From Deltaproteobacteria bacterium (GTDB lineage: Bacteria > Myxococcota > XYA12-FULL-58-9): a stretch of 64,000 nucleotides of DNA. Both the position numbers and the translations under genes were made by a program. The notes below the pieces were generated by a model that saw nothing but the letters and a program-made list of their open reading frames with translations, had not been told where the DNA came from and made no database searches. Location of the stretch: positions 1 through 64,000 of the forward strand of contig JACRCV010000101.1 in assembly GCA_016218825.1 (NCBI GenBank), read 5' to 3'. Below, in pieces: positions 1 through 64,000 of this stretch. Numbering within the stretch: the stretch's first letter is position 1; each line of letters opens with the position of its first letter.

Positions 1-308
1 CAACCGCGCGGAGGCGCGGTGACCGCCTTCGGTAGCCCGGGGTGAGCGACGCGACTTCATGGACCCTAAATCTGGCGAACCCCGGCCTCCACCGCCCGAC
101 CCCGGCCTCCACCGCCCAAACCCAGGCAAAGTCCGAGCTCCTCGGCGCCCTGAGGGATCGGCTTTGACGAGATCGATACGTGATGGCGCCTAACGCCATT
201 CATCCTGGCCCCCTCTCCCTGTCGGGAGAGGGGATGAAAGAGGCAGAATTACCGGCTTCTCCTCCCCCCTCTCCCTGGCGGGAGAGGGGGGTGGGGGGGT
301 GAGGTCGC
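1..308. other. Intergenic region at the left edge
   Basis: No coding region is recognisable. There is a short tandem repetition of a C-rich phrase (CGGCCTCCACCGCCC, twice, around 82-117), followed by two GC-rich hairpins listed separately. The sequence lies downstream of the minus-strand sulfatase gene and probably holds its 3' untranslated region and terminator. A gene ending to the left of the window cannot be excluded. Confidence 0.5.
210..291. repeat. Two palindromic repeats of CCCTCTCCC/GGGAGAGGG type
   Basis: Two nearly perfect hairpins lie 30 bases apart. The first is CCCCTCTCCC (210-219) pairing with GGGAGAGGGG (224-233). The second is a longer version at 264-275 and 280-291. The loops are TGTC and TGGC. 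The shared stem suggests a dispersed REP-like palindrome, as seen between genes in many GC-rich genomes. They could also end transcription of the sulfatase gene, although no T-tract follows on either strand. Confidence 0.6.
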
Positions 309-3206
309 CTACCACGCCGCCGCCGCCCTCACCGTCACGGGAGCCCCCGCGCGGAGGTACAGCGCCCCCGGCCGTCGCCCTCGGGGCACCTCCATGGTCA
401 GCTCCCGGGACCCCGCGGGCACCTCCAGCGGAAGCCCCCAGGGCCCCACGGTCAGCGTTGTGGGTTGAGATGCTTCAACCAACAGATACAACCGCGTGAC
501 AACTCCGTTGGCGCCCTCAAGGGACAACCGCACCCCTCGCCCGGTCACCCGCCTGGGGCGCCGAGAGCCCGCCACCCGCCGCCCCGGCTCGTGCAGGAGC
601 GCCAGGAGCCCGAAGGCGTCCGGCAGCGGGGCCTCGCCCCCGAGGGCCTCCAGCGCCAGGGCCTCGGAGCCCGGGGCGTGGAGCGCCACCAGGGCCCCCG
701 CGCAGGCCCTCCGCGTGAGGGGGTAGCGCGTGCTGGTAAGCGTCCCCCGCAGCGCCTCCGAGGCCGACGGCTCTCCAAGGGCACCCAGGGCCCTCGCGGC
801 CTCCGGCGCCAGGCGCGGGTCCCCGAGGAGGTGCTCCCAGGCCCCGAGGCTCCTCGGGTCCCGGAGCGCCTGGAGCGAGGCCACCGCCCGGTCCCGTACG
901 CTCTCTGGCGTGCCCGCGGCGGTGACCAGCTCCGTGAGCCCGGGCACCGCCGCGCGGTCCCCCAGGGCCCCGAGCGCCAGCGCCCCGCGGGTGCGTTCAA
1001 ACCCCTCGGAGAGCGCGCGGCGGGAGCCCTCCAGGCCCCGCGGGTCCCCCAGGAGCGCCAGCGAGAGCGAGGCCTCCGTGGAGAGCAGCGTGTCCGTCGA
1101 TGCGCTGGCCGCGGCCAGGGCCCCGAGCACCTCCGGGCGCCGCACCCCGAGGTCTCCCAGCACCCTCGCGGCCCTCCTGGCCACGGGCCTCTCACTCTCC
1201 GTGAGGAGCGACGCGACCTCGACGGCCACCGAGGGGTCCCCCTGGATCGCGCGGTTGAGCGCGTCGGGGAGCTCCAGCGCGGCCTCCCTCGGGCGACCCT
1301 GGGCCTCCGCTCGAGCGTGGCCGGCCTCCCACGTTGCCAGGGCCCCCCGGAGCCTCTCCACCGACGCGGGATCCTCGTCCGCCAGGTTCTGGCGCTCCCT
1401 CGGGTCCTGCACCAGGTCGTAGAGCTCAAGGGACCCGGACTGCTCGTCCACGATGAGCTTGTGGGTGCCCTCCACCACCATCCTCAGGCTCCCCGTGGAG
1501 GCGAACACCCGCGGGGCCTGGAGCGCTCCAAAGGCCAGCGGTCCCAGGTCCGAGCCCCGCACCCTCGGGGGCCTCGGGGCCCCGATCCCCTCCAGGAGCG
1601 TCGCCGCCAGGTCCACCAGGCTCACCGGCGTGTCCACCCGCCGCGAGGGGAGCCCGGGACCCGAGAGCACCAGGGGCACGCGGACCTGTTCATCGTACAC
1701 CGTGGTGCCATGGAAGCTCCCGCCGTGCTCGCCGAACTCCTCGCCGTGGTCCGCGGTCACGACCCACCCCGGTGTTCGATGAGCGCGCGCGAACAACGAC
1801 TGGAGCGAATGAATCGCGTCGTCGGCGGTCGCCACCTCGGCGTCATAGCGCTGCGCGGCGGAGGTCCCGAAGGGGTGCTCGGGGTGGGCCTCGTAGGGCT
1901 CGTGGGGCTCGAACAGGTGCACCCAGAGGAAGAGCCTCTCGCCGTCCCGGCGGGACCCGAGCCAGCGGGACACCTCGGCCACCCTCGCCCCGGCGTCGCT
2001 GTAGCGCTCCTCGTGGTGGTCAAAGCCAAAGCCCCGGGCGCGCAGGGGGCCGAAGCGGTCGCCGTCCACAGCGAAGACCGCCGGGGGGTAGAACGCCGCG
2101 GTGTGGTAGCCCTCGCGACGGAGCCACGTGGCGAGGGTGTCCCGGTCCACGTCGGCGTTGGGCAGGGCGAGCGCCGCCCGGGCCCAGGTCCCGAGCAGCA
2201 CCGAGGACACCGAGTACGAGGTGTGGGGAGTGGCGCAGTAGGCCCGGGCGTAGAGCACCCCTCGGGAAGCCAGGAGGTCCAGCGTGGGGGCCCTCCCGGC
2301 GCCCCCGAGGGCCCTCAGGCGGTCGGCCCGGAGGGCGTCCACGGTGACCAGCACGAGGTCCCTGCCGGCGAGCGAGAAGTGTGGCCCCGCCGCGCCCCGC
2401 GCCTCGGCCACCGCGCGCTGTCGCGGCGGCCCGAGGAGCCTCCCCAGGGCCGTCGATGGGTAGCGCCCGAGCGGCGCCCCGGCAACCTGGGCCCGGAGGG
2501 CGTGGGACCCCCGGAGACCGAAGACCCCGAGCGCGCCCGCCAGGACCAGCGCCCCCAGGGCCGCCCGTCCCCGGGCCGCGGGCGGAGGGGTGGCCCGCGC
2601 CGCGAGTCCGAGCGCCCCGAGCGCAAGGAACGCGTGGAGGCCAGGGTAGAGCCTCGGGAGCACCCTCGCGTGGGCGAGGTATACCAATACACAGAGAACT
2701 CCATTGAACACTCTCCAAGGCACACGGAGTTGTGTGTTGAAGAGCCTGCCCCAGCGGCGCCCGGTGGCGGCCCCCAGGGCGAGCCCCAGGGCCAGCGAGA
2801 GGGCCTTGAGCCCGGGCCCCAGGCCGCTGCGGGAGACGGCCCCGCCGGAGAACGCCGCGAGGCCCAGGAGCCCCCCGAGGCCCGCCCCGAGGGCCGCCCC
2901 GAGGCCCCGGCGCCACCGCGGGGAGAGCCCCTGGAGGCCCGCGAGGGCGGCGTCCAGGGCGAGCGCCGCCGCCGCCGAGGCGGCGCCCACCACGCATGCC
3001 AGGGAGAGGCCCAGGCGCAGCGAGGCGAGGGGCGCGAGGCCCCCCGTAGCGACCGCCCAGAGCGCGTCCAGGGCCCCGAGGGCCGCGCCGGTCCGCGCAG
3101 CGGCGCCTGCGCGGGAGGGGCCCGACGGTCCCGGCGCGACCTCGGAGGTCAGCAGGACGTGCCGGACGCCGCGCGGGCCTCGAGGGTCAGCATCCAGTTG
3201 CTGCAC
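309..3206 (-). CDS. Membrane-anchored sulfatase/phosphoethanolamine-transferase-like protein with HEAT repeats
   Basis: 965 residues. The first ~240 are Ala/Leu/Gly-rich with several membrane segments. From about residue 280 there is an alkaline-phosphatase-superfamily (sulfatase) domain: LVLVTVDALRADRL carries the first metal-binding Asp and VTADHGEEFGEHGG (~485) the later Asp-His pair. The usual Cys/Ser-x-Pro-x-Arg sulfatase nucleophile is absent. ATPHTSYS stands in its place, more like LTA-synthase or EptA-type enzymes that use Thr, so this may be a phospho-group transferase or hydrolase acting outside the membrane. From ~690 to 890 come HEAT-like helical repeats (RRAARVLGDLG, SLALLGDPRGLEG), then a short beta-rich end. 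The chosen start overlaps the upstream lipoprotein gene by 58 bases; a GTG slightly downstream is possible. The substrate cannot be read. Confidence 0.8.
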   Translation of the reverse strand: MQQLDADPRGPRGVRHVLLTSEVAPGPSGPSRAGAAARTGAALGALDALWAVATGGLAPLASLRLGLSLACVVGAASAAAALALDAALAGLQGLSPRWRRGLGAALGAGLGGLLGLAAFSGGAVSRSGLGPGLKALSLALGLALGAATGRRWGRLFNTQLRVPWRVFNGVLCVLVYLAHARVLPRLYPGLHAFLALGALGLAARATPPPAARGRAALGALVLAGALGVFGLRGSHALRAQVAGAPLGRYPSTALGRLLGPPRQRAVAEARGAAGPHFSLAGRDLVLVTVDALRADRLRALGGAGRAPTLDLLASRGVLYARAYCATPHTSYSVSSVLLGTWARAALALPNADVDRDTLATWLRREGYHTAAFYPPAVFAVDGDRFGPLRARGFGFDHHEERYSDAGARVAEVSRWLGSRRDGERLFLWVHLFEPHEPYEAHPEHPFGTSAAQRYDAEVATADDAIHSLQSLFARAHRTPGWVVTADHGEEFGEHGGSFHGTTVYDEQVRVPLVLSGPGLPSRRVDTPVSLVDLAATLLEGIGAPRPPRVRGSDLGPLAFGALQAPRVFASTGSLRMVVEGTHKLIVDEQSGSLELYDLVQDPRERQNLADEDPASVERLRGALATWEAGHARAEAQGRPREAALELPDALNRAIQGDPSVAVEVASLLTESERPVARRAARVLGDLGVRRPEVLGALAAASASTDTLLSTEASLSLALLGDPRGLEGSRRALSEGFERTRGALALGALGDRAAVPGLTELVTAAGTPESVRDRAVASLQALRDPRSLGAWEHLLGDPRLAPEAARALGALGEPSASEALRGTLTSTRYPLTRRACAGALVALHAPGSEALALEALGGEAPLPDAFGLLALLHEPGRRVAGSRRPRRVTGRGVRLSLEGANGVVTRLYLLVEASQPTTLTVGPWGLPLEVPAGSRELTMEVPRGRRPGALYLRAGAPVTVRAAAAW

Positions 3207-4417
3207 GACGCGCCCGAGTAGTACCGCACCTCAATGAAGTAGTCCCGGCTGTCATTGCTGACCAGCGTGTCGGAGATGGAGAACTCCACCGTGTCGGTCA
3301 CCCCCGCCAGGGCCCGGGAGGAGCCCAGGAGCGACCCGCAGGGCCCGTACACGAAGAGGTCGTAGTCCACCCCCATGGGGACCGTGAGCGTCACCCGGTG
3401 AGAGATCCGCGAGGGGCAGTTGCTGCACTCGGTGATCCTCGCCCGGAACCACGCCGCCGCGCGGCCGCTGCGGGAGTTCACCACGCGGTAGCTGGTGGAG
3501 CCGCAGAAGGTCCCGCAGCCGTTGTCCCCGCAGAAGGCCCCGAGGTCCGTCCCCATCCCGCAGGCGAGCCCCGACGGGTTGTGGTTCAGCTCGCACCCGT
3601 CGCTGCCGCCGTTGCAGTCCGAGAAGCCCGCGCGGCAGCCCGCCGTGGTGCACGTCCCGCCCATGCACACGGCCATGGCCCCGGTGCCCGAGCAGGCGTT
3701 CCCGCAGCGGCCGCAGTGACGCAGGTCCGTGCTGGTGTCCACGCAGAGCGTCGAGCCCCCCGAGGCGCACATGGTGCGCGGCGCCATGCAGGTGCCCCCG
3801 CAGGACCCGCTGGCGCACATGCTCCCGGCGGGGCAGGCGTTGCCGCAGCGGCCGCAGTGGGCCGGGTCCGAGGCGGTGTCCACGCAGCTCGTGCCGCACG
3901 CCGTCTGCCCCGTGGGGCAGGCGCAGCGCCCCGCGGCGCAGCGCTGCACCGAGGAGCACACGTTGTCGCAGCGCCCGCAGTGGCGCTCGTCGGTGCGAGG
4001 GTCCACGCAGCGCATGTCACACGCCACCATCGGGGACGTACACGTCACGTCCGGCGGGGGCGCGTCGGGCTCCGGGGTGCCCGTGTCCGGGGGAGGCGTG
4101 GAGGTGTCCGGCGGAGGCGTGGAGGTGTCCGGCGGAGGCGTGGAAGTATCTAGGGGCTCCGTGTCCGGAGGCGGTTGCGTGTCGGGGGGGTGCTCCGTGT
4201 CCGGGGTGCTCCCCGTGTCTGGTGGATCTGTGTCCTCCGGGGGGAGCACGAAGCCGTCCCGCTCGGGTGGTACGTCCACCGCGGCGTCGCCCGGCGAGGG
4301 CGCCCCGTCCGGGTCCATGTCCCCGTCGCCCTTGGCGCAGGATAGCACCAACCCCAGCGCCAGCGCTCCACACCGGCCCAGAACTCCAAGACTTCGCACG
4401 ACCTCCGACGGTAACAC
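3149..4417 (-). CDS. Cysteine-rich lipoprotein with PDT repeats
   Basis: 422 residues. A signal peptide ends in a lipobox (LGLVLSC), so this is an outer-surface or periplasmic lipoprotein. Residues ~50-125 form a disordered Pro/Asp/Thr linker with tandem PPPDTST units. Then follow at least four cysteine modules of the form HCGRCGNAC...C, like the Stig1/stigma-type repeats common in myxobacterial secreted proteins. The last ~130 residues look like a beta-sandwich (VDYDLFVYGPCGSLLGSS, DYFIEVRYYSG), resembling bacterial pre-peptidase-type domains. The function is unknown; the layout suggests a surface protein stabilised by disulfides. The gene directly precedes the sulfatase gene and overlaps its start. 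A related protein is encoded at 58974-60203. Confidence 0.85.
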   Translation of the reverse strand: MLPSEVVRSLGVLGRCGALALGLVLSCAKGDGDMDPDGAPSPGDAAVDVPPERDGFVLPPEDTDPPDTGSTPDTEHPPDTQPPPDTEPLDTSTPPPDTSTPPPDTSTPPPDTGTPEPDAPPPDVTCTSPMVACDMRCVDPRTDERHCGRCDNVCSSVQRCAAGRCACPTGQTACGTSCVDTASDPAHCGRCGNACPAGSMCASGSCGGTCMAPRTMCASGGSTLCVDTSTDLRHCGRCGNACSGTGAMAVCMGGTCTTAGCRAGFSDCNGGSDGCELNHNPSGLACGMGTDLGAFCGDNGCGTFCGSTSYRVVNSRSGRAAAWFRARITECSNCPSRISHRVTLTVPMGVDYDLFVYGPCGSLLGSSRALAGVTDTVEFSISDTLVSNDSRDYFIEVRYYSGASCSNWMLTLEARAASGTSC

Positions 4418-4430
4418 TTTCCCGCCGGGG

Positions 4431-4589
4431 CTACACCGTGACGTAGCCGGCCCGCACCGCGAAGGCCAGGAGGAGCCCCGCGAAGGCGAGGAACAGCACC
4501 AGCCGGAAGACGAATTTCACGAACTTCCAGGCCAGGCACAGCACGCAGAACGCCGCCAGGGCGGCGAGACCGAGCTCCGTGGGGCTCAC
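4431..4589 (-). CDS. Small membrane protein coupled to recG
   Basis: A 52-residue ORF with a GTG start inside the recG stop (GTGA overlap at 4586-4589). It begins MSPTELGLAALAAFCVLCLA and has two hydrophobic stretches (~8-20 and ~28-44) separated by WKFVKFVFR, a positively charged turn. It ends AGYVTV and stop. The overlap matches the tight coupling of gene pairs across this window, which supports translation. No family is recognised. It could equally be a chance open frame, but the hydrophobic pattern with basic flanks is typical of a real small membrane protein. Confidence 0.55.
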   Translation of the reverse strand: MSPTELGLAALAAFCVLCLAWKFVKFVFRLVLFLAFAGLLLAFAVRAGYVTV

Positions 4590-6751
4590 CCCGCCTCCTC
4601 TCCCACGGGGGCGGCGCCCCGCGCAAGAATCCGCCGCACCGCCCGGGCCAGCTCACCCCGCCGGGCGAGCGTCGGGTCCTCGTCGAGGAGCCTCCGGGCC
4701 AGGTCCCTCGCCTGCCCCAGCCTCGCGCTGTCCCTGGTCGGGTCCGCGAAGCGGAGCGTGGTGTCCACGCCCGTCTGCCTCGACCCGAACCACTCGCCGG
4801 CGCCCCGGCGGGCGAGGTCCCTCTCGGCCAGGAGGAAGCCGTCGTGGCATTGCGCCACCTCCTGGAGCCTCGCCAGTGCGTCCTCCGAAGGGGCCTCGGG
4901 CACCAGGACGCAGCCCGCCTTCTGGCCGCCGCGACCGACCCTCCCCCGGAGCTGGTGGAGCTGGGCCACGCCAAAATGCTCGGCCCCGAGCACCACCATG
5001 AGGTTCGCCTCGGGCACGTCCAGCCCCACCTCCACCACGGTGGTCCCAAGGAGCACCGGACGGCGCCCCCGACGGAAGTCCTCCACCCCCTGGCGCTGGG
5101 CCTCCGCGGGGAGCGCGCCGTGAACGATCGCGAGGCGCTCCTCCCCCACCGCCTCGGCCAGCCACACGGCGGTGTCCTCCACGCTGGTAGTGCCGTCCAG
5201 GTCGGGCTTGATCCGGGGGGCCACCACAAAGACCCTGCCCGCCCCTTCCCCGGCGGCCAGGGCCCGCTGGATCGTCCGGACAACATAACCACGATCCTCC
5301 GGGTCCGCCACCCGGGTGGTCACCAGCTGCCTCCCCGCAGGCTTTTCATCGAGGGTGAGCACGTCCAGGTCGCCATAGAGCGCCAGCGCCAGCGTCCGGG
5401 GGATGGGCGTGGCGCTCAAGACCAAGAGGTGCGGCGACGGGCTCCTGCCGGCCACCATGGCGAGCCTCTGGGCCACGCCGAAGCGGTGCTGCTCGTCGAT
5501 CACCGCGAGGCCCAGCCCCGGGGGCGTGGCCCCGGCCTCCAGGAGCGCGTGGGTGCCCACCACCACGCGGACAAGGCCCTGGGCGATCACCCTCTCGGCC
5601 TGCTTGCGGGCGCGGGCCCCGGTGCTTCCCAGGAGCACCGCCACGGGGCCCCCGTCCCCCGCCAGGCCCCGCTCCAGCGTGCGGGCATGCTGCTCGGCCA
5701 CCAGGGTCGTCGGGCACAGCCAGGCCACGCTCCCCCCGCCGCGGAGCACGGCCAGGGAAGCCGCCAGGGCCACGGCGGTCTTGCCCGAGCCCACGTCCCC
5801 CACGAGCAACCTCCGGGACGCCCGCGGCTGCGAGAGGTCCGTGAGCAGCACGGCGATGGCCCGGGCCTGCCCGTGGGTCAGGGGGAAACCCAACCGTGAA
5901 GAGACCCTCCGGGCGCTCTCTCCGTCGTCCCGGAAGGGCCTCGCGCCGCCCGCCGCGCGGCGCGTACGCTCCAGCGCCACGGCCAGGGCCAGGAGCTCCT
6001 CGAAGCCGAGGGCCTGGTGGGCCTCCGAGCGCCCGTCCGCCAGGGCCTGGAGCTCCGTAGCGCCGAGCTTGTCGTCCGGGAGATGGATCCGTCGGAGGGC
6101 CTCGGAGGGAGCCAGGAGCCCGAGGGCCCTGGCGTCCCCGGGAGGCACCGGCGAGGCCCACTCCGACGCGCGCTCCAGAGCGCCCGCGACGAGCCTCGCG
6201 ACGGTGCCCGGGGCCAGGGCCCCGATGGCGCCGTAGGCCGGCTCGATGGGGCGGGTGCGCGTGGTGGGTGAGAGCACCCTGGGCTGGACGAGCTCGGGCC
6301 CCACGGGGCCCCGGCGCAGCGTGCCCACCACGCGCACCGTGGCCCCCACGGCGCAGCGCTGCCCGAGGCCCTTGTGGGCGTGGAAGAACACCGCCCGTAG
6401 CACCGTGGTGCCCCGCGGCTCCTGGAGGGCGAGCTGGAGCCTCCGGGCGCTCGGTGGGCCCGCCCAGCGGGCGTCTGCGACGCGGGCCTCGATGGCCACC
6501 AGGGTCCCCGGTGGGCCGTGCCGCACGAGCCTCCAATCGTCCGCGCGGCGCAGGTCCAGGTAGCGCCGAGGGAGGTGCCCGAGGAGGTCCCCGGCGGTCT
6601 TGAAGCCCCGGGAGCGGAGCACCGCGGCCACGTGGCCTCCCACGTTGGGCAGGGCCTCCACGGGCAGGTCTTGAAGGTCCACGGGCTCCGCGGGGGCGGG
6701 GCTCGTTGGAGCGGCCGGAGCCTTCGGGGGCCGAGGGGGAGTGCCCGTCAT
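4586..6751 (-). CDS. recG: ATP-dependent DNA helicase RecG
   Basis: 721 residues from the chosen ATG (MTGTPPRPPK). An in-frame extension upstream would overlap greA and is not needed. RecG remodels stalled replication forks and Holliday junctions. It has a helix-hairpin-helix-like N-terminus (LPNVGGHVAAVLRSRGF), an OB-fold wedge (~100-200), Walker A (GDVGSGKT, ~320), a DEQH box (VIDEQHRFGV, ~416) and conserved helicase motifs such as SATPIPRTL and the C-terminal QLRGRVGRGG with TTVVEVGLDVP. Length and motif order fit the family. It ends in a 4-base overlap with a small membrane ORF and lies 40 bases downstream of greA on the same strand, so the three may be cotranscribed. Confidence 0.95.
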   Translation of the reverse strand: MTGTPPRPPKAPAAPTSPAPAEPVDLQDLPVEALPNVGGHVAAVLRSRGFKTAGDLLGHLPRRYLDLRRADDWRLVRHGPPGTLVAIEARVADARWAGPPSARRLQLALQEPRGTTVLRAVFFHAHKGLGQRCAVGATVRVVGTLRRGPVGPELVQPRVLSPTTRTRPIEPAYGAIGALAPGTVARLVAGALERASEWASPVPPGDARALGLLAPSEALRRIHLPDDKLGATELQALADGRSEAHQALGFEELLALAVALERTRRAAGGARPFRDDGESARRVSSRLGFPLTHGQARAIAVLLTDLSQPRASRRLLVGDVGSGKTAVALAASLAVLRGGGSVAWLCPTTLVAEQHARTLERGLAGDGGPVAVLLGSTGARARKQAERVIAQGLVRVVVGTHALLEAGATPPGLGLAVIDEQHRFGVAQRLAMVAGRSPSPHLLVLSATPIPRTLALALYGDLDVLTLDEKPAGRQLVTTRVADPEDRGYVVRTIQRALAAGEGAGRVFVVAPRIKPDLDGTTSVEDTAVWLAEAVGEERLAIVHGALPAEAQRQGVEDFRRGRRPVLLGTTVVEVGLDVPEANLMVVLGAEHFGVAQLHQLRGRVGRGGQKAGCVLVPEAPSEDALARLQEVAQCHDGFLLAERDLARRGAGEWFGSRQTGVDTTLRFADPTRDSARLGQARDLARRLLDEDPTLARRGELARAVRRILARGAAPVGEEAG

Positions 6752-6791
6752 CCGTACGGCCTGCGTGGGGGAGCGCCCTCGCGCGAGGGCG

Positions 6792-7268
6792 CTAGCGCCA
6801 GGAGACCTCGAGGACCTCGTAGTTGCGCTGACCGCCCGGGGTGCGAACCTGGACCTCATCGCCGGTCTCGCGGCCGATGAGCTGCCGGGCCAGCGGCGAC
6901 GAGATGGAAATGGACCCCGCTTCGATGTCCGCCTCCTCGGGGCCCACGAGGCGGTAGGTGACCTCCTCGCCGGTGTCCACGTTGGAGATGCGCACGGTGC
7001 ACCCGAAGGCGACCTTTGGGCCCGAGAGCAGCGAAGGGTCGATCACCTCGGCCACGGCCAGGACGCTGTCCAGGTGCTGGATGCGCCCCTCGATGAAGCT
7101 CTGGCGCTCGCGGGCGGCGTGGTACTCGGCGTTCTCGCGCAGGTCTCCGTGCTCGCGCGCCGTGGCGATGGCCTGGATCACCTTGGGCCTCTCGACGGAT
7201 TTCAGCGTCTGGAGTTCCTCCTTGAGGCGCGCGTGTCCGCTCGGGGTCATGGGGATCGTGGGCTGCAT
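6792..7268 (-). CDS. greA: Transcription elongation factor GreA
   Basis: 158 residues, the normal GreA length. Gre factors enter the RNA polymerase secondary channel and stimulate cleavage of backtracked transcripts. The N-terminal coiled coil holds the acidic tip [18 protein letters not shown], with the catalytic Asp/Glu pair in the usual GDLRENAEY motif. The C-terminal FKBP-like domain is seen in [21 protein letters not shown]. The ATG at 7268 (MQPTIPMTP) fits the family start; a longer frame upstream has no family similarity. It is followed on the same strand by recG. Confidence 0.95.
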
Positions 7269-7488
7269 GGCGACTTCTCGACGGTGGAGGTGATAGCGGA
7301 GGGGAGTGCCTGGACCGCCGTCAGGAGGGAGCGCGCTCTCCGCGGCTCGGGAGAGGTTGCAGGAAGCTGAACCCCTCCTGGTGTTCCGCTCGTAGGATCG
7401 TCCTACCAGATCCCCAGGGGGTCGGCAAAGCACAATCCCCGGCGCTGGGGTGTTCGGGTTGTAGGTTGGGGCTTTGGGTCCGTGGCCC

Positions 7489-8715
7489 TCACCGGACCGG
7501 ACAGCGCAAGCGTAGCACGCCCGCGCCCCGGCCGCCCGCGCGAAGCGCAGAGAACACCTCGTCCCCCCGGCGGGCCGCCGGGAGCTCCGCGTCCCTCTCG
7601 GCCAGGACGGGCTCCTCCCGGGGCTCCCCGGCCAGCGCACCGGTGGCGTCAAGCGCCCGACGGAAGCGCCCGAGGCCCCGGCGGTCGGTCCACCAGACCT
7701 CGCTCCCCTCCCCCGAAGTGGTGAGCCCCACGGCCCCGGTAGGCACCGCGCCAGGGGGCGTCGCGGTCACCGCGTCGGGCACCCGCTGGAGGGCCGGGTC
7801 CAGCCTCAGGACCTCCACCGTGCCACCGTCGCCTCGGGACTCGTTGTCGCTCTCCGGGGACGAGCGCCAGGCGAGCCAGAGCGCGCCTCCCCGCGCCCTC
7901 GCCACCAGCCCGAAGCGGTGCCCCGGCGAGCGCGTGAGCCTCACCGGCGCGCCCCTCGGGGCGCCCTCTCCGTCGAGGGCCAGGCCGTACACCTCCGTGG
8001 ACGTATCGTTCGCCTGCGAGGCCTCCAGGTCCCTCTGGGCCAGCCAGAACACCGCGAAGCCTCCGCCGTCCAGGGCCACCGCCACCGGGTCCGCCGCGTC
8101 CTGCGAGAGCGGTGACAGAGCCCTCCCCGGCGGGCACTCCGTCGCCCCCGGGCCGAGCCCCAGGCGCTGCCCCAGGATGGTCCCCCCCACCACGCCCGGG
8201 GCCACCGGGCGGTCTTCATCCCACACCACCAGCGCCGACGAAGAGGTCACCGCCAGGTGCAGTGAGAGCCCGTCGTCCCGAAGCTCCGGGTGCTCGCAGC
8301 GGCTCGCAGGCGCCGTCCCCTGGAGCACCAGGTGCGAGCGCGTCGCCGTACCCTGACGCACCCAGGACACCACCGGTTCGGTCCCCCGCAGCGCCACGGT
8401 GGGGCTCTCCCCGGGCCCCAGGACATACGTGTAGACCATTGTAGGTCCATGTGCGAGATGTAGGGTTCTGTCGGTGGAGGTTACCCACGCTCCGAAGGCC
8501 TCTCCGGTGGGGGGGAGGGCCAGGGCGAGGCTCTCGATGGGAGGGACCACGGGAGTCTCTGCGTCGGTGGCCGCGGCGGGGACCCACCAGCGCTCGGAGA
8601 GGGCCACGCAGCGAGGGGGCGGTGGGGTCGTGGCGGCTCCATCGAGGGCGCTCGAGGGGGCGCCTCGGCGGCAGGACACGAGGGCCACCGCGAGGGCGAA
8701 GGTCCGTGGGTGCAT
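7489..8715 (-). CDS. Secreted lipoprotein of unknown function
   Basis: 408 residues with a short signal peptide and lipobox (ALAVALVSC), so probably lipid-anchored outside the inner membrane. The rest is beta-rich, with recurring blade-like phrases ([41 protein letters not shown]). This pattern suggests a beta-propeller or similar repeat fold. No catalytic motif is visible. It lies back to back with the hydrolase gene at 8778, and the 62-base gap between them probably holds both promoters. Similar proteins are common in myxobacterial genomes as uncharacterised exported proteins. Confidence 0.7.
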
Positions 8716-8777
8716 TCTTGACCGCGGCAGTGTAGCGCCCGGCGGGCGCCGGAGCGGGTGTGCTAGCGTGGCCCGTG

Positions 8778-10814
8778 ATGCGGAATCCCTGGGCTTGGGT
8801 CTGGTCCGTGGCGTTCGCGGCCTGCAGCGGAGGGGTCCCTGGGCTCGGCCCGGGCGCGGACGGCGCGGTCAAGGGCCCCGACGGGGCGCTCCCGGACGCC
8901 TCCGACGACCAGAGCCTCGCCCCGGATCGCGCGCCGCCTCCGCAGGGCGAGCCCGTGGCGCTCTGGAGGCTCCCCCGTGAGCTCCGGCAGGATTTCTCCC
9001 TCCCGTGGCCCAACGACCTCCTGCGGGAGGCCTCCGGGCGCGTGGACCTGGAGGTGCTCCCCAACGAGAACGACAACACCATCGTGAGGCAGTACGTCCG
9101 TCAGTTCGATGGGCGCCTGGAGGGCTTCTCCACCGTGGGGGCGGTGTACCTTCGCTTCGGGCGGGACCTCGACCCGGCCACGCTCCCCTCGCCCGAGCGG
9201 TCGCGCTCGCCGGAGGCCAGCGTGCAGCTCGTGGACGTGGACCCGGCCTCGCGGGATCGCGGCCAGCGCGTGCCGATCCAATGGCACTTCCGCGTGAGCC
9301 CTACGGCCTACTGGCCTGCGCGCACGCTGGCCGTCGCGCCGGTCTTCGGGTTCCCCCTGCGACCGTCCACGCGCTACGCCCTGGTGGTCACCCGCGAGGC
9401 CCGCGCCACCGGCGGCGTGTCCCTACGCCGCGATGAAGACCTGGAGCGCGTGCTCGGCGCCGACGGCAGCGACCCGCTCCTGGATCGGGCCCGCACCCTC
9501 TACGCCCCGGCGCTGGCGGAGCTCGCCCGCGCGGGCGTCGCGCGGGAGGCGATCTTGTCCCTCGCGGTGTTCACCACCCAGGACCCCACTCGGGACTTCT
9601 TCCTCGCCGCGGACTGGCTCCGGCGCAGCGGGCCCACCCCCGAGCTCCTGGATGTGGCCGAGGGCCTCGGCAGCGACAACTACCGCTATTTCCGCGGCCA
9701 CTACGGGCCCAACCCGGTCTTTCAAGATGGAGCCCCGCCGTACACCGAAGCGGGCTCCGGGGGCTTCGTGCCAGGCCCCGACGGGGTGCCCACGGTGCGC
9801 GGGATGCAGAACATCCGCTTCGCCCTCACGATCCCTCGGAGGACCAGTCCCCCGCGGGGCTACCCCCTGGCGGTGTACGCCCACGGCACCGGAGGCAACG
9901 CCGAGAGCTTCATCACCGACGGCACCGCGGACGCCCTGGCCTCGCAGGGCGTGGCGGCGCTCGGCTTCGACCAGATCTTCCATGGTGAGCGCATGGCGCC
10001 GGGGGCCACGCCCGACGTGGCCTTCTTCAATTTCACCAACCCCTCCGCGGGCCGCACCAACAACCAGCAGGCGGGCCTGGACCTGGTGCAGTGCGGGAGG
10101 CTCGTCCCGAGGCTCGAGGTGCCCGTGAGGGGTGAGGGCGGCACCATGTCCGTCGCACGCTTCGACGCCACGCGGCTGTCGTTCTTCGGCCACTCCCAGG
10201 GGGGGCTCAACGGGCCCCTGTGGCTCGCCGCGGATGACAGCCCGAGGGCCGCGGTGCTCTCCGGCGCGGGCGCCGCCCTGGTGCTCTCCATCGTCCTCAA
10301 GACGCGGCCGGTGGACATCCCACGGCTGGTGTCCTCGGCCCTGGGCACCAGCAGCGATGAGTTCAACACCTTCCACCCGGTGCTCACCCTGGCCCAGCTC
10401 ATCGCCGATCCGTCGGACCCCATCAACTACGCCCGCAGGATCGTCACGGAGCCGCGCGAGGGCGTGCGCCCCCACCACGTCTTCCAGACCCAGGGCTTCA
10501 TCGACCGCTTCGCTCCGCCCCCCACCATCGCCGCCCTGGCCCTGGCCATCGGGCTGCCGTTGGTGACGCCCACCCCCCACCCGGAGCCCGCCTACGCGCT
10601 CCTGGGGCTCCCGCCCGCGACCCTCCCCGTGCGCGCAAACCTCGCCCAGAGCGCCTTCTCCGGCGCCTGGATGCAGTTCGACGCGCCGTCAGGGCGGGAC
10701 GGCCACTTCGTGGTCTTCGATGTCCCCGCCGCGAGGCTCCGGGCCGCGCGCGTCCTCGGCTCCGCCGCCACGGACCCCGAAGGGGTCCCCACGGTCCCCG
10801 CCATGGTGCCTTGA
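8778..10814 (+). CDS. Secreted lipoprotein with an alpha/beta-hydrolase domain
   Basis: 678 residues from the ATG at 8778, chosen because it gives a clean lipoprotein signal (MRNPWAWVWSVAFAAC). After an Asp/Pro-rich linker there is a beta-rich N-terminal region (~70-250) resembling bacterial Ig-like fold domains. An alpha/beta-hydrolase core follows: LAVYAHGTGGNAESF forms the oxyanion region and FFGHSQGG the nucleophile elbow with the catalytic Ser. A late GRDGHFVVFD supplies a plausible catalytic His. It is probably an extracellular esterase, lipase or peptidase-like enzyme; the substrate is unknown. A small gene follows after 51 bases on the same strand. Confidence 0.8.
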   Translation: MRNPWAWVWSVAFAACSGGVPGLGPGADGAVKGPDGALPDASDDQSLAPDRAPPPQGEPVALWRLPRELRQDFSLPWPNDLLREASGRVDLEVLPNENDNTIVRQYVRQFDGRLEGFSTVGAVYLRFGRDLDPATLPSPERSRSPEASVQLVDVDPASRDRGQRVPIQWHFRVSPTAYWPARTLAVAPVFGFPLRPSTRYALVVTREARATGGVSLRRDEDLERVLGADGSDPLLDRARTLYAPALAELARAGVAREAILSLAVFTTQDPTRDFFLAADWLRRSGPTPELLDVAEGLGSDNYRYFRGHYGPNPVFQDGAPPYTEAGSGGFVPGPDGVPTVRGMQNIRFALTIPRRTSPPRGYPLAVYAHGTGGNAESFITDGTADALASQGVAALGFDQIFHGERMAPGATPDVAFFNFTNPSAGRTNNQQAGLDLVQCGRLVPRLEVPVRGEGGTMSVARFDATRLSFFGHSQGGLNGPLWLAADDSPRAAVLSGAGAALVLSIVLKTRPVDIPRLVSSALGTSSDEFNTFHPVLTLAQLIADPSDPINYARRIVTEPREGVRPHHVFQTQGFIDRFAPPPTIAALALAIGLPLVTPTPHPEPAYALLGLPPATLPVRANLAQSAFSGAWMQFDAPSGRDGHFVVFDVPAARLRAARVLGSAATDPEGVPTVPAMVP

Positions 10815-10865
10815 CGCTTCACACCGTCGCGGGATTTTCCTAGTATCCATCGCAGAGGGCGCGCC

Positions 10866-11225
10866 ATGGCCTTGAGCCTCCACTCGGAATATCTCCTGGG
10901 ATTCCTCGCCGGGGCCAAGAGCCTCCAGGTGCCCGACGTCGTGCCCTTCGCCCTGGCCGGGGCCCAGGACTCGCCGCAGACCAAGGCCCTCTTGAAGGCC
11001 CTGGCCCTCGGCATGGCCGACGGTCGCCGGGGACGCGCCCTGCGCGAGGCCCACGAGGTGCGAATGCACGTCCTGGCCCTGATGACCCGCGACGGAAAGG
11101 CCGCAGGACGCCGCTCGGGGCTCCACGCCTCGGAGCCCCCGGAGACCGACCTCTCCAACCGCGAGGCCCAGGAGCTGGGCTTCCAGCTCGAGAGCTTCAT
11201 CCAGGACGCCTCACAGATCGGGTAG
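10866..11225 (+). CDS. Conserved-looking hypothetical protein
   Basis: 119 residues, mostly helical, without signal peptide or membrane segment (MALSLHSEYLLGFLAGAKSL). No motif is recognised. The ATG lies after GAGGGCGCGCC, which contains a usable purine-rich ribosome site. The 3' end overlaps the end of the convergent lipoprotein gene by 15 bases. Reading-frame length and GC-rich third positions match the neighbours, so it is likely real, but nothing here shows its role. Confidence 0.6.
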   Translation: MALSLHSEYLLGFLAGAKSLQVPDVVPFALAGAQDSPQTKALLKALALGMADGRRGRALREAHEVRMHVLALMTRDGKAAGRRSGLHASEPPETDLSNREAQELGFQLESFIQDASQIG

Positions 11226-12881
11226 CGGGCCCGTCCACCCGAGGAGCATGAGCTCTCGCTCCGAGGGCTCCACCCGCGCCTCCAGGGTCACGCTCTCGGC
11301 CTCCCGGCCACACCGCGAGAGGGTCGCCACGCCCTCGCCGGTCGCCCGGTCCGGGGCGGTTCCCTGGGCTCCCCGGACCTCCAGGGTCACCCAGGGCGAG
11401 CCCCTGCCTGCCACCAGGGTCCAGCGGGCGCACTGCCCCGCCGGGCGCTCCAGGGTCACCCTCCGCACGCCTCCCGTCGAGGGCTGGAGCCTAGAGGGAG
11501 GCTGCTCCCTCCAGCGCCCGGAGGGCACCCCCCAGAGCGAGGCCCAGACGTTGGAGAGGAGCTCCGGCTCCAGCCCCGAGGACCACCCCGGAGCCGTGGT
11601 CGCGGTGAACACCTGGAGCACCCCGGGGCCCGTCCCGCTGTCCGCCACCAGCACCGCCCGGAGGGCGGCCGTCGGCCCGCAGGACACCGCCACGGAGGTC
11701 CCATCGCGGGTGGAGCCCCGGGCGACCACGGCGCCATCGTCCGTGGTGAGCTCCACCCTCACCCGACCGAGGTTTGGTCCAGAGGAGACCGACACCGCCG
11801 TACATCCCCGTACAGGGACCGACACGGACCGTTCCCGGACCTCTCCCGGGGCGAAATGGAGGCTCTCGCGCGGGTTTGCCGGTTGGAAGCCCAGGGCCGA
11901 GAGGGCGCTGGCGGCGCTCTGGGCGGCCTCCGAGGGGGAGCGGGTGGAGCTCTGGCCGTGGAGGCGCTCGCCGAGCCACAGGGCGTTGGTGCCCCCGAGG
12001 GTGGCGGCGTCGGCGGTGTAGGTCTGCACGAGCACCAGGCCCCTCCCGGGGCGGGCTCGCACCTCGACGGAGAGCGTGGACGGTGTGGTCGGGCAGAGCT
12101 GCGCGAAGGCATCGCGCTCGGGGCGCACGTCCCTCACGAGGGCCTGGCCCTCGGGGTCGTAGAGCACCAGGTCCGCGTCGGTGATGTCCCCGTCGGCGAG
12201 GGCCGCGAGGGTGTAGCACCGGTCCGGGGTGACCTGGAGCGGCAGGCGCACGGCGCCCGGCGCCTCGAAGTCCGCGCGGGAGGCGTCCCCCGAGGGCGTG
12301 AAGCCCCGGCGGGCGATGCCGTCACGGAGGTCCGTGAGGCGCCGCTCCAGGCCGCTGCCCGCGGGGCCACCGGTGCCGAGGGTGCCCGGGTGCCCTCCCA
12401 CCGCGCGGGCGATGGCGTCGAGCCCCGGGCGGTCCGTAAGAAAGGTCGCCACGGCGAAGGCCCCCTGACCCTCGAAGGCCTCCAGCACGTGGTACACGCG
12501 ACGGTTCTCCGAGGCGCAGAGCTGCACCGTGGGGTGGGCGTCGGTCTCGATGTCCTCCACCAGGAGGTCGCCTCCGGGGTCAAAGAGGTGAGCGTCCAGG
12601 TCCCTCACGCCCGGAGAGGCTACGGAAACCACCGAGAGGCAGCGCCCCGCGGGGACCTCCAGCGCCGTGGTCACGCCGATGCCCCGGGTGAGGTACCCGC
12701 GCCGAGCCACCCCCAGCGGGGTCACCGTGGGAGAAGCGAGCTGCCGCGAGAGCTCCGCGAGGCGGCGGTCGATGGGGGTCTCCAGGGACGGCGGGGCTGC
12801 GGCGGTCTGCGACGGAGCCGCGTTCCCCGCGGAGCGACACGCCAGCGCCACACATACGACAGAGAGCCAACGACTGCTCAC
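11211..12881 (-). CDS. Lipoprotein with repeated beta-sandwich domains
   Basis: 556 residues, lipoprotein signal (SVVCVALAC). It contains about four copies of a ~100-residue beta-sandwich unit in which a Cys near the first strand (GRCLSVVSVASP, DRCYTLAALADG, GCTAVSVSSGPN, GQCARWTLVAGR) is matched by a second Cys some 60 residues later (TVQLCASENR, AQLCPTTPST). The unit DLDAHLFDPGGDLLVED is the most regular part. The fold resembles pre-peptidase or C2-like binding domains. The gene overlaps the stop of the upstream paralogue by 4 bases (GTGA), so the two are probably translated together. No enzymatic motif is visible; a surface binding role is a guess. Confidence 0.75.
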   Translation of the reverse strand: MSSRWLSVVCVALACRSAGNAAPSQTAAAPPSLETPIDRRLAELSRQLASPTVTPLGVARRGYLTRGIGVTTALEVPAGRCLSVVSVASPGVRDLDAHLFDPGGDLLVEDIETDAHPTVQLCASENRRVYHVLEAFEGQGAFAVATFLTDRPGLDAIARAVGGHPGTLGTGGPAGSGLERRLTDLRDGIARRGFTPSGDASRADFEAPGAVRLPLQVTPDRCYTLAALADGDITDADLVLYDPEGQALVRDVRPERDAFAQLCPTTPSTLSVEVRARPGRGLVLVQTYTADAATLGGTNALWLGERLHGQSSTRSPSEAAQSAASALSALGFQPANPRESLHFAPGEVRERSVSVPVRGCTAVSVSSGPNLGRVRVELTTDDGAVVARGSTRDGTSVAVSCGPTAALRAVLVADSGTGPGVLQVFTATTAPGWSSGLEPELLSNVWASLWGVPSGRWREQPPSRLQPSTGGVRRVTLERPAGQCARWTLVAGRGSPWVTLEVRGAQGTAPDRATGEGVATLSRCGREAESVTLEARVEPSERELMLLGWTGPLPDL

Positions 12882-14194
12882 GGTGTGTCCCTGCTTTCAA
12901 AAGCGACAAAGACAAAATCCCCTCGGCCCCCGGCGGGTCTCACGGACACCGTGACCCTCTCGGTCCTCCGGGCGCAGTGGAAGACCTGGGCCCTCTCGCG
13001 CTCGCCGGTGTCCGCGCCCAGCACCGCGCCCGACGGGTCCGAGGCCCAGAGCTCCACGCCCCCGTTGCGCTCGCCCGCGGTGGCGCCGAAGAGGTAGCAG
13101 CGGCCCTCGCGTACGGTGTACGCGCGGGTGCTGGTGGCGCTGCCCCAGCTCTGCCCTCGGAGCGCGGGCCCCAGGGGCGCCAGGCCCCTCCTCCATGCGA
13201 GCACCCCGAGCTCCAGGGCCCTGGCCCTCGCGGGCCCCGAGAGGTCCTCGGGAATCTCTACATGGCCCTCTTCGATCTCGTGCACACCGAGGGCCCACTG
13301 GCCGCTGCCGGCGTACATCACCACCTCGACGGTGTGGGGTCCGCTCTGGTCGGGGCAGAGCCTCACCGCGGGGTGGGCGTCGGTGGCCAGGTCATTGCCC
13401 ACCGGTCGGCGCTCGGCGTCGTAGACCCGCAGGTCCAGGTCGTCCACGGTCTCGCTCCCGGCGCCCAGGATCACGTAGCACCGGCCCTCCTCCAGGGTCA
13501 CCTGCCGCGAGAGCGACTGCCTGCGCTCCAGCACCCCGTGCTGCACGGTGCCCACCGGGGTATAGCCCTCCCCGAGGCGCGCCGAGGCCCTGGCCAGGGC
13601 GTCCTCGGCGCTCACCCCGGCGGGGTCCCGGCCCAGGTCCACCCGCGGCGAGCGGGCCCCGAGGATCCCCGTGGATGCCCTGGGTCCCAAAACGTCCTCC
13701 AGCGCGGGAGGCACCACCGGCGCGTCCACCAGCACCCCGACGGCCACCTCGCCGCCACCCTGGGTCGCGTCCACCACCACCGAGAGGGTCTCCGGCCGCG
13801 ACGGGCACACCCTGGCGTAGGGGTGGGCGTCCGGGCGGTTGTCTCGCCCGAGCTCCACTCCGGAGGCGTTCATCACCGACAGGTTCAGGTCGTCCACCCC
13901 TTCGCGTCCCACGCCCACGAAGCCCACGCACCGCGGCTCCGCGAGGGTCACCGTGAACACCGCCGGGTGCTCCCCGCGCACGAAGCCCACGAAGCGCTCC
14001 GCAAGCGGCGTCGCCCCCCGCACGTGAAAGGCTTCGAGCACACGCTGGAAGCGCGCCTCCAACGCCGCCGTGGGCTCCAGCACCGCCGAAGGTGTGACGT
14101 GGGTGGACGTCGGTGAATGTAGGGAGTTGTGCTGGGTTGTCCTACAACCCAGGAGCATCACCGCGGCGGTGGTGGCGACCTGGAGAGCGCGCAC
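12878..14194 (-). CDS. Lipoprotein paralogue with repeated beta-sandwich domains
   Basis: 438 residues from a GTG at 14194, 14 bases downstream of the kinase stop, chosen because it gives a short signal with lipobox (MRALQVATTAAVMLLGC). Three beta-sandwich units follow, with the same signature as the downstream paralogue: EPRCVGFVGVGREGVDDLNL, GRCYVILGAGSETVDDLDL and GRCYLFGATAGERNGGVEL. Each is followed by a DAHPxxRxCP-type motif or a weaker version of it. The two genes clearly arose by duplication. They sit in one operon with a Ser/Thr kinase upstream, so a signalling or surface-sensing role is possible but unproven. An alternative ATT start further upstream cannot be excluded. Confidence 0.7.
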   Translation of the reverse strand: MRALQVATTAAVMLLGCRTTQHNSLHSPTSTHVTPSAVLEPTAALEARFQRVLEAFHVRGATPLAERFVGFVRGEHPAVFTVTLAEPRCVGFVGVGREGVDDLNLSVMNASGVELGRDNRPDAHPYARVCPSRPETLSVVVDATQGGGEVAVGVLVDAPVVPPALEDVLGPRASTGILGARSPRVDLGRDPAGVSAEDALARASARLGEGYTPVGTVQHGVLERRQSLSRQVTLEEGRCYVILGAGSETVDDLDLRVYDAERRPVGNDLATDAHPAVRLCPDQSGPHTVEVVMYAGSGQWALGVHEIEEGHVEIPEDLSGPARARALELGVLAWRRGLAPLGPALRGQSWGSATSTRAYTVREGRCYLFGATAGERNGGVELWASDPSGAVLGADTGERERAQVFHCARRTERVTVSVRPAGGRGDFVFVAFESRDTP

Positions 14195-14207
14195 GAAGCG
14201 GTGAATA

Positions 14208-15800
14208 CTAACACCCCTGGTCCGGCGCGGGAGGGGCCCCGAGGAGCTCCTGGAGCGCTCCGAGGCGCTGGGCGAGGAGGGCGCACGCGGCCTCCAGCTC
14301 GGCCCCGTGGGCGCCCAGGGCGAGCCTGAGGGCCGACAGCTCGCGCTCCCGGGCCTCTTCGTGCTGCAGGAGCCGCTGGCGCAGCGCGGCCCTCTGGGCG
14401 GAGAGGTCTTCGAGGGTGAGGCGCTGCGCGCGGAGGGCCTCGCGGGCGGTGCGCTCCTGGTCTCGAAGGGCCTTCCAGGCCAGGGCCTGCTGCCCCGCGG
14501 AGGCAGAGTCCGGGGCGGCCCCGAAGGCCGTGAGGTGCTCCTCGACGCGGGCCTTGAGCGCCCGGAGGCCCTGGGCCCCCTCGGAGAGCTCGCCGTTGAG
14601 GGTAGCCTGCTCCAGCCCGAGCGCCTCCAGGGCGTGGGACAGGCGCTCCAGGGCCTCGTCGCTCCAGGCCTCGCGCCGGGCGAGCTCCAGGGTCTCCTCC
14701 TCCAGGGTCTGGGCGAGCGCTTCGGCCTCGCCGAGGGCGTCCTCCAGGGACTTTCTTCGGGCTTCGAGGTCGGGCGCTCGGCACCTCGCGAGGAGCGCCC
14801 GGGCGTGGGGTCTCCAGGCCTCCAGGGCGGAGAGCTCCGGTGGGGTCCCGCGGGCCCTGGGGCGCAGGGAAAACTCACCGGAGGGCTCTTCGGGCAGCCC
14901 CGGGAGGATGGCCGTGAGGGCCTTGACCAGGTGCCAGGCGTCCCTCGGGCGCCCGGACGGGACCTTGGCCAGGAGCGACGCCACCAGGGCGCGCAGCGCC
15001 GCGGGGAGCGCCTCCCCCAGCGCCGGAGGCGGCGCCGACGCATGCTGGACGATCACCTCCGGCGCGGTCCCCTGGAAGGGCAGGGCCCCGGTGAGCATCT
15101 CGAAGAGCACCACGCCGAGGGCGTACAGGTCGCTCGACGGGACGCTGTCCTGCCCTCGGGCCATCTCCGGCGAGAGGTACTCCGGGGTGCCCACCACGCT
15201 CCCGAGGGAGGTGAGCCTCGCCTCCGAGCGCACGAAGGCCAGGCCGAAGTCCAGGACCTTCACGGTGACGGCGCCGTCGGCGTCGGCCGCGAGGAAGAGG
15301 TTCTCGGGCTTGATGTCCCGGTGGACCACCCCGGCCTCGTGGGCGTGGGCCAGGGCCTCGGACACCTGCAGGGCGTACCGCACGGCCTCCCTGGGCGGCA
15401 GGGCGCCCTTCACGAGGCGCTCTGCGAGGGCCACGCCCTGGAGGAGCTCCAGCGCGAGGAACACGTCCCCGCCGTCCTCTCCGACCTCGAAGACGGCCAC
15501 GACGTTGCGGTGCCGCAGCCTCCCCATGGCGCGGCCCTCGCGGAGGAACCTCTCACGCTGAAGGGGCTCCGCGACCAGGCTTGGGGCGAGCACCTTCAGG
15601 GCGACGTCCCGGCGGCGGGCCTCGTGGCGGGCGCGGTACACCGTGGCCATGCCGCCCGCGCCGATGCGCTCCAGCACGCGGTAGCGCCCGCCCACCAGCG
15701 CCCCGAGCCGGGGGTCATCCAGCGGCGCCAGCGGGTCCCCGTCCAGCGGGCAGCGGTCGGCGTCCGCGAAGCGCTGGTGGCAGCGCGGGCAGTACCTCAC
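14208..15800 (-). CDS. Eukaryotic-type serine/threonine protein kinase with zinc ribbon and coiled coil
   Basis: 530 residues. The N-terminus has a treble-clef-like zinc ribbon (CPRCHQRFADADRCPLDG). The kinase domain spans ~40-300: glycine loop GAGGMATVY, lysine ALKVL, catalytic loop HRDIKPENLFL, DFG motif DFGLAF and GTPEYLSPEM in the activation segment. All key residues are present, so it should be active. No membrane segment follows. Residues ~330-520 are a long Ala/Leu/Glu/Arg coiled coil. Such kinases are abundant in myxobacteria. It overlaps the end of the Alpha-E gene upstream by 4 bases and precedes two lipoprotein paralogues, so all may share an operon. Confidence 0.9.
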   Translation of the reverse strand: MRYCPRCHQRFADADRCPLDGDPLAPLDDPRLGALVGGRYRVLERIGAGGMATVYRARHEARRRDVALKVLAPSLVAEPLQRERFLREGRAMGRLRHRNVVAVFEVGEDGGDVFLALELLQGVALAERLVKGALPPREAVRYALQVSEALAHAHEAGVVHRDIKPENLFLAADADGAVTVKVLDFGLAFVRSEARLTSLGSVVGTPEYLSPEMARGQDSVPSSDLYALGVVLFEMLTGALPFQGTAPEVIVQHASAPPPALGEALPAALRALVASLLAKVPSGRPRDAWHLVKALTAILPGLPEEPSGEFSLRPRARGTPPELSALEAWRPHARALLARCRAPDLEARRKSLEDALGEAEALAQTLEEETLELARREAWSDEALERLSHALEALGLEQATLNGELSEGAQGLRALKARVEEHLTAFGAAPDSASAGQQALAWKALRDQERTAREALRAQRLTLEDLSAQRAALRQRLLQHEEARERELSALRLALGAHGAELEAACALLAQRLGALQELLGAPPAPDQGC

Positions 15801-16759
15801 ACCGGGCCTTGCCCGAAGAACTCCCGAGCGATGTCCGAGCCCACCCGCGCGGCTTCATCCACCACGTGGGTGAGCCTCTCGTGGAGGAGCCTCGTCTCGA
15901 AGGGCTCCCTGGGGAGCACCCCGAGCCACCCGTCGAGGGTCCCGAGGCGCGCCACCGAGTCCTGGCCCGGGAGGCCGGCGTCCTCCGGCGGGCGGATGGC
16001 CTCCAGGCGCTCCCGGGCGTTGTGCACGGCGTACCTCACGCTCCGCGGGAAGCGCGGCTCCAGCATCAGGAACGCCGCCACGGCCTCGCCGTTGACCAGC
16101 CCGTGGTGGCGCTTCATGAAGGGCTCGTAGCCCGAGCATGCCCGCAGGAGCCCGAGCCAAAGGGCCGTCTCCACCACGTCGTGGCGCTGCTCCAGGGCCG
16201 TGAACAGGTGGTGGTGCACGTCGAGGATGCGCGCGGTCTGGCCGCCCCGCTCGAGGTTCACGCCCAGGCGCATGAACTCCAACGGCTCGTCGTGGAGCAT
16301 GGTGCTGCGCAGGTGCCCGAGGCAAAGCTGGGCGAGGTTCCTCACCTGGCGGTAGAAGCCGTAGCGGTCCTGCTCGAAGGCCTCGCGGCTCCTGGGGCCG
16401 TCCACCCACAGGTGCAGCTCGTTCACGGTCTCCCACGCCTCCAGGGACACCACCTCGCGGATGCTCCGGGCGTTGAGCCTCGCGGCCCCTACGGTGCAAC
16501 GGATGGACACCGGGGACTCCCCGTCCCAGGTGAGGTACCGCTGCACGGCCTCGCCGTCGGCCAGGGCCTCGGGCCCAAAGCGCGCGGTGAAGGGCTCCTC
16601 CTCGCCCGAGACGATCACCACCGGGTGCCAGGTCTGTCCTGGGGTGAGTCCTGCGTCCGTGGCCAGGTGCGAGGTCACCCCGAGCACCCTCGCGGTGCTC
16701 TCGGCCCTCTCCAGGTAGCGCCCGAACCAGAAGCAGTGCTCGGCCACGCGGGAGATCAC
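15797..16759 (-). CDS. Alpha-E domain protein
   Basis: 320 residues from a GTG overlapping the upstream stop (GTGA). The first residues, [20 protein letters not shown], match the characteristic opening of the Alpha-E family (previously DUF403). Its members are all-helical and are almost always encoded next to a circularly permuted ATP-grasp protein, as here. Later features include [21 protein letters not shown]-like text (from [13 protein letters not shown]) and [11 protein letters not shown]. The pair is thought to make or ligate a peptide-like product, often with a transglutaminase, but none is seen nearby. The role is therefore only partly defined. Confidence 0.88.
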
Positions 16760-18219
16760 GGCGCCTCCTTCTGGACCCAGGTGTCCTTGGAGCCACCGCC
16801 CTGGCTGGAGTTCACAATGTACGAGCCCTCCACCAGCGCCACCCGCGTGAGCCCCCCCGGGAGCACCCAGGGCCCCGCGCGACCGGTGAGTATGTACGGC
16901 CTCAGGTCCACCCTCCGAGGCTCCACGCAGCCCCGGTCCGCGATCCACGTGGGACACGTGGACAGCTCCAGCCTCCGCTGGGCGATGTACTTCCGAGGCT
17001 CCGCGAGGATCCTGCGACGAAACTCCTCGCGCTCGGCGAGCGTACTCTGGGGTCCCATCAACATCCCATAACCCCCCGCCTCGTCCACCGCCTTGACAAC
17101 CAGTTCTTCAATGTTTTCCAATACATACGCACAGTCGTCGGGGGTGTTGCACACCCAGGTCTGGAGCTGCTCCAGCTTCGGCTCCTCGCCCAGGTAATAG
17201 CGCACCATGTGCGGGACGAAGGCATAGACCGCCTTGTCGTCGGCGACGCCATTGCCCAGGGCGTTGACGAGGGAGACATTCCCTCGGGCGTAGGCGCGCA
17301 CCAGGCCTTTGACGCCCAGCATGCTGTCCGGGCGAAAGACCTCGGGGTCGAGGTAGGCCTCATCGGTCCTGCGGTAGATCACATCGACCTGGCGGGGGCC
17401 TCGGGTGGTGCGGACAAAGACCTTGTCGTCGTCCACGAAGAGGTCCGGGGCCTGGACCAGCTCGATGCCCATGGTGCGCGCCAGGAAGCTGTGCTCGAAG
17501 TACGCGCTGTTGTAAGGCCCCGGGGTGAGCACCGCGAGGGACGGGTCCCGGGCCCTCGCAGGAGCGACGGAGGCGAGGGTCTCCGCGAGGCGCGTGGGGT
17601 AGTGGTCCACGGGCTGCACCCGGGCGAGGTCCAGGGCCTGGGGCAGGAGCCTCTTGGTGGCCCGGCGGTTCTCCAGCACGTAGGACACTCCCGAGGGGGT
17701 GCGGAGGTTGTCTTCGAGCACCCTCCAGGTGCCCTCGGGGTCTCGCACGAGGTCGATCCCGGCGATGTGCACGCGGACGCCTCCGGCGGGGCGCACGCCG
17801 TGGAGGGCGGGGAGGTAGTGCTTCGCGCCCAGGACGAGCTCCGCGGGGACGACCTTGTCCTTCAGGATCTTCTGGTCGCCGTAGACGTCGTCCAGGAAGA
17901 GGTTCAGGGCCGTGACGCGCTGGACGAGGCCGGCCTCCAGGCGCGCCCAGTCGGGGGCGGAGACCACCCTGGGGATCAGGCAGAAGGGGAAGATCTTCTC
18001 CGTGCCCCGCTGGTCGGAGTACACCGAAAAGGTCACGCCTTGATTGAACAGCGCCAGCTCCGCCAGGGCCTGACACCGGGCGAAGCCCTCGGTCCCGCGG
18101 GAGCTCAGGTGCTCCAGCGCCGCGCGGAAGGGCTCCCGCGGGCGCCCGGAGGCGTCAAGGAGCTCGTCGTAGACGCCCGGGAGGGGCAGTGTGCCCTCGA
18201 AGAGGCCGCTGGCTTCCAT
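16756..18219 (-). CDS. Circularly permuted ATP-grasp type 2 protein
   Basis: 487 residues, normal for the DUF404/DUF407 (CP_ATPgrasp_2) family. Recognisable stretches are [38 protein letters not shown] and [13 protein letters not shown], followed by [23 protein letters not shown]-grasp enzymes form amide bonds through acyl-phosphates. This subfamily acts with the adjacent Alpha-E partner in a poorly understood ligation. The ATG at 18219 lies only 32 bases from the divergently transcribed hydrolase gene. The 4-base overlap with the Alpha-E gene supports coexpression. Confidence 0.9.
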
Positions 18220-18251
18220 GGGTTGCCGCGCGAGTGTAGATTCCTCGCGCC

Positions 18252-19088
18252 GTGCGCGTCCACCACCTTGATTGTGCCTCCATGTGTCCCTTTCCCCGGA
18301 GGCTGGTCAACGGCGACGGGGGCTACTTCGAGCGGGGGCGCATGGTGGCCCACTGCCTGCTCCTGGAGACCCCCTCCCACGGCCTCGCCCTGGTGGACAC
18401 GGGCCTGGGCGAGGACGACAAGAGGGACCCCACGGGGCGCCTGGGACGGGCCTTCACCGTGGCCACGGGGCTCGGGGGCGGCGCCTTCCACACGGCCCTG
18501 GAGCAGGTGAGGGCCCTGGGCTTCGACCCGCGGGACGTGCGCAACATCCTCGTGACGCACCTGGACCTGGACCACGCCGGGGGGCTGCCGGACTTCCCCG
18601 AGGCCACGGTGCACCTGCACGCCGACGAGCGCGACGCGGCGCTGCACCCTCGGGGCCTGGAGCGCGAGCGCTACCGACGGTGCCACTTCGCCCACGGGCC
18701 GAAATGGTCGCCGTACCCCGCGGAGGGTGAGCCCTGGAAGGGCTTTCGGTGCGTGCGCTCGCTCCCGGGGCTCCCCCCGGAGGTGCTCGCGCTCCCGTTG
18801 CCAGGGCACACCCGGGGTCACGCATGCATCGCCGTGGACTTGGGGGGCAGGTGGCTCGTCCACGGGGGCGACGCGCTCTTCCACCGGTCCATCGTGGAGC
18901 CCTCGGAGGGGCCCTTCCCGGCGGGCCTGAGGGCCTTCGAGCGCCTGGTGGCCATGGACCTTCCGAGGGTGCTGGACAACCACAAGCGCCTGCGGGAGCT
19001 GGTGAGGGAGCACCGCGAGGAGGTGACGGTGTTCAGCGCCCACGACAGCGTACAGTTCGACCGCCTGGTGGCCGCTAGAAGGTCGTGA
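18252..19088 (+). CDS. MBL-fold metallo-hydrolase
   Basis: 278 residues with the metallo-beta-lactamase metal-binding signature [10 protein letters not shown] (~97-106) and the later GHTRGH. There is also a plausible bridging Asp in VHGGDALFH and a final His in FSAHDS. The pattern and the absence of a signal peptide point to a cytoplasmic di-zinc hydrolase of the lactonase/glyoxalase-like group. Acyl-homoserine lactonase activity would be a guess. It is divergent from the ATP-grasp gene and its 3' end overlaps the convergent kinase gene by 14 bases. Confidence 0.88.
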
Positions 19089-19989
19089 GCACCTCGTCCA
19101 GGGCCTCCTGGAGGGCCCGGGCGGTGGCGTAGCGGTCCGCGGCCTCGCGCTGCAGGGCCCGGCGCAGCACCGACCACACCGCGGGGCGCATGAGGCCCTT
19201 CTCCACCAGTGACGGAGGCTCCGAGGTGGAGATGCGCTGCATCACCTGGAACATGTTGTCCGTGGCGCTATAGAAGGCCGAGGCGCCGTGGACCATCTCG
19301 TACAGGATCATGGCCAGGGCCCAGACGTCCGCCCGGGCGTCCACGTCCTTGGCGCCGAAGAAGGACTCCGGGGCCATGTACTCCGGCGTCCCCATGAGCT
19401 CCGAGTCGCGGGTCATGCGGGCGTCGGCGAGCTGGGCGATGCCGAAGTCCAGCACCTTGGCCGAGGGGAGCTCGCCCTGGGGGCCATCCACCAGGAACAC
19501 GTTCTCGGGCTTGAGGTCCCGGTGCACGATCCCGGCCTCGTGGGCGCAGGCGATGGCGTCGATCACGGGCCCCAGCACGCTCACGGCGTCTGGGACGCTC
19601 ATCCTGCGGCCGGGCTGCTGGTCCAGGTACGCCTCCAGGGTGCGCCCCTGGAGGAGCTCCTGCACCAGGAAGAAGCGCTCGGTCTCGCGGTCGCGGCCGA
19701 CGTCCAGGGCGTCCACCACGTGGGGGTGCGTGCGCCCGTCCTTCTTGATGCGGTTGCAGGCCTGGGCCTCGCGGATGAACCGCTGCAGGAGCGAGTCCTT
19801 GTGCTGGCCCTCATAGTGGAAGACCTTGACCGCGCACTCCCGGGCCACCCACTCGTTGCGGGCGCGGTACACGGCCCCGGTGGTGCCCGCGCCGAGGAGC
19901 TCCACCAGCTTGTACTTGCCATCGATGGTCTTGCCGACCCGGGCCTTGCACTCGTGCCAAAGGTCCGGAGGGACGCTCGGGGACTCCAT
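19075..19989 (-). CDS. Serine/threonine protein kinase, kinase domain only
   Basis: 304 residues, almost entirely a Hanks-type kinase domain. It has GAGTTGAVYRARN as the glycine loop, CAVKVF with the ATP-binding Lys, HRDLKPENVFL as catalytic loop, DFGIAQL, and GTPEYMAPESFF. Residues before the domain (ESPSVPPDLWHECKARVGKT) carry no known module and no transmembrane segment is seen. It is therefore likely a soluble active kinase with an external partner or sensor. It is convergent with the MBL hydrolase and precedes no obvious same-strand partner; the acyl-CoA dehydrogenase gene ends 22 bases upstream on the same strand. Confidence 0.9.
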   Translation of the reverse strand: MESPSVPPDLWHECKARVGKTIDGKYKLVELLGAGTTGAVYRARNEWVARECAVKVFHYEGQHKDSLLQRFIREAQACNRIKKDGRTHPHVVDALDVGRDRETERFFLVQELLQGRTLEAYLDQQPGRRMSVPDAVSVLGPVIDAIACAHEAGIVHRDLKPENVFLVDGPQGELPSAKVLDFGIAQLADARMTRDSELMGTPEYMAPESFFGAKDVDARADVWALAMILYEMVHGASAFYSATDNMFQVMQRISTSEPPSLVEKGLMRPAVWSVLRRALQREAADRYATARALQEALDEVLTTF

Positions 19990-20011
19990 GGGTCGGCACT
20001 GTACCAGAACT

Positions 20012-21148
20012 TCAGCGCAGGAGTGCGCGGGCGATCACAAGCCTCTGGACCTCGCTGGTGCCCTCATAGATGCGCGTGACCCGGGCGTCCCGGAAGCGCC
20101 GCTCCACGGGGAACTCCCGGGTATACCCGTAGCCCCCGTGGACCTGCACCGCGCGGTTGACGACCTTCCAGGCTGCCTCCGAGGCGAAGAGCTTGGCCAT
20201 GGCCGCCTCGCGGGAGAAGGGCTCTTGCCGCTCCTTCATGCTGGCGGCGCGCAGGGTCAGGAGCCGGGCCGCGTCGAGCTCCGCGCGGCTGTCCGCCAGC
20301 ATCCACTGGATCGCCTGGAACTCCGCGATGGGGCGCCCGAACTGCTGCCGGTCCTTCGCGTACGACACCGCGTCCGAGAGGGCCCCCTCGGCGATCCCGA
20401 GGGCCTGGGACGCGATCCCGATGCGCCCGCCGTCCAGGGCCATCATGGCGATGCGAAAGCCCCCGCCCAGGTCCCCGAGGAGCGCGTCCAGGGGCACCTC
20501 GCAGTCGTCGAAGGTCAGGGGCACGGTGGTGCTCCCTCGCAGGCCCATCTTGTCCTCGTGGCGCCCGACCTTGAGCCCCGGGGTGCCTCCCTCCACGGCA
20601 AAGGCCGACAGCCCCGCGGTGCCCCCTCCCCCGGTGCGGGCCCAGACGACCATCACCCCCGCGAAGTCCCCAGACGTAATCCATTGCTTGGCCCCTCGGA
20701 GGACCCACTTGTCGCCCTCGCGGGTGGCCGTGGTGGTCATCGCTCCGGGGTCGCTCCCCGCGCCGGGCTCGCTCAGGGCAAAGGCCCCGGCCAGGTACTC
20801 CCCGGAGGTGAGCCTCGGGAGGTAGCGCTCGCGCTGGGCGGGGGTCCCAAAGCGGTTCAAGACCTCCCCCACCATGTTGGTGACCGCCATGGTGACGGCC
20901 GTGGAGGCGCAGCCCCGGGCCACCTCGGTCATGGCCAGGGAGTAGGCCACGACCCCCGCCTCGGCGCCCCCGAGGTCCCCCGGGAGGTTTACGCCCAGGA
21001 GACCCAACTCCGCCATTTCCTTGATGATTTCGGGAGGAATGGTGCCGCCGTCCTCGATGGCTCGGGCCCTGGGGGCGAGGCTCCTGGCGGCGAAGGCGCG
21101 GGCGGTGTCGCGCACCATGCTCTGGGTGTCCGAGAGGTCGAAGTCCAT
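20012..21148 (-). CDS. Acyl-CoA dehydrogenase
   Basis: 378 residues, standard for the family. FAD-dependent acyl-CoA dehydrogenases introduce an alpha-beta double bond into acyl-CoA. The start MDFDLSDTQSMVRDTARAFA is typical. Other signatures are AFALSEPGAGSDPGAM, WITSG in the FAD-binding middle domain, DRQQFGRPIAEFQAIQ, and QVHGGYGYTREFPVERRFRD followed by RIYEGTSEVQ near the end, where the Glu is the expected catalytic base. An in-frame upstream extension has no similarity and was rejected. It fits a short- or medium-chain enzyme but chain length cannot be told. It is the third of several minus-strand genes with short spacers. Confidence 0.95.
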   Translation of the reverse strand: MDFDLSDTQSMVRDTARAFAARSLAPRARAIEDGGTIPPEIIKEMAELGLLGVNLPGDLGGAEAGVVAYSLAMTEVARGCASTAVTMAVTNMVGEVLNRFGTPAQRERYLPRLTSGEYLAGAFALSEPGAGSDPGAMTTTATREGDKWVLRGAKQWITSGDFAGVMVVWARTGGGGTAGLSAFAVEGGTPGLKVGRHEDKMGLRGSTTVPLTFDDCEVPLDALLGDLGGGFRIAMMALDGGRIGIASQALGIAEGALSDAVSYAKDRQQFGRPIAEFQAIQWMLADSRAELDAARLLTLRAASMKERQEPFSREAAMAKLFASEAAWKVVNRAVQVHGGYGYTREFPVERRFRDARVTRIYEGTSEVQRLVIARALLR

Positions 21149-21165
21149 GGGGATTTTCTGGTGCG

Positions 21166-21906
21166 TCAGTGGAGGTCGAGGGTGGTGCGGGCGTACCACG
21201 ACCCGGGGCTCGGGAGGCGCCAGCCGTTGACCTCGCGGGTGATGCAATCCGCGGCGGAGACTGCCTCGGGGCTCGGGATGGAAGTGCCCGAGGCGGCCAC
21301 CCTCCCCTCCGGGGTGACGTACACGGTGACGCGGAAGGTGGCGCTCTGGACGCCGCTGGTGCACCGGGCGACGGCGGCGCGGTGCTCGCGCAGGGCCGCG
21401 TCCAGCCGCGAGGCGGGGATCGGGGTGGCGGGCCTTGCGTCGCTGGAGGCTTCGAGCTCCAGGGGGAAGGTCACCTCGGCCTCGCCGCCGCAGGGCTCGG
21501 TGAAGCGCAGGGCCTGGGCCCGCTCCACCATGCACCGCTCGGTCTCGCGGTCCCCGAGGGTGGACTCGATGGGCAGCGCGTAGCGCACGGCCCCGTCGCT
21601 GCCGACCCGGAGCTTGAGGGTGATGGCCCCGGAGAGGAACGGCAGAGCTTGATGGCGACGGGTGTAGCACTCGGCCAGGGAGTCCGTGGCGTCCCTGACG
21701 ACCCTGGAGACCACCCCCTGGGGGAGCGTGCCAAGCTGGCCCTCGATGGTCATTCCTCCCTGGGAGGCGCAGTCGCTCCGGCGAGGCGCCTGGGCATGGG
21801 TTTCGGGGTGCGGGGCGCGTGCCGCAGGGGGTGGCTGGACCTGGGGGGACTGGCTGCTGGAGCAGGCCACGAGGAGGAAGAGCCAGGGCGAGCGGGCCGC
21901 GTTCAT
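21166..21906 (-). CDS. Lipoprotein with AgmX/PglI-type C-terminal domains
   Basis: 246 residues, lipoprotein signal (MNAARSPWLFLLVACSSS). Two related ~90-residue units follow. The first (EGQLGTLPQGVVSRVVRD, LAECYTRRHQALPFLSG, LGDRETERCMVERAQALRF) has the hallmarks of the AgmX/PglI C-terminal domain, known in myxobacterial gliding and envelope proteins, with paired cysteines in CY and RC positions. The second (AVARCTSGVQSATFRV, SAADCITREVNGW) is a more divergent copy. The protein is probably periplasmic and binds another envelope component. It ends 18 bases before the acyl-CoA dehydrogenase start. Confidence 0.75.
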   Translation of the reverse strand: MNAARSPWLFLLVACSSSQSPQVQPPPAARAPHPETHAQAPRRSDCASQGGMTIEGQLGTLPQGVVSRVVRDATDSLAECYTRRHQALPFLSGAITLKLRVGSDGAVRYALPIESTLGDRETERCMVERAQALRFTEPCGGEAEVTFPLELEASSDARPATPIPASRLDAALREHRAAVARCTSGVQSATFRVTVYVTPEGRVAASGTSIPSPEAVSAADCITREVNGWRLPSPGSWYARTTLDLH

Positions 21907-21955
21907 CGCGGGGGGAGTCTGCCAGAAGGCGAGCGCCGGACAAGCTCCGGGACGA

Positions 21956-23746
21956 TCAGTTGCCGACGCGGGGCGCGGCCCCGGGGGTGCGGGAGGTGAA
22001 CTGCACGCAGTCGATGAGGGCGGAGGCGCCGGGGGGAGTGTGGTCGCCCTCGGTGAAGGAGATCCTGCGATTGCAGCGGCCCTCGGGGTCCGGGCGCAGG
22101 TCGAGGAAGAAGCCATGGAGGCCCGCGGCGGGCACGCCGCCGGGGACGGCTCCGACGGGGTCCACCTGGCACAGCTCTCGGCCCTCTTCCACGCCGATGG
22201 GGCGGCGCCCGTGGGCGGCGGTGCACCACTCCGAGGCGCGCACCGAGGGCGGCAGGCGCTCCTGGAGGACGCACCGCGGGGTGACGGGGCGGCGGTCCAT
22301 GGGGGTGACGCAGCCCTCGGTGACGGCGGAGGGGTCGCAGATGGGAGGGTCGGTCTGTGGGGCGCGGACGAGGCACGGGGCGGTGAGCACGCTGCCGATG
22401 CGCTCGACGATCTGGCGCAGGGCCGGGGCGTAATCGCTGGCGCAGATGGACGCCACGCTGCCGGTGTTGTGGGCGACATCGAAGCGCCGGGCGACCTCGG
22501 CGATGCGCCGGGACGGCAGGGCGAAGTACTGGTCCGAGGCGCGGCAGGAGCTGGTGGGGGCGCTGCCCTCGCGGCGACAGGCGGGCACGACGCGCAGGTC
22601 CCTCTCGCCGCAGGAGCTCTCGAGGTTGGCGGGGCGGAAGGAGACCGGTCCCTCGCGGGAGCTGGCAGTGAGGGCGTCGGAGCCGTCGGGGTTTCGCCCG
22701 AGGAGCGTGTCCCAGTCGGTGCGGCCCTCGCGGGTGGGGAGCTGCAGGGGGACGCCCGCCAGGGCGGCGAAGATCACCCTCTCCGGGTGGCCGTCCTTGA
22801 GGCCCGGGAAGCCCCGGGAGAGGTCCTGGGGGTTGATGTAGCGGTTGAGGTTCCAGGTGGGGTCCTGGGGGCTGCCGGGGCGGTAGTTGTAGAGGCGCAC
22901 GTTGAGGTTCGGGTGGCCCCAGCGCGCCGAGGCGCTGTCGTAGACGTCCGTGGCGTCGTCGCAGGGGAGCGGTCGGCCGTTGGCGTCCCGCTCGGCGAAG
23001 CGGCAGTCGCGCACGGAGCCGTCCTCCTCGTCGGTGACCAGCACGATGGCGAGGACGGCGTCGTCGCGGACGAAGCCCGCGTTGGGGGAGCTGTTCCCGG
23101 CGCGGGCGCGGGCGTCGTTGGTGATGAGGGCGCGGTAGACGCTCTCCAACTGCTGCTCCAGACCGCAGCCGCTGGCGCCGAGGAAGGCGTTGCAGACGAA
23201 GTCATCGCGGAACCTGGCGGCGTCGTCGCGGGCGGCGGAGAACGTGAGGAAGCTCGGGTACTGGTTGGGGTCCTGGGTGCAGCGCGAGGGCCTCACTCGC
23301 GCGGCGGAGGCGCTGGCCCAGGGCTGGTGGTTTCTTTGCGACGGTCCATTGCGGATGGGGTTCAGGAGGCCCTGGTCCCCGCCCTCGACGGAGCAGGAGC
23401 CGATCTCCGTGTGGCCCGCGGCGCCCAGGTCCGAGGACACGACGCCGACGTGGAGGCTGCGTACGGCGGGCCAGCGGGGCCGTCCCGTGGCGGGGTCCAC
23501 CGGCGGGCTCACGAGCTGGTCGATGAGGACGCGGAACTCGCGGGCGAGCTGGGCCTGATTCTCCTCCATGGACCCGGAGTTATCAATGCCGAAGAGCACG
23601 TCCACCTTGTCCACGGTGTCATTGGAGTAGGGCACGAGGGACCGCGCTCCGAGCGTACTCTCGGGCTCGGCCACGGGGCGCGAGAGGCACCCCAGGAGCG
23701 CGGTGGAGGCGACCAGCGTGGCGCGAGCGAGCGGCGTGGTGGGCAT
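21956..23746 (-). CDS. vWA-domain lipoprotein
   Basis: 596 residues. The lipobox is ASTALLGC. Immediately after it is a von Willebrand factor A domain with the MIDAS motif DNSGSMEENQ (~55) in VDVLFGIDNSGSM and later strands such as LHVGVVSSDLG and VLAIVLVTDEEDGS. The rest is Cys-containing and carries CDDATDVYDS and CRASDQYFALPSRRIAEVARR-type text (split across the region ~400-460). This is a secreted metal-dependent adhesion-type protein, and similar ones are frequent in Sandaracinus-like genomes. The ligand is unknown. It is followed after 49 bases by the AgmX-type lipoprotein gene on the same strand. Confidence 0.85.
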   Translation of the reverse strand: MPTTPLARATLVASTALLGCLSRPVAEPESTLGARSLVPYSNDTVDKVDVLFGIDNSGSMEENQAQLAREFRVLIDQLVSPPVDPATGRPRWPAVRSLHVGVVSSDLGAAGHTEIGSCSVEGGDQGLLNPIRNGPSQRNHQPWASASAARVRPSRCTQDPNQYPSFLTFSAARDDAARFRDDFVCNAFLGASGCGLEQQLESVYRALITNDARARAGNSSPNAGFVRDDAVLAIVLVTDEEDGSVRDCRFAERDANGRPLPCDDATDVYDSASARWGHPNLNVRLYNYRPGSPQDPTWNLNRYINPQDLSRGFPGLKDGHPERVIFAALAGVPLQLPTREGRTDWDTLLGRNPDGSDALTASSREGPVSFRPANLESSCGERDLRVVPACRREGSAPTSSCRASDQYFALPSRRIAEVARRFDVAHNTGSVASICASDYAPALRQIVERIGSVLTAPCLVRAPQTDPPICDPSAVTEGCVTPMDRRPVTPRCVLQERLPPSVRASEWCTAAHGRRPIGVEEGRELCQVDPVGAVPGGVPAAGLHGFFLDLRPDPEGRCNRRISFTEGDHTPPGASALIDCVQFTSRTPGAAPRVGN

Positions 23747-23972
23747 TGGGTGGGGCTCCTCCCTGGAACGAGTGGCGCTGCGGGGTTGTACGATGCGCGG
23801 TGTGCGGTTCTGTTCAGCAATGGCCGCGCCAGGGCCGAGACATCACGAAAACCGCGAGGAGTCGGTGGAAGCCCGCGGCGCGTTGCCAACGAGGGTTGTC
23901 AGCGGGGGGACGGAGGACAGCAGCGAATGACAACGGCGGTGGCGCCGCTGGCGACCAGGGCGAAGCGATCGC

Positions 23973-24872
23973 TCAGGGCAGCGCGGGGAGGGCGCGGTCC
24001 AGCCGTTCGTCGAGGGCCCGGACCATGGCTAGGACGGCGTCCCGGGGGACCTTGGCGCCCGGCCCGTGACGCTCTACCGCGTCGAGGGTGGCCACCGCGA
24101 GGAGCACGGGGATGGCGCAGAAGGCCACCACCCCGCGCGGGGCCCCATGGTCCTGGAGGGCCAGGACGTAGCCCCGGGCGAGCGTGAGGTCCTCGCGGGC
24201 CAGGGCGAAGACCTCCGCGCGAGGGAGCGAGGTCGGGAGGTACACGCGGCCCTCCAAAGCGTCGTCGCGGGCGTCCTTGAGGATGTTCACGAGCTGGAGG
24301 CCCTCGCCGAAGGCCACGGCGTTGTCGCGCAGGACTGCGGCGGCGAGGCGGGGCGTCTCGGCGACGAAGAGGTCCGTGAGGAGCTCGCCCACGATGCCCG
24401 CCACGACGTAGCAGTACGCCCTCAGGTCCGCGAGGTCCGTGAGGTGCAGGTCCCCGCGGGCGGAGCCCCGGGTGACCACGCGCGCCATGCCCTCGGCGGT
24501 GCGTCGGGCGTGCAGGAGCACGATGTCCCGGCGGGGCACTGGCAGCGCGTAGCTGGCGGCGAGCACCGCGGGCGTCTCCGCGAGGAGCTCGAGGTACCCG
24601 TCGTGGTCCACGGGCCTGGCTGTGACCCAGGCGTCGGTGAGCGCGCGGACGCGGGGGGCGTCGGGCTCCGGCGGCGTGAGGAGCGCGACGAAGGCGTCGA
24701 GGGCCACGAGGCGGTCTCCACGGGGCCAGCGGGCGGCGTCCTCGAAGGTGTCCGCGAGGCGGAAGAGGAGGTACGCGAGCGTCACCTCCCGGCGGGTGGG
24801 CTCCGGCAGCGCCGGGATCGTCAGCGCAAAGGTCCGGCTCGTGCGCTGCAGGAGGTGGTCCAGATCCGCCAT
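23973..24872 (-). CDS. Squalene/phytoene synthase family protein
   Basis: 299 residues. The family condenses two prenyl diphosphates head to head (squalene or phytoene, or hydroxysqualene in HpnD). The first Asp-rich motif is DTFED in LFRLADTFEDAARWP. The second is in LVNILKDARDDALEGRVYLP, with the characteristic YCYVVAGIVGELLTDLF before it. RTFALTIPALP at the start is also typical. All key Asp residues are visible. Which product is made cannot be told, because no other isoprenoid gene is nearby. It is the last protein gene before tRNA-Pro and the accessory island. The 226 bases downstream, before the vWA gene, carry nothing recognisable. Confidence 0.88.
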   Translation of the reverse strand: MADLDHLLQRTSRTFALTIPALPEPTRREVTLAYLLFRLADTFEDAARWPRGDRLVALDAFVALLTPPEPDAPRVRALTDAWVTARPVDHDGYLELLAETPAVLAASYALPVPRRDIVLLHARRTAEGMARVVTRGSARGDLHLTDLADLRAYCYVVAGIVGELLTDLFVAETPRLAAAVLRDNAVAFGEGLQLVNILKDARDDALEGRVYLPTSLPRAEVFALAREDLTLARGYVLALQDHGAPRGVVAFCAIPVLLAVATLDAVERHGPGAKVPRDAVLAMVRALDERLDRALPALP

Positions 24873-25038
24873 GAGCGCACGATGGCGGGACGCCCGAAGG
24901 TGTCAAGCACGCCGTGCAGGCAAGCGCCTGCAGCGCGCGGTGAGGGGCACGCACGGGGCATGGCGACGTGTCGGTGGATGTGGGTGTGGCGCGATTCGCT
25001 TGACGGCGGCGGTGGATGGGGTAAGGTGTGTCTCCCAT

Positions 25039-25112
25039 CGGGGCGTAGCGCAGTCTGGTAGCGCACACGGTTCGGGACCGTGGAGTCGGAGGTTCAAATC
25101 CTCTCGCCCCGA
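25039..25112 (+). tRNA. tRNA-Pro (anticodon CGG)
   Basis: A full cloverleaf can be drawn. The acceptor stem is CGGGGCG with CGCCCCG. The D-arm is GCGC...GCGC. The anticodon stem CACGG/CCGTG has loop TTCGGGA, giving anticodon CGG. The T-arm is GGAGG-TTCAAAT-CCTCT. The discriminator is A and CCA is not encoded (the sequence continues CTCA). The gene marks the border between ordinary chromosome on the left and the accessory island on the right, as expected for a 3'-end tRNA attachment site. Confidence 0.95.
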
Positions 25113-25313
25113 CTCATTTTTTTGCAACGATTCCGCGTAGTTAGAAGCAACGACCACGGATCGGGTAGCAGAACGGGTAGCAAAACCCCCTCCGCCCCTC
25201 TCCAACGCTTCGGTCACGGTTGAACACCAACCGGCGGGCTCCCTTCCCCGCGGTCTACCGTGAACGCCGAGCCGGACGACTGAGTCTGCGGACCGAGCCC
25301 CGACGAGGCCGGC
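25113..25313. other. Junction region downstream of tRNA-Pro, probable island edge
   Basis: Directly after the tRNA there is a T-tract and then a direct repeat of CGGGTAGCA (inside CGGGTAGCAGAACGGGTAGC). No gene is evident. On the minus strand one frame reads [18 protein letters not shown] and another, overlapping the tRNA, reads [19 protein letters not shown]. Text of this kind is often found as the spurious C-terminal tail of integrases located beside tRNA genes. I take this as a possible relic of an attachment site or integrase end. A matching second copy of the tRNA-Pro 3' end was not found elsewhere in the window. Confidence 0.45.
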
Positions 25314-26612
25314 TCAGGCGCTCGCGTCCAGGAGCGCCACCTGGGCGCGGACGGTCGGCTGACGAGCGTCGACGCGCACGACGTGGGCGGCGGACTCCGG
25401 CCGCATTCCGAGAGCCAGACGTCGCGCGGTCGCGAGGAGCTCCGCGACGGCGAGGCGATCCTGACGCAGGGCCTCACTCACTCGGCCGACCTCCCGTGTC
25501 GACAGGCGCAGCATGCGAGCCTGTTCGCGGTCGAGCGCTGCGCGGCAGTGTGCGTGGAACTGCCGTAGGTGATCGAGCCGGCGCTCGACGTCAGCGAGCC
25601 GATCACGCGCCGCCTCCAACGCGGTCGCCCGAGCGGGCAGCGAAGCGGGCTCGTGCACCGTCGCGTACGCGCCGAGGAGGCGCTCGAGAAGCACGTGAGC
25701 GCCGCGCGCCGCGACGAGGAGGCTCCCGTCATCGAGCTCGATCACCCGTGTGACGCCGAAGGCATCCGCGAAGGCCGGGACCTTGGTGCCCGCGAGGCCT
25801 TCGGTACGGCCGGCATAGCGTCGATGGAGCTGCTCGAGTTCGCTCGCGACCTGACGCAGGTCGAGTTCCGCACCCGCGAGACGCTGCACCTGCAGCGCCG
25901 ACAGGCCGCCCGCACAGCTCATCGTGCGGGCGACGTCCTGGAGTATCTCCAGCGCGCCGAAGAGTTTTCCGTGCCGAGTCGCCTGCTGGCCTTCGAGCAC
26001 CCGGTCGAGGCGCCCCTCGAGGCGTGCGAGCTGCCTCCGGATCTCGACCATGTGCATGTGGCCAAGCACCGCGCTCGCGGCGGCCATCCCCAGCCCGGGG
26101 CCGATCGAAGAGCCGAGGCCGACGGGGCGAAACCGCGCCTGGTGCACGATGGCGGCGCGCCCGGTAGCGCGGACGCCCCCGAGGACGCCGCCGATCTTCG
26201 AGGGGATGAGTTCGAGGGAGCCGTTGCGCAGTCCTTCGAGGACCGGGCCCGGGCCGATCAGCTCGAACACGCGCCCCTGCCGGAGCGCCTGGGCCACGAG
26301 CGGCACCGCCCTCGCGACGCCATCGAGGAGCGAGCCCTGGAGCGTCGGCTCGTCCGCGGGCAGGTGCTCGGGCAGCTCCGAAGGCGGCACGAGACGAAGC
26401 GCCCAATCGACCGAGCCGTCGGATTCAGTGAGAGCCAGCCAGGTTCCGTCGTCGCCGTCCGCTGGATCCGACGCGGGCTGTTCGGCGGGAACCGGCGGCG
26501 CGGCGCGCGCGGCGAGTTCCGCGCCGCCCCGCTTCGCCTCAAGCACCTTACGGAGCACCTCCTCGGCCTCACGGGCGCTCTCGAGCAGCGCATCCTTCGG
26601 GGGCGGCGTCAT
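25314..26612 (-). CDS. Hypothetical protein of a TerB-containing operon
   Basis: 432 residues. The N-terminus is a Glu/Arg-rich helix (SAREAEEVLRKVLEAKRGG). The middle has a Gly-rich, weakly hydrophobic stretch (GLGSSIGPGLGMAAASAVLG, ~165-185), then coiled-coil-like segments (LARLEGRLDRVLEGQQ; AARDRLADVERRLDHLRQF). No catalytic motif is recognised. It is the last of three same-strand genes with spacers of 4 bases or an overlap, together with a Gly-rich membrane protein and a TerB-like protein. This suggests a shared membrane-linked stress or defence role, but that is inference. Confidence 0.6.
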   Translation of the reverse strand: MTPPPKDALLESAREAEEVLRKVLEAKRGGAELAARAAPPVPAEQPASDPADGDDGTWLALTESDGSVDWALRLVPPSELPEHLPADEPTLQGSLLDGVARAVPLVAQALRQGRVFELIGPGPVLEGLRNGSLELIPSKIGGVLGGVRATGRAAIVHQARFRPVGLGSSIGPGLGMAAASAVLGHMHMVEIRRQLARLEGRLDRVLEGQQATRHGKLFGALEILQDVARTMSCAGGLSALQVQRLAGAELDLRQVASELEQLHRRYAGRTEGLAGTKVPAFADAFGVTRVIELDDGSLLVAARGAHVLLERLLGAYATVHEPASLPARATALEAARDRLADVERRLDHLRQFHAHCRAALDREQARMLRLSTREVGRVSEALRQDRLAVAELLATARRLALGMRPESAAHVVRVDARQPTVRAQVALLDASA

Positions 26613-26616
26613 GGCG

Positions 26617-27111
26617 CTACCCGAGCTCCGAGATCATCCGCGTCAGGCGGTCGAGCTGCGCGCGATACTTGTCGAGCGACTCGCCGAGTTCGCCCTTCTC
26701 GCGGATCAGGCGTTCAAGCAGGGCCTGCCTCGCCATCGCGTGCTGGCGCAGCTTCACCCGCGCCTCCTTGAACTTCTTCGTGCGCAGGTGCCGTGCGACG
26801 AGCAACCCGCCACCTCCCAGCACGACGGGCGCGGCCACCACGAGCCCGATTCCTGCGAGCATCCCGCCACCGATGAGCGCGCCGATCGCCGCAAGGCCCG
26901 AAGTGAGACCTGCACCGCTGAAGCCGACAACGCCCGCGAAGTAGACCGCGGCCATCCCACCGCCGGCCCCCACGCCGACGCCGACGGCCCCGCCCGTGAT
27001 CTCGCTCAGCGCCGCGACCACGCGCTCGTCGGACTCCTTGTCGAGCAGCTGGTCGAGTCCGGCGAGTTCCTCCTCGGCGTGACGCAGATCCTCGATCGTC
27101 TCGTACCTCAT
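26617..27111 (-). CDS. Glycine-rich membrane protein
   Basis: 164 residues from the ATG that overlaps the TerB-like gene stop (ATGA). An N-terminal helix (MRYETIEDLRHAEEELAGL) precedes a long Gly/Ala-rich hydrophobic region (~45-110) that can form two or three membrane helices (VGVGVGAGGGMAAVYFAG, GGGMLAGIGLVVAAPVVLGG). The C-terminal ~50 residues are basic and helical (RTKKFKEARVKLRQHAMARQ). The layout of a Gly-rich hairpin flanked by amphipathic helices resembles membrane-perturbing or membrane-anchoring proteins of toxin and defence loci. The function is unknown. Confidence 0.65.
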   Translation of the reverse strand: MRYETIEDLRHAEEELAGLDQLLDKESDERVVAALSEITGGAVGVGVGAGGGMAAVYFAGVVGFSGAGLTSGLAAIGALIGGGMLAGIGLVVAAPVVLGGGGLLVARHLRTKKFKEARVKLRQHAMARQALLERLIREKGELGESLDKYRAQLDRLTRMISELG

Positions 27112-27536
27112 CGGTCGCCCTCCTTGCCGAGGCACAGGTCGAGCCCCTCCTGCTGCCACGCGATCCCGCGCCGCACCCACGCCTCCATGGCGTCCTGCAC
27201 GCTCGCGTCGAGACCGAGGGCCGTGCGGAGTCGCTCCAGCAGAAGACCCTCCGTCGGCGAGAACTCGCCGTCAGCGTAGGCCACGAGGAGCAGATCCTTG
27301 AGCAGGGCACGCCGGAGCACCTCATCGCGCCAGAGCGAGATCGCCTCGACGACCGCAGATTCGGTGGGGGGCGCCCGCCAGATCTGCTCGACGTCCTCGA
27401 CGGAGAGGCCGACGTCGTGCACCACGCGCGTGATCGCGGTCCGCTCGTCGGCCGTGACATGGTCGTCGGCGCTCGCCATCAGCACCAGGGCCTGACCGAA
27501 CGACACGAGGTCCGCCCGTCCGAATGCGTTCAACAT
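27108..27536 (-). CDS. TerB-like protein
   Basis: 142 residues. The all-helical sequence MASADDHVTADERTAITRVV, followed later by LLVAYADGEFSPTEGLLLERL, is characteristic of TerB/TerB-like domains: two helix pairs, each with an acidic loop (ADDHV, ADGEF) that can bind a metal ion. TerB proteins occur with tellurite-resistance and phage- or stress-response systems and usually act as membrane-associated scaffolds. Here it heads a three-gene minus-strand operon with a Gly-rich membrane protein. The ATG at 27536 was chosen because upstream in-frame sequence has no similarity. Confidence 0.7.
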   Translation of the reverse strand: MLNAFGRADLVSFGQALVLMASADDHVTADERTAITRVVHDVGLSVEDVEQIWRAPPTESAVVEAISLWRDEVLRRALLKDLLLVAYADGEFSPTEGLLLERLRTALGLDASVQDAMEAWVRRGIAWQQEGLDLCLGKEGDR

Positions 27537-27740
27537 CGAGTCGCGCCTCCTTCGCCGGGCGTGAGAATAGCTGCCGCTCCGAGGCCATACAATCGCGAAG
27601 CATCTTCCTGTCCGTCGGAGACGAGCGGTCGCCAGCGCCCGCCGCCCTGCCACGGGCGCCGTCGAGTGCTTCGCCCGGCCATGCCATCACCGCCCGATTC
27701 GGGCTGCGTGCGCATGGCCCTCCGTGCCGTCGACTGGTCC

Positions 27741-28784
27741 TCAGACGTCGAGTTCGACGTAGCGCGCGGCGCCGACCCCAGGAACGTCCCTCTGCAGGGG
27801 GGCCGCACGGGTCTGGGCGCCGCCACGGAATCCGCACACGCTGAACGCCGGCTCCTCCGCCTGATCGCGTCGGAATGGCCCCGCGTGAATCACCTGCACC
27901 GGCAGGATCATAGGCCCGTTGCTCGCGCGGCGGCGAGTCGTGATCAACGAGAAATGAGGGCGTCGGGCCGTCTGGCCCGTTTTCAACACCCACGGCGCGA
28001 CCAGGCCCCGCCCCGACCGCTTGCTCGCACTCCAGTAGGGCTTGTGCGACGGGTGCAACATCACCCAGGGGTTGCGAAACACCGGCGGGATGTCCTCGGC
28101 GCCCCACGCGTGCCGCAGCCGCGCCCGGGCATTGCCGACGGCGTCGAAGATCCGCGCCTCGTTGCAGATGACCAGGACGAGCGAGACCTCTCGGTCGCCG
28201 TCCTTGAGCGTGATTGTCCCGAACCCGCGGTTCATCTCGCCCAGAACCTGCGCGACCTTCGCCTTCGGCGGCCCGGACTCGAAGACGTACTGGCCTTCAC
28301 GAATCTCCTTGAACCCCGCTGCCGTTGCGAGGAGCCATCGGTGCGGCCGCATGGCGCGCGGTTGAATCGGCCACTCCAGTAGCACGGGTCTTCCCGCGGC
28401 CGTGAAGATCGCGCGCGCGATCTCACGCGGAGGGTCCTCGTTCGTCCACGGCTCCGTAGTCGCTCCGAGGCGGATCCTCGTCCCCGCGCAGAGCACGAGG
28501 TCCGTGGTCATGGCCCCGTGAAACGTGGTCAGACTCGCGAGCAGTTCCTCGTGCGTGATCGAGCGCCCGAAGCGGTCGTCATGCCCCCAGGCCAGCGCGC
28601 CGACCTTCATCGCGGCGTTGGGCAACGTCACCGAGGTGCCTCGGTTGCTGCTCGGAGGAGGATGCCCCGTGCCCTTCCTGCGCGCCTTCTTCGAGTCCTG
28701 ATCCTCGCCCACGTCGATTCTCGAGTTCGCTCGCCTGATCTCCCTGGCCCCTGTGCCTCCGAGGTCCGGCAGCCGCGCCGACAT
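27741..28784 (-). CDS. Hypothetical protein, possibly nitrilase-fold
   Basis: 347 residues from the ATG at 28784; an ATG at 28610 (MKVGALAWGHDDRFG) would give 289. Features include AMTTDLVLCAGTRI, PVLLEWPIQ, FGTITLKDGDREVSLVLVIC with NEARIFD after it, FRNPWVMLHPSHKPYWSASK and RPHFSLITTRR. The order of an early strand, a Gly-rich segment and a Cys in VLVICNEA recalls carbon-nitrogen hydrolases, where the Cys is the nucleophile. The Glu and Lys of the catalytic triad cannot be assigned with confidence. Signal and membrane segments are absent. It stands alone, with 204 bases to the TerB-like gene and 253 bases of unassigned sequence upstream. Confidence 0.5.
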   Translation of the reverse strand: MSARLPDLGGTGAREIRRANSRIDVGEDQDSKKARRKGTGHPPPSSNRGTSVTLPNAAMKVGALAWGHDDRFGRSITHEELLASLTTFHGAMTTDLVLCAGTRIRLGATTEPWTNEDPPREIARAIFTAAGRPVLLEWPIQPRAMRPHRWLLATAAGFKEIREGQYVFESGPPKAKVAQVLGEMNRGFGTITLKDGDREVSLVLVICNEARIFDAVGNARARLRHAWGAEDIPPVFRNPWVMLHPSHKPYWSASKRSGRGLVAPWVLKTGQTARRPHFSLITTRRRASNGPMILPVQVIHAGPFRRDQAEEPAFSVCGFRGGAQTRAAPLQRDVPGVGAARYVELDV

Positions 28785-29037
28785 ACAGCATCGCCTGCGC
28801 AGTGTCGATGGGCCGACTCGCGCCCGAGGAGGGCAGTCAGATCCGCGGACCCATTGGCCGGGTCGCCGGTCGTCGCGGTACGGGCATTCTCCCCCGCGGC
28901 GTTGGAGTTCACCGGGGTCGCCAGCGACGGGAGGGCGCGGCGTGCACGGCGCGAGGCTCGCCTGCTCGCGAGGTCCGCAGGGGAATCGTTTTGGCCGCGT
29001 GCACCGTGTCGGCCGCGGCCCCACCATTCCCCGCCTG

Positions 29038-29601
29038 TCATCGCGTCGGCAGGTTCTGCTCCCGCAGGATCGCCTCCGCGAACGAGTACACCACGATCTT
29101 CCCACCCACCCGCACGATGCGGGGCCGCGCCACGTGGGTGAGCCACGCGACGCGCCAGGCGCGGTAGTCCTCGACGGCGCCCGGGTCTATGAGGCCGATC
29201 TCGGCCTCGTAGGCCCGGACGCTGGCGAGGACACGTGTGGTCTCGTCCTCGAAGATATCCGTAGTCTCGGCGATGAAGGTCGCCTCGTCCTCGTTCGAGA
29301 GGGTGGGCATCTCCTCGTCGCGATCCTCGAACATCCGTGGGAAGCGCGCGAGGTACGCGGCGACCCTCGCCTCGGTGTCGCCCCCGGTGACCCCCATCAC
29401 GCCCGCGCAGATCTGGTACCAGGCCTGCGCCTCTACGACGGCACGGACTCTGGCCGCGGTGAGGCCGGTCTCGATGATTGCGCGTGCGATCGCCGCCTCG
29501 TCGTTGAACATCGGGACCGTGTCCGCGGTCACCGGCACGGCGGTCCGCGCAGTGTCGCGGACCGGCGCCTGCGGGAGACTCGTGCGGGTCATGTCACTCA
29601 T
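29038..29601 (-). CDS. Hypothetical protein
   Basis: 187 residues from an ATG with a good ribosome-binding site (GGAG, 7 bases upstream). After a Thr/Pro-rich start (SDMTRTSLPQAPVRDTART) the protein is acidic and helical (EARVAAYLARFPRMFEDRDE, FIAETTDIFEDETTRVLASV). No family is recognised. It lies in the first part of the accessory island among other orphan genes, consistent with mobile-element cargo. Confidence 0.55.
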   Translation of the reverse strand: MSDMTRTSLPQAPVRDTARTAVPVTADTVPMFNDEAAIARAIIETGLTAARVRAVVEAQAWYQICAGVMGVTGGDTEARVAAYLARFPRMFEDRDEEMPTLSNEDEATFIAETTDIFEDETTRVLASVRAYEAEIGLIDPGAVEDYRAWRVAWLTHVARPRIVRVGGKIVVYSFAEAILREQNLPTR

Positions 29602-29846
29602 GGGGATGCTCCTTCGGGTGTTGTCAGGGACCAACGAACGCAACCAACCGCGCGTCGGCGCGGCGGTAGGAGAGGTGCGGCGGGCCGGCCGGGCAGCGCA
29701 GAACCGTCCGATGAAGGTCGCGCCCAGAGGACACAGACCAGGGACCCATGTATTGCCCAGGTCGGAGTCGCTCCGTGGAGCGTGGCTCGTCGAGCATCCG
29801 GGCCCGCGAACCCGGCCGACCGCCGCGTGGAGATGTCACCGCGCGC

Positions 29847-30473
29847 CTACGCAGCCCCGAGGCCCTCGGTGGTCCACGGGAAGGCGATCGCGTCGGCTAC
29901 CTCGTCCAAGGTCATCCGCGCGAGTACCTCCAGCGTGAGCCCGAGCGCCACGATTTCACGACGATCGGCGTACTCATCGGCAGGCACCGCGCAGTGGGTC
30001 TCACCGCGCTCGAACGCCTCGATCGCTTCCCCCTGTTCGTTCAGGCGGTGCCACCGGTTGTGCTCGACGAGGTACTTCTCCCGCTCCGCAAGACTGTCGC
30101 GGTCAAGCTCAGCCGCTCCCCCGCAGCGAATCTGGTAGCCCGGCGTGAGGTAGTCACCCTCATCGTGGAGAGTGACCGTGGCGGTCGGCAGGCGCCGCGA
30201 TAGCCAGGTCACGTACCTCGTGATGAGGACAGCGTTCCACTCGTCGTCGGCCACCTTGGTGAATCCGCTTGCGATCGGGGCATGCCGAAACTTGAACAGC
30301 GATTCGTCCTCGCGTTGGCGGCGTTCGTGTTCGTCAAGGTGCCGGAGCGAGGGCCACTCGCAGGTCCAGGTGAAGCGGTAGATGAGAAGTTCTTGCGCGA
30401 TGCGGATCTCCCGTTCGGCCTCCCGGTAGTTCTTACGGTCGTCGTAGATGTCGTAGTGAAGGGTTCGTCCCAT
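29847..30473 (-). CDS. Hypothetical protein
   Basis: 208 residues, soluble. The N-terminus MGRTLHYDIYDDRKNYREAE is a distinctive opening. The middle holds WNAVLITRYVTWLSRRLP and DEGDYLTPGYQIRCGG, and later text is charged (AELDRDSLAEREKYLVEHN). Residue composition suggests a small alpha/beta protein often carried on phages and plasmids, but I cannot name a family. The start was chosen at MGRTLHYD because upstream in-frame sequence loses coding character. Confidence 0.55.
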   Translation of the reverse strand: MGRTLHYDIYDDRKNYREAEREIRIAQELLIYRFTWTCEWPSLRHLDEHERRQREDESLFKFRHAPIASGFTKVADDEWNAVLITRYVTWLSRRLPTATVTLHDEGDYLTPGYQIRCGGAAELDRDSLAEREKYLVEHNRWHRLNEQGEAIEAFERGETHCAVPADEYADRREIVALGLTLEVLARMTLDEVADAIAFPWTTEGLGAA

Positions 30474-30684
30474 AGAGATGGTGGTTCGTGAATCAGTGGG
30501 GCCCGATGCGCGAACGAACGCAGCTCCTCGGAACGACCTCCTTCCATGGGCCTGCGACGACGTTGTGGATGGCATCTCCGTCACGTAGATGGCGCGGTGC
30601 GGCGATTCGTGGCAGGTGTGTCGACGCATCGAGTGGGACATGGCGGGCGAGCCATGCGGCGCGGGCGAACCCGTCGCCCACCGG

Positions 30685-31968
30685 TTACGCGATCTGCGCG
30701 GGGATCTCGACGCGCAGCTTCACGAGTTCCGCGCAGAGCCGCGACCACTGCGCCCGCGTGTAGCCGTCGAACGCGGTCCGGGGCGGCGCGTGGGTGATCC
30801 AGCGGATGACGCTCCCGTCCGCGCCGTCGTCCTGCACGAGCGTGATGAAGGTGTGGCGCATCGCGTGCTGGTGGCGGTGGCCGATCCCGATCCGCTTGCA
30901 GTCGCGCCCGAGGTCGCGGTTGTGGCGGTTGGTGTTGCGCACCTTGCCGTACTGGTTGGGCACGACGAGGTCCTCGCGCACGGGCGCGCGACCCATGTAG
31001 GCCGCCCAGCCCGACGCCTTCCAGGCGTCGAGGATCACGGCGAGCGTCGGGTGCACGGGCACGAGCTTCACCGCCGCGGTCTTCGTCTGCGCCTCGCGCA
31101 GGGACACGCTCTTCACGGCGCGCGCGATGGTAAGCCGCCCGAGGGGCTGCATCGCGGCGTCGTAGTCCTTCCAGCGCAGCACGGCGAGCTCGCCCACCCG
31201 CAGCCCGGTCAGGAACTGGAGCGCGTACGACACGCGCCGCACCGGGAGGATGCGCGGGTCGGTCACGAGCCGCACGATCTCGTCGCGCTGGTAGAGCCAG
31301 CCCTGGCGCGCGAGCGGGTCCTTGTCCTCGATCGCCGGGAGACGCCCGCGGATCGGCGCGCAGGGGTTCGCGGGGAGCAGCTCCTCGATCACCGCGGCGT
31401 CGAGCGCCCGGCGCACGACGTCGTAGACGTTGCGGACCGAGCGCGGGGCGAGCGTGCCGCCGCGCTCGGAGGGGCGGTCCTGGAGCCAGCGGATGAAGGC
31501 GAGGATGTGCTTCGGCTTCAGGTCGCCGACGGGCATCGCCGCGACGGGCGCGGGCGCGAGATAGTGCTCGATCACGCGCGTGTCCTTCGGCGCGGACTCG
31601 TAGCGCTGCGTGGCGATCCAGCTCCGCGCGAACTCGATCAGCGTCACGCCGAGCAGGCGCGCGGCCTCCTCGGTGCCCTTCGGCTCCGGCACGGACGCCG
31701 CGGTCGTCGCCGTCGCGGGCGTCGTGGGCACGGGCTTCGCCGCGCCCGGGAGCCGCGCGTCGCGCTCGGGGTCCCACTCCCCCGCGTCGTAGCGGCGCTG
31801 GAGCTCGGCGGCGACGGCGCGGGCGTGCGTGATGTCGACGGGCACGCCGTCGCTGCGCGGGGGGCACGGACGGACCCACCGGTCCTTCGACGTACCGGGG
31901 CGCAGCGAGACGGCGATGTAGAAGACGCCGCGCTTGGTGTACGCGCTGCCGGTCCGCGGGCGAGTCAT
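30685..31968 (-). CDS. Tyrosine recombinase (integrase)
   Basis: 427 residues. The N-terminal ~90 residues (GSAYTKRGVFYIAVSLRPGT) resemble an arm-DNA-binding domain. A core-binding helical domain follows (~110-230). The catalytic domain has Arg in TGLRVGELAVLRW (~258), HAMRHTFI with the His-x-x-Arg pair (~370) and a Tyr in FDGYTRAQW (~400). The usual LGH motif before the Tyr is changed to WITHAPPR, but the catalytic His position is kept. The start overlaps the stop of a small DNA-binding gene upstream (ATGA), an int/xis arrangement. It could integrate this part of the island; no partner attachment site was identified. Confidence 0.88.
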   Translation of the reverse strand: MTRPRTGSAYTKRGVFYIAVSLRPGTSKDRWVRPCPPRSDGVPVDITHARAVAAELQRRYDAGEWDPERDARLPGAAKPVPTTPATATTAASVPEPKGTEEAARLLGVTLIEFARSWIATQRYESAPKDTRVIEHYLAPAPVAAMPVGDLKPKHILAFIRWLQDRPSERGGTLAPRSVRNVYDVVRRALDAAVIEELLPANPCAPIRGRLPAIEDKDPLARQGWLYQRDEIVRLVTDPRILPVRRVSYALQFLTGLRVGELAVLRWKDYDAAMQPLGRLTIARAVKSVSLREAQTKTAAVKLVPVHPTLAVILDAWKASGWAAYMGRAPVREDLVVPNQYGKVRNTNRHNRDLGRDCKRIGIGHRHQHAMRHTFITLVQDDGADGSVIRWITHAPPRTAFDGYTRAQWSRLCAELVKLRVEIPAQIA

Positions 31969-32288
31969 CGACGAGGCCTCCGGTCGGCCATGATGAGATC
32001 GGCGACGGCATCGGCCACCGCGACGCGACCGGCCCTTGCGTCGTTCGGACGCGGTGTCGCATCGGCGGAAATCCCAGCCACGGCCTTGTCGACTTCGGCC
32101 GGGGACACCCACCGCAACTTCCCGTCGGCCCGGATCGTCACGCCCCGGCGGCGGCACCAGCGGCGGAACGCCAGCGCGTTGCGGAACCCCCGGACGCGGG
32201 CCTCGTGCGCAAGCAGCACCCACTGCGGCGGTGCGGGCGCGGAACCGGTTGTCGCGGTGTCCAACATGGAACTCGGTGCAGCATCCAT
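31965..32288 (-). CDS. Excisionase-like small DNA-binding protein
   Basis: 107 residues from the ATG at 32288; another ATG at 32267 is possible. The core FRRWCRRRGVTIRADGKLRW, with VSPAEVDKAVAG after it, is the winged-helix layout of excisionase/MerR-like adaptors: a helix-turn-helix followed by a basic wing. It overlaps the integrase start by 4 bases and is on the same strand, which is the usual position of recombination-directionality factors. The first ~35 residues are low complexity. The role in directing excision is inference from position. Confidence 0.6.
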   Translation of the reverse strand: MDAAPSSMLDTATTGSAPAPPQWVLLAHEARVRGFRNALAFRRWCRRRGVTIRADGKLRWVSPAEVDKAVAGISADATPRPNDARAGRVAVADAVADLIMADRRPRR

Positions 32289-32664
32289 CGGAGACTCCGG
32301 GCGCAGACGCGCCTGCGAGGCGTCCCGAACAGGGGCCTCGTGGGAGAGGGTTTGCGGCAACGAGGGAGCGAGGAGCGCGCATCGTGCCCGCGCGGTGGCG
32401 AACGTGCCTCCGCGAGCCGGAGCAACGAGCGGCGCCGCGCGCATCGCGCGGGTCGGACCTCTCGTCGCACCGTCGTGCCACTACCGCGACGTCGCGATGC
32501 CGACGCGCCGTGGCGCGTACCGCACGGCACCCGCGAGCTCCGCGACTCGCCTGCTCGCGGCGACCCCACGCACCCAGCCGAATGGCGTCGGAGCACGAGA
32601 GCGCGGCGTGGTCGTCGAGACCGTGTCCGACGCCGGCGCCGGACGTCCACCGCGGCGGGGCGCG
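32289..32664. other. Intergenic region with no recognised gene
   Basis: No convincing coding region is visible, although long open frames occur by chance in this GC-rich sequence. If the neighbouring zinc-ribbon gene once belonged to a complete IS of the kind at 41229-43362, the missing ParB-like and IstB genes would have lain here. I see no recognisable trace of either and no terminal repeat on this side. Confidence 0.35.
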
Positions 32665-33297
32665 TTAGGGCTGCCGCCGCCGGGCGGGGTGCGCCGGACG
32701 ATCCGGAGATCGCCACCTCCGAGAGCGGGGGGGGTGCCCGGCGGCGGCGATCTCGTCTCGTTTGTGCGATTGAGCGTCTCCGTCACGATCTGCCTGATTC
32801 GCCGATGGATCGGCGCGGATATCGTCTCGTTTGTGCGATTGAGCGTCTCGTGCCGATTCGACTGGAATTGAAGCCTCATTGGCGCGGATCTCGTCTCGCT
32901 TCCGCGATTGAGCGTCTGGGGGCGAAATGGCTTGATTCGCCGCCGGGCGCGCGTGGATCTCGTCGCGCAGGGCCGAGACCAGATGGGCGAGCACGAGACG
33001 GAGCGCGACGGCGAGCGTGGGCCCCTCGATGCGGGTGAGGAGGTCGAGGTCGATGCGCGCGACGGGGTCGTTGCCCGGCGTCGAGGCGGCGCCCCGTGGA
33101 GGGGGCAGGACGCGCTCACGGAGGCGAGCTTCGAGGGCAAGCAGGGCGTTGTCGCGGTGCCAGCGCTTGCAGGAGCGGGCGTGGCGAGCGCGCTTGCACG
33201 CGGCGGCCCCACAGGTGCGCTGGCGGTCGCCGACGCGAGGGTGCGGGACGAAGCGCTTACGGCAGATGGAGCACGGGCGGGAGCGCACGCCCCGCAT
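32665..33297 (-). CDS. Zinc-ribbon protein of an IS, with 23-residue repeats
   Basis: 210 residues. The N-terminus has a Cys/His cluster, CSICRKRF...PHPRVGDRQRTC and AACKRARHARSCKRWHRDN, almost the same as in the zinc-ribbon protein inside the complete IS at 42739-43230. It probably binds zinc and DNA. The C-terminus consists of 23-residue repeats beginning DAQSxKRDEI/DDI, encoded by the 69-base tandem repeats listed separately. The flank at 33325-33428 matches the right end of the complete IS, so this is the surviving right part of a related, decayed element. Whether it is still expressed is unknown. Confidence 0.65.
   Translation of the reverse strand: MRGVRSRPCSICRKRFVPHPRVGDRQRTCGAAACKRARHARSCKRWHRDNALLALEARLRERVLPPPRGAASTPGNDPVARIDLDLLTRIEGPTLAVALRLVLAHLVSALRDEIHARPAANQAISPPDAQSRKRDEIRANEASIPVESARDAQSHKRDDIRADPSANQADRDGDAQSHKRDEIAAAGHPPRSRRWRSPDRPAHPARRRQP
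32749..33024. repeat. Four 69-base tandem repeats inside the zinc-ribbon gene
   Basis: Copies begin at about 32749, 32818, 32887 and 32956, each with GATCTCGTCTCG or a close variant (GATATCGTCTCG, GATCTCGTCGCG). In the first three, a GCGATTGAGCGTCT-type stretch follows about 17 bases later. The period is 69 bases, exactly 23 codons. The last copy is the most diverged. The same period and leading motif occur in the paralogous IS gene near 42763-42912, so the repeat belongs to the element family. Confidence 0.75.
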
Positions 33298-33327
33298 CCA
33301 GCCGGAGCGACGCGAGGAAGGGGTGGG

Positions 33328-33882
33328 TCAGTGCTCGCGAGCAGTGACCCAGGGGGGCGACCGAGGGGTCATGTCGAGGTGGACCACTGCTCGTGAGCAG
33401 GCCCCGGACCACCCGTCGTGAGCGTCAAAACTGAATCCGAGCCGCGCCACCTTCTCGTACCAGTCGGCGGCCTCACGGATCGACGCCAGCGCCTCCTCGA
33501 AGGAGGGCTGCGGCCACGGGGTGAACGCCCCCGTGTCCATGTTGATCATCCCGCCCTGCGCGCCTCCCTTCGGCTTCTCCTTCGCACCCGCGTAGCGTTG
33601 CTCCAGGCGGTCGGCGGTCTCGCGCAGCGTCGTCGCGAAGCGGAGCGCCTCTGCCGCGTCCATGTCGTCGTGCATGCGCCGGCAGGCGTCGCTCTCTCCG
33701 AGCGCGTCGAGGTTCTCCGCGGCCACCTTGCCACGCAAGGAGCAGCAGGTTCCCATCGGGCCGATGGGGAAGTCGTCGGAAGCGAACGGGCAGGTTGCAC
33801 GGGCGCAGTGGGTCATCCCCCGCGGTAGCGCAGCCGTTTCATCGAGGCGGTCGGTTGGTCGTGGAAGCAGATCGAGTCCCAT
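33328..33882 (-). CDS. Hypothetical Cys-containing protein, 3' end replaced by IS sequence
   Basis: 184 residues as read, but the last ~35 (from AHDGWSGACSRAV on) are encoded by the IS-remnant end, so the native C-terminus is lost. The genuine part has a compact Cys cluster, THCARATCPFASDDF and MGTCCSLRGKVAAENL, which could bind zinc or an iron-sulfur cluster. A helical region follows (ADRLEQRYAGAKEKPKG; SFEEALASIREAADWYEKV). No family is recognised. It may be a broken gene. There are 191 unassigned bases upstream before the CHAT fragment. Confidence 0.5.
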   Translation of the reverse strand: MGLDLLPRPTDRLDETAALPRGMTHCARATCPFASDDFPIGPMGTCCSLRGKVAAENLDALGESDACRRMHDDMDAAEALRFATTLRETADRLEQRYAGAKEKPKGGAQGGMINMDTGAFTPWPQPSFEEALASIREAADWYEKVARLGFSFDAHDGWSGACSRAVVHLDMTPRSPPWVTAREH

Positions 33883-34073
33883 AGAGTGGAGTGGTGAAGA
33901 ATCAGTTGGTCGGGCCGAACTGAACCCTCACGCTCGCTCCGGAACGCCGCTCCCTCGCGCACCTCCGGGTGTCACCCGTGGGAGTGCACGAGGGGGTGCC
34001 GTCGTGGCGCCAGCGACGGCGTGCGCCGACGCGGAGTCAGTGCGCCGGGCGCGCCGTCGACGGTGGCACGGGC

Positions 34074-34658
34074 CTACGAGTGACCGGAACGCGAAGCCGT
34101 CGGGCTCACGATCGCCCACGGTGAAGGAGCCGTCCCGTCGCCGTGCAGGACGAGATACCGTGAGTGGAGAGCGGGGTAGTCCTCGACGGCCCCGCGTGCG
34201 CTCCGGACCGCCGCGCGGACGGTGTGTCCCCCTCCGCCGGGCTCGACGAGTCGCTTCATCAAGGCGGTCCACAAGACCATCACGGCATCCGCGTGCTCCG
34301 CGCCGCGGTGGGGAAGAGGTACGTCCCAGGCGCAAGCGACGATCGCCGGGACACCGTTCGCCAGGAACGCCCTCAACAATCCCATCGCCTCAGCGCCGTG
34401 GGCCTCCGCCCCCCTGCCACCCGAGCAGGCCCCCGACAGCACGAGCTCGCACCGACGCAGGTCGACGCGCACGCCTCGCGGGTTGACCTGCGATGGCGGG
34501 AGAGGAACTCCCGTGGGGGTCTCGGCGCCGGGCAGCCAGAACCCGCCGTCGCGCACGACCGCGTCGGGGCGGATCAACTGCCAGTCCTCCTCCGGGTCCG
34601 CGGCGAGCGTGAAGCACGACCCGTCGAGCGAGAGTGCGTCGCCGACGACGAGCCCACC
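34074..34658 (-). pseudogene. CHAT-domain (caspase-like) protease, C-terminal fragment
   Basis: The frame encodes the end of a CHAT domain: CELVLSGACSGGRGAEAHGA with the catalytic Cys, EAMGLLRAFLANGVPAIVAC, AWDVPLPHR and HTVRAAVRSARGA. The reading frame stays protein-like upstream to about 34640 (ALSLDGSCFTLAADPEEDWQ) but has no ATG or GTG; only a TTG at 34577 could start it. It ends in a stop at 34661, exactly where the E2-like gene begins on the other strand. The His half of the catalytic dyad, which should lie some 20-40 residues further upstream, is missing. CHAT proteases act in bacterial defence and cell-death systems. I read this as a truncated gene cut at a recombination junction. Confidence 0.75.
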
Positions 34659-34660
34659 TC

Positions 34661-35119
34661 ATGACGGGAGGAAACTACCCGTACACCTCGCCCACGGCGA
34701 CCGTGCTCTCGCGGCCGTTCCCGTGGACGCCCCACGTGCACCCTCAGACGGGCATGGTGTGCATGGGAGAGGCATGGCGCCTGAGCGTCGGCCGCATGCT
34801 GTTCCCGCAGCTCATCGTGCACGTGATGCACTGCCTGAACTTCGACGAGCCGGACCGCGGCCCCAAGTACGTGGGCTGGAACGCCGAGGCGATCAACTAC
34901 TGGCGCCAGAAGCTGCACACGCAGCCGCTGCACCCCGATCTGCTGTACCCCGTGCTTCCCCTCGAACTCACGCACGGAATCCCGGCAGCAGGGAGCGGGA
35001 TGCGCATCCTCGGAGCCGCGACCCCCGAGGACGAGGGGGGCGGCTTCAGGTTCGTGCGGGCCGAGCCTAGCGAAGATGCGAGCGGCTTCCGGCTGCTCTC
35101 GCCGGAGGCGGCCCGATGA
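34661..35119 (+). CDS. E2/UBC-like ubiquitin-conjugating protein, N-terminally short
   Basis: 152 residues from the ATG; a GTG at 34634 would add nine residues that are the antisense of the CHAT frame. The sequence follows the E2 fold: NYPYTSPTATV matches the YP...P strand, HVHPQTGMVCMGEAWRLS the HPN...G.iC active-site segment with a Cys in the catalytic position, and WNAEAINYWRQKL the C-terminal helices. The N-terminal helix and first two strands of an E2 (~50 residues) are missing, because a stop lies at 34610. It overlaps the JAMM gene by 4 bases (ATGA). E2s carry a ubiquitin-like protein as a thioester; no Ubl or E1 gene is adjacent. The loss of the N-terminus makes activity uncertain. 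Confidence 0.75.
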   Translation: MTGGNYPYTSPTATVLSRPFPWTPHVHPQTGMVCMGEAWRLSVGRMLFPQLIVHVMHCLNFDEPDRGPKYVGWNAEAINYWRQKLHTQPLHPDLLYPVLPLELTHGIPAAGSGMRILGAATPEDEGGGFRFVRAEPSEDASGFRLLSPEAAR

Positions 35120-36093
35120 CCCCCTCGCAGGAGCGCGCGGAGACCTCCGCAGGCTTCCTGGTCGTCGCGCGCCACGACGAGCCCGTCACGCGGCGTGACC
35201 GCTCGCGAGCCCGCGCGGGCTGGCGGATCTTCCGCGGCGGCGACGGCTTCGAGGCCGCCATCGCGGAGGACGTCGCCGAGCGGCTCCTCGCGCTCTCCCG
35301 CGCGGCCGAGCCCAACGAGTGGTACGGCCTCCTCGTCGGACGCGTGCACGACGACGCGGAGGGGCGACACGTCGTGGTCGTCGGGGTCCTGATCGACGCC
35401 GACGCGCGGACGAGTCCCGGGGCGGCGGCGACGACCCCCGAGTCGGAGCTCGCGACGCGACAGCTCGCGGCGCGGCTCTTCCCCGACGCGGTCATCGTCG
35501 GGTGGACGCACGGGCACGTGCGTTGCGGCGCGCGGTACTCCCCGGTCGACCTCCAGAACCAGCGGACGTGGCGGCAGCCCCACGCGCTCGGGATCGTGTG
35601 CGACCCCTGGGACACGGTCGAGGGTCCCTTCGGCGTGTACCGCGGCCCGCAGTCCGAACGGCTCACGCCGGTCGGGTCGGGCGCGGCGGACGACGCGAGG
35701 CTCGTGATCGTCGGGCCCGCCGCGCCCACGGCGGCCCCGAGCGGCCCGACGCCGAAGCCTCCGCGGCGCGGGCGGCGGATTCGCATCCTGCCCGTCCTTC
35801 TCGTGATCGCGGCGACGCTCGGCACTTGGGCGACGCTCGCGACGCGCAGGCGCGTGGCGGGCCTCGCCGCCCGCGTCGACGCGCTCGAGAGACGCGCGCT
35901 CCAGGGCGCGACCCACGGCGTCGCCGCGCCCGCGCGCTCCCCCTCGTTTCGCACGGCGACGGCCCGCGCTCACCGGACGCACGAGCCGGACCGGCCTGCG
36001 CCCGTGCCGTCCGCGGAGGCCCCGAGGGCGCCGAACGATGGCCACGGTCTCGATGGCGGAGCGATGATCGATGCCAAGGGAGGGCCGTCGTGA
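35116..36093 (+). CDS. JAB/MPN+ metalloprotease (JAMM) with C-terminal membrane segment
   Basis: 325 residues. The JAMM zinc motif is complete: Glu in PNEWYGLLVG (~67), then WTHGHVRCGARYSPVDLQNQ with the His-x-His pair, seven residues, Ser-x-x-Asp (~132-145). Enzymes with this motif remove or process ubiquitin-like proteins. After the ~200-residue catalytic domain comes a Pro-rich linker, a transmembrane helix (ILPVLLVIAATLGTWATLA, ~235-253) and a short coiled-coil-like tail, which is unusual for a deubiquitinase and would tether it to the membrane. It is encoded between an E2-like gene and a small membrane protein with 4- and 1-base overlaps, so one operon is very likely. Confidence 0.88.
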   Translation: MTPSQERAETSAGFLVVARHDEPVTRRDRSRARAGWRIFRGGDGFEAAIAEDVAERLLALSRAAEPNEWYGLLVGRVHDDAEGRHVVVVGVLIDADARTSPGAAATTPESELATRQLAARLFPDAVIVGWTHGHVRCGARYSPVDLQNQRTWRQPHALGIVCDPWDTVEGPFGVYRGPQSERLTPVGSGAADDARLVIVGPAAPTAAPSGPTPKPPRRGRRIRILPVLLVIAATLGTWATLATRRRVAGLAARVDALERRALQGATHGVAAPARSPSFRTATARAHRTHEPDRPAPVPSAEAPRAPNDGHGLDGGAMIDAKGGPS

Positions 36094-36410
36094 TGGACAC
36101 GCTGCACCGCTGGGGGCTCGCGCTCGTCGTGGCGGGCGTGCTCTTCGCCGGCCGCGGGGAGATCGCAGCCGCGATCCACGACGCCGCGCCGGACGCCACC
36201 GCGGGTGACCTCGCGCGGATCGCGCTCCTGCTCGGGTTCGCGGCCTTCGGCTGGTACCACTGGAGCCATCGCGACGAAGCAGAACGACGCCGCGAACGCG
36301 CCGAGGACATCCGGCGGCTGCCTCGCCGTCGAGCACTGCCCCCACCGCCCGGCGGCGGTGCGCCCCCACCCGACCCGCCCGCCGATGCGCACGCGAACGG
36401 GGAACCATAG
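36093..36410 (+). CDS. Small membrane protein of the E2-JAMM operon
   Basis: 105 residues, starting on the A of the JAMM stop codon (TGATG). It has two probable membrane segments: WGLALVVAGVLFAGRGEI (~6-23) and LARIALLLGFAAFGWYHW (~38-55). A basic and Pro-rich cytoplasmic tail follows (RRRERAEDIRRLPRR, then PPPPGGGAPPP). No family is recognised. Its place between the membrane-tethered JAMM protein and a VirD4-like ATPase suggests it helps assemble these at the membrane, but that is inference from gene order. Confidence 0.7.
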   Translation: MDTLHRWGLALVVAGVLFAGRGEIAAAIHDAAPDATAGDLARIALLLGFAAFGWYHWSHRDEAERRRERAEDIRRLPRRRALPPPPGGGAPPPDPPADAHANGEP

Positions 36411-36428
36411 GCATTGAGGGAGGTTTCT

Positions 36429-38075
36429 ATGAGCGACTGGTGGCGTGGCCAGCGTCGGCTCCTCGGCAACGACGAGGCGGCTGCGCAGAGGGCGGAGCGG
36501 GCGGCGCTCGCCCGCGTGACCGCGGTGCCCCTCGTGGATCCGCGGTTCCACGCGGAGATGGCGCAGCTCGCGGCACGCCCCCGCGAGGCGATCACACTCG
36601 GCACTGCGACCGCCGATCCCCGCGTCATGGTGCGCGTCCCGACCAACGAAGCCGGCCTCGGCGGCCACACCGTGGTGCTCGGCGGGAGCGGCACCGGCAA
36701 GACCATGCTCGCGCTCGCGCTCGCGCGTGAGCGCCTTCGACGGTTCGCCCGCGACCCCGACGGCGAGGGCTTCTACGCGCACGACCACAAGGCCGAGTTC
36801 GTGCCCCTGCTGTGCGAGGTCATCGGCGAGCTCGTCGACGAACTCCCGAAGGCCGAGGCGCGTCGCCTCCTCGATCGCCTCGTCGTCATCAACCCGTTCT
36901 CGACGGAGGCGCTCATCCCCTTCCAGATCCTGAAAGCCGAGCCCGGCGTCGCGCCCGAGCTGCAGGCCTTCGAGGCGACGACGCTCGTCAACCGCCTGGG
37001 CGGCGCCGCGTGCGGCGTGAATCAGGACGACTTCCTCTACAAGGGCCTGCTCGCGTGCGTGACGCTCAACATCTCGATGCCGGAGTTCGCGCGCCTGCTC
37101 GACCGCCCCGCCGAGTTCTGCGCGCTCGCGGCGCAGTGCCCGTCGGCCGAGGCGCGCTCGTACTTCGCCGGGGGCGTGCGCGTCACGGCCGCCGCCCTCC
37201 AGGGCCTGCGGGCGCGTATCGACCGCCTGCTCCGACTCCCCGCGACGCGGCAGATGCTCGGCGCGAAGGACTCGCTGCCCCTCCGCAGACTCATGACGTC
37301 GCACGTCATCCTCGTCAACGACGGCGCCCCGCCGCTGGGCTGCGAGGACATCGGCGCCTTCTGGCGCGGGCTCCTCGCGCTCAAGTTCACCCGCGCGATC
37401 TTCGAGCGGGCGCCTGAGGAGGTCGCGCGCCCAGTCGCGGCCTTCATCGACGAGTGGCAGGAGGGGCTCGCCGCCGGGGGCGACATCGCGGACCACTACG
37501 AGCGCGTGCTCAGCATGGCGCGCTCACGCGGGGTGTTCCTGACGCTGATCTCGCAGTCGCTCGCGGGCGCCGCCAAGGTCTCGGCGTCGCTCCCGAAGGT
37601 CGTCGCGACCAACACCAACACGCAGATCCTCTTCCGGGCGTCGATCGAGGACGCCCGCGCCATGGCCCACATACTCCCTGTGACCGGGCGCGCGCCGCGT
37701 CCGGCGGGGCTCCCGTGGGAGGGGCGCGCCCGCTCGCCGTACCTCACGCCGCAGGAGGAGTTGCAAGCCCGGATCGAGGAGGCCGCGTCGCTCCCCGACC
37801 GGACGTTCTACCTCTGGAACCGGCGTCGACCGTACCGCGCGGTCCTCGCGCAATCGGTGGACGTCACGATCCGGCGAACCGTGATGCGCGCCGCGGACCT
37901 CGCGTGGCGGCTCCGCAACGGCGCCCTCGCGGTCCCCGTCGACGACCTCCGCGCGACGGAGCCGCAGCCGCCGGAGGGAACGTTCCGCGTGGTGTCGCCC
38001 GACGAGGCCGACCCTCCCGCCGTCGCGGCGTGGCCGTCGCGCCGCCCGCGCCGGGGTGGTCCACGCGGCCCGTGA
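36429..38075 (+). CDS. VirD4/HerA-like P-loop ATPase
   Basis: 548 residues from an ATG with GGGAGG five bases upstream. Walker A is VLGGSGTGKTMLA (~85-95) and Walker B is VAAFIDEWQEGL (~337), followed by SRGVFLTLISQSLAGA and TNTNTQILFRASIEDA, typical of the motif order in type IV coupling/TraG-like ATPases. No N-terminal transmembrane helices are present, unlike classical VirD4. The gene follows the E2-like/JAMM/membrane cluster by 18 bases on the same strand. It may pump DNA in conjugation, or be the motor of a defence complex. A second HerA-type ATPase is encoded at 52615-53952. Confidence 0.82.
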   Translation: MSDWWRGQRRLLGNDEAAAQRAERAALARVTAVPLVDPRFHAEMAQLAARPREAITLGTATADPRVMVRVPTNEAGLGGHTVVLGGSGTGKTMLALALARERLRRFARDPDGEGFYAHDHKAEFVPLLCEVIGELVDELPKAEARRLLDRLVVINPFSTEALIPFQILKAEPGVAPELQAFEATTLVNRLGGAACGVNQDDFLYKGLLACVTLNISMPEFARLLDRPAEFCALAAQCPSAEARSYFAGGVRVTAAALQGLRARIDRLLRLPATRQMLGAKDSLPLRRLMTSHVILVNDGAPPLGCEDIGAFWRGLLALKFTRAIFERAPEEVARPVAAFIDEWQEGLAAGGDIADHYERVLSMARSRGVFLTLISQSLAGAAKVSASLPKVVATNTNTQILFRASIEDARAMAHILPVTGRAPRPAGLPWEGRARSPYLTPQEELQARIEEAASLPDRTFYLWNRRRPYRAVLAQSVDVTIRRTVMRAADLAWRLRNGALAVPVDDLRATEPQPPEGTFRVVSPDEADPPAVAAWPSRRPRRGGPRGP

Positions 38076-38255
38076 GGGCGTCCCGGGAGTAGTCCCGGAG
38101 AGGGCTCGCGTCGGGCGCCACGCCCCCCGCGCGCCGCGCCATCCACGATGTGGAGGCCACCATCCACCAGGAGCAGCCAACGCGGAGCGAGCAATCCTTG
38201 CGGTGCGAGTTCGATCGGGTACCGGACCCAATCCTCACCCTTCACCTCGCACCCT

Positions 38256-38408
38256 ATGAACAACTCCATGCTCTGCAACGTCCTCGGCGAGATCTCGCCC
38301 TGGAGCTCGCAACTCATCCCGCCGCTCGGACTCCTCGTGCTCGTCTACGTCCTCATCCGCCCCCGGCGCCGCTCGGCGCGGTACTGGTCTGCCTGGCGCA
38401 GGCGCTGA
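38256..38408 (+). CDS. Possible small membrane protein
   Basis: 50 residues, beginning MNNSMLCNVLGEISPWSSQ. It has one clear membrane segment (LIPPLGLLVLVYVLI) followed by a very basic tail (RPRRRSARYWSAWRRR), a positive-inside pattern. There is no good ribosome-binding site. The AT-richer codons at the start differ from the surrounding sequence. It could be a real single-pass peptide; the evidence is only composition. The 180 bases before it contain a short palindrome (CCGGGAGTAGTCCCGG) just after the ATPase stop. Confidence 0.35.
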   Translation: MNNSMLCNVLGEISPWSSQLIPPLGLLVLVYVLIRPRRRSARYWSAWRRR

Positions 38409-38829
38409 ACCGCGCTGCCTCGGCGTTTGCGGCGCGGCCCGGGCCGGAGCGGAGGCGCTGCGCGGCGCGCGTGGGTGCGGCCCGGGTCGGGATCGCCCGA
38501 CCGGGCGGGACGGTTCTACGCGGCACGCCACGGCGAGTGGAGCCCGCATCGGGCTACGCGATGCGGAGCCTCACGCGTCGCAGGAAGAGCCACGCGGGCG
38601 TCGGTGGCCCGCTGATGGACGGTGCCTTCACGCGGAGGCCGACCGGGGTCGTGGGTCCGGAGCCCCGACGACCTCGCACCGCCAGGACCCGCTCTCCCCG
38701 CCACGCCACGGGCGACCGCGCGAGAGACCGCGTCCAAGAGCGCCCCAGGCGCCGCAGCAGCGGCTTGACGGCCCCGGTCGCGCCCCGCGCCCTTTTCCAC
38801 GACGCACCCCCGACACCACGAGGTCACCC
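38409..38829. other. Intergenic region with no recognised gene
   Basis: Very GC-rich sequence. Long open frames exist on both strands but are Arg/Gly/Pro-rich and repetitive, as expected from chance in such DNA. No promoter, terminator or RNA structure could be identified. Confidence 0.4.
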
Positions 38830-39156
38830 ATGAAGGGCTTCTCCACCCCCACGCCAGCGCGCATCGTCGTCGCTGTTCTGCTCCTGCCCGTCTTCGCGCT
38901 CTACGGCCTCTACGTCGCCCTGGTCGAGGCCGCCGCGCTCGTCGCGGGCCTCGGTCGATCGCGCGCCGCGCACGCCGACACGCTCCACTGCCCGCACGGC
39001 CACCCCAACGCCACCGTCGGGCGGTTCGCCTGCGCGAGCTGCCACGCCACCTACCTCGGCTGGGTCGGGCGCTGCGCGATCTGCGGCGCAGGCGCGGGGT
39101 GGGTGCCGTGCGAGGTCTGCGACGTGAGCATCCCGCTGCCCTGGGAGCGGCCGTGA
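38830..39156 (+). CDS. Membrane protein with zinc-ribbon domain
   Basis: 108 residues. One transmembrane helix (IVVAVLLLPVFALYGLYVAL, ~12-31) is followed by two zinc-ribbon-like units: CPHGHPN...FACASCHATY and CAICGAG...CEVCDVSI. The ATG at 38830 follows a CGAGGTCACCC sequence with a weak ribosome site. It overlaps the replication-relaxation gene by 4 bases (GTGA), so the two form an operon. A membrane-anchored zinc-binding adaptor is the simplest reading; I know no family name. Confidence 0.7.
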   Translation: MKGFSTPTPARIVVAVLLLPVFALYGLYVALVEAAALVAGLGRSRAAHADTLHCPHGHPNATVGRFACASCHATYLGWVGRCAICGAGAGWVPCEVCDVSIPLPWERP

Positions 39157-39989
39157 CGGCGGCACGGGTGAAGCGCGGGCTCCCTCGGGCCGCGCCGCGG
39201 TCGATTCTCAATGAGCGCCACTACGACGCGCTCGAGAGGATCCAGTGGGCGCGCTTCCTCTCGACCGGGCAGGTGAGGCGCAGCGCACCCTACCCCTCGG
39301 ACCGGACGGCGCAGAGGGGTCTGCGCGGACTGCTCGACCACCGACTCGTGAGCGCGCACCTCCAGGGCGAGGCGCTCCAGCGGGAAACCGTGTTCACGGT
39401 CACGGCGCGGGGACTCGAGGCGCTAGCCGCGGCGGTCCGGCTCGAAGGCCCGCTTCCCCCGCCGACGCGCATCCCGCGACCCCAGAAGCTCCGACACGCG
39501 CTCGCCATCCGCGACGTCTTCTGCGCGTACCTCGTCGCCGAGCGCGAGGGCCACCTCGACCTCGTGGACTTCCACTTCGACAGCGACCTCGCGGGCGACG
39601 CGCGCTTCCAGGCCGCGGGCCTCGTCCCCGACGCCGTCGTCGTGACCGAGCGCGGCGGCGGGCGGACGACGGCCGGGATCGAGGTGGACCTCGGCACCGA
39701 GCCCACACGCGTGCTGCGCGACAAGTTCGACCGCTGGCGCCAGATTCTGTCGGCGGCCACCGTCGCGGCGGCGGCCGCCCCGACGACGCTTATCGTGACC
39801 GCGGCGCGCCCGACGCGACGGGCCACGATCCAGCGCCTCGTCGAGGACGCGGGCGTGGGGGCCGTGACGAAGGTCGTGCTCGCAACCGAGCTGCCCGGTC
39901 TGCTCCGGGCGGACGTTGCGGATGCGCCGACGCCGCCCGAGGCGCGAGCCGCGCCCGAGGATGCTCCCGTGCGCTTCCGCGTGCTGTAG
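39153..39989 (+). CDS. Replication-relaxation family protein (copy 1)
   Basis: 278 residues from a GTG overlapping the previous stop. The N-terminus is a winged-helix domain (LERIQWARFLSTGQVRRSA, AQRGLRGLLDHRLVSAHL, FTVTARGLEALAAA). The second half has the nuclease-like core of the family: LRHALAIRDVFCAYL, GLVPDAVVVTERG, TAGIEVDLGTEPT and RDKFDRWRQIL. Such proteins are found on plasmids and integrative elements, often next to TraG/HerA-like ATPases, as here. They are thought to assist replication or mobilisation; direct evidence of enzymatic activity is lacking. A second copy is at 54137-54976. Confidence 0.75.
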   Translation: MTAARVKRGLPRAAPRSILNERHYDALERIQWARFLSTGQVRRSAPYPSDRTAQRGLRGLLDHRLVSAHLQGEALQRETVFTVTARGLEALAAAVRLEGPLPPPTRIPRPQKLRHALAIRDVFCAYLVAEREGHLDLVDFHFDSDLAGDARFQAAGLVPDAVVVTERGGGRTTAGIEVDLGTEPTRVLRDKFDRWRQILSAATVAAAAAPTTLIVTAARPTRRATIQRLVEDAGVGAVTKVVLATELPGLLRADVADAPTPPEARAAPEDAPVRFRVL

Positions 39990-40069
39990 GCGCTCCGAAC
40001 GAGCACGGTGATCCTATCGACGGGAGTGGGGCAGTCGCGCCTTGCGTGCCCTCGCGGCGCGAAAAATCA

Positions 40070-40888
40070 ATGAATAACAATCAGTTGCCACCGGCAAGAC
40101 ACATGGCAAGGCGCGAGCTCTTGAATTCTTGCCACGGGTCGGACGACACTCCGGCCGTGGACGACGCCATCACCGAACGCCGGGCCATTGGAGAGCGGGT
40201 GGACCAGCTTCTCTCGGAGAAGGTGCCGCCCTGGACGCGGGCTCACCTCGCGCGCGAGAGCGGCGTACCGGAGTCGACGATCTCTCGGGTCAGCAACGGC
40301 GTGCGTGCGCCGACGATCGAGGTGATCGAGGCCATCGCGAAGGCTCTCGGCATGTCCGCGGCGCAGCTCGTCGCCGGCACGGACTCCGAGGACCGCCTCG
40401 CGGAGGCCGAGCGTCTCGTGCGCCGCGCCGACTACGAGGCGATGCGCGCGAAGATGATCGAGTTCGAACGGAGGGCCAACGACCTCGACTCGATCGCCGC
40501 CCAGACGCGCGAGGCGCTCGAACAGGAACGCGCGCGCTCGCGGCAACTTCGCGAGGACGCCGCGCGGCTGACCCTGGAGCGTGATGACGCCCGACGCGAG
40601 GCCGACGCCCACGAGGCCGAGGCGCACCGGCTGCGGTTCGGACTCGAGCGTGCGGTGGTGGAGATCACCGAGCTCCGCCGACAGCTCAAGGAGGTGTCCG
40701 ACGCCGTCGAGTCGACGCGGCGCACGGGCCGCATCGCGGCAGTGCTCGCGGGCATCGCCGCGATCCCGGTCATCGCCACGGTGAGCGACTTCCTCCGGGA
40801 TGACGACGAAGCCCCGCCGCCCCCAGCCCGCGAGGACGCGGCGGGGCGCCCCCGACCAACGCGATCCCGCAAGCGATCGCAGCGGTGA
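40070..40888 (+). CDS. XRE-type HTH protein with coiled coil and membrane segment
   Basis: 272 residues from the ATG at 40070; an ATG at 40103 (MARRELLNS) is an alternative. Residues ~45-100 form a Cro/C1-type helix-turn-helix (LARESGVPESTISRVSNGVR, followed by IEAIAKALGMSAAQL). A long coiled coil follows (~105-215: REALEQERARSRQLREDAA). Near the end is a probable membrane helix (IAAVLAGIAAIPVIATV). A DNA-binding protein anchored to the membrane could tether DNA or act as a regulator. It lies at the end of the ATPase/replication-relaxation gene group, 80 bases downstream. Confidence 0.75.
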   Translation: MNNNQLPPARHMARRELLNSCHGSDDTPAVDDAITERRAIGERVDQLLSEKVPPWTRAHLARESGVPESTISRVSNGVRAPTIEVIEAIAKALGMSAAQLVAGTDSEDRLAEAERLVRRADYEAMRAKMIEFERRANDLDSIAAQTREALEQERARSRQLREDAARLTLERDDARREADAHEAEAHRLRFGLERAVVEITELRRQLKEVSDAVESTRRTGRIAAVLAGIAAIPVIATVSDFLRDDDEAPPPPAREDAAGRPRPTRSRKRSQR

Positions 40889-40923
40889 CCCGAACCCAAG
40901 CTTGCAGCAGGGAGCACTGGACC

Positions 40924-41250
40924 ATGGCCCGATTCAGCGACCCCCTCCACCCCCGGCACGCGGCCGCGCGCTTCGCGTACCGCGCCGGCAACTACATCCT
41001 CCACTTCGACGACGGGACGGCGTACTCCGGGCGCCAGAGCCCGAGCTCGGACCGCATCGGCAAGCACCTGCGCCGCCACGGTCCGTCGCTCGTCGCGGTG
41101 CAGATCATGATGGACCACGCCGACGACCCGTGCCGGCGCGCGGCGCGCGAGAAGGCTGCGGTGCGCGCCCTGCGCGCCGACCTGATCCCCGTCCGCAACC
41201 GCGTGACCCCCTCTACGCCGCGCCTGTGTGTCGGCGCTCACGAAAAGTGA
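40924..41250 (+). CDS. Small hypothetical protein whose 3' end is interrupted by the IS
   Basis: 108 residues as read, starting MARFSDPLHPRHAAARFAY. The core (YILHFDDGTAYSGRQSPSSD, RHGPSLVAVQIMMDHADDPC) is compact and likely soluble. The last six codons come from the IS left end. If the IS and one copy of the 8-base target duplication are removed, the frame continues at 43371 as CLRLPNGW and stop, so the original protein would have ended at 43391. The insertion thus changed only the last residues and may not have inactivated the gene. No function is recognised. Confidence 0.6.
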   Translation: MARFSDPLHPRHAAARFAYRAGNYILHFDDGTAYSGRQSPSSDRIGKHLRRHGPSLVAVQIMMDHADDPCRRAAREKAAVRALRADLIPVRNRVTPSTPRLCVGAHEK

Positions 41251-41280
41251 CCCACCTGTGCTCGCGAGAAGTGACCTACA
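41229..41280 (+). repeat. Left terminal inverted repeat of the IS
   Basis: It begins TGTCGGCGCTCACGAAAAG and continues with TGACCCACC, then a second unit TGCTCGCGAGAAGTGACC. It aligns over ~50 bases with the reverse complement of 43311-43362. The two-unit structure is what an IS21-type transposase and its ATPase partner would bind. Confidence 0.85.
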
Positions 41281-41513
41281 CCGCGGAGCACGTTTCCGAT
41301 CCGATCTTCCCCCCTTGTTGAAGACTCTGCGCGGGGTGGAGGGAGGCATCTCAGGATGGACGTCTCGCCGCGGGGGCGACCGTCGTCGTCACGGGGAGGT
41401 CAACGGGATGTCGGTGGACGTCGGCGGGCCGGTCGAGCGACCGGGCGTCGAGGCGGCACCGTGTCGGTGCCGGGGAGGGTGGGGGTGTCGAGGCGGGCCG
41501 ACGAGGGCCGGGT

Positions 41514-42248
41514 CTACGGCTCGGGCGAGCGGAGCGAGTCGCCCGCGATGCGGATCGTGGTGCAGCGGTGGCGCAGGCGGTCGAGCAACGCGCCGACCAT
41601 CTCCTTGCGGCCGAGGAAGTCGTACCAGGCGTCGTACTCGAGGTTCGTGGTGATGACCGTCGAGTGACGGTTGTAGCGCTCCTCCATCAGCTTGAAGAAG
41701 AGGTTGGTCTGCTCGGGGCGCAGGTTCAAGTAGCCCATTTCATCGATCAGCAAGACGTCGAGTCGCGCGAGGTGATCGAGGAGCTTGCGCGACGAGCGGT
41801 CGGCCATCGAGGTGTACAGCTCGTCGAAGAGGTCCTGCGCCTTGACGAAGAGGCAGCGGTAGCCGTTCTCCAAGGCCTTCAGCAGAATCGAGGAGGCGAT
41901 CCCGGTCTTGCCCGTGCCCGTGGGGCCGATGAGCACGACGTTGCGGTGCTGGGCGATGAAGTCCAGCTCCGCGAGCTGCTTGACCGAGTCGGCGGGCACC
42001 CCCAGCTGCCGCTCGAAGGGGAAGGTCTCCAGCGTCCAGCGCTCGGGGATCTTCGCACGGCGGATGCGCGCGACGACCCGCTGCTCGCGCTGCGCATCGA
42101 CCTCCTCGCGCAGCAGCCCCACGAGGAAATCGCGGTAGCTCGCGTGGGTCTTCTCGGCGCGCGCGAGGTCGCGCTCCAGGATGGAGGCGACGCGCCGGAG
42201 CCGGAGCGTCGCGAGCAGTTGATCGAGTTCGTCATCCGAGCGTTTCAT
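41514..42248 (-). CDS. istB: IstB-like ATP-binding protein
   Basis: 244 residues. IstB is the AAA+ partner that loads the IS21 transposase onto target DNA. Signatures: Walker A VLIGPTGTGKTGIA, Walker B LDVLLIDEMGYLNL, then VITTNLEYDAWYDFLG and GALLDRLRHRCTTIRI. The N-terminal helical region (LLATLRLRRVASILERDLAR) is also typical. The ATG at 42248 has a strong ribosome site (GGGGAGGTGACG). The frame is open further upstream and runs without a stop into the ParB-like domain, so a fused 402-residue product is possible. Elsewhere it pairs with istA, which is missing here. Confidence 0.88.
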   Translation of the reverse strand: MKRSDDELDQLLATLRLRRVASILERDLARAEKTHASYRDFLVGLLREEVDAQREQRVVARIRRAKIPERWTLETFPFERQLGVPADSVKQLAELDFIAQHRNVVLIGPTGTGKTGIASSILLKALENGYRCLFVKAQDLFDELYTSMADRSSRKLLDHLARLDVLLIDEMGYLNLRPEQTNLFFKLMEERYNRHSTVITTNLEYDAWYDFLGRKEMVGALLDRLRHRCTTIRIAGDSLRSPEP

Positions 42249-42722
42249 CGTCACCTCCCCGGTCGGGGTCGTCGGGTGCGAGGCGGAAGTACGTCGCCCC
42301 GAGCGTTCGCAAGGCCATGGTCGGGCCAGGCGCCGACAGACCCAACTCGCCGTGCGGCCCATGCGCCGACCGAGCTCGCGCTGCCCCAGCCCGTGCGGGC
42401 CGAGGAGCTCGCGCACCAGCCAGGCCTCCTCGAGAGCCTCGAGGCGGCGCCCGCCCGCGAGCCGCCACGCGCGCATCATCGCCTCGACCTCGTCGCACCC
42501 GAGGTCCATCGCCGCGACGGCGTCGCGCCCGAGCGAGCGAAGTGCCCGCACGCGGCGGTAGCCGTCCACCAGCACGAAGCCCGTGGCGGAGTCGGCGAAG
42601 ACCAGCACGGGGTGCCGCTGCCCCTCCGCGAGCAGCGATGCGGTGAGCCGCGCCTCGCGCGCCGGATCGCGGAGGCGAAGTGCCTCGTAGCGCAGCTCGA
42701 TCTGGTGGTGCTCCAACTCCAT
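42249..42722 (-). CDS. ParB-like nuclease domain, N-terminal part, in frame with IstB
   Basis: About 158 codons from an ATG at 42722 (MELEHHQIELRYEALRLRDP). RLTASLLAEGQRHPVLVFAD, VLVDGYRRVRALRSLG and the HTH-like QRELGRRMGRTASWVCRRLA are the ParB N-terminal fold followed by the start of the KorB-type HTH domain. The rest of a ParB protein is missing. After RRLA the sequence loses ParB character and runs in frame into IstB. A neighbouring frame ends in a stop right at the IstB start, so a frameshift or deletion may have fused two formerly overlapping genes. The role in transposition is unknown; ParB proteins bind and slide on specific DNA. Confidence 0.7.
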
Positions 42723-42738
42723 GGAAACGCCGAGAACG

Positions 42739-43230
42739 CTACGGATCTCGTCTCGCCGAGGCGATCGTGTCTCGCGGGGGGTGCGGGGGAAGTCCCGCCG
42801 ATTCCCGTGTGCTCTCCACGGGTTGAGAAGGCATCTCGTCTCGTCGGGAGTCGGGGCGGACTTCCGCCGATTGCCGCGTGGTATCAACGAGTTGAGCGAG
42901 GATCTCGTCTCGCAGGCCCTGGGCGATCCGTCGCAGGCACTGGCGAAGCACGCGCGCCGCGAGCACGCCGAGCAGCGCATCGACGGCGCCCCACTGGATG
43001 CAGGCGGTCGGGTCTCTCGAGGCGGGCGCGGGCGTCGCGGGGGTCGCGATGCGCGAGGCCACGCGGTCGTCGCGAAGAGAGCCGTCGTTACGGCGGTGCC
43101 AGTCCTTGCAAGAGCGCCGGTGCCGCTCGCGCTGACAGGCGACGCTCCCGCAGCAACGCTGACGCGCGCCGACGCGGGGGTGGGGCTGGAACCAGCGACG
43201 ACAGATCGGGCAGGGGCGACGAGGGGTCAC
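42739..43230 (-). CDS. Zinc-ribbon protein of the IS, with 23-residue repeats
   Basis: 163 residues. The Cys/His cluster CPICRRWFQPHPRVGARQRC, then CGSVACQRERHRRSCKDWHR, is shared with the remnant element's protein at 32665-33297. This is a conserved small zinc-binding module, likely DNA-binding. The C-terminal third consists of 23-residue repeats starting RDE/RDT (copies at about 42763, 42832 and 42901 in DNA). It is the first gene after the right IS end and precedes the ParB-like gene by 17 bases. I know no named family; its conservation between two elements argues for a function in transposition or its control. Confidence 0.7.
   Translation of the reverse strand: MTPRRPCPICRRWFQPHPRVGARQRCCGSVACQRERHRRSCKDWHRRNDGSLRDDRVASRIATPATPAPASRDPTACIQWGAVDALLGVLAARVLRQCLRRIAQGLRDEILAQLVDTTRQSAEVRPDSRRDEMPSQPVESTRESAGLPPHPPRDTIASARRDP
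42744..42969. repeat. 69-base tandem repeats inside the IS zinc-ribbon gene
   Basis: Copies of GATCTCGTCTCG or variants start near 42763, 42832 and 42901, 69 bases apart, with an extra copy of the motif at 42744. The inner parts (CCGATT.CCG and GTTGAG) are less conserved than in the remnant's repeats. They encode 23-residue units. Same period and lead motif as at 32749-33024. Confidence 0.65.
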
Positions 43231-43310
43231 CCCCGGACCGAAGCGCGGGCCACCCGCCCCCGCCGACGGGGACCCTGCTCACCAGAAGTGACCCACCGGG
43301 GGGCCGATCG

Positions 43311-43362
43311 GGTGGGTCACTTCTCGTGAGCAGACCCGGGTCAAATCTCGCGAGCGCCGACA
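43311..43362 (-). repeat. Right terminal inverted repeat of the IS
   Basis: Read on the minus strand it begins TGTCGGCGCTCGCGAGATT, then TGACCCGGG and TGCTCACGAGAAGTGACC, matching the left end. Just inside it, 43275-43297 pairs almost perfectly (22 of 23) with 43311-43333. This makes a further inverted copy of the inner motif just upstream of the zinc-ribbon gene start, where it could also act as an operator. Confidence 0.85.
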
Positions 43363-43677
43363 CGCCTGTGCCTCAGGCTTCCGAACGGCTGGTGACCGGA
43401 TGTCCTGCCGAGCCTGATGGCCATCATTTTGACGTGTGTGGCCAACGTCGGCGGCTCCCACCGCACCCGACCGCGCTGTCCCGGCCACCGCCAGCGAGGG
43501 GGCCGCACGGGCGGTGCGGCGCCACCGGAACGACGGCCGCGGCGAGATCTGGTGCCCCTCCGGTGTCGGTGGAGCACCCCAGAGCTACGTCGGCGTCGCG
43601 ACGTAGAGGCCGTCCGAAGATAGCGAGCCTCTGCCGAAATTTTGGTGAACATACGCACAGGAGCATGCTCGGGAGAT
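43363..43677. promoter_or_regulatory. Upstream region of the wHTH gene, with an operator-like inverted repeat
   Basis: After the target duplication and the native end of the interrupted gene (stop near 43391) there is no gene. At 43584-43605 an inverted repeat CTACGTCG...CGACGTAG stands some 70-90 bases before the start of the large wHTH protein gene, which is a likely place for an operator. An AT-rich stretch (GAAATTTTGG) lies at 43636-43645. GGGAG at 43671-43675 is a good ribosome site for the ATG at 43678. Confidence 0.45.
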
Positions 43678-45873
43678 ATGTCGTCCTCTCGATCCTCTCG
43701 CGCCTCGTCGCCTCGTCTCGTCCGCACGGAGCCGGTGCCCGGCGGCGATGAGCCCCCGTCGCTGCCCCTCCCGCAGGAGTTCCTCGACGAGGCGCCTCTT
43801 CGGGAGATCTCTGTAGAGCGCTGGCGCTCGGTCTTCGCGCGCGGAGGCGTGCCGAGCGGTGCCATGCTCGACGCGCTGACTGAGGATGGCGTCGTCGCCG
43901 CCTTCGCCGCGCCGGACCTTCCGCGCCTTTATCTGGACCTCCTCCAGGTCCTGCATGACCTCGGGACGCCGCTTGGCGCCGACGCGCTGCACGACGCCGC
44001 GGCCGAGTGCGGCGTGGACCGTTCGGACTGGCCGATCGAGGTGCGAGAGCTCGCCGCGGAGCTCTGGGCGCGATCGATCCGCAGACGCGAGTACGCGCGG
44101 CTGCTCGTGCTCGCCATGATCACCTCCCACGAGCGCGCCGCCGCCGGGGCGCGGCGCGAGTACGCGAGCCGGACGCCGCGCGCCTGTGAGAGCCCCCACC
44201 AGCGGGTGCGGGCCCTGGAGGACGCGCTGCGCCCGTGGTTCGTCGAGGAGCAGCTCGGGGACTACGTCGAGGTGAAGCTGCGTCCGGAGGAGGGGGGTTT
44301 CGGCCTCTGCATCCTCCACGGCGGCCGACCGATCGCGCGGCGCGCCGTCCGCAACGGCACGCGCGAGACGATCCGCTACCAGCCCGCGCAGTGCGACACG
44401 GCCCGCTACGACGCCCTGTCGGGGCGGCTGCGGGTCACCTCGCGCTCTGAGCGCGTCGCCAGCGAGTACTGCACCCGCATCGGCGAGGTGCTGTTCGGGG
44501 ACCCCGCCTTCTTCTCGACGAAGCGCGTCTGCACCCTCGACCCCTTGCGCCGCGCGATCGACGCCGGCCAGCTGCCGACGCCGCACCCGCGCCTCGGCAT
44601 CCTCGCGGTGCGTTTGGTCGACTGCCTCTGGGGCCAGGACGACGGCTTCCGCGTGCGGCTCCACGGGTCGCGTACGCGCGACTGCATCGACCGCATCCGC
44701 CAGCTCCAGTTCCACCTCGACGAGGGGCGGTTCGAGGACGCGCGGCTGGAGTTCGTGTTCCGGGGGGCGCGCGGCTTCGACGTCGTCCGGGTCGTCATCA
44801 AGGCGCCGAACCTCATCGACCCGAAGGGCCAGCTCCACCGCGAGGAGATCGACGAGTACCTCACCGAGATCGGCGTCCGGCTCGCGCCCGAGGAGGCGGC
44901 CCCCGCCGAGCCCGACGATCTGTGGGCGCTCGGCGCGGGCGGACACCTCCTGTCGCGCTGGCGCCGTCTCTGCGGGGACGACACGCGGGCCGCGTTGCAG
45001 AGCCGGGTGCTGTATCAGTCGCTCCTCGACGCCATCGAGTCCGACGGCGAGCGACGGCTGGTCGACGCCGTCGAGGACGCAACCGGCGAGGTACTGGTGG
45101 CGGTGCCCGCGGAGCCCGGAGACGGGCTCCGGCTCGCCGTCGCGCCTGGTGACCTGGCGGGCTACGCCCTCGACGGGCGACGCCTCGCCGAGCAGGTCGC
45201 GGACGCTCTCGGATGCCGCCCGTCGGTCGCGACGACCGTGATCGACGGCTGCTACGACCTCAACACCCTGTCGATCGGGGCCGTGGGCGTGCGTCCTTTC
45301 CTCGTGACGCGGCAGCCCCAGGTCCCGCCCGGCACGCTCGCCGCTACCCTCGCGCGGGCCGCCAGACCCGACCACGCCGTCGCCATCGTCCCCGAGGGAC
45401 GCGCAGTCGACCCGAGCCTGCCCGCGGTCGCGATGCGCCGCATCGTGCCGCCGTTCGACGGGCTCATCCCGGAGATCGTGCGCGCGCTCGGCATCGAGGA
45501 ACGTGTTCCCCTCCTCGATCGCGTGCCTCTGGGCACGCGGCTCGTCGTGCACGTGGCAGGTAACCGGGTGTGGCTCGACAGGATCGAGCTCACCGCCCTC
45601 TCACCGCAGGCCCGCGCGCTCCTCGTGAGCCTCGCGCGCGACCAGTGCGCGGGCACCTCGACGAAGACCGACGACCTGATGCGGCGGCTCCCAGGGTGGG
45701 CGGACGGGACCCCGTCGAACCGCGCCAAGGACGCGCGCAAGTACGCGCTCGACTGCATCCACAAGTCCTTCGTCGCACAGGGGGCCTCACCGCCCGCAGA
45801 CCTGAAGTCCGTCATCCGAGCGGTGGGCGGGGTGTACCGGCTCGGCGACGGCATCCGAGCCTACGTGGAGTAG
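43678..45873 (+). CDS. Large protein with C-terminal winged-helix domain, upstream of the Ubl operon
   Basis: 731 residues from the ATG at 43678, chosen for its ribosome site (GGGAG, two bases upstream of ATATG). Most of the protein has no recognised family. It is soluble and contains Cys/His-poor alpha/beta text such as LRPEEGGFGLCILHGGRPIA, FDVVRVVIKAPNLIDPKGQL and TLSIGAVGVRPFLVTRQPQ. The last ~100 residues (VWLDRIELTALSPQARALL, DLMRRLPGWADGTPS, KSVIRAVGGVYRLGDGIRA) resemble an OmpR/SARP-like winged helix with its final GYRL-type strand. It may be a sensor-regulator of the ubiquitin-like operon 184 bases downstream on the same strand, but a different role is possible. Confidence 0.65.
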   Translation: MSSSRSSRASSPRLVRTEPVPGGDEPPSLPLPQEFLDEAPLREISVERWRSVFARGGVPSGAMLDALTEDGVVAAFAAPDLPRLYLDLLQVLHDLGTPLGADALHDAAAECGVDRSDWPIEVRELAAELWARSIRRREYARLLVLAMITSHERAAAGARREYASRTPRACESPHQRVRALEDALRPWFVEEQLGDYVEVKLRPEEGGFGLCILHGGRPIARRAVRNGTRETIRYQPAQCDTARYDALSGRLRVTSRSERVASEYCTRIGEVLFGDPAFFSTKRVCTLDPLRRAIDAGQLPTPHPRLGILAVRLVDCLWGQDDGFRVRLHGSRTRDCIDRIRQLQFHLDEGRFEDARLEFVFRGARGFDVVRVVIKAPNLIDPKGQLHREEIDEYLTEIGVRLAPEEAAPAEPDDLWALGAGGHLLSRWRRLCGDDTRAALQSRVLYQSLLDAIESDGERRLVDAVEDATGEVLVAVPAEPGDGLRLAVAPGDLAGYALDGRRLAEQVADALGCRPSVATTVIDGCYDLNTLSIGAVGVRPFLVTRQPQVPPGTLAATLARAARPDHAVAIVPEGRAVDPSLPAVAMRRIVPPFDGLIPEIVRALGIEERVPLLDRVPLGTRLVVHVAGNRVWLDRIELTALSPQARALLVSLARDQCAGTSTKTDDLMRRLPGWADGTPSNRAKDARKYALDCIHKSFVAQGASPPADLKSVIRAVGGVYRLGDGIRAYVE

Positions 45874-46056
45874 GCCGGACATGCGCCCCCGGGAGGTGGA
45901 AAGTCGGGGGGAATCGAGGTGGAACTTCCTCGGGATCCTCCCACTTGCTTCCCACCCTCTCTCGACCGACAGCACTGCCCTCGCACCCTACGGTCTGGGT
46001 GCGATCCGACGCGAGGCTGCGAGGCCCGCACAACCCGGATCGCGCTCGAGGACCGG

Positions 46057-46380
46057 ATGAGCAACGACGAGAACAAGCAGCCCGAGATCACCCACGACGA
46101 GGTCGATATCGAGGAGTACGCGAAGCGCGGCGAGGCGCCGCCGAACGCCCGGCGGTACCGCATCCGCGTCGACCGGGAGAAGCACACGGTCACGGTGCCG
46201 AAGATGTCGGGGCGCGACCTCCTCAAGCTCGCGGGCAAGGTGCCGCCCGAGCGCTTCTCGCTCACGCAGAAGTTCCGCGGCGGCGCGGTGAAGCCCGTGG
46301 GCCTCGACGACACGGTGGTCTTCACGACGCCGGGCGTCGAGTGCTTCATGACCCTCCCGCTCGACCAGACGGAGGGCTGA
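46057..46380 (+). CDS. Ubiquitin-like protein (multiubiquitin-domain family)
   Basis: 107 residues. After a ~25-residue acidic N-terminus comes one beta-grasp domain of the multiubiquitin family: ARRYRIRVDREKHTVTVPKM, SGRDLLKLAGKVPPERFSLT, LDDTVVFTTPGVECFMTLPL. GRxLLxLAG and PGVExF are the hallmark phrases. Relatives carry several tandem copies; this one has a single copy. The C-terminus is DQTEG, with one terminal Gly rather than Gly-Gly. The protein is likely adenylated by the E1 encoded two genes downstream and attached to a target. It heads an operon with E2, JAB-E1 and DUF6527 genes separated by 1 base or by 4-base overlaps. An upstream in-frame extension was rejected. Confidence 0.88.
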   Translation: MSNDENKQPEITHDEVDIEEYAKRGEAPPNARRYRIRVDREKHTVTVPKMSGRDLLKLAGKVPPERFSLTQKFRGGAVKPVGLDDTVVFTTPGVECFMTLPLDQTEG

Positions 46381-46381
46381 C

Positions 46382-46789
46382 ATGCGCCGCCAGTTCCGCC
46401 TCCCGCCCGACGACGAGACCCACCTCGACTCCCTGGGCCTGCCCTGGGAGACCGTGGTCGACGCCAACGTGCGCTGGCTGATCGTGCACGACCGGCCGGT
46501 GCCCGCCGGCTACACGGCGGAGCGCGTCCGCGTCGCGCTCCAGATCCCCGCGGGGTACCCCGACGTGCAGCTCGACATGGTCTACTTCGAGCCCGCGCTC
46601 GCGCGGCGCGACGGCGGCGCGATCGGCGCGCTCGCCGCGCAGACGATCGAGGGGCGCCCCTGGCAGCGGTGGTCGCGCCACCGCACGCCCCAGAACCCGT
46701 GGCGCCCCGGCATCGACGACGTGGCGGCGCACCTCCTGCTCGTCGACCACTGGCTCCGTCGCGAGCTCGGCGCGTGGGTGTCGCCGTGA
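46382..46789 (+). CDS. E2/UBC-like protein, prokaryotic family E, without cysteine
   Basis: 135 residues. FRLPPDDETHLDSLGLPWE, VRVALQIPAGYPDVQLDMVY and RPWQRWSRHRTPQNPWRPG, followed by DDVAAHLLLVDHWL, match the E2 family E layout (a YP...DM strand and a WxRW-His segment). There is not a single Cys in the protein, so it cannot form a thioester. Either this family transfers the Ubl otherwise (a conserved His is present in SRHRTP and AAHLLL) or it is a non-catalytic E2 variant. It starts one base after the Ubl stop and overlaps the JAB-E1 gene by 4 bases, which fixes it in the operon. Confidence 0.85.
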   Translation: MRRQFRLPPDDETHLDSLGLPWETVVDANVRWLIVHDRPVPAGYTAERVRVALQIPAGYPDVQLDMVYFEPALARRDGGAIGALAAQTIEGRPWQRWSRHRTPQNPWRPGIDDVAAHLLLVDHWLRRELGAWVSP

Positions 46790-48186
46790 GGCGCCGCCTG
46801 CGCATGACGGCCGACCAGCACGCACGCCTCGCAGCGCACGTGCTCGCACCCGACGGGTGTGAGGCCGCGGCCGTCCTGATCTGCGGGCGCGGCCGCGGCG
46901 ACGACGCCGAGGTCCTCACCGTCCGCGAGGTCCACCCGGTGCCGTACGAGGCGTGCCCGGTGCGGGAGCCCGACCGCCTCACCTGGCGGACCGAGACGAT
47001 CGCGCCCCTCGTCGCGCGTGCGGCGAAGGAGGGCCTCGCGGTCGTGAAGGCGCACGGCCACCCGGGCGGGCGGCGTGCCTTCTCCCCGACCGACGACGCG
47101 GCGGACCGCGAGCTCTTCCGGTCGGTGCACGGCTGGACCGACGACGGCCGCCCCCACGGCAGCCTCGTGGTCGTGCCCGGCGGCGAGTGCATCGCGCGCT
47201 TCGTCGACGAGGCGGGGGCGTTCGCGCCGGTCGACCTCGTCACGGTCGTGGGCGACGACCTCCGCCTCTTCTGGCGCGACGCCGTCGCGACGGGGCCGCC
47301 CGGGTTCGCGCGGCGCCACGCCCAGGCCTTCGGCGAGGGCACGGCCGACGCGCTGCGACGCCTCTCCGTCGCCGTGGTCGGCGTGTCGGGCACCGGCGGC
47401 CCGGTGGTCGAGCAGCTCCAGCGCCTCGGCGTCGGGCGGCTCGTGCTCGTCGACCCCGACCGCGTCGAGGAGCTCAACCTCAACCGCATCCCCCACGCGA
47501 CCCGCGACGACGCGCTCCGCAAGCGCCCGAAGGTCGATGTCGCGGCGGAGGCCGTGCGGCGCACGGGGCTCGGCACCGAGGTCGTGACCTACGCGCGCAA
47601 CCTCAAGGACCCCGAGGTCGTGCGCGCAATCGCGACCTGCGACCTCGTGTTCGGGTGCATGGACGGCGCGGAAGGAAGGCACCTCCTGAACCGCCTCGCG
47701 ACGTTCTACGTGCTCCCGTACATCGACGTGGGCGTGCGCCTCGACGCCGACGGCCGGGGCGGCGTGAGCCAGATCTGCGGCAGCATCCACTGGCTCACGC
47801 CCGGCGGGTCGAGCCTCCTCTCGCGCGGGGTGATCTCGCTCGACGAGGTGGCCGCCGAGGGGCTGCGTCGGCAGTCGCCTGCGGAGTACCGGCGCCGGCG
47901 CGAGGAGAAGTACATCAAGGGCATCCGCGAGGACCGCCCCGCGGTCGTGTCGGTGAACACGACCTTCGCGGGCCTCGCGGTGACCGAGCTCCTCGCGCGG
48001 CTGCACCCCTTCCGCGACGACGGCAACGCGCCCTGCGCGCGCCTCACCTGCACCCTGTCGCAGGTCCGCTTCGAGTGCGCCGAGGACGGCCCCCCGTGCC
48101 CCGTGCTCGCCCGGCACGTCGGCCGGGGCGACGTGGTCCCGCTCCTCCTCGACCCCGAGCTCTCGGAGACGGAGCGGGCCGCGTGA
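46786..48186 (+). CDS. JAB deubiquitinase-E1 (ThiF) fusion
   Basis: 466 residues from a GTG overlapping the E2 stop (GTGA); an ATG at 46804 is possible. The N-terminal ~150 residues are a JAMM domain with a complete motif: KAHGHPGGRRAFSPTDD gives His-x-His and Ser-x-x-Asp (~90-104). The rest is an E1/ThiF-like adenylating enzyme: VVGVSGTGGPVVEQLQRLG is the Gly-rich ATP loop (~195), VLVDPDRVEELNLNRI the Asp-containing motif, and LVFGCMDGAEGRHLLN follows. The Cys in SQICGSIHW may be the thioester residue. One protein would both activate and remove the Ubl. Such fusions are known from bacterial Ubl operons. Confidence 0.9.
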   Translation: MRRRLRMTADQHARLAAHVLAPDGCEAAAVLICGRGRGDDAEVLTVREVHPVPYEACPVREPDRLTWRTETIAPLVARAAKEGLAVVKAHGHPGGRRAFSPTDDAADRELFRSVHGWTDDGRPHGSLVVVPGGECIARFVDEAGAFAPVDLVTVVGDDLRLFWRDAVATGPPGFARRHAQAFGEGTADALRRLSVAVVGVSGTGGPVVEQLQRLGVGRLVLVDPDRVEELNLNRIPHATRDDALRKRPKVDVAAEAVRRTGLGTEVVTYARNLKDPEVVRAIATCDLVFGCMDGAEGRHLLNRLATFYVLPYIDVGVRLDADGRGGVSQICGSIHWLTPGGSSLLSRGVISLDEVAAEGLRRQSPAEYRRRREEKYIKGIREDRPAVVSVNTTFAGLAVTELLARLHPFRDDGNAPCARLTCTLSQVRFECAEDGPPCPVLARHVGRGDVVPLLLDPELSETERAA

Positions 48187-48569
48187 AGCTCCGCGAGCGC
48201 CTCGAACGGCTCGGGCAGTGGGTCCTCGACCGCCTTCTGCCCGCGGAGCCCGCGCGCCCGTTCCGGGCCATCACGGCGGCCGACGTGCCTGCGGTGCTCA
48301 CGCCGGGCGTCGTCTACCTCGTCGGCGAGGGCGGCCACCACTGGTGCGCCGCCCTGCGCTGCCCCTGCGGGTGTGGCGCGACGATCCAGCTCGGGATGCT
48401 CCGCGAGGTGCGCCCCTGCTGGGGCGCCACGGTGCACGCCAATGGGACCGTCTCGCTCACGCCGTCGGTCTGGCGCCGGGTCGGGTGCCGCAGCCACTTC
48501 GTGCTGGAGCGCGGGCGCATCCGGTGGTGCAGCCCCGCCGGATCGGGCGCCGGGCCTCGCACCCACTGA
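48183..48569 (+). CDS. DUF6527-like zinc-binding protein of the Ubl operon
   Basis: 128 residues from a GTG overlapping the E1 stop. The signature LTPGVVYLVGEG, CPCGCGATIQLG, TVSLTPSVWRR and CRSHFVLERGRIRWC matches the DUF6527 family, a small Cys/His protein that commonly closes multiubiquitin/E2/E1 operons. The Cys/His positions could bind zinc. It may recognise the substrate or act in an E3-like way; this is inference. An N-terminal helix (KLRERLERLGQWVLDRLLP) precedes the domain. Confidence 0.8.
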   Translation: MKLRERLERLGQWVLDRLLPAEPARPFRAITAADVPAVLTPGVVYLVGEGGHHWCAALRCPCGCGATIQLGMLREVRPCWGATVHANGTVSLTPSVWRRVGCRSHFVLERGRIRWCSPAGSGAGPRTH

Positions 48570-48833
48570 CCCTCGCCCCACCTCACGATCCGCTCCCGCT
48601 CCCCCCGTCCTACGACCGCACCTGTACGTACGCCCCGTACGTTCCGGACGAACGGGCTGAGACGCTTATCCGCCTTGAAAACATGATGGTTCCCTCGAAG
48701 GGCCCACCCCCATTTCGGGCCCTGGAAGGGACCCGGTGGAATTCGTGCGGCGGACATGCCACAGCCCCGGGCGGTCGTGGCGTCGAGGGGATGGGCCGGG
48801 CATGGCAACGGCTCGCGCTCAAGGAGCACCACC
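48570..48833. promoter_or_regulatory. Region after the Ubl operon with an operator-like palindrome
   Basis: The only structure seen is ACGTACG-CCC-CGTACGT (48626-48642), a perfect 7-base inverted repeat. A GGGCCC-containing block (48698-48725) lies after it. The palindrome could be an operator for the next gene or a processing site. A ribosome site (AAGGAG, 48820-48825) precedes the next ATG. Confidence 0.4.
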
Positions 48834-49343
48834 ATGGACTCGACGGACACCATGTCACTCGCGCAGGCGCTGCGGCGCGGACTCAGGGGACCTCGGCGCA
48901 GGGCCGATCGGGTCGCGGCCCTCGAACGGGACGCCGCGGATCTAGCGAAACGCTTCCACGCGCGCTTCGGCGCCGTCGAGCCGGAGCTGGCTCCCCTGCC
49001 CGCCAGCGCCCTGGGGTTGAAGAGGAAGCTGCCCTGCATCCGCGCGGGCGACGACACCTACCTCCTCTGCGTCGAGACGTCGCTCGACGAGCGCGTGCTG
49101 GCGGACGCGCACCTCGGTGGCCCCGACGGTCGCACGGCGACCATCTCGATCAGCGGCACCTACCGCGGCCTGCCGCGCCGGCGCAAGGCCCGGCGGGAGC
49201 ACCTCCTGCTCGCAATCCTCGAGGCCATCGCCCGGCACGAGCTCGGCAACGCAGACGCAGTGAAGATCGTCCGGCGCCGCACCGAGCTCTGGTGCGAGCT
49301 CCACGGCCGCGAGGCCGGGCAGCGCGCGCGGTCGGCCAACTGA
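48834..49343 (+). CDS. Hypothetical protein
   Basis: 169 residues from the ATG with AAGGAG eight bases upstream; an in-frame extension upstream is Arg/Ser-rich and was rejected. It has a basic helical start (ALRRGLRGPRRRADRVAALE). The central part is beta-rich (GDDTYLLCVETSLDERVLAD, ATISISGTYRGLPRRRK), then a helix (LLLAILEAIARHELGNADAV). No family is recognised. It is the first of three small plus-strand genes after the Ubl operon. Confidence 0.6.
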   Translation: MDSTDTMSLAQALRRGLRGPRRRADRVAALERDAADLAKRFHARFGAVEPELAPLPASALGLKRKLPCIRAGDDTYLLCVETSLDERVLADAHLGGPDGRTATISISGTYRGLPRRRKARREHLLLAILEAIARHELGNADAVKIVRRRTELWCELHGREAGQRARSAN

Positions 49344-49357
49344 CGCGGGGGTCCACC

Positions 49358-49564
49358 ATGGCGCGCTTCTACACGAGCTGCCCGACCTGCCACACCCGGC
49401 TGAGGACCCTCGGCACGGGCGGCGACCTCATCGGCCTGCCGCCCACCCGTTCCGAGCGGTACTACCGCTGCCCCGCGTGCGCGGGCACGTGGACGCTCCT
49501 GCTCGTCCCCAACGCCCTGGCGGTCGGAATCCCCGTCGGCGTGCCGAGCGCCACAGCGCGCTGA
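49358..49564 (+). CDS. Small zinc-ribbon protein
   Basis: 68 residues. Two Cys pairs are visible, SCPTCHTRL and YRCPACAGTW, spaced 30 residues apart as in a rubredoxin-like zinc ribbon. The start follows GGGGGTCCACC. The role is unknown; such single zinc ribbons often act as DNA- or protein-binding adaptors on plasmids. A strong hairpin follows the gene 54 bases downstream. Confidence 0.55.
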   Translation: MARFYTSCPTCHTRLRTLGTGGDLIGLPPTRSERYYRCPACAGTWTLLLVPNALAVGIPVGVPSATAR

Positions 49565-49617
49565 GCGCAACCACGCGGGATGTGATCCCGTGCCCACGAC
49601 CGGCGGACACGATGAAG

Positions 49618-49646
49618 ACGCCGGCCCCAAGGCAGGGGGCCGGCGT
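49618..49646. terminator. GC-rich hairpin, probable terminator
   Basis: ACGCCGGCCCC (49618-49628) pairs perfectly with GGGGCCGGCGT (49636-49646), an 11-base stem with a 7-base loop. There is no T-tract. It lies between the zinc-ribbon gene and the next plus-strand gene and has the same style as the hairpin at 50197-50227. Confidence 0.6.
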
Positions 49647-49772
49647 GCTCCGACCGGTGTCGGCCTCGTACTGAGTCACGCGGTGCAGGAACCGGCAGCG
49701 TCCTGCCACGCGACCGCGGCTCTGCGGCATCTGCGTCGTGGAGCGACGCCTACCCCGCTCGCGGAGGTCCCC

Positions 49773-50171
49773 ATGGCCCTGAAGTACTACTTCGACAAGA
49801 TCAAGAACTGGCAGAAGACCTGCGTCGTCGAGACCGACGAGATCGACGAGGACGGCGAGCGGGTCACCTACGTCAGCGACTTCCTGAGCTGCCTGGTCTG
49901 GGTGAGCGTGGCGGTCGGCATGTCGTCCCTCACCCGCAGGAACCTGCCGGAGTTTCTCCGGCGGGCGCGGATCGTCGAGGGAAGGCTCGGCGCGCTGATG
50001 ACGCGACACGGGCAGCCCTACCTCCTCAGGGAGGAGGAACTCCGGCACTTCATCGGCCTCCGCACCGACGGCCCCGACCTCACCGCGAAGGAGTTCGAGC
50101 GAGGCGACCTCAAGACGCTCGCGGCGCGACCGCGCGTGGCGCTGAGCCCTACGCTGTCGATCGAGGCGTAG
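49773..50171 (+). CDS. Hypothetical protein
   Basis: 132 residues, MALKYYFDKIKNWQKTCVVE. The ATG has GCGGAGG six bases upstream. It is acidic (TDEIDEDGERVTY) with a weakly hydrophobic stretch (FLSCLVWVSVAVGMSSL) that may or may not be a membrane helix. The second half is helical (LPEFLRRARIVEGRLGALM, REEELRHFIGLRTDGPDL). No family is recognised. It ends 26 bases before a strong hairpin and is convergent with the DUF932 gene. Confidence 0.6.
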   Translation: MALKYYFDKIKNWQKTCVVETDEIDEDGERVTYVSDFLSCLVWVSVAVGMSSLTRRNLPEFLRRARIVEGRLGALMTRHGQPYLLREEELRHFIGLRTDGPDLTAKEFERGDLKTLAARPRVALSPTLSIEA

Positions 50172-50196
50172 GCCCCCGCAAAGGGGGTACGAAAGG

Positions 50197-50227
50197 CGCC
50201 CGGTCTCCAAGCAGCGGAGACCGGGCG
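50197..50227. terminator. Bidirectional terminator-like hairpin between convergent genes
   Basis: CGCCCGGTCTCC (50197-50208) pairs perfectly with GGAGACCGGGCG (50216-50227), a 12-base stem with the loop AAGCAGC. It stands between the stop of a plus-strand gene (50171) and the stop of the minus-strand DUF932 gene (50247), the place for a shared terminator. Confidence 0.7.
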
Positions 50228-50246
50228 TGTTGAGTTGGTGTGTGTG

Positions 50247-51326
50247 TCACGCCGTCGCGAGAACGGGCGTGGCGGCGAGGTAGTCACCGGCGAGGCGCTC
50301 CATGGCGAAGCGCACGTCGGGGTCCTTGTTCGAACTGTGGGCCACGTAGGTGATGGCCTGGACCACGCCGAAGCGGGTGAGGTCTCCGTCGCGCAGCACG
50401 AGGCGCTGAGCCTCCTCCAGGAGGGCCTTCGGCACCTCGGCCGAGTCGCCGAGGATGGCCTCGACGGCGTCGTCGGGGTGGGGCACCGGGGTGCGCTTCG
50501 CCGACTGCATCCACGCGAACGAGATCTGCCAGCGCTCGGGCAGGCGCCCGATCGCGATGACGAGAGCGGCGGCGAGCTGGTCGTCCTCGATCGCGCGGTG
50601 GGTACGGTACAGCGAACGCTTCCCGCCGACCCGGACCATGAGGCCGTTCGTGCACACGAGCCGGAGCCAGTGATCGTCCAGCGAGAGCGCGCTCGCGCCC
50701 ACCTCGGAGTTCCGGAGGTGCCATCCCGGGTGCAACCGGTCTCCGTCGATGTCGAAGGCCTCGACGTGGACCGCGGTGTAGTGGGTCGTGGTCTCGGTGA
50801 ACTGCACCGACGTGAACACGTACTCGTCGAGGAGCCCGCGCATCATGGTGTGCATCCTCTCGATCACCCTCGCGTCGTCGATCGGCGTGAAGGTGGGCGC
50901 GAGGACGGCCCGGGCGATGCCGTGGGCCTCACCGCCGGGGTCCTTCCAGGCGCGGATCTTCTTCTCGCCGGGGGTGCGCGAGAAGCGGCGGTTGACCTCC
51001 TCCGCGCGCTCTTCGCCGCTCGCAGACTCGAACCACTTCTGCCACCTCAAACCCAGCAAACTGCTGAGCTGGCGGCGGGCGTGGTCGTTCAGGCGGTAGC
51101 GGGTGCCGCCGGGGAGCTCGATGTGTCCCTCGGGGGTCATGCGCAGGTCGGCGACGTGCACCACCTGGTCGGGGAGCATTTCCTCCGAGCGCATCATCAC
51201 GTCGTTGTAGACGGCGTTGAAGGAGCGGCCGCGCGGACCGCCGGGCGGCGGGGGCGGCGGAGGAGGAGCGGGCGCGGGCGCGACGACCAGCGCGGACGTA
51301 GAAGCGGGGACGATCGCAGCGTTCAT
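50247..51326 (-). CDS. DUF932-type phage/plasmid protein
   Basis: 359 residues. The N-terminus has a poly-Pro tract (~18-28) before the folded part. GWHLRNSEVGASALSLDDHW followed by LRLVCTNGLMVR is the hallmark of the DUF932 family, found on phages, plasmids and ICEs and often small RNA- or DNA-linked but of unknown function. RYRLNDHARRQLSSLLGLRW at the start of the domain also fits. It lies downstream of the sigma-54 activator gene on the same strand (119-base gap). Confidence 0.75.
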   Translation of the reverse strand: MNAAIVPASTSALVVAPAPAPPPPPPPPGGPRGRSFNAVYNDVMMRSEEMLPDQVVHVADLRMTPEGHIELPGGTRYRLNDHARRQLSSLLGLRWQKWFESASGEERAEEVNRRFSRTPGEKKIRAWKDPGGEAHGIARAVLAPTFTPIDDARVIERMHTMMRGLLDEYVFTSVQFTETTTHYTAVHVEAFDIDGDRLHPGWHLRNSEVGASALSLDDHWLRLVCTNGLMVRVGGKRSLYRTHRAIEDDQLAAALVIAIGRLPERWQISFAWMQSAKRTPVPHPDDAVEAILGDSAEVPKALLEEAQRLVLRDGDLTRFGVVQAITYVAHSSNKDPDVRFAMERLAGDYLAATPVLATA

Positions 51327-51445
51327 CGTGGACCTCGGTCCTGAGGGCGAAAGCGGGCGCGGAAGTGCGCCTCTGCTCGTTCGTCAGCAGGAGGAAGGCC
51401 GTCGCGAGCGCGAGAGGCGCGGGCGCGACGAAGAGAGTCGTAGGG

Positions 51446-52618
51446 TCAGCCGGGCACGAGGCCTGCCCGACGGATGCGGGTGCGCAGGGTCGAGCGGGCG
51501 ATGCCCAGGCGCTTCGCGGCCTGCGAGAGGTTCCAGTGCTCGGCCGCGAGGACGTGCGCGATCGTGGCCGTGGTCGCACCGTCGCGTACCTCGTGCTGCG
51601 CGCCCGGCTCGCTCGCGAGGGCCGCGCGCACGTGGACACGGCTGATGAGCTCGGCTTCGGTCTCGATCACCACGCGGCGGAGCACGTTCTTGAGCTGCCG
51701 CACGTTGCCGGGCCAGCCGTACTCCTGGAGGGCGCAGAGCGCGTCGGGGTCAAGTCGGCGCGCCCCGTGGTCGGGGGCGAGGTCGTCGAGGACGCGGCGG
51801 GCGAGGAGGGGCATTTCCTCGGCGCGATATCGCAGGGGCGGGAGGTGCAGGAGGAGCCCCGTGAGGCGGTAGTAGAGGTCCTCGCGGAAGAGCCCACGGC
51901 GGACCATCTCGGCGAGGTCGCGGTGAGTCGCAACCACGAGCCGCACATCCACCGTGCGCACTCGTTCGGCGCCGAGGGGCCGCACCTCCCGGGTCTCGAG
52001 GACCCGCAGAAGCGCAGCCTGGGCGTCGGGCATGAGCTCCCCGATCTCGTCGAGGAAGAGCGTACCCTTGTCCGCCTGCTCGAAGAACCCGCGCCGCCTC
52101 GCGATGGCGCCGGTGAAGGCGCCGCGCTCGTGCCCGAAGAGTTCAGAGAGGAGCAGGCTCTCCGGGAACGCCGCGATGTTGACCGCGACGAGGGGCTGCT
52201 TCGCGCGCGGTGAGAGCTGGTGGACTGCACGCGCGACGAGCTCCTTGCCGGTGCCCGTCTCGCCGTGAACGACGACAATTGCGGTAGTCTTCGCGAAGCG
52301 AACGAGCTGTTCCTTGAGGAGCCGCATGGCGGGGGTGCGCCCCAGGATGCCGGTCACCTTCTCGAGCTCCCGGGCGTCGGAGGCAGGCGTCGGGGTGTCG
52401 GGCGCAGCGGGTTCGTAGGTGATCGAGGCGGCGTCGGCGACGCCTCTGCGCGTGTCCATCAGGATGTCCTCCGTGAGGATGACCGCGTGCAGCGCATGGG
52501 CGGCGGCATCGTGCGGTCGGGTGATCGGAACGAACGCGAGAGGCGTCCACTCGTAGCGTACGCGAGGGCCCGCTACGCACACCAGCCGCGGCACGGCGTG
52601 GGATATCCACACCCTCAC
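51446..52618 (-). CDS. Sigma-54-dependent Fis-family transcriptional activator
   Basis: 390 residues. The AAA+ core has Walker A GETGTGKELVARAVH, the sigma-54 loop ELFGHERGAFTGA, Walker B TLFLDEIGEL, the Arg-containing sensor region (FREDLYYRL) and GWPGNVRQLKN. The end is a Fis-type HTH (LSQAAKRLGIARSTLRTRIR). So it hydrolyses ATP to open sigma-54 promoters. The N-terminus (~80 residues) shows no clear sensor domain (only a poor FHA-like stretch), so the input is unknown. Its GTG start overlaps the HerA-like ATPase gene stop by 4 bases. The target genes are not evident, but location suggests control of island transfer functions. Confidence 0.9.
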   Translation of the reverse strand: MRVWISHAVPRLVCVAGPRVRYEWTPLAFVPITRPHDAAAHALHAVILTEDILMDTRRGVADAASITYEPAAPDTPTPASDARELEKVTGILGRTPAMRLLKEQLVRFAKTTAIVVVHGETGTGKELVARAVHQLSPRAKQPLVAVNIAAFPESLLLSELFGHERGAFTGAIARRRGFFEQADKGTLFLDEIGELMPDAQAALLRVLETREVRPLGAERVRTVDVRLVVATHRDLAEMVRRGLFREDLYYRLTGLLLHLPPLRYRAEEMPLLARRVLDDLAPDHGARRLDPDALCALQEYGWPGNVRQLKNVLRRVVIETEAELISRVHVRAALASEPGAQHEVRDGATTATIAHVLAAEHWNLSQAAKRLGIARSTLRTRIRRAGLVPG

Positions 52619-53952
52619 TCGAAGTGGAGGCGGAGGTTCTCGCCCGCGCGCGGCCGCCGCGGCGCGGTCGGCGGCAGCCCCAGATCTTCGACGACCTCCG
52701 CGTCCACGCGCGCACGATCGCGGCCGTACCTCTCGCGACTCAGGCGGCGCAGAAGTTCGGCGCGACCATGCACCTCTCCCACGGGTGGCAACGTCGTCGC
52801 GGTGAAGGGCCGCGTGGTCAACCCATCGACGGCGAGACGCAGCGCGATTTGGTAGCGGTCGAGGCGCACGAGGTCTTCAGCATCGAGTTCGGGCGAGAAC
52901 TCGCGGGCGAGCAGACCCGCGTCCTCGGCGCCGACACGAAAGGTGACGAGCGTCCCGCAGTTTCCCAGGAGCGCGCTTGTGAGGCCCTCGTCGAGCTGTG
53001 CGAGGTGCTGGTGCGCGAGCACGAGCCCGAGCCCGTACTTTCTGGCCTCCGCTAGAAGCTCAGCGAAGCTCTTCGTCACGAAACTTTGAAATTCATCGGC
53101 GACGAGGAGGAAGGGGTGGCGTTCGGCAGGCGCGACGCGAGCGCGCTCAAACGCCGCGAGCTGGAAGGAAGTCGTGAGGACGGCGCCGAGCATCGCGCTC
53201 GCCTGCTCTCCAACAACACCCTTCGCGACGTTGGCGATGAAGACGCGGCGCTTGCGCAGGATCTCCCCGGCCGTGGTTGTGCTCCGATGCTGCCCAAGGA
53301 TCGCGCGTAGATGCGTCGAGGTCAGCGCCGCCGCGAGCTTGTTCTGCACGGGCGCGATGACCCCGGCGAGGAAGGTCCGTGGGTACTGCGCGAACTCCCT
53401 CGTCCAGAAGAACTTCACGAGCGGGTCTTCCACGCGCGCGATGACGCGGGTGCGGAAGGCATCGTCGACGAGCATGCGCAGCGCGCTCAGAAGCGTTGCG
53501 TCCGGCACTTCGAGGAGCGCGAGCAGGGTGTTCCGCAGCACGTGTTCGAGTCGCGGGCCCCACGACTCGAAGAACACCTTCTTGAAAATCCCGACGACGC
53601 CGCTTACGACACGCGCTCGATCACGCGCGGCGACGTGTTCGAGCAAGTTCCAGCCGAGGGGGCGCAGCTCTTCGCCGGCGTCGAGCACGACGACATCGTT
53701 CGTACGCGACGTGGGCACCTGATCGAGCACGCGCTCGGCGAGATCGCCGTGGGGGTCGATGAGGGCGAGGCCCATCCCCCGCTCGATGGCGCCCATCGCG
53801 AGACGTTCGAGGAGCGCGGACTTCCCGACGCCCGTGCGCCCGAGGACATGCACGTGCCGGAGAAGATCTGCCTCGCGAATGCCGAAGACGCGCCCGCGCT
53901 GGAGGCGGGCGTCGATGGCCCCGAGAGGCAGAAGGTCATCGTGGTGGTTCAT
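52615..53952 (-). CDS. HerA/TraG-like ATPase (copy 2)
   Basis: 445 residues. HVHVLGRTGVGKSALLERLA (~33-52) is Walker A with the usual N-terminal HerA/VirD4 context, followed by LALIDPHGDLAERVLDQVP, a DPHGD motif of the type IV coupling/DUF87 group. Walker B is FLLVADEFQSF (~265), then KYGLGLVLAHQHLAQLDEGL and GNCGTLVTFRVGAEDA, typical of coupling proteins. No transmembrane helices are seen, so it may need a membrane partner. It is unlike copy 1 (36429-38075) in sequence detail but has the same motif order. The replication-relaxation gene lies upstream on the same strand. Confidence 0.88.
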   Translation of the reverse strand: MNHHDDLLPLGAIDARLQRGRVFGIREADLLRHVHVLGRTGVGKSALLERLAMGAIERGMGLALIDPHGDLAERVLDQVPTSRTNDVVVLDAGEELRPLGWNLLEHVAARDRARVVSGVVGIFKKVFFESWGPRLEHVLRNTLLALLEVPDATLLSALRMLVDDAFRTRVIARVEDPLVKFFWTREFAQYPRTFLAGVIAPVQNKLAAALTSTHLRAILGQHRSTTTAGEILRKRRVFIANVAKGVVGEQASAMLGAVLTTSFQLAAFERARVAPAERHPFLLVADEFQSFVTKSFAELLAEARKYGLGLVLAHQHLAQLDEGLTSALLGNCGTLVTFRVGAEDAGLLAREFSPELDAEDLVRLDRYQIALRLAVDGLTTRPFTATTLPPVGEVHGRAELLRRLSRERYGRDRARVDAEVVEDLGLPPTAPRRPRAGENLRLHFE

Positions 53953-53958
53953 GGAAAC

Positions 53959-53988
53959 GAGCGCTCGCTCCCCTTCGTGAGGGAGCGA
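53959..53988. repeat. Perfect hairpin between ATPase and replication-relaxation genes
   Basis: CGCTCGCTCCC (53959-53969) pairs with GGGAGCGAGCG (53978-53988), loop CTTCGTGA. It lies just upstream of the HerA-like gene start (7-36 bases). It could be an operator, an attenuator or an element for mobilisation. No T-tract follows, so a simple terminator is less likely. Confidence 0.5.
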
Positions 53989-54136
53989 GCGATGGAGCTG
54001 TCTTCGTGTGCCCTCCTGCGCCGCGGCTCTCGCGGGGCGCTGTCCCCGTGAGGCGAGACCGTCGCGTCGAAGTCAGCGCATCGCGACGACGGACCCGCCC
54101 GTGTGGTGGCGGCAGATCCGGCAGGAGGGCGAGATG

Positions 54137-54976
54137 TCAGGGGCGAAAGAGCGCCCGAGGGTGATCCTCCCCGGCCTTGGCGACGAAGGCCGTCGCATCG
54201 AGGAGGCGCTCGGGCGCGGCCACATCGACGGCGTCGTGCGGGAGGAACCAGAGGAGCCCCGAGCCGCGCTTGTCCACGGCACCGATGGCGAGGTCACGCA
54301 GGCGCATGAGGCGCTGCGGTCGGGGTGCGACCGTGATGACGCGCGTCGCGGCGAGGCCGAATCGTCGGACGGGTCCGCCGTCGGCCCACCAGGCGTGGTA
54401 CCCGGCGTACTTGAGGCGCATGGTCTTCGTCGAGACCGTGCCCATGTCGGTCTCGAGGAGGAGCCCCATGCGCCTGCCGTGGTGCTCGACGATGGCGAGG
54501 GCATCCGCGACGAGTGGCACGCGCACGGCGTGGCCCTTCTCCGCGAGATGGACCACGTCGCCGATCTTCTCGCGCGCGGTCTGCCACGAGAGGAGGCGGA
54601 GATCACCGCGGGCATCGAGCGCTTCGAGTGCGAGACCGAACTCGTTCACGAGGAGCTCGTGTGCGAGAGAGAAGGCGCTACGGAGCGTGCGTGTGGTCCG
54701 CGGACGCAGGCGTTCTCGATCGACATCGACGAGGGCGAGGCCCGCGGGCGTGAGCGCGTATGCGGGAGCATGGTCTCGCACCGCGAACGTGCTGGGCCGA
54801 AGCTCGCGCAGAGCGCCGTCGCCGACGAGCATCGCGAAGGTGGCTTCGAGCTCCGTCGCCTCCTTTCCGAGCCGCGCCGCGAGCTGACGCACCGACGCGA
54901 AGCGATGGCGCGCAAGCAGCCGCAGCGCGTCAGGAAGCCATGCCGGGCGCGGAGCGAGGAGAGAATCTTGGAGCAT
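54137..54976 (-). CDS. Replication-relaxation family protein (copy 2)
   Basis: 279 residues. A winged-helix N-terminus (ALRLLARHRFASVRQLAARL, FAMLVGDGALRELRPSTF, YALTPAGLALVDVD) is followed by the family core: LLETDMGTVSTKTMRLKYAG, FGLAATRVITVAPRPQRL and a C-terminal helical part. The start overlaps the next upstream gene by 47 bases. Together with the HerA-like ATPase downstream this repeats the pairing seen at 36.4-40.0 kb. The second half lacks the EVDLGTE spelling of copy 1 but keeps ETDMGT in its place. Confidence 0.75.
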   Translation of the reverse strand: MLQDSLLAPRPAWLPDALRLLARHRFASVRQLAARLGKEATELEATFAMLVGDGALRELRPSTFAVRDHAPAYALTPAGLALVDVDRERLRPRTTRTLRSAFSLAHELLVNEFGLALEALDARGDLRLLSWQTAREKIGDVVHLAEKGHAVRVPLVADALAIVEHHGRRMGLLLETDMGTVSTKTMRLKYAGYHAWWADGGPVRRFGLAATRVITVAPRPQRLMRLRDLAIGAVDKRGSGLLWFLPHDAVDVAAPERLLDATAFVAKAGEDHPRALFRP

Positions 54977-55409
54977 AGTGGCGGGGAGGCAGCGGGTGAT
55001 GGAGCAGGATCGCGAGCGCGATGCGCGTGACGTTCATGGCCGCCTGCGAAGGCGCGAGGTGTTGCAACTCGGGGTAGGTCGCGCGCACGTGATCAATCGA
55101 GGGCGCGAGCGCTACGACACGCGCGAAGTCAGTGACGGAGAGCACAACGAGAGCGACGCCGGGATGGGTCGCGCACGCGAGGTCTCGATGCAGGGCCGCG
55201 TGGCTGCGAGCGCCGTGCGGTAGGAGGACGACGTGCGAGGGCTTCACCTGGAGTGTGAGCCGTCGAAGCGCAGGCGCGGCGCGTCGGCGTCGCAGCGTGC
55301 CCGCGCCCTTCAGCTCCCACGCGTCGAGCGCGGCGTACCGCAGGGTGGAGCCGCGCGTGTCGACGACGAGAACGCGGGGATCTCGGCGGGGCGGAAGAGG
55401 TTCAAACAT
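54930..55409 (-). CDS. Small RNase H-like-fold protein (copy 1)
   Basis: 159 residues. The start RVLVVDTRGSTLRYAALDAW has the strand-turn-strand pattern of RuvC/RNase H-like folds, followed by LQVKPSHVVLLPHGARSHAA. The later part is helical. The acidic residues needed for nuclease activity are not all evident, so it may be an inactive relative. It resembles the protein at 56297-56905, which opens SRVLCLTLRSGSVGHAVLDG. It overlaps the replication-relaxation gene by 47 bases and the gene at 55402 by 8 bases. Confidence 0.5.
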   Translation of the reverse strand: MFEPLPPRRDPRVLVVDTRGSTLRYAALDAWELKGAGTLRRRRAAPALRRLTLQVKPSHVVLLPHGARSHAALHRDLACATHPGVALVVLSVTDFARVVALAPSIDHVRATYPELQHLAPSQAAMNVTRIALAILLHHPLPPRHYAPRFSPRSAPGMAS

Positions 55410-55956
55410 AGGACTTTGATGGGTGAGTGAGTCGGCGGATCACGGCGGTGAAGTACGCGCCGGGTCGGCCGCGGAGTTCGTGCTTGCGGGAGAGCGTCTC
55501 GGCGAGGGCAGTGCGGAGGTCCTCGACGGAGGTCTTCGCGACGAGGGTCTTGTAGAAGGCGAGGTTCGCGGCGTCGTCGAGCAGGCCAGCGAGTTCTTCG
55601 GCGGTGAGGCTCCCCGTGGACACCCCGGTCTCGCGCGCACGCGCGTCGGAGGGTTCCGAGAGAACCGTTCCGCAACGTTCCGTAACCGTTTGTTTTTCAG
55701 GGGGAACCGTTACCGTCCGAACCGTAGGGACCGTTCCGAACCGTTCGGAACCCTCCCCAACCCCTCCCTTTGGTTCTCTCCCCTGGGAAGCAGGGGTCTC
55801 GTCGTGGTCGAGGAACGACAAGACCAGCCGGGAGGTGGACTCTCGGAGCGTAGCGAGGGGGAGGTGCAGCGTGGCCGCGAGGGCGGCGAGCGGCACGCGT
55901 CGGAAGATTCCCGCGAGTCCGAGGAGGATCTCGACCTCGGGGCCCTGGGCCATCAT
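55402..55956 (-). CDS. Hypothetical protein of the replication operon
   Basis: 184 residues. An N-terminal HTH-like region (RRVPLAALAATLHLPLATLR) precedes a Thr/Val-rich, probably disordered linker (GTVPTVRTVTVPPEKQTVTE), whose DNA has three to four near-repeats of CGTTCCG/AACCGT. The C-terminal helices are FYKTLVAKTSVEDLRTALAE. No family is recognised. It overlaps both neighbours by a few bases (ATGATGG start overlapping the upstream gene). A role in replication or control of the element is a guess. Confidence 0.55.
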   Translation of the reverse strand: MMAQGPEVEILLGLAGIFRRVPLAALAATLHLPLATLRESTSRLVLSFLDHDETPASQGREPKGGVGEGSERFGTVPTVRTVTVPPEKQTVTERCGTVLSEPSDARARETGVSTGSLTAEELAGLLDDAANLAFYKTLVAKTSVEDLRTALAETLSRKHELRGRPGAYFTAVIRRLTHPSKSYV

Positions 55957-56300
55957 GGGGTATCAGGCTCGACCGGCAGATTGGCAGGGGGTTCACCTTC
56001 GCTTCGAAGCGCGGGGACTTCGTAGCAGCGGAGAGCGGCGGGACCGCGTGACCAGAGTTCGAGGTGCCCCAGGGCGACGAGATGCGTGAGCATGGCGTCG
56101 ATCGTGGAGGGCGAGGCCGTCGGCTCGTCGCCATGGGCGAGCTCGTCGCAGAGGCGTAGGGCCGTAGTCCACGCGCGCCGGGTACGTGGGCAGGCGCCGA
56201 GCACGACGGCAAGGAAGACCCGCAGCTCCTGGCCGGGGAGGGTCCCTACCGCCCGTGTGAGGGCCTCGCGGCGAAGGGTGAGGTGCTGGCCGGGGGTCAT
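55953..56300 (-). CDS. Small winged-helix-like protein
   Basis: 115 residues from the ATG overlapping the upstream gene stop (ATGA). LTLRREALTRAVGTLPGQEL, LRLCDELAHGDEPTASPSTI and AMLTHLVALGHLELWSRGPA fit a winged helix-turn-helix of the type seen in plasmid replication initiators and regulators. It lies in a chain of five overlapping minus-strand genes. Confidence 0.55.
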   Translation of the reverse strand: MTPGQHLTLRREALTRAVGTLPGQELRVFLAVVLGACPRTRRAWTTALRLCDELAHGDEPTASPSTIDAMLTHLVALGHLELWSRGPAALRCYEVPALRSEGEPPANLPVEPDTP

Positions 56301-56905
56301 ACGGCGCGGGGGGCAAGCCGGCGCTCTGCGGCGAGGATGGCCGCGTGGAAGGCCGGGATACGAAAGGCACCGGGGCGGGCCAGCGCGGCGGCGACGCGCG
56401 GGTGGTACTCGACGAGCACGGCGAGCGCGATCGCGATCGCGTACCACGCCGGGCGCCAGTACCAGGCCAGCTTGTCGGAGCTCGAGACCGCGGGCGTGAC
56501 CTCGGGAACGAAGTGGGTTGCGAGCTGGCTCACGATCTCGTCGGGCATCGCCGTGTAGCGGAGATGGGTGACGAGGAGGACAGCGGCATCGCGCAGGCGC
56601 TTCATGCTGCTCGCGATGCCGAGGCGGTGGAGGTGCTTCGCGAGGCGCTCTGCGAGCTCGACCCGTTCAGACCATTTTTTCCCGGGAAGTCCGAGAACGA
56701 CGCGGTTGGGACGGAAGCGGCGGCAGGAGGTCGTGAGGAGGCGGACGATCGCGCGAAAGCGCGCCTTGGGAGCGAGGTGATCGAGGCGGCTCGTGAAGAA
56801 CGAGCCCTCCGCGACCCCGTACCCGTCGAGAACCGCGTGCCCGACGCTACCGGAGCGCAAAGTAAGACAGAGCACGCGTGATGAGTGCTGCACAGGAGGA
56901 GACAT
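56297..56905 (-). CDS. RNase H-like-fold protein (copy 2) with helical extension
   Basis: 202 residues. SRVLCLTLRSGSVGHAVLDG and FRPNRVVLGLPGKKWSERVE recall the RuvC/RNase H-like fold of the shorter paralogue downstream (54930-55409). The C-terminal half is helical (LRDAAVLLVTHLRYTAMPDE; AWYAIAIALAVLVEYHPRVA) and may touch the membrane. It is the first gene of the minus-strand chain that runs to the DUF932 gene, so the promoter should be in the 308 bases beyond 56905. Confidence 0.5.
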   Translation of the reverse strand: MSPPVQHSSRVLCLTLRSGSVGHAVLDGYGVAEGSFFTSRLDHLAPKARFRAIVRLLTTSCRRFRPNRVVLGLPGKKWSERVELAERLAKHLHRLGIASSMKRLRDAAVLLVTHLRYTAMPDEIVSQLATHFVPEVTPAVSSSDKLAWYWRPAWYAIAIALAVLVEYHPRVAAALARPGAFRIPAFHAAILAAERRLAPRAV

Positions 56906-57213
56906 TGAACCAATGGCACCATGCCTTGACGAAGAGAGACCCGACTTTTAGGGTGGGCTCTCCCATGGTTTGGGCGTGGGGCGAGTTATGAGCGCTGCGG
57001 GCGTCAGCCAGACTTCACGCAGCGACTCGGATGACTAAGGTTCCAATATATTCGCTCAACCATGGGCACAAAACCAGCCGCGGCGAACGATCACCTATCC
57101 ACATGTGGATGAATGCTCGCTTGCCGCGGCTGGTTTTGCGTTGAGCAGTTCGTGCAATCTGAAGAGATGCGGGGCGCTAAGCCCTGCCCTTCTCATCTCT
57201 TCTAGAAAATAAT
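56906..57213. promoter_or_regulatory. Divergent intergenic region with a long hairpin
   Basis: No gene is seen. This region separates the minus-strand replication/ATPase chain from the plus-strand xis/int pair and is AT-richer than its surroundings. The long inverted repeat at 57070-57137 is listed separately. It is the likely site of both promoters and a candidate origin of transfer or replication for the element. Confidence 0.5.
57070..57137. repeat. Long inverted repeat with inner palindrome
   Basis: AAAACCAGCCGCGGC (57070-57084) pairs perfectly with GCCGCGGCTGGTTTT (57123-57137), a 15-base stem. Inside the 38-base loop is a second palindrome, ATCCACATGTGGAT (57097-57110). A T-tract on each strand follows the stem, as in a bidirectional terminator. 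The inner palindrome suggests in addition an operator or a nick-site structure. Confidence 0.7.
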
Positions 57214-57510
57214 ATGCTTCATGAGCAAACCGGGTCCGCGCCTGTCAAGGCGCCGATACAACAGGGTGATCTTTCACAACCTACTATGACTGAAACCGTC
57301 TCGCTCCCCGCGGGAGACACTTCGTTCGTGTCTCCGAGGGAGCTTGCGCATCATCTTCGTGTCACGACCGACTGCATCTACCGACTCGTCGCGAAGCGGG
57401 CGCTTCCCGCGTACCGCGTTCTCCGCAGGATTCTCTTTCGCCGAAGCGATGTCGAGCGTTGGCTCGACGCGCACCGGACGGAGGTCCGCGACAAAGACGT
57501 ATGGCGGTAA
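57214..57510 (+). CDS. Excisionase-type HTH protein
   Basis: 98 residues from the ATG at 57214; an ATG at 57286 (MTETVSLPAG) is an alternative start. The core SPRELAHHLRVTTDCIYRLV, followed by AYRVLRRILFRRSDVERWL, is the excisionase/MerR-like winged helix (DNA-binding domain of the Xis/excisionase family). It overlaps the integrase start by 10 bases. It should direct excision of the element or regulate int. GC content is visibly lower than in the neighbouring operons. Confidence 0.75.
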   Translation: MLHEQTGSAPVKAPIQQGDLSQPTMTETVSLPAGDTSFVSPRELAHHLRVTTDCIYRLVAKRALPAYRVLRRILFRRSDVERWLDAHRTEVRDKDVWR

Positions 57511-58652
57511 GAAAGGTTAAGGGATCTTGGTGGGTGGACTTCATGTACAACGGCGAACGGCTACGAAAACCGAGCCCTGGCAACTCGAAGGCATCCGCCG
57601 AGCAGTTTGAGGCCTTCTTGCGTCAACTGGTCGCACAACATGGGTCCGTACGAGAGGTACTCAAGATTCGCAAACCTACGAAGTCCCAGGCGTGCATTAC
57701 GCTCGCGGAGTTCATGCCACGTTGGTTCGAGGGGTACGTCGCCGTCTACAATCGGCCCAAGGAACAGCATCAAAAGCGCTGCGCGTTTCGTGCGCATCTA
57801 CTACAGAGTTTCGGTACGCTGCGTCTTAATGCGATCACCACTGAGGTGATCGAACGGTACAAGGCGAAGAAGAAACTGTCAGGGCTTACACCGAAAACAA
57901 TCAACAACCATCTCGCCATCCTTCGCAAGTGCCTAGCAACAGCCAGAGATTGGAACTTGCTAACTGAGGTTCCGCATGTGCCGACGCTGAGAACGAGTCG
58001 CCCATCGTTCCGCTATCTCAGCGAATCGGAGGAGAAAGCTCTCCTGGCGGCGACTCCACCCTGCCAACTGCGTTCGATGATCTTGGTGGCGCTTCGTACC
58101 GGGCTACGGTTCTCGGAGTTGACTGCGTTACGCTGGGAAGATATTGACCTCAACCGGGGTCTACTCGCCGTCCATCGCTCGATCGTCGAGGGGCATATTG
58201 GCCCGACCAAGAACCTCCGCAGCCGCCACATTCGGCTGACCCGTGAGGTTCTTGATGTGCTCCAGGCCACGCCGAAGGAGCACCCGCTAGTGTTCCAGCA
58301 CGACGGCGCTCCAGTTCATCAACAGGTGGCGATAAAGCGTCTTCGTCGGCTTTCCAAACGCGCTGGAATTGAACCCGCCACTTGGCATGATCTACGACAT
58401 ACGTTCGCGAGTCGGCTCGTCGCACGCGGTGCTCCGCTTCCAGCGGTGCAACAACTTCTCGGGCACGCGGACATCGCGATGACGATGCGGTACACGCACC
58501 TTGCTCCTGATACTGTAAGCAGTGCGATGGACCTTCTCGAAGAAAGATGGGTGTTCTTGAACAGAGACTCCGAAGGTGAATTGTCATCTAATTGTCACCA
58601 AGCCGTACTTTCACCCACGCAACAGTCAAGCGCGCAGTCCGAAACGCGATGA
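57501..58652 (+). CDS. int: Tyrosine integrase
   Basis: 383 residues, from the ATG at 57501. An arm-binding region (AVRKVKGSWWVDFMYNGERL) and a core-binding SAM-like domain (~70-170) precede the catalytic domain: Arg in LRTGLRFSELTALRW (~200), the beta-hairpin Lys region (GHIGPTKNLRSRHIRLT), HDLRHTFASRL (~296), LLGHADIAMTMRYTHL with the catalytic Tyr (~330). All catalytic residues are present. It lies just left of a tRNA 3' fragment, the classical int-attachment-site layout. GC content is near 55%, far below the surroundings, so it is a recent arrival or comes from a different donor. Confidence 0.92.
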   Translation: MAVRKVKGSWWVDFMYNGERLRKPSPGNSKASAEQFEAFLRQLVAQHGSVREVLKIRKPTKSQACITLAEFMPRWFEGYVAVYNRPKEQHQKRCAFRAHLLQSFGTLRLNAITTEVIERYKAKKKLSGLTPKTINNHLAILRKCLATARDWNLLTEVPHVPTLRTSRPSFRYLSESEEKALLAATPPCQLRSMILVALRTGLRFSELTALRWEDIDLNRGLLAVHRSIVEGHIGPTKNLRSRHIRLTREVLDVLQATPKEHPLVFQHDGAPVHQQVAIKRLRRLSKRAGIEPATWHDLRHTFASRLVARGAPLPAVQQLLGHADIAMTMRYTHLAPDTVSSAMDLLEERWVFLNRDSEGELSSNCHQAVLSPTQQSSAQSETR

Positions 58653-58973
58653 ATTGTGGCTCTACTCAAACGAAAAGCACCGCCTTACGGCGATGCTCTT
58701 CGATGGCGGGTGCGAAGGGATTCGAACCCTCTCTTGGTTTCCGATCCGAGTCGATCCAGAACGATCCTTCCTGTCAACAGAGCCGAATTGTTGGCTCCTG
58801 AATCGGCGCCTTTTCGATCCGAATTGATCCAAACTTATCCTTAATTGTCATCCTGTTGTCACCCGACCTGCTGCGACGTCCGTCCTTTTTGGGCGGGCGT
58901 TTGCGTTCACGCTGGTCACGCCTCCTTCCTCACGGTCGAGCTGGGTGAGAGCTGATCCTCTTCGTCGAGTGCA
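58653..58973. other. Attachment-site region: tRNA 3' fragment and arm-like repeats
   Basis: At 58707-58734 the minus strand reads GAGGG-TTCGAAT-CCCTT then CGCACCC-G-CCA, i.e. a tRNA T-arm and acceptor 3' strand with CCA, but no 5' half follows. This is the 3' fragment left or carried by an element integrated in a tRNA gene (not the tRNA-Pro at 25039). To its right are direct repeats GATCCGAGTCGATCCAGAAC (from 58743) and GATCCGAATTGATCCAAAC (from 58817), and ATTGTCATCnnnTTGTCACC occurs on both sides (58579 and 58843), as expected for integrase arm sites. No gene is present. Confidence 0.7.
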
Positions 58974-60203
58974 CTACACCCCGCACACCCCTCGAATGCA
59001 CACCTGCCCGACCGAACATCGTGTGCCGCAGCTCCCGCAGTTCCTGGGATCGTAGAACGTGCAGACAGAGACCGTCCCGCACATGACCTCGGCGGTCGGG
59101 CAGCGGGTCGCCCGGCAGGTCCCTGCCTCGCAGCGAACGTCCGGCGTGAAGCACCTTACCCCGCACTCCCCACAGTTCCTGCCGTCGGTCATGAGGTCGG
59201 CGCAGCCGCTCGAGCAGGCAGACTGCCCCGAAGGGCAGCGGCAGGTGCCTGCGACACACGTCTGTCCCGAGGCACAGGCCCTCCCGCAACCGCCGCAGTT
59301 CGTGGGGTTGGTCTGCGGGTCGACGCAGGCGTCGCCGCAGCGGAGCATGGCGCACGGGGTCACGCATCGACCTGCCATGCAGCTTGCACCCTCCTGGCAC
59401 CGGGAGCCGCAACCGCCACAGTGCAAGGCGTCCGTCTGGGCGTTCACGCATCCCGCGCCGTCGCAGTACGTGAGGCCGCCCGAGCACCGGCAGCTCCCCA
59501 TGACGCAGGAGCCTCCGGGGCTGCAGAGGGTGGGTGCCGTGCTGTCGTCGATCACGCCGTTGCAGTTGTCGTCCCTGCCGTTGCAGAGCTCGTCGGCAAC
59601 GGGGCTCTGATTGCGGTCCCCGTCATTGCAGTCTCGTCCACCGCAGGAGACGGACGCGTATCCATCGTCGTCACCGTCATACACGCGGTCGTAGATGCAG
59701 AAGCGCGTCGCGTTGTCGCAGCGCTCTCCCAGGGTGCACTCGTCGCGGTCGGTACAGTCGGCGTCGGTTGCGCAGACCCTCCCCGCTCGGCATCCCATGC
59801 GCGGATCACAGCTCTGGCCCATAGGGCAGAGGTTGGCGATGGGGCGGTGCTGGCAGCGATCGCGTCGAGGAAGCTCCATGTCAACCCGAACGCAGGTGTC
59901 CTCGGTGCAGGCGATACGGTCGTCGCATTCGGAGTCCTGGACGCAGCTCCTGCGGTTTGCCGCGTTCGTGATCTGGGGGCCGGCGTCGGGCGTCGTCGAG
60001 GGACCGTCCACCTGGCCGTCGGGGGGCATGGCGTCCTGGCCAGTCGCCGGGCCGACGACATCGAGCTGGGGGAGGGCGTCGCCTGTGGAGGCGTCCCCGG
60101 CGGGCGTGTCGGTACCCGCCCCGGCGTCGCTCCCCGCGGGCAGGTCACTACTGCACGCGACGATGAGGGCGACGAAGAGAGCGAGAAGAGTAGCACGGAT
60201 CAT
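58974..60203 (-). CDS. Cysteine-rich lipoprotein with metal-binding repeat
   Basis: 409 residues from an ATG with GGAGG nine bases upstream and a lipoprotein signal (LLALFVALIVAC). After an Asp/Gly/Pro linker come a CTEDTC-type Cys region and a MopE-like putative metal-binding segment (YDGDDDGYASVSCGGRDCND, ADELCNGRDDNCNGVIDD). Four or more Stig1-type modules (HCGGCGSRC, NCGGCGRAC, NCGECGVRC, NCGSCGTRC) follow. It strongly resembles the chromosomal lipoprotein at 3149-4417 in its second half. It suggests that ordinary chromosome resumes here, or that the island picked up such a gene. Confidence 0.85.
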   Translation of the reverse strand: MIRATLLALFVALIVACSSDLPAGSDAGAGTDTPAGDASTGDALPQLDVVGPATGQDAMPPDGQVDGPSTTPDAGPQITNAANRRSCVQDSECDDRIACTEDTCVRVDMELPRRDRCQHRPIANLCPMGQSCDPRMGCRAGRVCATDADCTDRDECTLGERCDNATRFCIYDRVYDGDDDGYASVSCGGRDCNDGDRNQSPVADELCNGRDDNCNGVIDDSTAPTLCSPGGSCVMGSCRCSGGLTYCDGAGCVNAQTDALHCGGCGSRCQEGASCMAGRCVTPCAMLRCGDACVDPQTNPTNCGGCGRACASGQTCVAGTCRCPSGQSACSSGCADLMTDGRNCGECGVRCFTPDVRCEAGTCRATRCPTAEVMCGTVSVCTFYDPRNCGSCGTRCSVGQVCIRGVCGV

Positions 60204-60241
60204 CTGAACCTCCGAGGGGATGGAGGCCCAGGAGGGGTCCA

Positions 60242-61384
60242 TCACCGTAGTGACCTGCACCGGGCGCCGACAGGGACGCAGAGAGCCCCGACGGCGACGC
60301 ATCGCGCACCCAGAGAGGTGCGCGAGGTGAAGGCCGAGTCCGGCCCCACCGGGACCGGCTGTTTGGTGTCGAAAATGTCGCCCATCCCGTGTTGGTCGTC
60401 AAGATCGAACGGCCCAGGAGAAACAGAGGCTTCCCGCGGGTTGGGAAGCGTCGTCAACGTACCCCTCGGCATGTTGGTCGTCGTCGCGGACGGGACCGGC
60501 AGGATCGCGGCGGGGACCGTGCCTTCGAGCCGCCGGACCGCCTCGCGACGGCGGGTGTCCACGAGGTGCAGGTACCGGCGGGTGGTGTTCACGTCGCTGT
60601 GGCGCAGGAGTTCAGCGACCGTCGAGAGGTCGGTGCCGGCCGTGAGGGTGAGGGTCGCCGCCGTGTGCCGCAGGGTGTGCGGGGTGATGTGCTTCGCCGA
60701 GCCCATGCGCCGCCGCAGGCAGGCGAGGAGAGATTCGGCCGCGCGGATGGAGAGCCGTGTGCCCCGCTGCGAGAGGAAGAGGGCCTGCTCGCCATCCCGA
60801 ACGCCCCGCTCGACAATCCAGGCCCCGAGGAGGGCGACGGTGGGGGAGTTCAGCGGGAGGTCGTGGATGGTGCCGCCCTTGCCACGGACGGCGACGAGGG
60901 TCGCGCTCGCGAGGTCAACCTGGTGCACGTCGAGGCCAACGGCCTCGTGGACCCGGAGCCCGGCCTGGGAGAGCACCGCGAGGAGGGCAAGGTTCCGAGC
61001 GCGCTCCCCCGCACGGGAAGTCCTCGCAGCGGTCTCGAAGAGCAGCCCGAGCTCGGCGGACGTGAGGACCGCGGGATCATGCGGGGCTTCACGTACGAAG
61101 GGGATGCCGTCGGTGGGGTTCGTGGTCCAGCCCAGCTCGCCCCGGGCGAAGGCGACGAAGGAGCGCAGGGCCGCGAGCTCCTGGTTCCGGGAGGTCGACG
61201 CACGCTGAGCGCCATCGCGACGGGGCCGGGCGAGGAACTCCTCCACGAGGGCCCGCGTGGGGATGTCGATCGCCGGGTGGAACATGGTGAAGGACGTGAG
61301 GATCGCCCCGTACGTCTTGACCGTGCGAGGCAGGTGTCGGTCCGCAAGCAGGTGGCGGACGAAGGCGGGGAGATGGTCGCGCAT
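60242..61384 (-). CDS. XerC/D-like tyrosine recombinase
   Basis: 380 residues from the ATG at 61384. The N-terminal SAM-like domain (VRHLLADRHLPRTVKTYGAI) and catalytic domain are Xer-like: Arg in SQAGLRVHEAVGL (~141), Lys in VRGKGGTIHDLPL, HTLRHTAATL (~238), LLRHSDVNTTRRYLHL with the Tyr (~271; LGH is changed to LRH). An additional ~85 residues after the catalytic Tyr are Pro/Thr-rich and look disordered, which is unusual. No xis-like partner is adjacent. It could be an integron-like or phage-type integrase for a second element next to the tRNA fragment. Confidence 0.85.
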   Translation of the reverse strand: MRDHLPAFVRHLLADRHLPRTVKTYGAILTSFTMFHPAIDIPTRALVEEFLARPRRDGAQRASTSRNQELAALRSFVAFARGELGWTTNPTDGIPFVREAPHDPAVLTSAELGLLFETAARTSRAGERARNLALLAVLSQAGLRVHEAVGLDVHQVDLASATLVAVRGKGGTIHDLPLNSPTVALLGAWIVERGVRDGEQALFLSQRGTRLSIRAAESLLACLRRRMGSAKHITPHTLRHTAATLTLTAGTDLSTVAELLRHSDVNTTRRYLHLVDTRRREAVRRLEGTVPAAILPVPSATTTNMPRGTLTTLPNPREASVSPGPFDLDDQHGMGDIFDTKQPVPVGPDSAFTSRTSLGARCVAVGALCVPVGARCRSLR

Positions 61385-61792
61385 ATGCGCGGAGGCTGAT
61401 TTCTCCCACCGTACGCGTCGGGAAGGGCTTCGAGAAGGCCACGGGGACGAAGACGGCGACCAACACGGGTTGGCCGCTGCGTGAATGCCGGGAGGCGCTA
61501 GCCAAGCGAACCACCCGGACGGGACATCTTGCCTCATCTGCCGTGCTGGTCCCTGTGATACGCCCGGGACAACACTGGACATCCGTTTCGGCAAATCCGG
61601 ATTCGGATGGGCCGACCATGCCGAGATTCCCCAGGTTTGGTTCTCGCCACCTCCGACGTGACTGACGACGTCGGCGCCCAAGGGACGGGGCTCGGGTTCG
61701 CCCGCGAGCGTCTGCCAAGCCGCCGAAGAACATCGTTCTTTTCCTGTCGGAACTCTGCGAGACTCCCGCCGGTTCGCCAGGAGGACGTTGGG
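61385..61792. other. Intergenic region before the large ATPase gene
   Basis: About 400 bases without a credible gene. A strong ribosome site AGGAGG (61779-61784) precedes the next ATG by eight bases. GC content is a little lower than average. No clear promoter, terminator or repeat could be assigned. Confidence 0.4.
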
Positions 61793-64000
61793 ATGCTCGG
61801 GCTGAAGCTTCGCAAGGAATTTCTCGACAAGCGGCTCTCAGGCACGCAGATCGAGCTCACCACCACGAGGAAGACCGGGGCGACCGAGATCCCTGCTGCA
61901 GACTTCCTCGAGATCACCTACCCGTCGAACGACGTGCTCGCCGCGCTAGAAGGGGTCGGCCCCGACCGCGGGCGTGCCGTCGTGCTGCTCGGCGATCGTG
62001 GCCAGGGGAAGTCCCACCTGATCGCCGTACTGCACCACGCCCTCAAGGACCAACGCGCTACCCGCAGGTGGCTGCAGGGCTGGGCTCCGCGCCTCGGCAA
62101 CCCCAAGGTGGCCCAGATCCCGTTGCGCGACGGGATGGTCGTCATCAGCGAGGGCCTGCAACGCCAGCGGCACAAGTTCCTCTGGGACGTGCTCTTCGAG
62201 GGGCACCCCGACGGCAACTATGTGCGCGGGCGCTGGGACGCCATGGGCGCCGCGAAGACCAACATCCCGGGCGAGGATCTCATCCTCGAATTGCTGAACA
62301 AGCACCCCACCGCGTTCATCCTCGACGAGTTCCAGACGTGGTTCGACGGCCTCACGGAGACCAAAAAGGAACCGCACCGCTCCTGGGCGTTCAACTTCAT
62401 CCAGATCCTCTCGGGGATCGCGCGGCGGCACCCGGACCTGCTCGTCCTCGTCGTCTCCGTCCGCAACGGCAACACGGACGCGTTCCAACAGATCCAGCGC
62501 GACAACCCCGTCCTCATCGACTTCAAGGGGCCGAACGCGCGCAAGGACCGGATGCGGCTCCTGCTGCACCGCCTATTCCAGAACCGGGCGAACGTCCCGC
62601 CCGAGCAGGTCGAGGCAGCCCTCGGGGCGCACGTCGCGGAGTACCTCCGCCTGCGGGGCGTCCCGGCGTCCGACCACCAGCGGGAGCGGGGCGAGTTCAC
62701 CGAGGCGTGGCCCTTCGCGCCGCACCTGCTGCAGCTCCTCGAGGACCAGGTGCTCGACGCGGTGGCGGCGCAGGAGACGCGCGACCTCATCAAGATCCTC
62801 GCGAGCCTCTACAAGCGCAGCGGCGAGCGCGCGCCGGTCATCACCGCGGCCGACTTCAACCTGGAGGACGAAGACAGCGGGATCGAGGCGCTGATCAGCT
62901 CCGTCTCGATGCCTCACCTCGCCAACCTCCGCGCGAAGGCGCTGCGAAACCTCGAGGCAGTCCGCGAGGCAGTCCGCGACCACGCGAACGCCCTGCCCCA
63001 CCTGGGCGAGGTCGTCGGGGCCCTCTGGTTGCGTTCGCTCGCCGCCGGCAACCTCGCCGGGGCGGACGCCACGACGCTGCACATCGACATCACGCGCGAT
63101 CGACCGATCGACGACAACGCGTTCCAGGTCGAGTTGGACGAGATCGTCAACAACAGCTTCAACATCCACCGGGTCGGCCCGCGCCTCGTGTTCCGCGAGG
63201 AGGAGAACCCCGAGGCCCGGCTCAAGGCTCTCGCGAGGAACGACAGGCTCTTCGCTGATGGGTCGGACCTCCGCCACCTCGCCAAGGAGATCCGGTACGT
63301 CATCGGCGGCGCCGACGACGTCCCGCGCGGCGTTCGGGTCATCGTGCTCGGGTCGCGCTGGGGGAACGACCCCTGGGCCGACGTCGAGGAGACCGAGCGA
63401 CCCGAGCGCTGGGACGACCGTGCCCCGCTGATCGTGCTGCCCGCGGATCCCGGGGGCGCGGCCCGCGGAGGCGCCTTGGGCCGCTGGCTGAAAGAGCGAC
63501 TCACGGTGCGCCGCAACACCGTCCGGTTCCTGCTCCCGAAGGCCGAGGCGGACATCTACACCGACAGGGCGTTGGTGCTGCTCGCGCGCATGGTGCTCAA
63601 GGCCACGGAGTGGCAGCGCGACGGCAGCGAGTACCGCCCGCTCGTGACGCGGTTCCAGAACGAGCTGCGCACGCAGCTCAAGGGCCGGTTTGATCGCTTC
63701 GCGGTCCTGCGCGAGTGGGACTACGAGGACCCGAGCCGCTGCGCGTTCGACGTGGAGAGCCACCAGGCCGAGGGCAGCAAGATCCCGGACGAGGTCGAGC
63801 GGCGCATCCGCGAGGACCTCTTCGCGCTCGAAGACTTCGAGGCGCTGGTGCTGCAGCTCGCCGCCACCAACGGCTCGGTCGGCAAGCTCCTCGCGGAGCT
63901 TCAGGAGCCGCGGCCGAACGGGGCCCAGTGCATCCCGTGGCTCGGCGAGACGCAGCTCAAGGAGCGTCTGCTCCGGCTTTGCGCCAAGGGCAAGGTGGCG
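61793..64000 (+). CDS. Large P-loop ATPase, DUF499-like, cut by the window end
   Basis: 736 codons are present and the frame is still open at 64000. It begins MLGLKLRKEFLDKRLSGTQI after a strong AGGAGG site. VVLLGDRGQGKSHLIAVLHH is a Walker A with the GxGKSH spelling found in DUF499/PglY-like defence ATPases. AFILDEFQTWFDGL is the Walker B, and LVLVVSVRNGNTDAFQQIQ a sensor-1-like segment. The remainder (~300-730) is helical with alternating strands (ATTLHIDITRDRPIDDNAF). Such ATPases occur in phage-defence clusters with methylases and helicases; the neighbouring genes that would confirm this lie outside the window. Confidence 0.7.
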   Translation, partial: MLGLKLRKEFLDKRLSGTQIELTTTRKTGATEIPAADFLEITYPSNDVLAALEGVGPDRGRAVVLLGDRGQGKSHLIAVLHHALKDQRATRRWLQGWAPRLGNPKVAQIPLRDGMVVISEGLQRQRHKFLWDVLFEGHPDGNYVRGRWDAMGAAKTNIPGEDLILELLNKHPTAFILDEFQTWFDGLTETKKEPHRSWAFNFIQILSGIARRHPDLLVLVVSVRNGNTDAFQQIQRDNPVLIDFKGPNARKDRMRLLLHRLFQNRANVPPEQVEAALGAHVAEYLRLRGVPASDHQRERGEFTEAWPFAPHLLQLLEDQVLDAVAAQETRDLIKILASLYKRSGERAPVITAADFNLEDEDSGIEALISSVSMPHLANLRAKALRNLEAVREAVRDHANALPHLGEVVGALWLRSLAAGNLAGADATTLHIDITRDRPIDDNAFQVELDEIVNNSFNIHRVGPRLVFREEENPEARLKALARNDRLFADGSDLRHLAKEIRYVIGGADDVPRGVRVIVLGSRWGNDPWADVEETERPERWDDRAPLIVLPADPGGAARGGALGRWLKERLTVRRNTVRFLLPKAEADIYTDRALVLLARMVLKATEWQRDGSEYRPLVTRFQNELRTQLKGRFDRFAVLREWDYEDPSRCAFDVESHQAEGSKIPDEVERRIREDLFALEDFEALVLQLAATNGSVGKLLAELQEPRPNGAQCIPWLGETQLKERLLRLCAKGKVA

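Follow-up and report, generated by a model that had tools for sequence, protein, structure and literature searches.

An IS21-type element carrying zinc-ribbon and ParB-like genes is very probably an internally deleted copy of a four-gene insertion sequence

A 2,134-bp element, with its genes on the minus strand, occupies positions 41229-43362 of the window (the whole 64,000-nucleotide stretch of contig JACRCV010000101.1 analysed here). A perfect 8-bp target-site duplication, CGCCTGTG, directly abuts both ends (41221-41228 and 43363-43370), a match that at one fixed position has a chance probability of 1.5e-5. The inverted ends (TGTCGGCGCTC.../...GAGCGCCGACA), located at 41229-41278 on the istB side and at 43313-43362 on the zinc-ribbon side, are identical at 40 of 50 positions, a value reached by 0 of 20,000 random window pairs (the best of these had 29). 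Each end contains two units of the type GCTCACGAGAAGTGACCC spaced 24 bp (GCTCACGAAAAGTGACCCACC and GCTCGCGAGAAGTGACC), and a third, internal copy of the unit is found at the zinc-ribbon end (43277-43297), inverted with respect to the unit at 43311-43331 and separated from it by a 13-bp spacer. We considered the unit as a parS-like palindrome (TCAC-N5-GTGA) and dropped the idea, as this palindrome is not conserved in the units of the relatives described below. The initial annotation, made from the sequence alone, had described an element of the IS21 type whose target duplication is perfect and whose terminal repeats, of about 50 bases, have two units, and in all of these points it was correct. 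The insertion interrupts a host ORF on the plus strand (40885-41228) that, once the element is removed, would code for 122 aa and stop 8 codons beyond the duplication; it contains YILHFDDGTAYSGRQS, recalling GIY-YIG nucleases, and has no Pfam match. On one side of the element, the plus-strand genes at 36414-39989 include a 553-aa ORF with an ATP-binding-like motif and no Pfam match, together with a replication-relaxation protein (PF13814), which suggests a plasmid- or ICE-like setting. On the other side (45919-48186, plus strand) there is an operon coding for a multiubiquitin-domain protein (PF14452), a prokaryotic E2 of family E (PF14462) and a ThiF-E1 with a JAB domain (PF00899, PF14464), so that the element has a bacterial ubiquitin-like conjugation system as its neighbor.

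Three genes lie between the ends, all on the minus strand. The first is an apparently complete zinc-ribbon ORF of 163 aa (42739-43230) that keeps the CxxC...C...C pattern. It is followed by a ParB-like gene (42324-42722) that is represented only by its N-terminal 133 residues, its homology ending within the helix-turn-helix domain; this part is weak in Pfam (E value of 0.06) and matches the NCBIfam ParB/Noc models. The third is an intact IstB of 244 aa (41514-42248), recognized by Pfam PF01695 (E value of 4e-61) and, above the cut-off, by NCBIfam NF038214 (E value of 8e-67). The istB gene has a start of its own, preceded at a short distance by a Shine-Dalgarno-like GGGGAGG. A single open frame of 488 aa (42980-41514), which the initial annotation had overlooked, joins the ParB-like frame straight to IstB, and counted from the ParB-like start at 42722 through IstB, it measures 402 aa. 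No DDE transposase was found between the element ends by ORF inspection and Pfam search, and no nuclease or transposase domain is recognizable in the zinc-ribbon or the ParB-like protein. The gene inventory originally proposed, with IstB plus the zinc-ribbon and ParB-like genes and without a DDE transposase, is thus borne out by ORFs and domain searches.

To place this arrangement among its relatives, 84,980 species genomes were scanned with the window IstB, yielding 80 loci. Mapping of their genes gave the order zinc-ribbon, ParB-like, IstA, IstB, and the ParB-like gene was found together with IstB at 49 loci from many phyla. The proteins encoded between the ParB-like gene and IstB match the NCBIfam IS21 transposase model with E values of 4e-41 to 2e-52, part of them above its curated cut-off and part just short of it; they match the solved IS5376 IstA (8q4d, 8b4h), and the D-D-E residues are kept in 38 of 38 long IstAs aligned. 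The ParB-like proteins of the relatives match ParB/Noc models at the loci tested, and one of them (L026) matches solved Noc structures (phmmer E value of 8e-10). Complete units could be delimited as well. One relative, L022, is a complete four-gene element of 3,937 bp (2135-6071) with terminal repeats similar to those of the window and its own 8-bp duplication, TGAAGAGG; another, L048, has ends with the same layout and a 6-7 bp duplication, and the two-unit ends of L023, L045 and L074 are also laid out as in the window. The ends of the complete copies enclose all four genes, and therefore the extra genes are inside the mobile unit. In the IstB tree, the window copy belongs to a clade of 58 members (support of 100/98), 45 of which have the ParB-like gene. 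Most of the 12 other relatives in the clade are on contigs that end before the expected position of this gene, and in L033 and L076 there was room upstream and the ParB-like gene was not detected. The hosts include Myxococcota, Acidobacteriota, Planctomycetota, Pseudomonadota, Elusimicrobiota, Chloroflexota and others. Within the set, L030 (a contig from a Desulforudis MAG) has an IstA that is only 334 aa long and a ParB-IstB distance of 1,476 bp and is possibly another internally shortened copy.

Against this background, the window copy appears truncated in the middle. Its ParB-like protein, 37 to 55% identical to those of the relatives, stops aligning within the helix-turn-helix domain, near residue 133 of a total of roughly 300, and the stop at this residue is seen against nearly all of them. 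From residue 133 to IstB, there are 75 bp in the window versus a median of 1,884 bp (1,476 to 2,130; n = 49) in the relatives; therefore, ca. 1.8 kb is missing. The deletion junction, placed within a few bases at 42318-42324 (minus strand), was inferred from divergent relatives, as no near-identical full-length sibling was found and the closest IstB is only 67% identical. Directly after the end of the ParB homology, and in a different frame, begins a stretch that is probably what remains of the IstA C terminus (MALRTLGATYFRLAPDDPDRGGDDETLG*, 42232-42318, minus strand). This downstream frame (MALRTLGATYFRLAPDDPDRGG) resembles the IstA C termini of L019 (MVLRTVAGEFFRLPAQDDDRSG), L051 and L043, and its stop overlaps the IstB start, matching the istA/istB overlap of the complete copies. 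The assignment is given as probable, because, though position and overlap are as predicted, the remnant is of ca. 28 residues and its match is weak by itself (best E value of 0.01 within the locus set). The lack of IstA in the window copy is thus very probably due to an internal deletion with a recognizable junction, and the open frame running from the ParB-like gene into IstB is very probably a by-product of it.

We also looked in the source genome for an IstA that could serve the element in trans. It should be noted that the assembly, in 121 contigs, is a draft of 96.5% completeness; drafts often lose IS copies, and a full-length copy may have been lost from this one. The element is present in the draft as one copy only, and no IstA of the relatives' kind was found in it. 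Besides the window IstB, the only full-length IstB match belongs to a complete, classical element of the IS21 family (G000:C82:87002-89513, equivalent to L104:4003-6514) on the same contig as the window, with an IstA of 501 aa plus IstB and a 6-bp duplication (CGTGGG). The rve domain scores only weakly in the IstAs of the relatives, and an rve search of the source genome was uninformative, as it missed this element. As a helper it was rejected, since its ends (TGCTGAGCGACAACTGCAC...) are unlike those of the window; its IstB is 29% identical to the window IstB. The matching istA that had been suggested as a check in the initial annotation was therefore not found in the genome. In the same taxonomic family, one genome (G007) does contain a relative that has the zinc-ribbon, ParB-like and IstA genes.

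Taking all this together, we consider it very probable that the element is a four-gene insertion sequence of the IS21 type in a copy made defective by an internal deletion. A complete copy, of ca. 3.9 to 4.0 kb, carries the zinc-ribbon, ParB-like, IstA and IstB genes between two-unit terminal repeats. By analogy with the IS21 paradigm, IstA would be the protein that binds the terminal units, with IstB activating it and picking the target, and insertion would generate the 8-bp duplication. The deletion of ca. 1.8 kb would have fused codon 133 of the ParB-like gene to the last ca. 28 codons of istA, leaving a copy that retains both ends, the zinc-ribbon gene and istB and would not transpose by itself; any movement would depend on IstA from a complete copy. 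It had been suggested that the extra proteins perform the role of the transposase, and the DDE-free interior of the element is what such a machinery of zinc-ribbon, ParB-like and IstB proteins would look like. This proposal can be dismissed as extremely improbable, because the complete relatives carry both extra genes plus an IstA with D-D-E in every long sequence aligned, the ParB-like gene of the window is cut inside its helix-turn-helix and neither extra protein has a recognizable nuclease or transposase domain. A full-length relative with istA, the finding that had been named as proof that this copy is simply internally deleted, exists several times over. Hardly more credible is the idea, to which the 402-aa open frame might point, that the two genes form a fusion under selection for some new function; IstB has its own start preceded by GGGGAGG, the linker is out-of-frame istA-like sequence, and in the relatives istA separates the two genes.

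A more serious proposal refines the deletion explanation rather than opposing it: the short element might have transposed as such, mobilized in trans by the IstA of a complete relative, with the duplication dating from that event. The intact ends, duplication and IstB are as expected if the copy moved after being deleted, and a relative with the two extra genes and IstA does occur in the same family. However, the draft contains one copy, no related IstA was found in it, the ends of the other IS21 element are unrelated and its IstB is distant, and a deletion after insertion fits equally well; we regard mobilization in trans as possible, if somewhat the less likely course. Deletion before insertion and deletion after it would both give this picture.

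With the internal deletion as the preferred reading, there is no longer an apparent puzzle of an element transposing without its transposase. The defect of the window copy is of an ordinary kind, and what is new is the complete IS21 clade with two extra conserved genes inside its ends. A search of the literature gave nothing relevant on IS21 elements with ParB or zinc-ribbon genes, and the family's four-gene variant seems to have been little described, although the clade may be catalogued in ISfinder. The zinc-ribbon and ParB-like proteins are probably accessory DNA-binding factors, not the transposase. We give an even chance to a widespread IS21 clade that uses both as working partners of IstA and IstB, e.g., in end recognition, target choice or immunity, and from which the window copy derives by deletion. 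Structural work on ATPase-controlled transposition has IS21 as one of its models, regarded as a system of two proteins; a third partner of the ParB-like kind would add to this system in a way that can be tested.

Among known systems, non-autonomous IS derivatives (internally deleted or MITE-like) have, like the window copy, intact ends and a duplication and have lost the transposase gene, but here istB and the zinc-ribbon ORF are kept, and the single copy gives no sign of amplification. With the ParB/Noc family, the ParB-like proteins share the N-terminal domain and the helix-turn-helix (the L026 match). Unlike in canonical ParB CTPases, the ENxQR phosphate-binding motif is not kept in a sample alignment, so that, judging from the residues, the protein is probably not a canonical CTPase, and its gene is located in an IS and not beside parA. 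With IS21 and IS5376, the element shares IstB, terminal repeats of multiple units and the size of the target duplication, which ranges from 4 to 8 bp in this family and is 8 bp in both the window and L022. The complete relatives also share IstA with its D-D-E and the istA-istB order, whereas the window copy has lost istA and is a defective derivative rather than a complete member. IS21 members have been described as having two ORFs (PMC10122671), and their biochemistry as binding of the repeat units by IstA, which is activated by IstB (PMC10122671, PMC11208146); to this two-ORF plan, the complete copies add two conserved upstream genes inside the ends.

Follow-up and report, generated by a model that had tools for sequence, protein, structure and literature searches.

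The small gene at positions 46382-46789 of the window (the whole stretch of 64,000 nucleotides analysed here) encodes BubB, the E2-like subunit of a Bub-type Ubl conjugation operon, and its product might act without any thioester, by means of an oxyester on Ser98 that is formed with the aid of His100. We give this reading of the mechanism a probability of about 0.5. Bub stands for bacterial ubiquitination-like, and 544 such operons are on record (PMC13373217). The operon in the window is an ordinary member of this known system, and the lack of Cys in its E2 is a published trait of the family (PMC1779556) rather than something special to this one genome. What the present analysis adds are bacterial and archaeal relatives of the Cys type. 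Worth keeping are the exchange of Ser and Cys at one and the same site within PF14462 and the mutational test that this exchange allows. The relevant features of the window are:

43642-45873, forward strand: open reading frame of 743 codons, of no known family, just 5' of the Ubl gene
46057-46380, forward strand: Ubl (BubA-like, Multi_ubiq) with one beta-grasp domain, PF14452, 43.5 bits
46382-46789, forward strand: E2/UBC-fold protein without Cys (BubB-like, Prok-E2_E), PF14462, 134.7 bits
46670-46681, forward strand: codons W97-S98-R99-H100, proposed active-site motif (S98 at 46673-46675, H100 at 46679-46681)
46786-48186, forward strand: JAB-E1 fusion (BubCD-like), PF14464 and PF00899
48183-48569, forward strand: DUF6527, cysteine-rich putative metal-binding protein, PF20137, 71.7 bits

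As in a Bub operon, the genes for Ubl, E2 and JAB-E1 are adjacent and co-oriented (46057-48186) and touch or overlap each other; the stop codon of the E2 gene overlaps the GTG start of the JAB-E1 gene at 46786. The Ubl ends exactly in Gly (DQTEG), and among the relatives, most Ubl domains likewise have a Gly at their end or close to it. The DUF6527 gene occupies the same position in many related operons, and the order Ubl, E2, JAB-E1, DUF6527 recurs on plasmid pSYSX of Synechocystis 6803, as it does in the majority of the plasmid loci compared. PADLOC returned only generic E1-E2 matches, all of which fall on the E1 domain, while the E2 of the window was not matched.

The E2 gene starts with ATG and codes for 135 amino acids followed by a stop codon. 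It is intact, since the Prok-E2_E match in Pfam covers profile positions 1-122 of 123, its score lies far above the curated cut-off of 25 bits, and its GC3 is 0.985. There are no Cys residues in the translation of this intact gene, and the observation in the earlier note of an E2-fold protein without any Cys is thereby borne out. However, six other genes of the window contain only 16 Cys in 2440 residues, and at this local rate a protein of 135 residues would be free of Cys with a probability of about 0.41. The absence of Cys is therefore weak evidence when taken alone, and only a position-by-position comparison with relatives is informative.

For this comparison, E2 relatives were collected from whole genomes and genome contigs as well as from plasmids and viral contigs, which yielded alignments of 34, 64 and 67 rows, the last being the 64-row alignment extended by one rhizobial and two haloarchaeal relatives. 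Two relatives were found in the viral contigs, and none matched in the phage records. None of the three alignments contains a column of conserved Cys, and the closest relatives of the window E2 (L001 and L004, 60% identity) likewise have no Cys at all. An error at a conserved Cys is excluded by these two observations, and the chance that faulty sequencing or assembly caused the missing Cys is practically nil. The alignment proposed in the earlier note thus turned up no conserved Cys in close relatives, which, together with a sequencing error, would have spoken against its claim; instead, its view that a Cys thioester on this E2 is impossible can be extended to the whole family. As alternatives, the note named a different route of Ubl transfer or a role of the E2 as structural partner.

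The position that does stand out is site 98. In the 34-row alignment, P71, S98, H100 and W107 are invariant, Ser98 and His100 being part of the family motif QRWSRH...W. Site 98 is occupied by Ser in 61 and by Cys in three (L067, L069 and L072) of the 64 sequences, and by Ser in 62, Cys in four and Ala in one of the 67. Ser or Cys is hence present in 66 of 67 E2 proteins, and this is the sole near-invariant column of Ser, Thr or Cys in the family. Together with Ser98, the most conserved residues are His100 (61/67) and Trp107, the conserved Trp that follows site 98 (66/67); Asp112 is, like His100, strongly conserved. The three bacterial Cys-type proteins lack His100. The histidines in SRHRTP and DDVAAHLLL had been regarded as the only obvious conserved-looking polar candidates. 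This holds for His100 of SRHRTP but fails for His117 of DDVAAHLLL, which is His in just 26 of 64 sequences and is rejected as a conserved catalytic residue; moreover, the near-invariant Ser98 within the very same SRHRTP had been overlooked.

The four relatives with Cys exactly at site 98 comprise three bacterial proteins and one haloarchaeal protein. Two haloarchaeal plasmids, from Natrinema (L083, 4001-4354) and Salinigranum (L084, 4001-4288), carry an E2-like gene with a C-x-H motif and an adjoining JAB-E1 gene. In the Salinigranum protein the motif YCIHHVRW aligns with WSRHRTPQNPW of the window such that its Cys falls on site 98 and its His on site 100, which amounts to a Cys/Ser exchange within one x-x-H...W motif. 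The Natrinema protein supplies the single Ala at site 98, its own C-x-H...W motif (HCIHELHDW) being aligned a few columns off. Both are borderline by Pfam PF14462 (25.2 bits for Salinigranum and 24.0 bits for Natrinema, at a cut-off of 25) but clear with the profile built in this analysis (E = 6e-13 and 1.5e-13, respectively). In both loci the JAB-E1 gene follows the E2-like gene, and a small gene in front of the latter may code for a Ubl; these loci appear to be archaeal relatives of the Bub operon whose E2 contains a Cys. In the E1 tree, the few Cys-type rows are separated from the others by one branch, whose support is modest (92/67); since this tree has no outside root, it does not settle whether Ser or Cys was the ancestral state. 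In another relative, a rhizobial Bub-like operon (L085, 4381-7716), a phosphotransferase gene is inserted between the genes for E1 and DUF6527.

The structural comparison is in line with a UBC/UEV-like fold of the window E2, as predicted from an AlphaFold2 model that was computed with nine sequences as input and reached a pLDDT of 93. With VIA-align, this model matches BubB (9eae_C) at Z 21.1 and, below it, UBC E2 enzymes and the UEV domains of TSG101 and Vps23 at Z 7.3-8.8. Foldseek alone gave, beyond BubB, only weak UBC matches and did not clearly show the E2 fold. The catalytic Cys found at the active site of a canonical E2 is absent from the protein and is not conserved anywhere in the family. 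Judged by the approximate end points of the structural alignments, Ser98-His100 would lie near the catalytic Cys of E2 enzymes, and an alignment of the family profile to one well-known canonical E2 sequence was not significant. The equivalence of site 98 to the canonical Cys is accordingly to be taken as approximate.

The E1 was likewise examined for a possible thioester Cys. Among 61 JAB-E1 sequences, the JAB residues E26, H90, H92, S100 and D103 are invariant (61/61) and the adenylation residues G199, G204, N231, R234, K249 and D293 nearly so, while no Cys is conserved past residue 300. The commonest Cys in this late part (343, 346 and 438) occur in 34-38 of the 61 sequences, look like CxxC zinc ligands and are replaced by Ser at 343 and 346 in the window. 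The region around residues 385-392, where E1s of the ThiF or UBA5 type hold their catalytic Cys, reads PAVVSVN in the window. Site 389 within it is T, S, A, P, Y or H across the family, which makes Ser389 an unlikely nucleophile. Cys291 was considered as thioester Cys and rejected, because it belongs to the adenylation-domain motif FGCxD, which resembles the C-T-D-N motif of ThiF/MoeB, and because some members have Ala, Gly or Thr in its place. In neither the E2 nor the E1 of the operon is there a conserved Cys on which a thioester could form.

These observations can be arranged into a possible sequence of events. The E1 half of JAB-E1 would adenylate the terminal Gly of the Ubl, and no thioester would arise on the E1, which lacks a conserved Cys beyond its adenylation domain. 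In the next step an oxyester would form between the Ubl and Ser98 of the E2, His100 serving as general base or oxyanion helper, and the E2 would hand the Ubl over to a nucleophile of the target; adenylation, the oxyester, the order of the steps and the target are all inferred. The JAB half might remove the Ubl again and might also set it free in those relatives where Ubl and E2 are fused. A site of the nucleophile should show just such an exchange of Ser and Cys as is seen at site 98; the conservation of Ser98 can, however, also be structural. The missing His100 in the three bacterial Cys-type proteins and the published judgement that the domain is inactive (PMC1779556) likewise speak against the proposal. 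Somewhat short of an even chance is what we grant to the more general form of this proposal, namely a pathway wholly without thioesters, in which the Ubl passes from the E1 adenylate directly to the serine of the E2 and Cys (in haloarchaeal and some bacterial relatives) and Ser (in Bub) have replaced one another as nucleophile of the E2.

The main rival is a direct aminolysis of Ubl-AMP with a non-covalent E2, in which the E2 never carries the Ubl but binds to the E1 and, through His100 and Asp112, positions or activates the target for an attack on the Ubl-adenylate. The lack of a conserved Cys in either protein, the strong conservation of His100 and Asp112, and the fact that BubB was solved in complex with BubCD (according to the title of entry 9eae) all agree with it. 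However, Ser or Cys at site 98 in 66 of 67 proteins would be left unexplained, and we consider such a presenter rather unlikely. Next in rank, and clearly improbable in our view, is a UEV- or RWD-like adaptor that merely binds the Ubl or the target, any transfer being left to an unknown E3 or to the E1 on its own. This corresponds to the published view (Iyer et al. 2006, PMC1779556) and fits the Z-scores of the TSG101 and Vps23 UEV domains (8.0-8.3), which are among the best structural matches. Yet UEV-type domains do not need an invariant Ser-x-His in the region of the active site, whereas here no residues are better conserved than Ser98, His100 and Trp107.

Should the reading of Ser98 be true, protein tagging by a Ubl can use oxyester instead of thioester chemistry. 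Since both versions would occur naturally on one scaffold, the need for the E2 cysteine would become directly testable, and the sister proteins of the Cys and Ser types would permit a direct study of the Ser-for-Cys exchange in an E2. Part of this may already be contained in the work of Ye et al. from 2026, which is said to report a non-canonical, possibly oxyester, mechanism.

Many Bub operons have a DNA-damage-responsive regulator upstream (CapW, CapH with CapP, or CapK with CapS), and such regulators are present in some of the related operons compared here but are not universal. Upstream of the operon in the window lies the 743-codon open reading frame, which has no match in Pfam, PADLOC or the PDB and whose structure prediction (pLDDT 36) is unusable. 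Genome G184 has two Bub operons (L037 and L038), each with a relative of this open reading frame (27-30% identity) immediately upstream, and it may represent a new Bub-associated gene. Just upstream of it lies an IstB-type ATPase gene (PF01695) of an IS21-like element (41514-42980, reverse strand), and a second JAB-domain protein is encoded farther upstream, at a distance of about 11 kb from the operon (35116-36093, forward strand, PF14464, 27.1 bits). Downstream of DUF6527, an open reading frame of 169 codons (48834-49343, forward strand) matches nothing in Pfam, NCBIfam or PADLOC and has no homologue in the loci compared. The operon is flanked by genes for two Replic_Relax proteins, a coupling ATPase of the TraG/TrwB type and two tyrosine integrases (39099-39989, 52615-54976, 57459-58652 and 60242-61681), which suggests an integrative mobile element.

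Among the known systems, the UEV domains of TSG101 and Vps23 share with the window E2 an E2 fold without catalytic Cys, whereas the latter retains a near-invariant Ser and His at the site. To our knowledge, UEVs are adaptors and are not encoded alongside an E1 and a Ubl of their own. The E2 domains of the Bil and CBASS Cap2 systems use a Cys, in contrast to the E2 of the window. In other respects, Bil (Type II BilABCD) and CBASS Cap2 are similar to the operon described here in being bacterial systems for the conjugation of a Ubl or Ubl-like protein with E1, E2 and JAB (PMC13373217, PMC12687455).

Much closer is the Bub system of Citrobacter (PDB entries 9ea4, 9ea5, 9eae and 9eav). Its BubB (9eae, 9eav) is the nearest solved relative of the window E2 (E = 5e-29), and its BubCD (9ea4) matches the JAB-E1 of the window at E = 7e-78. 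Ubl, E2 and JAB-E1 are homologous and identical in order, and Citrobacter BubB also possesses the WSRH motif with Ser at site 98 and is devoid of Cys; in the E1 tree, the window and a Citrobacter-type locus (L009) fall into one clade of 26 rows with a support of 100/100. On the other hand, the two E2 proteins are only about 45% identical, the Citrobacter-type locus has three Ubl domains fused to the E2 where the window has a single one encoded by its own gene, and the gene upstream of the operon is not that of the window. The Bub literature cited in PMC13373217 includes Gong et al. 2025 (doi 10.1016/j.str.2025.03.011) and Ye et al. 2026 (doi 10.1038/s41594-025-01696-1); PMC13373217 itself states that no protection from phages has been demonstrated for Bub operons.

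The operon corresponds to type 6e in the classification of Iyer et al. 2006. This type consists of a polyUbl, an 'inactive E2-/RWD like UBC fold domain', a JAB-E1 fusion and a metal-binding protein, and its E2-like domain is without the conserved cysteine according to the text (PMC1779556). The window has the corresponding parts, from the Ubl and the E2-like protein without Cys to the JAB-E1 fusion and the putative metal-binding protein. The E2 of type 6e was predicted to be inactive and to bind the Ubl (PMC1779556). In contrast, the exchange of Ser and Cys at one single site, as seen in the aligned sequences, argues for a catalytic role of this E2.
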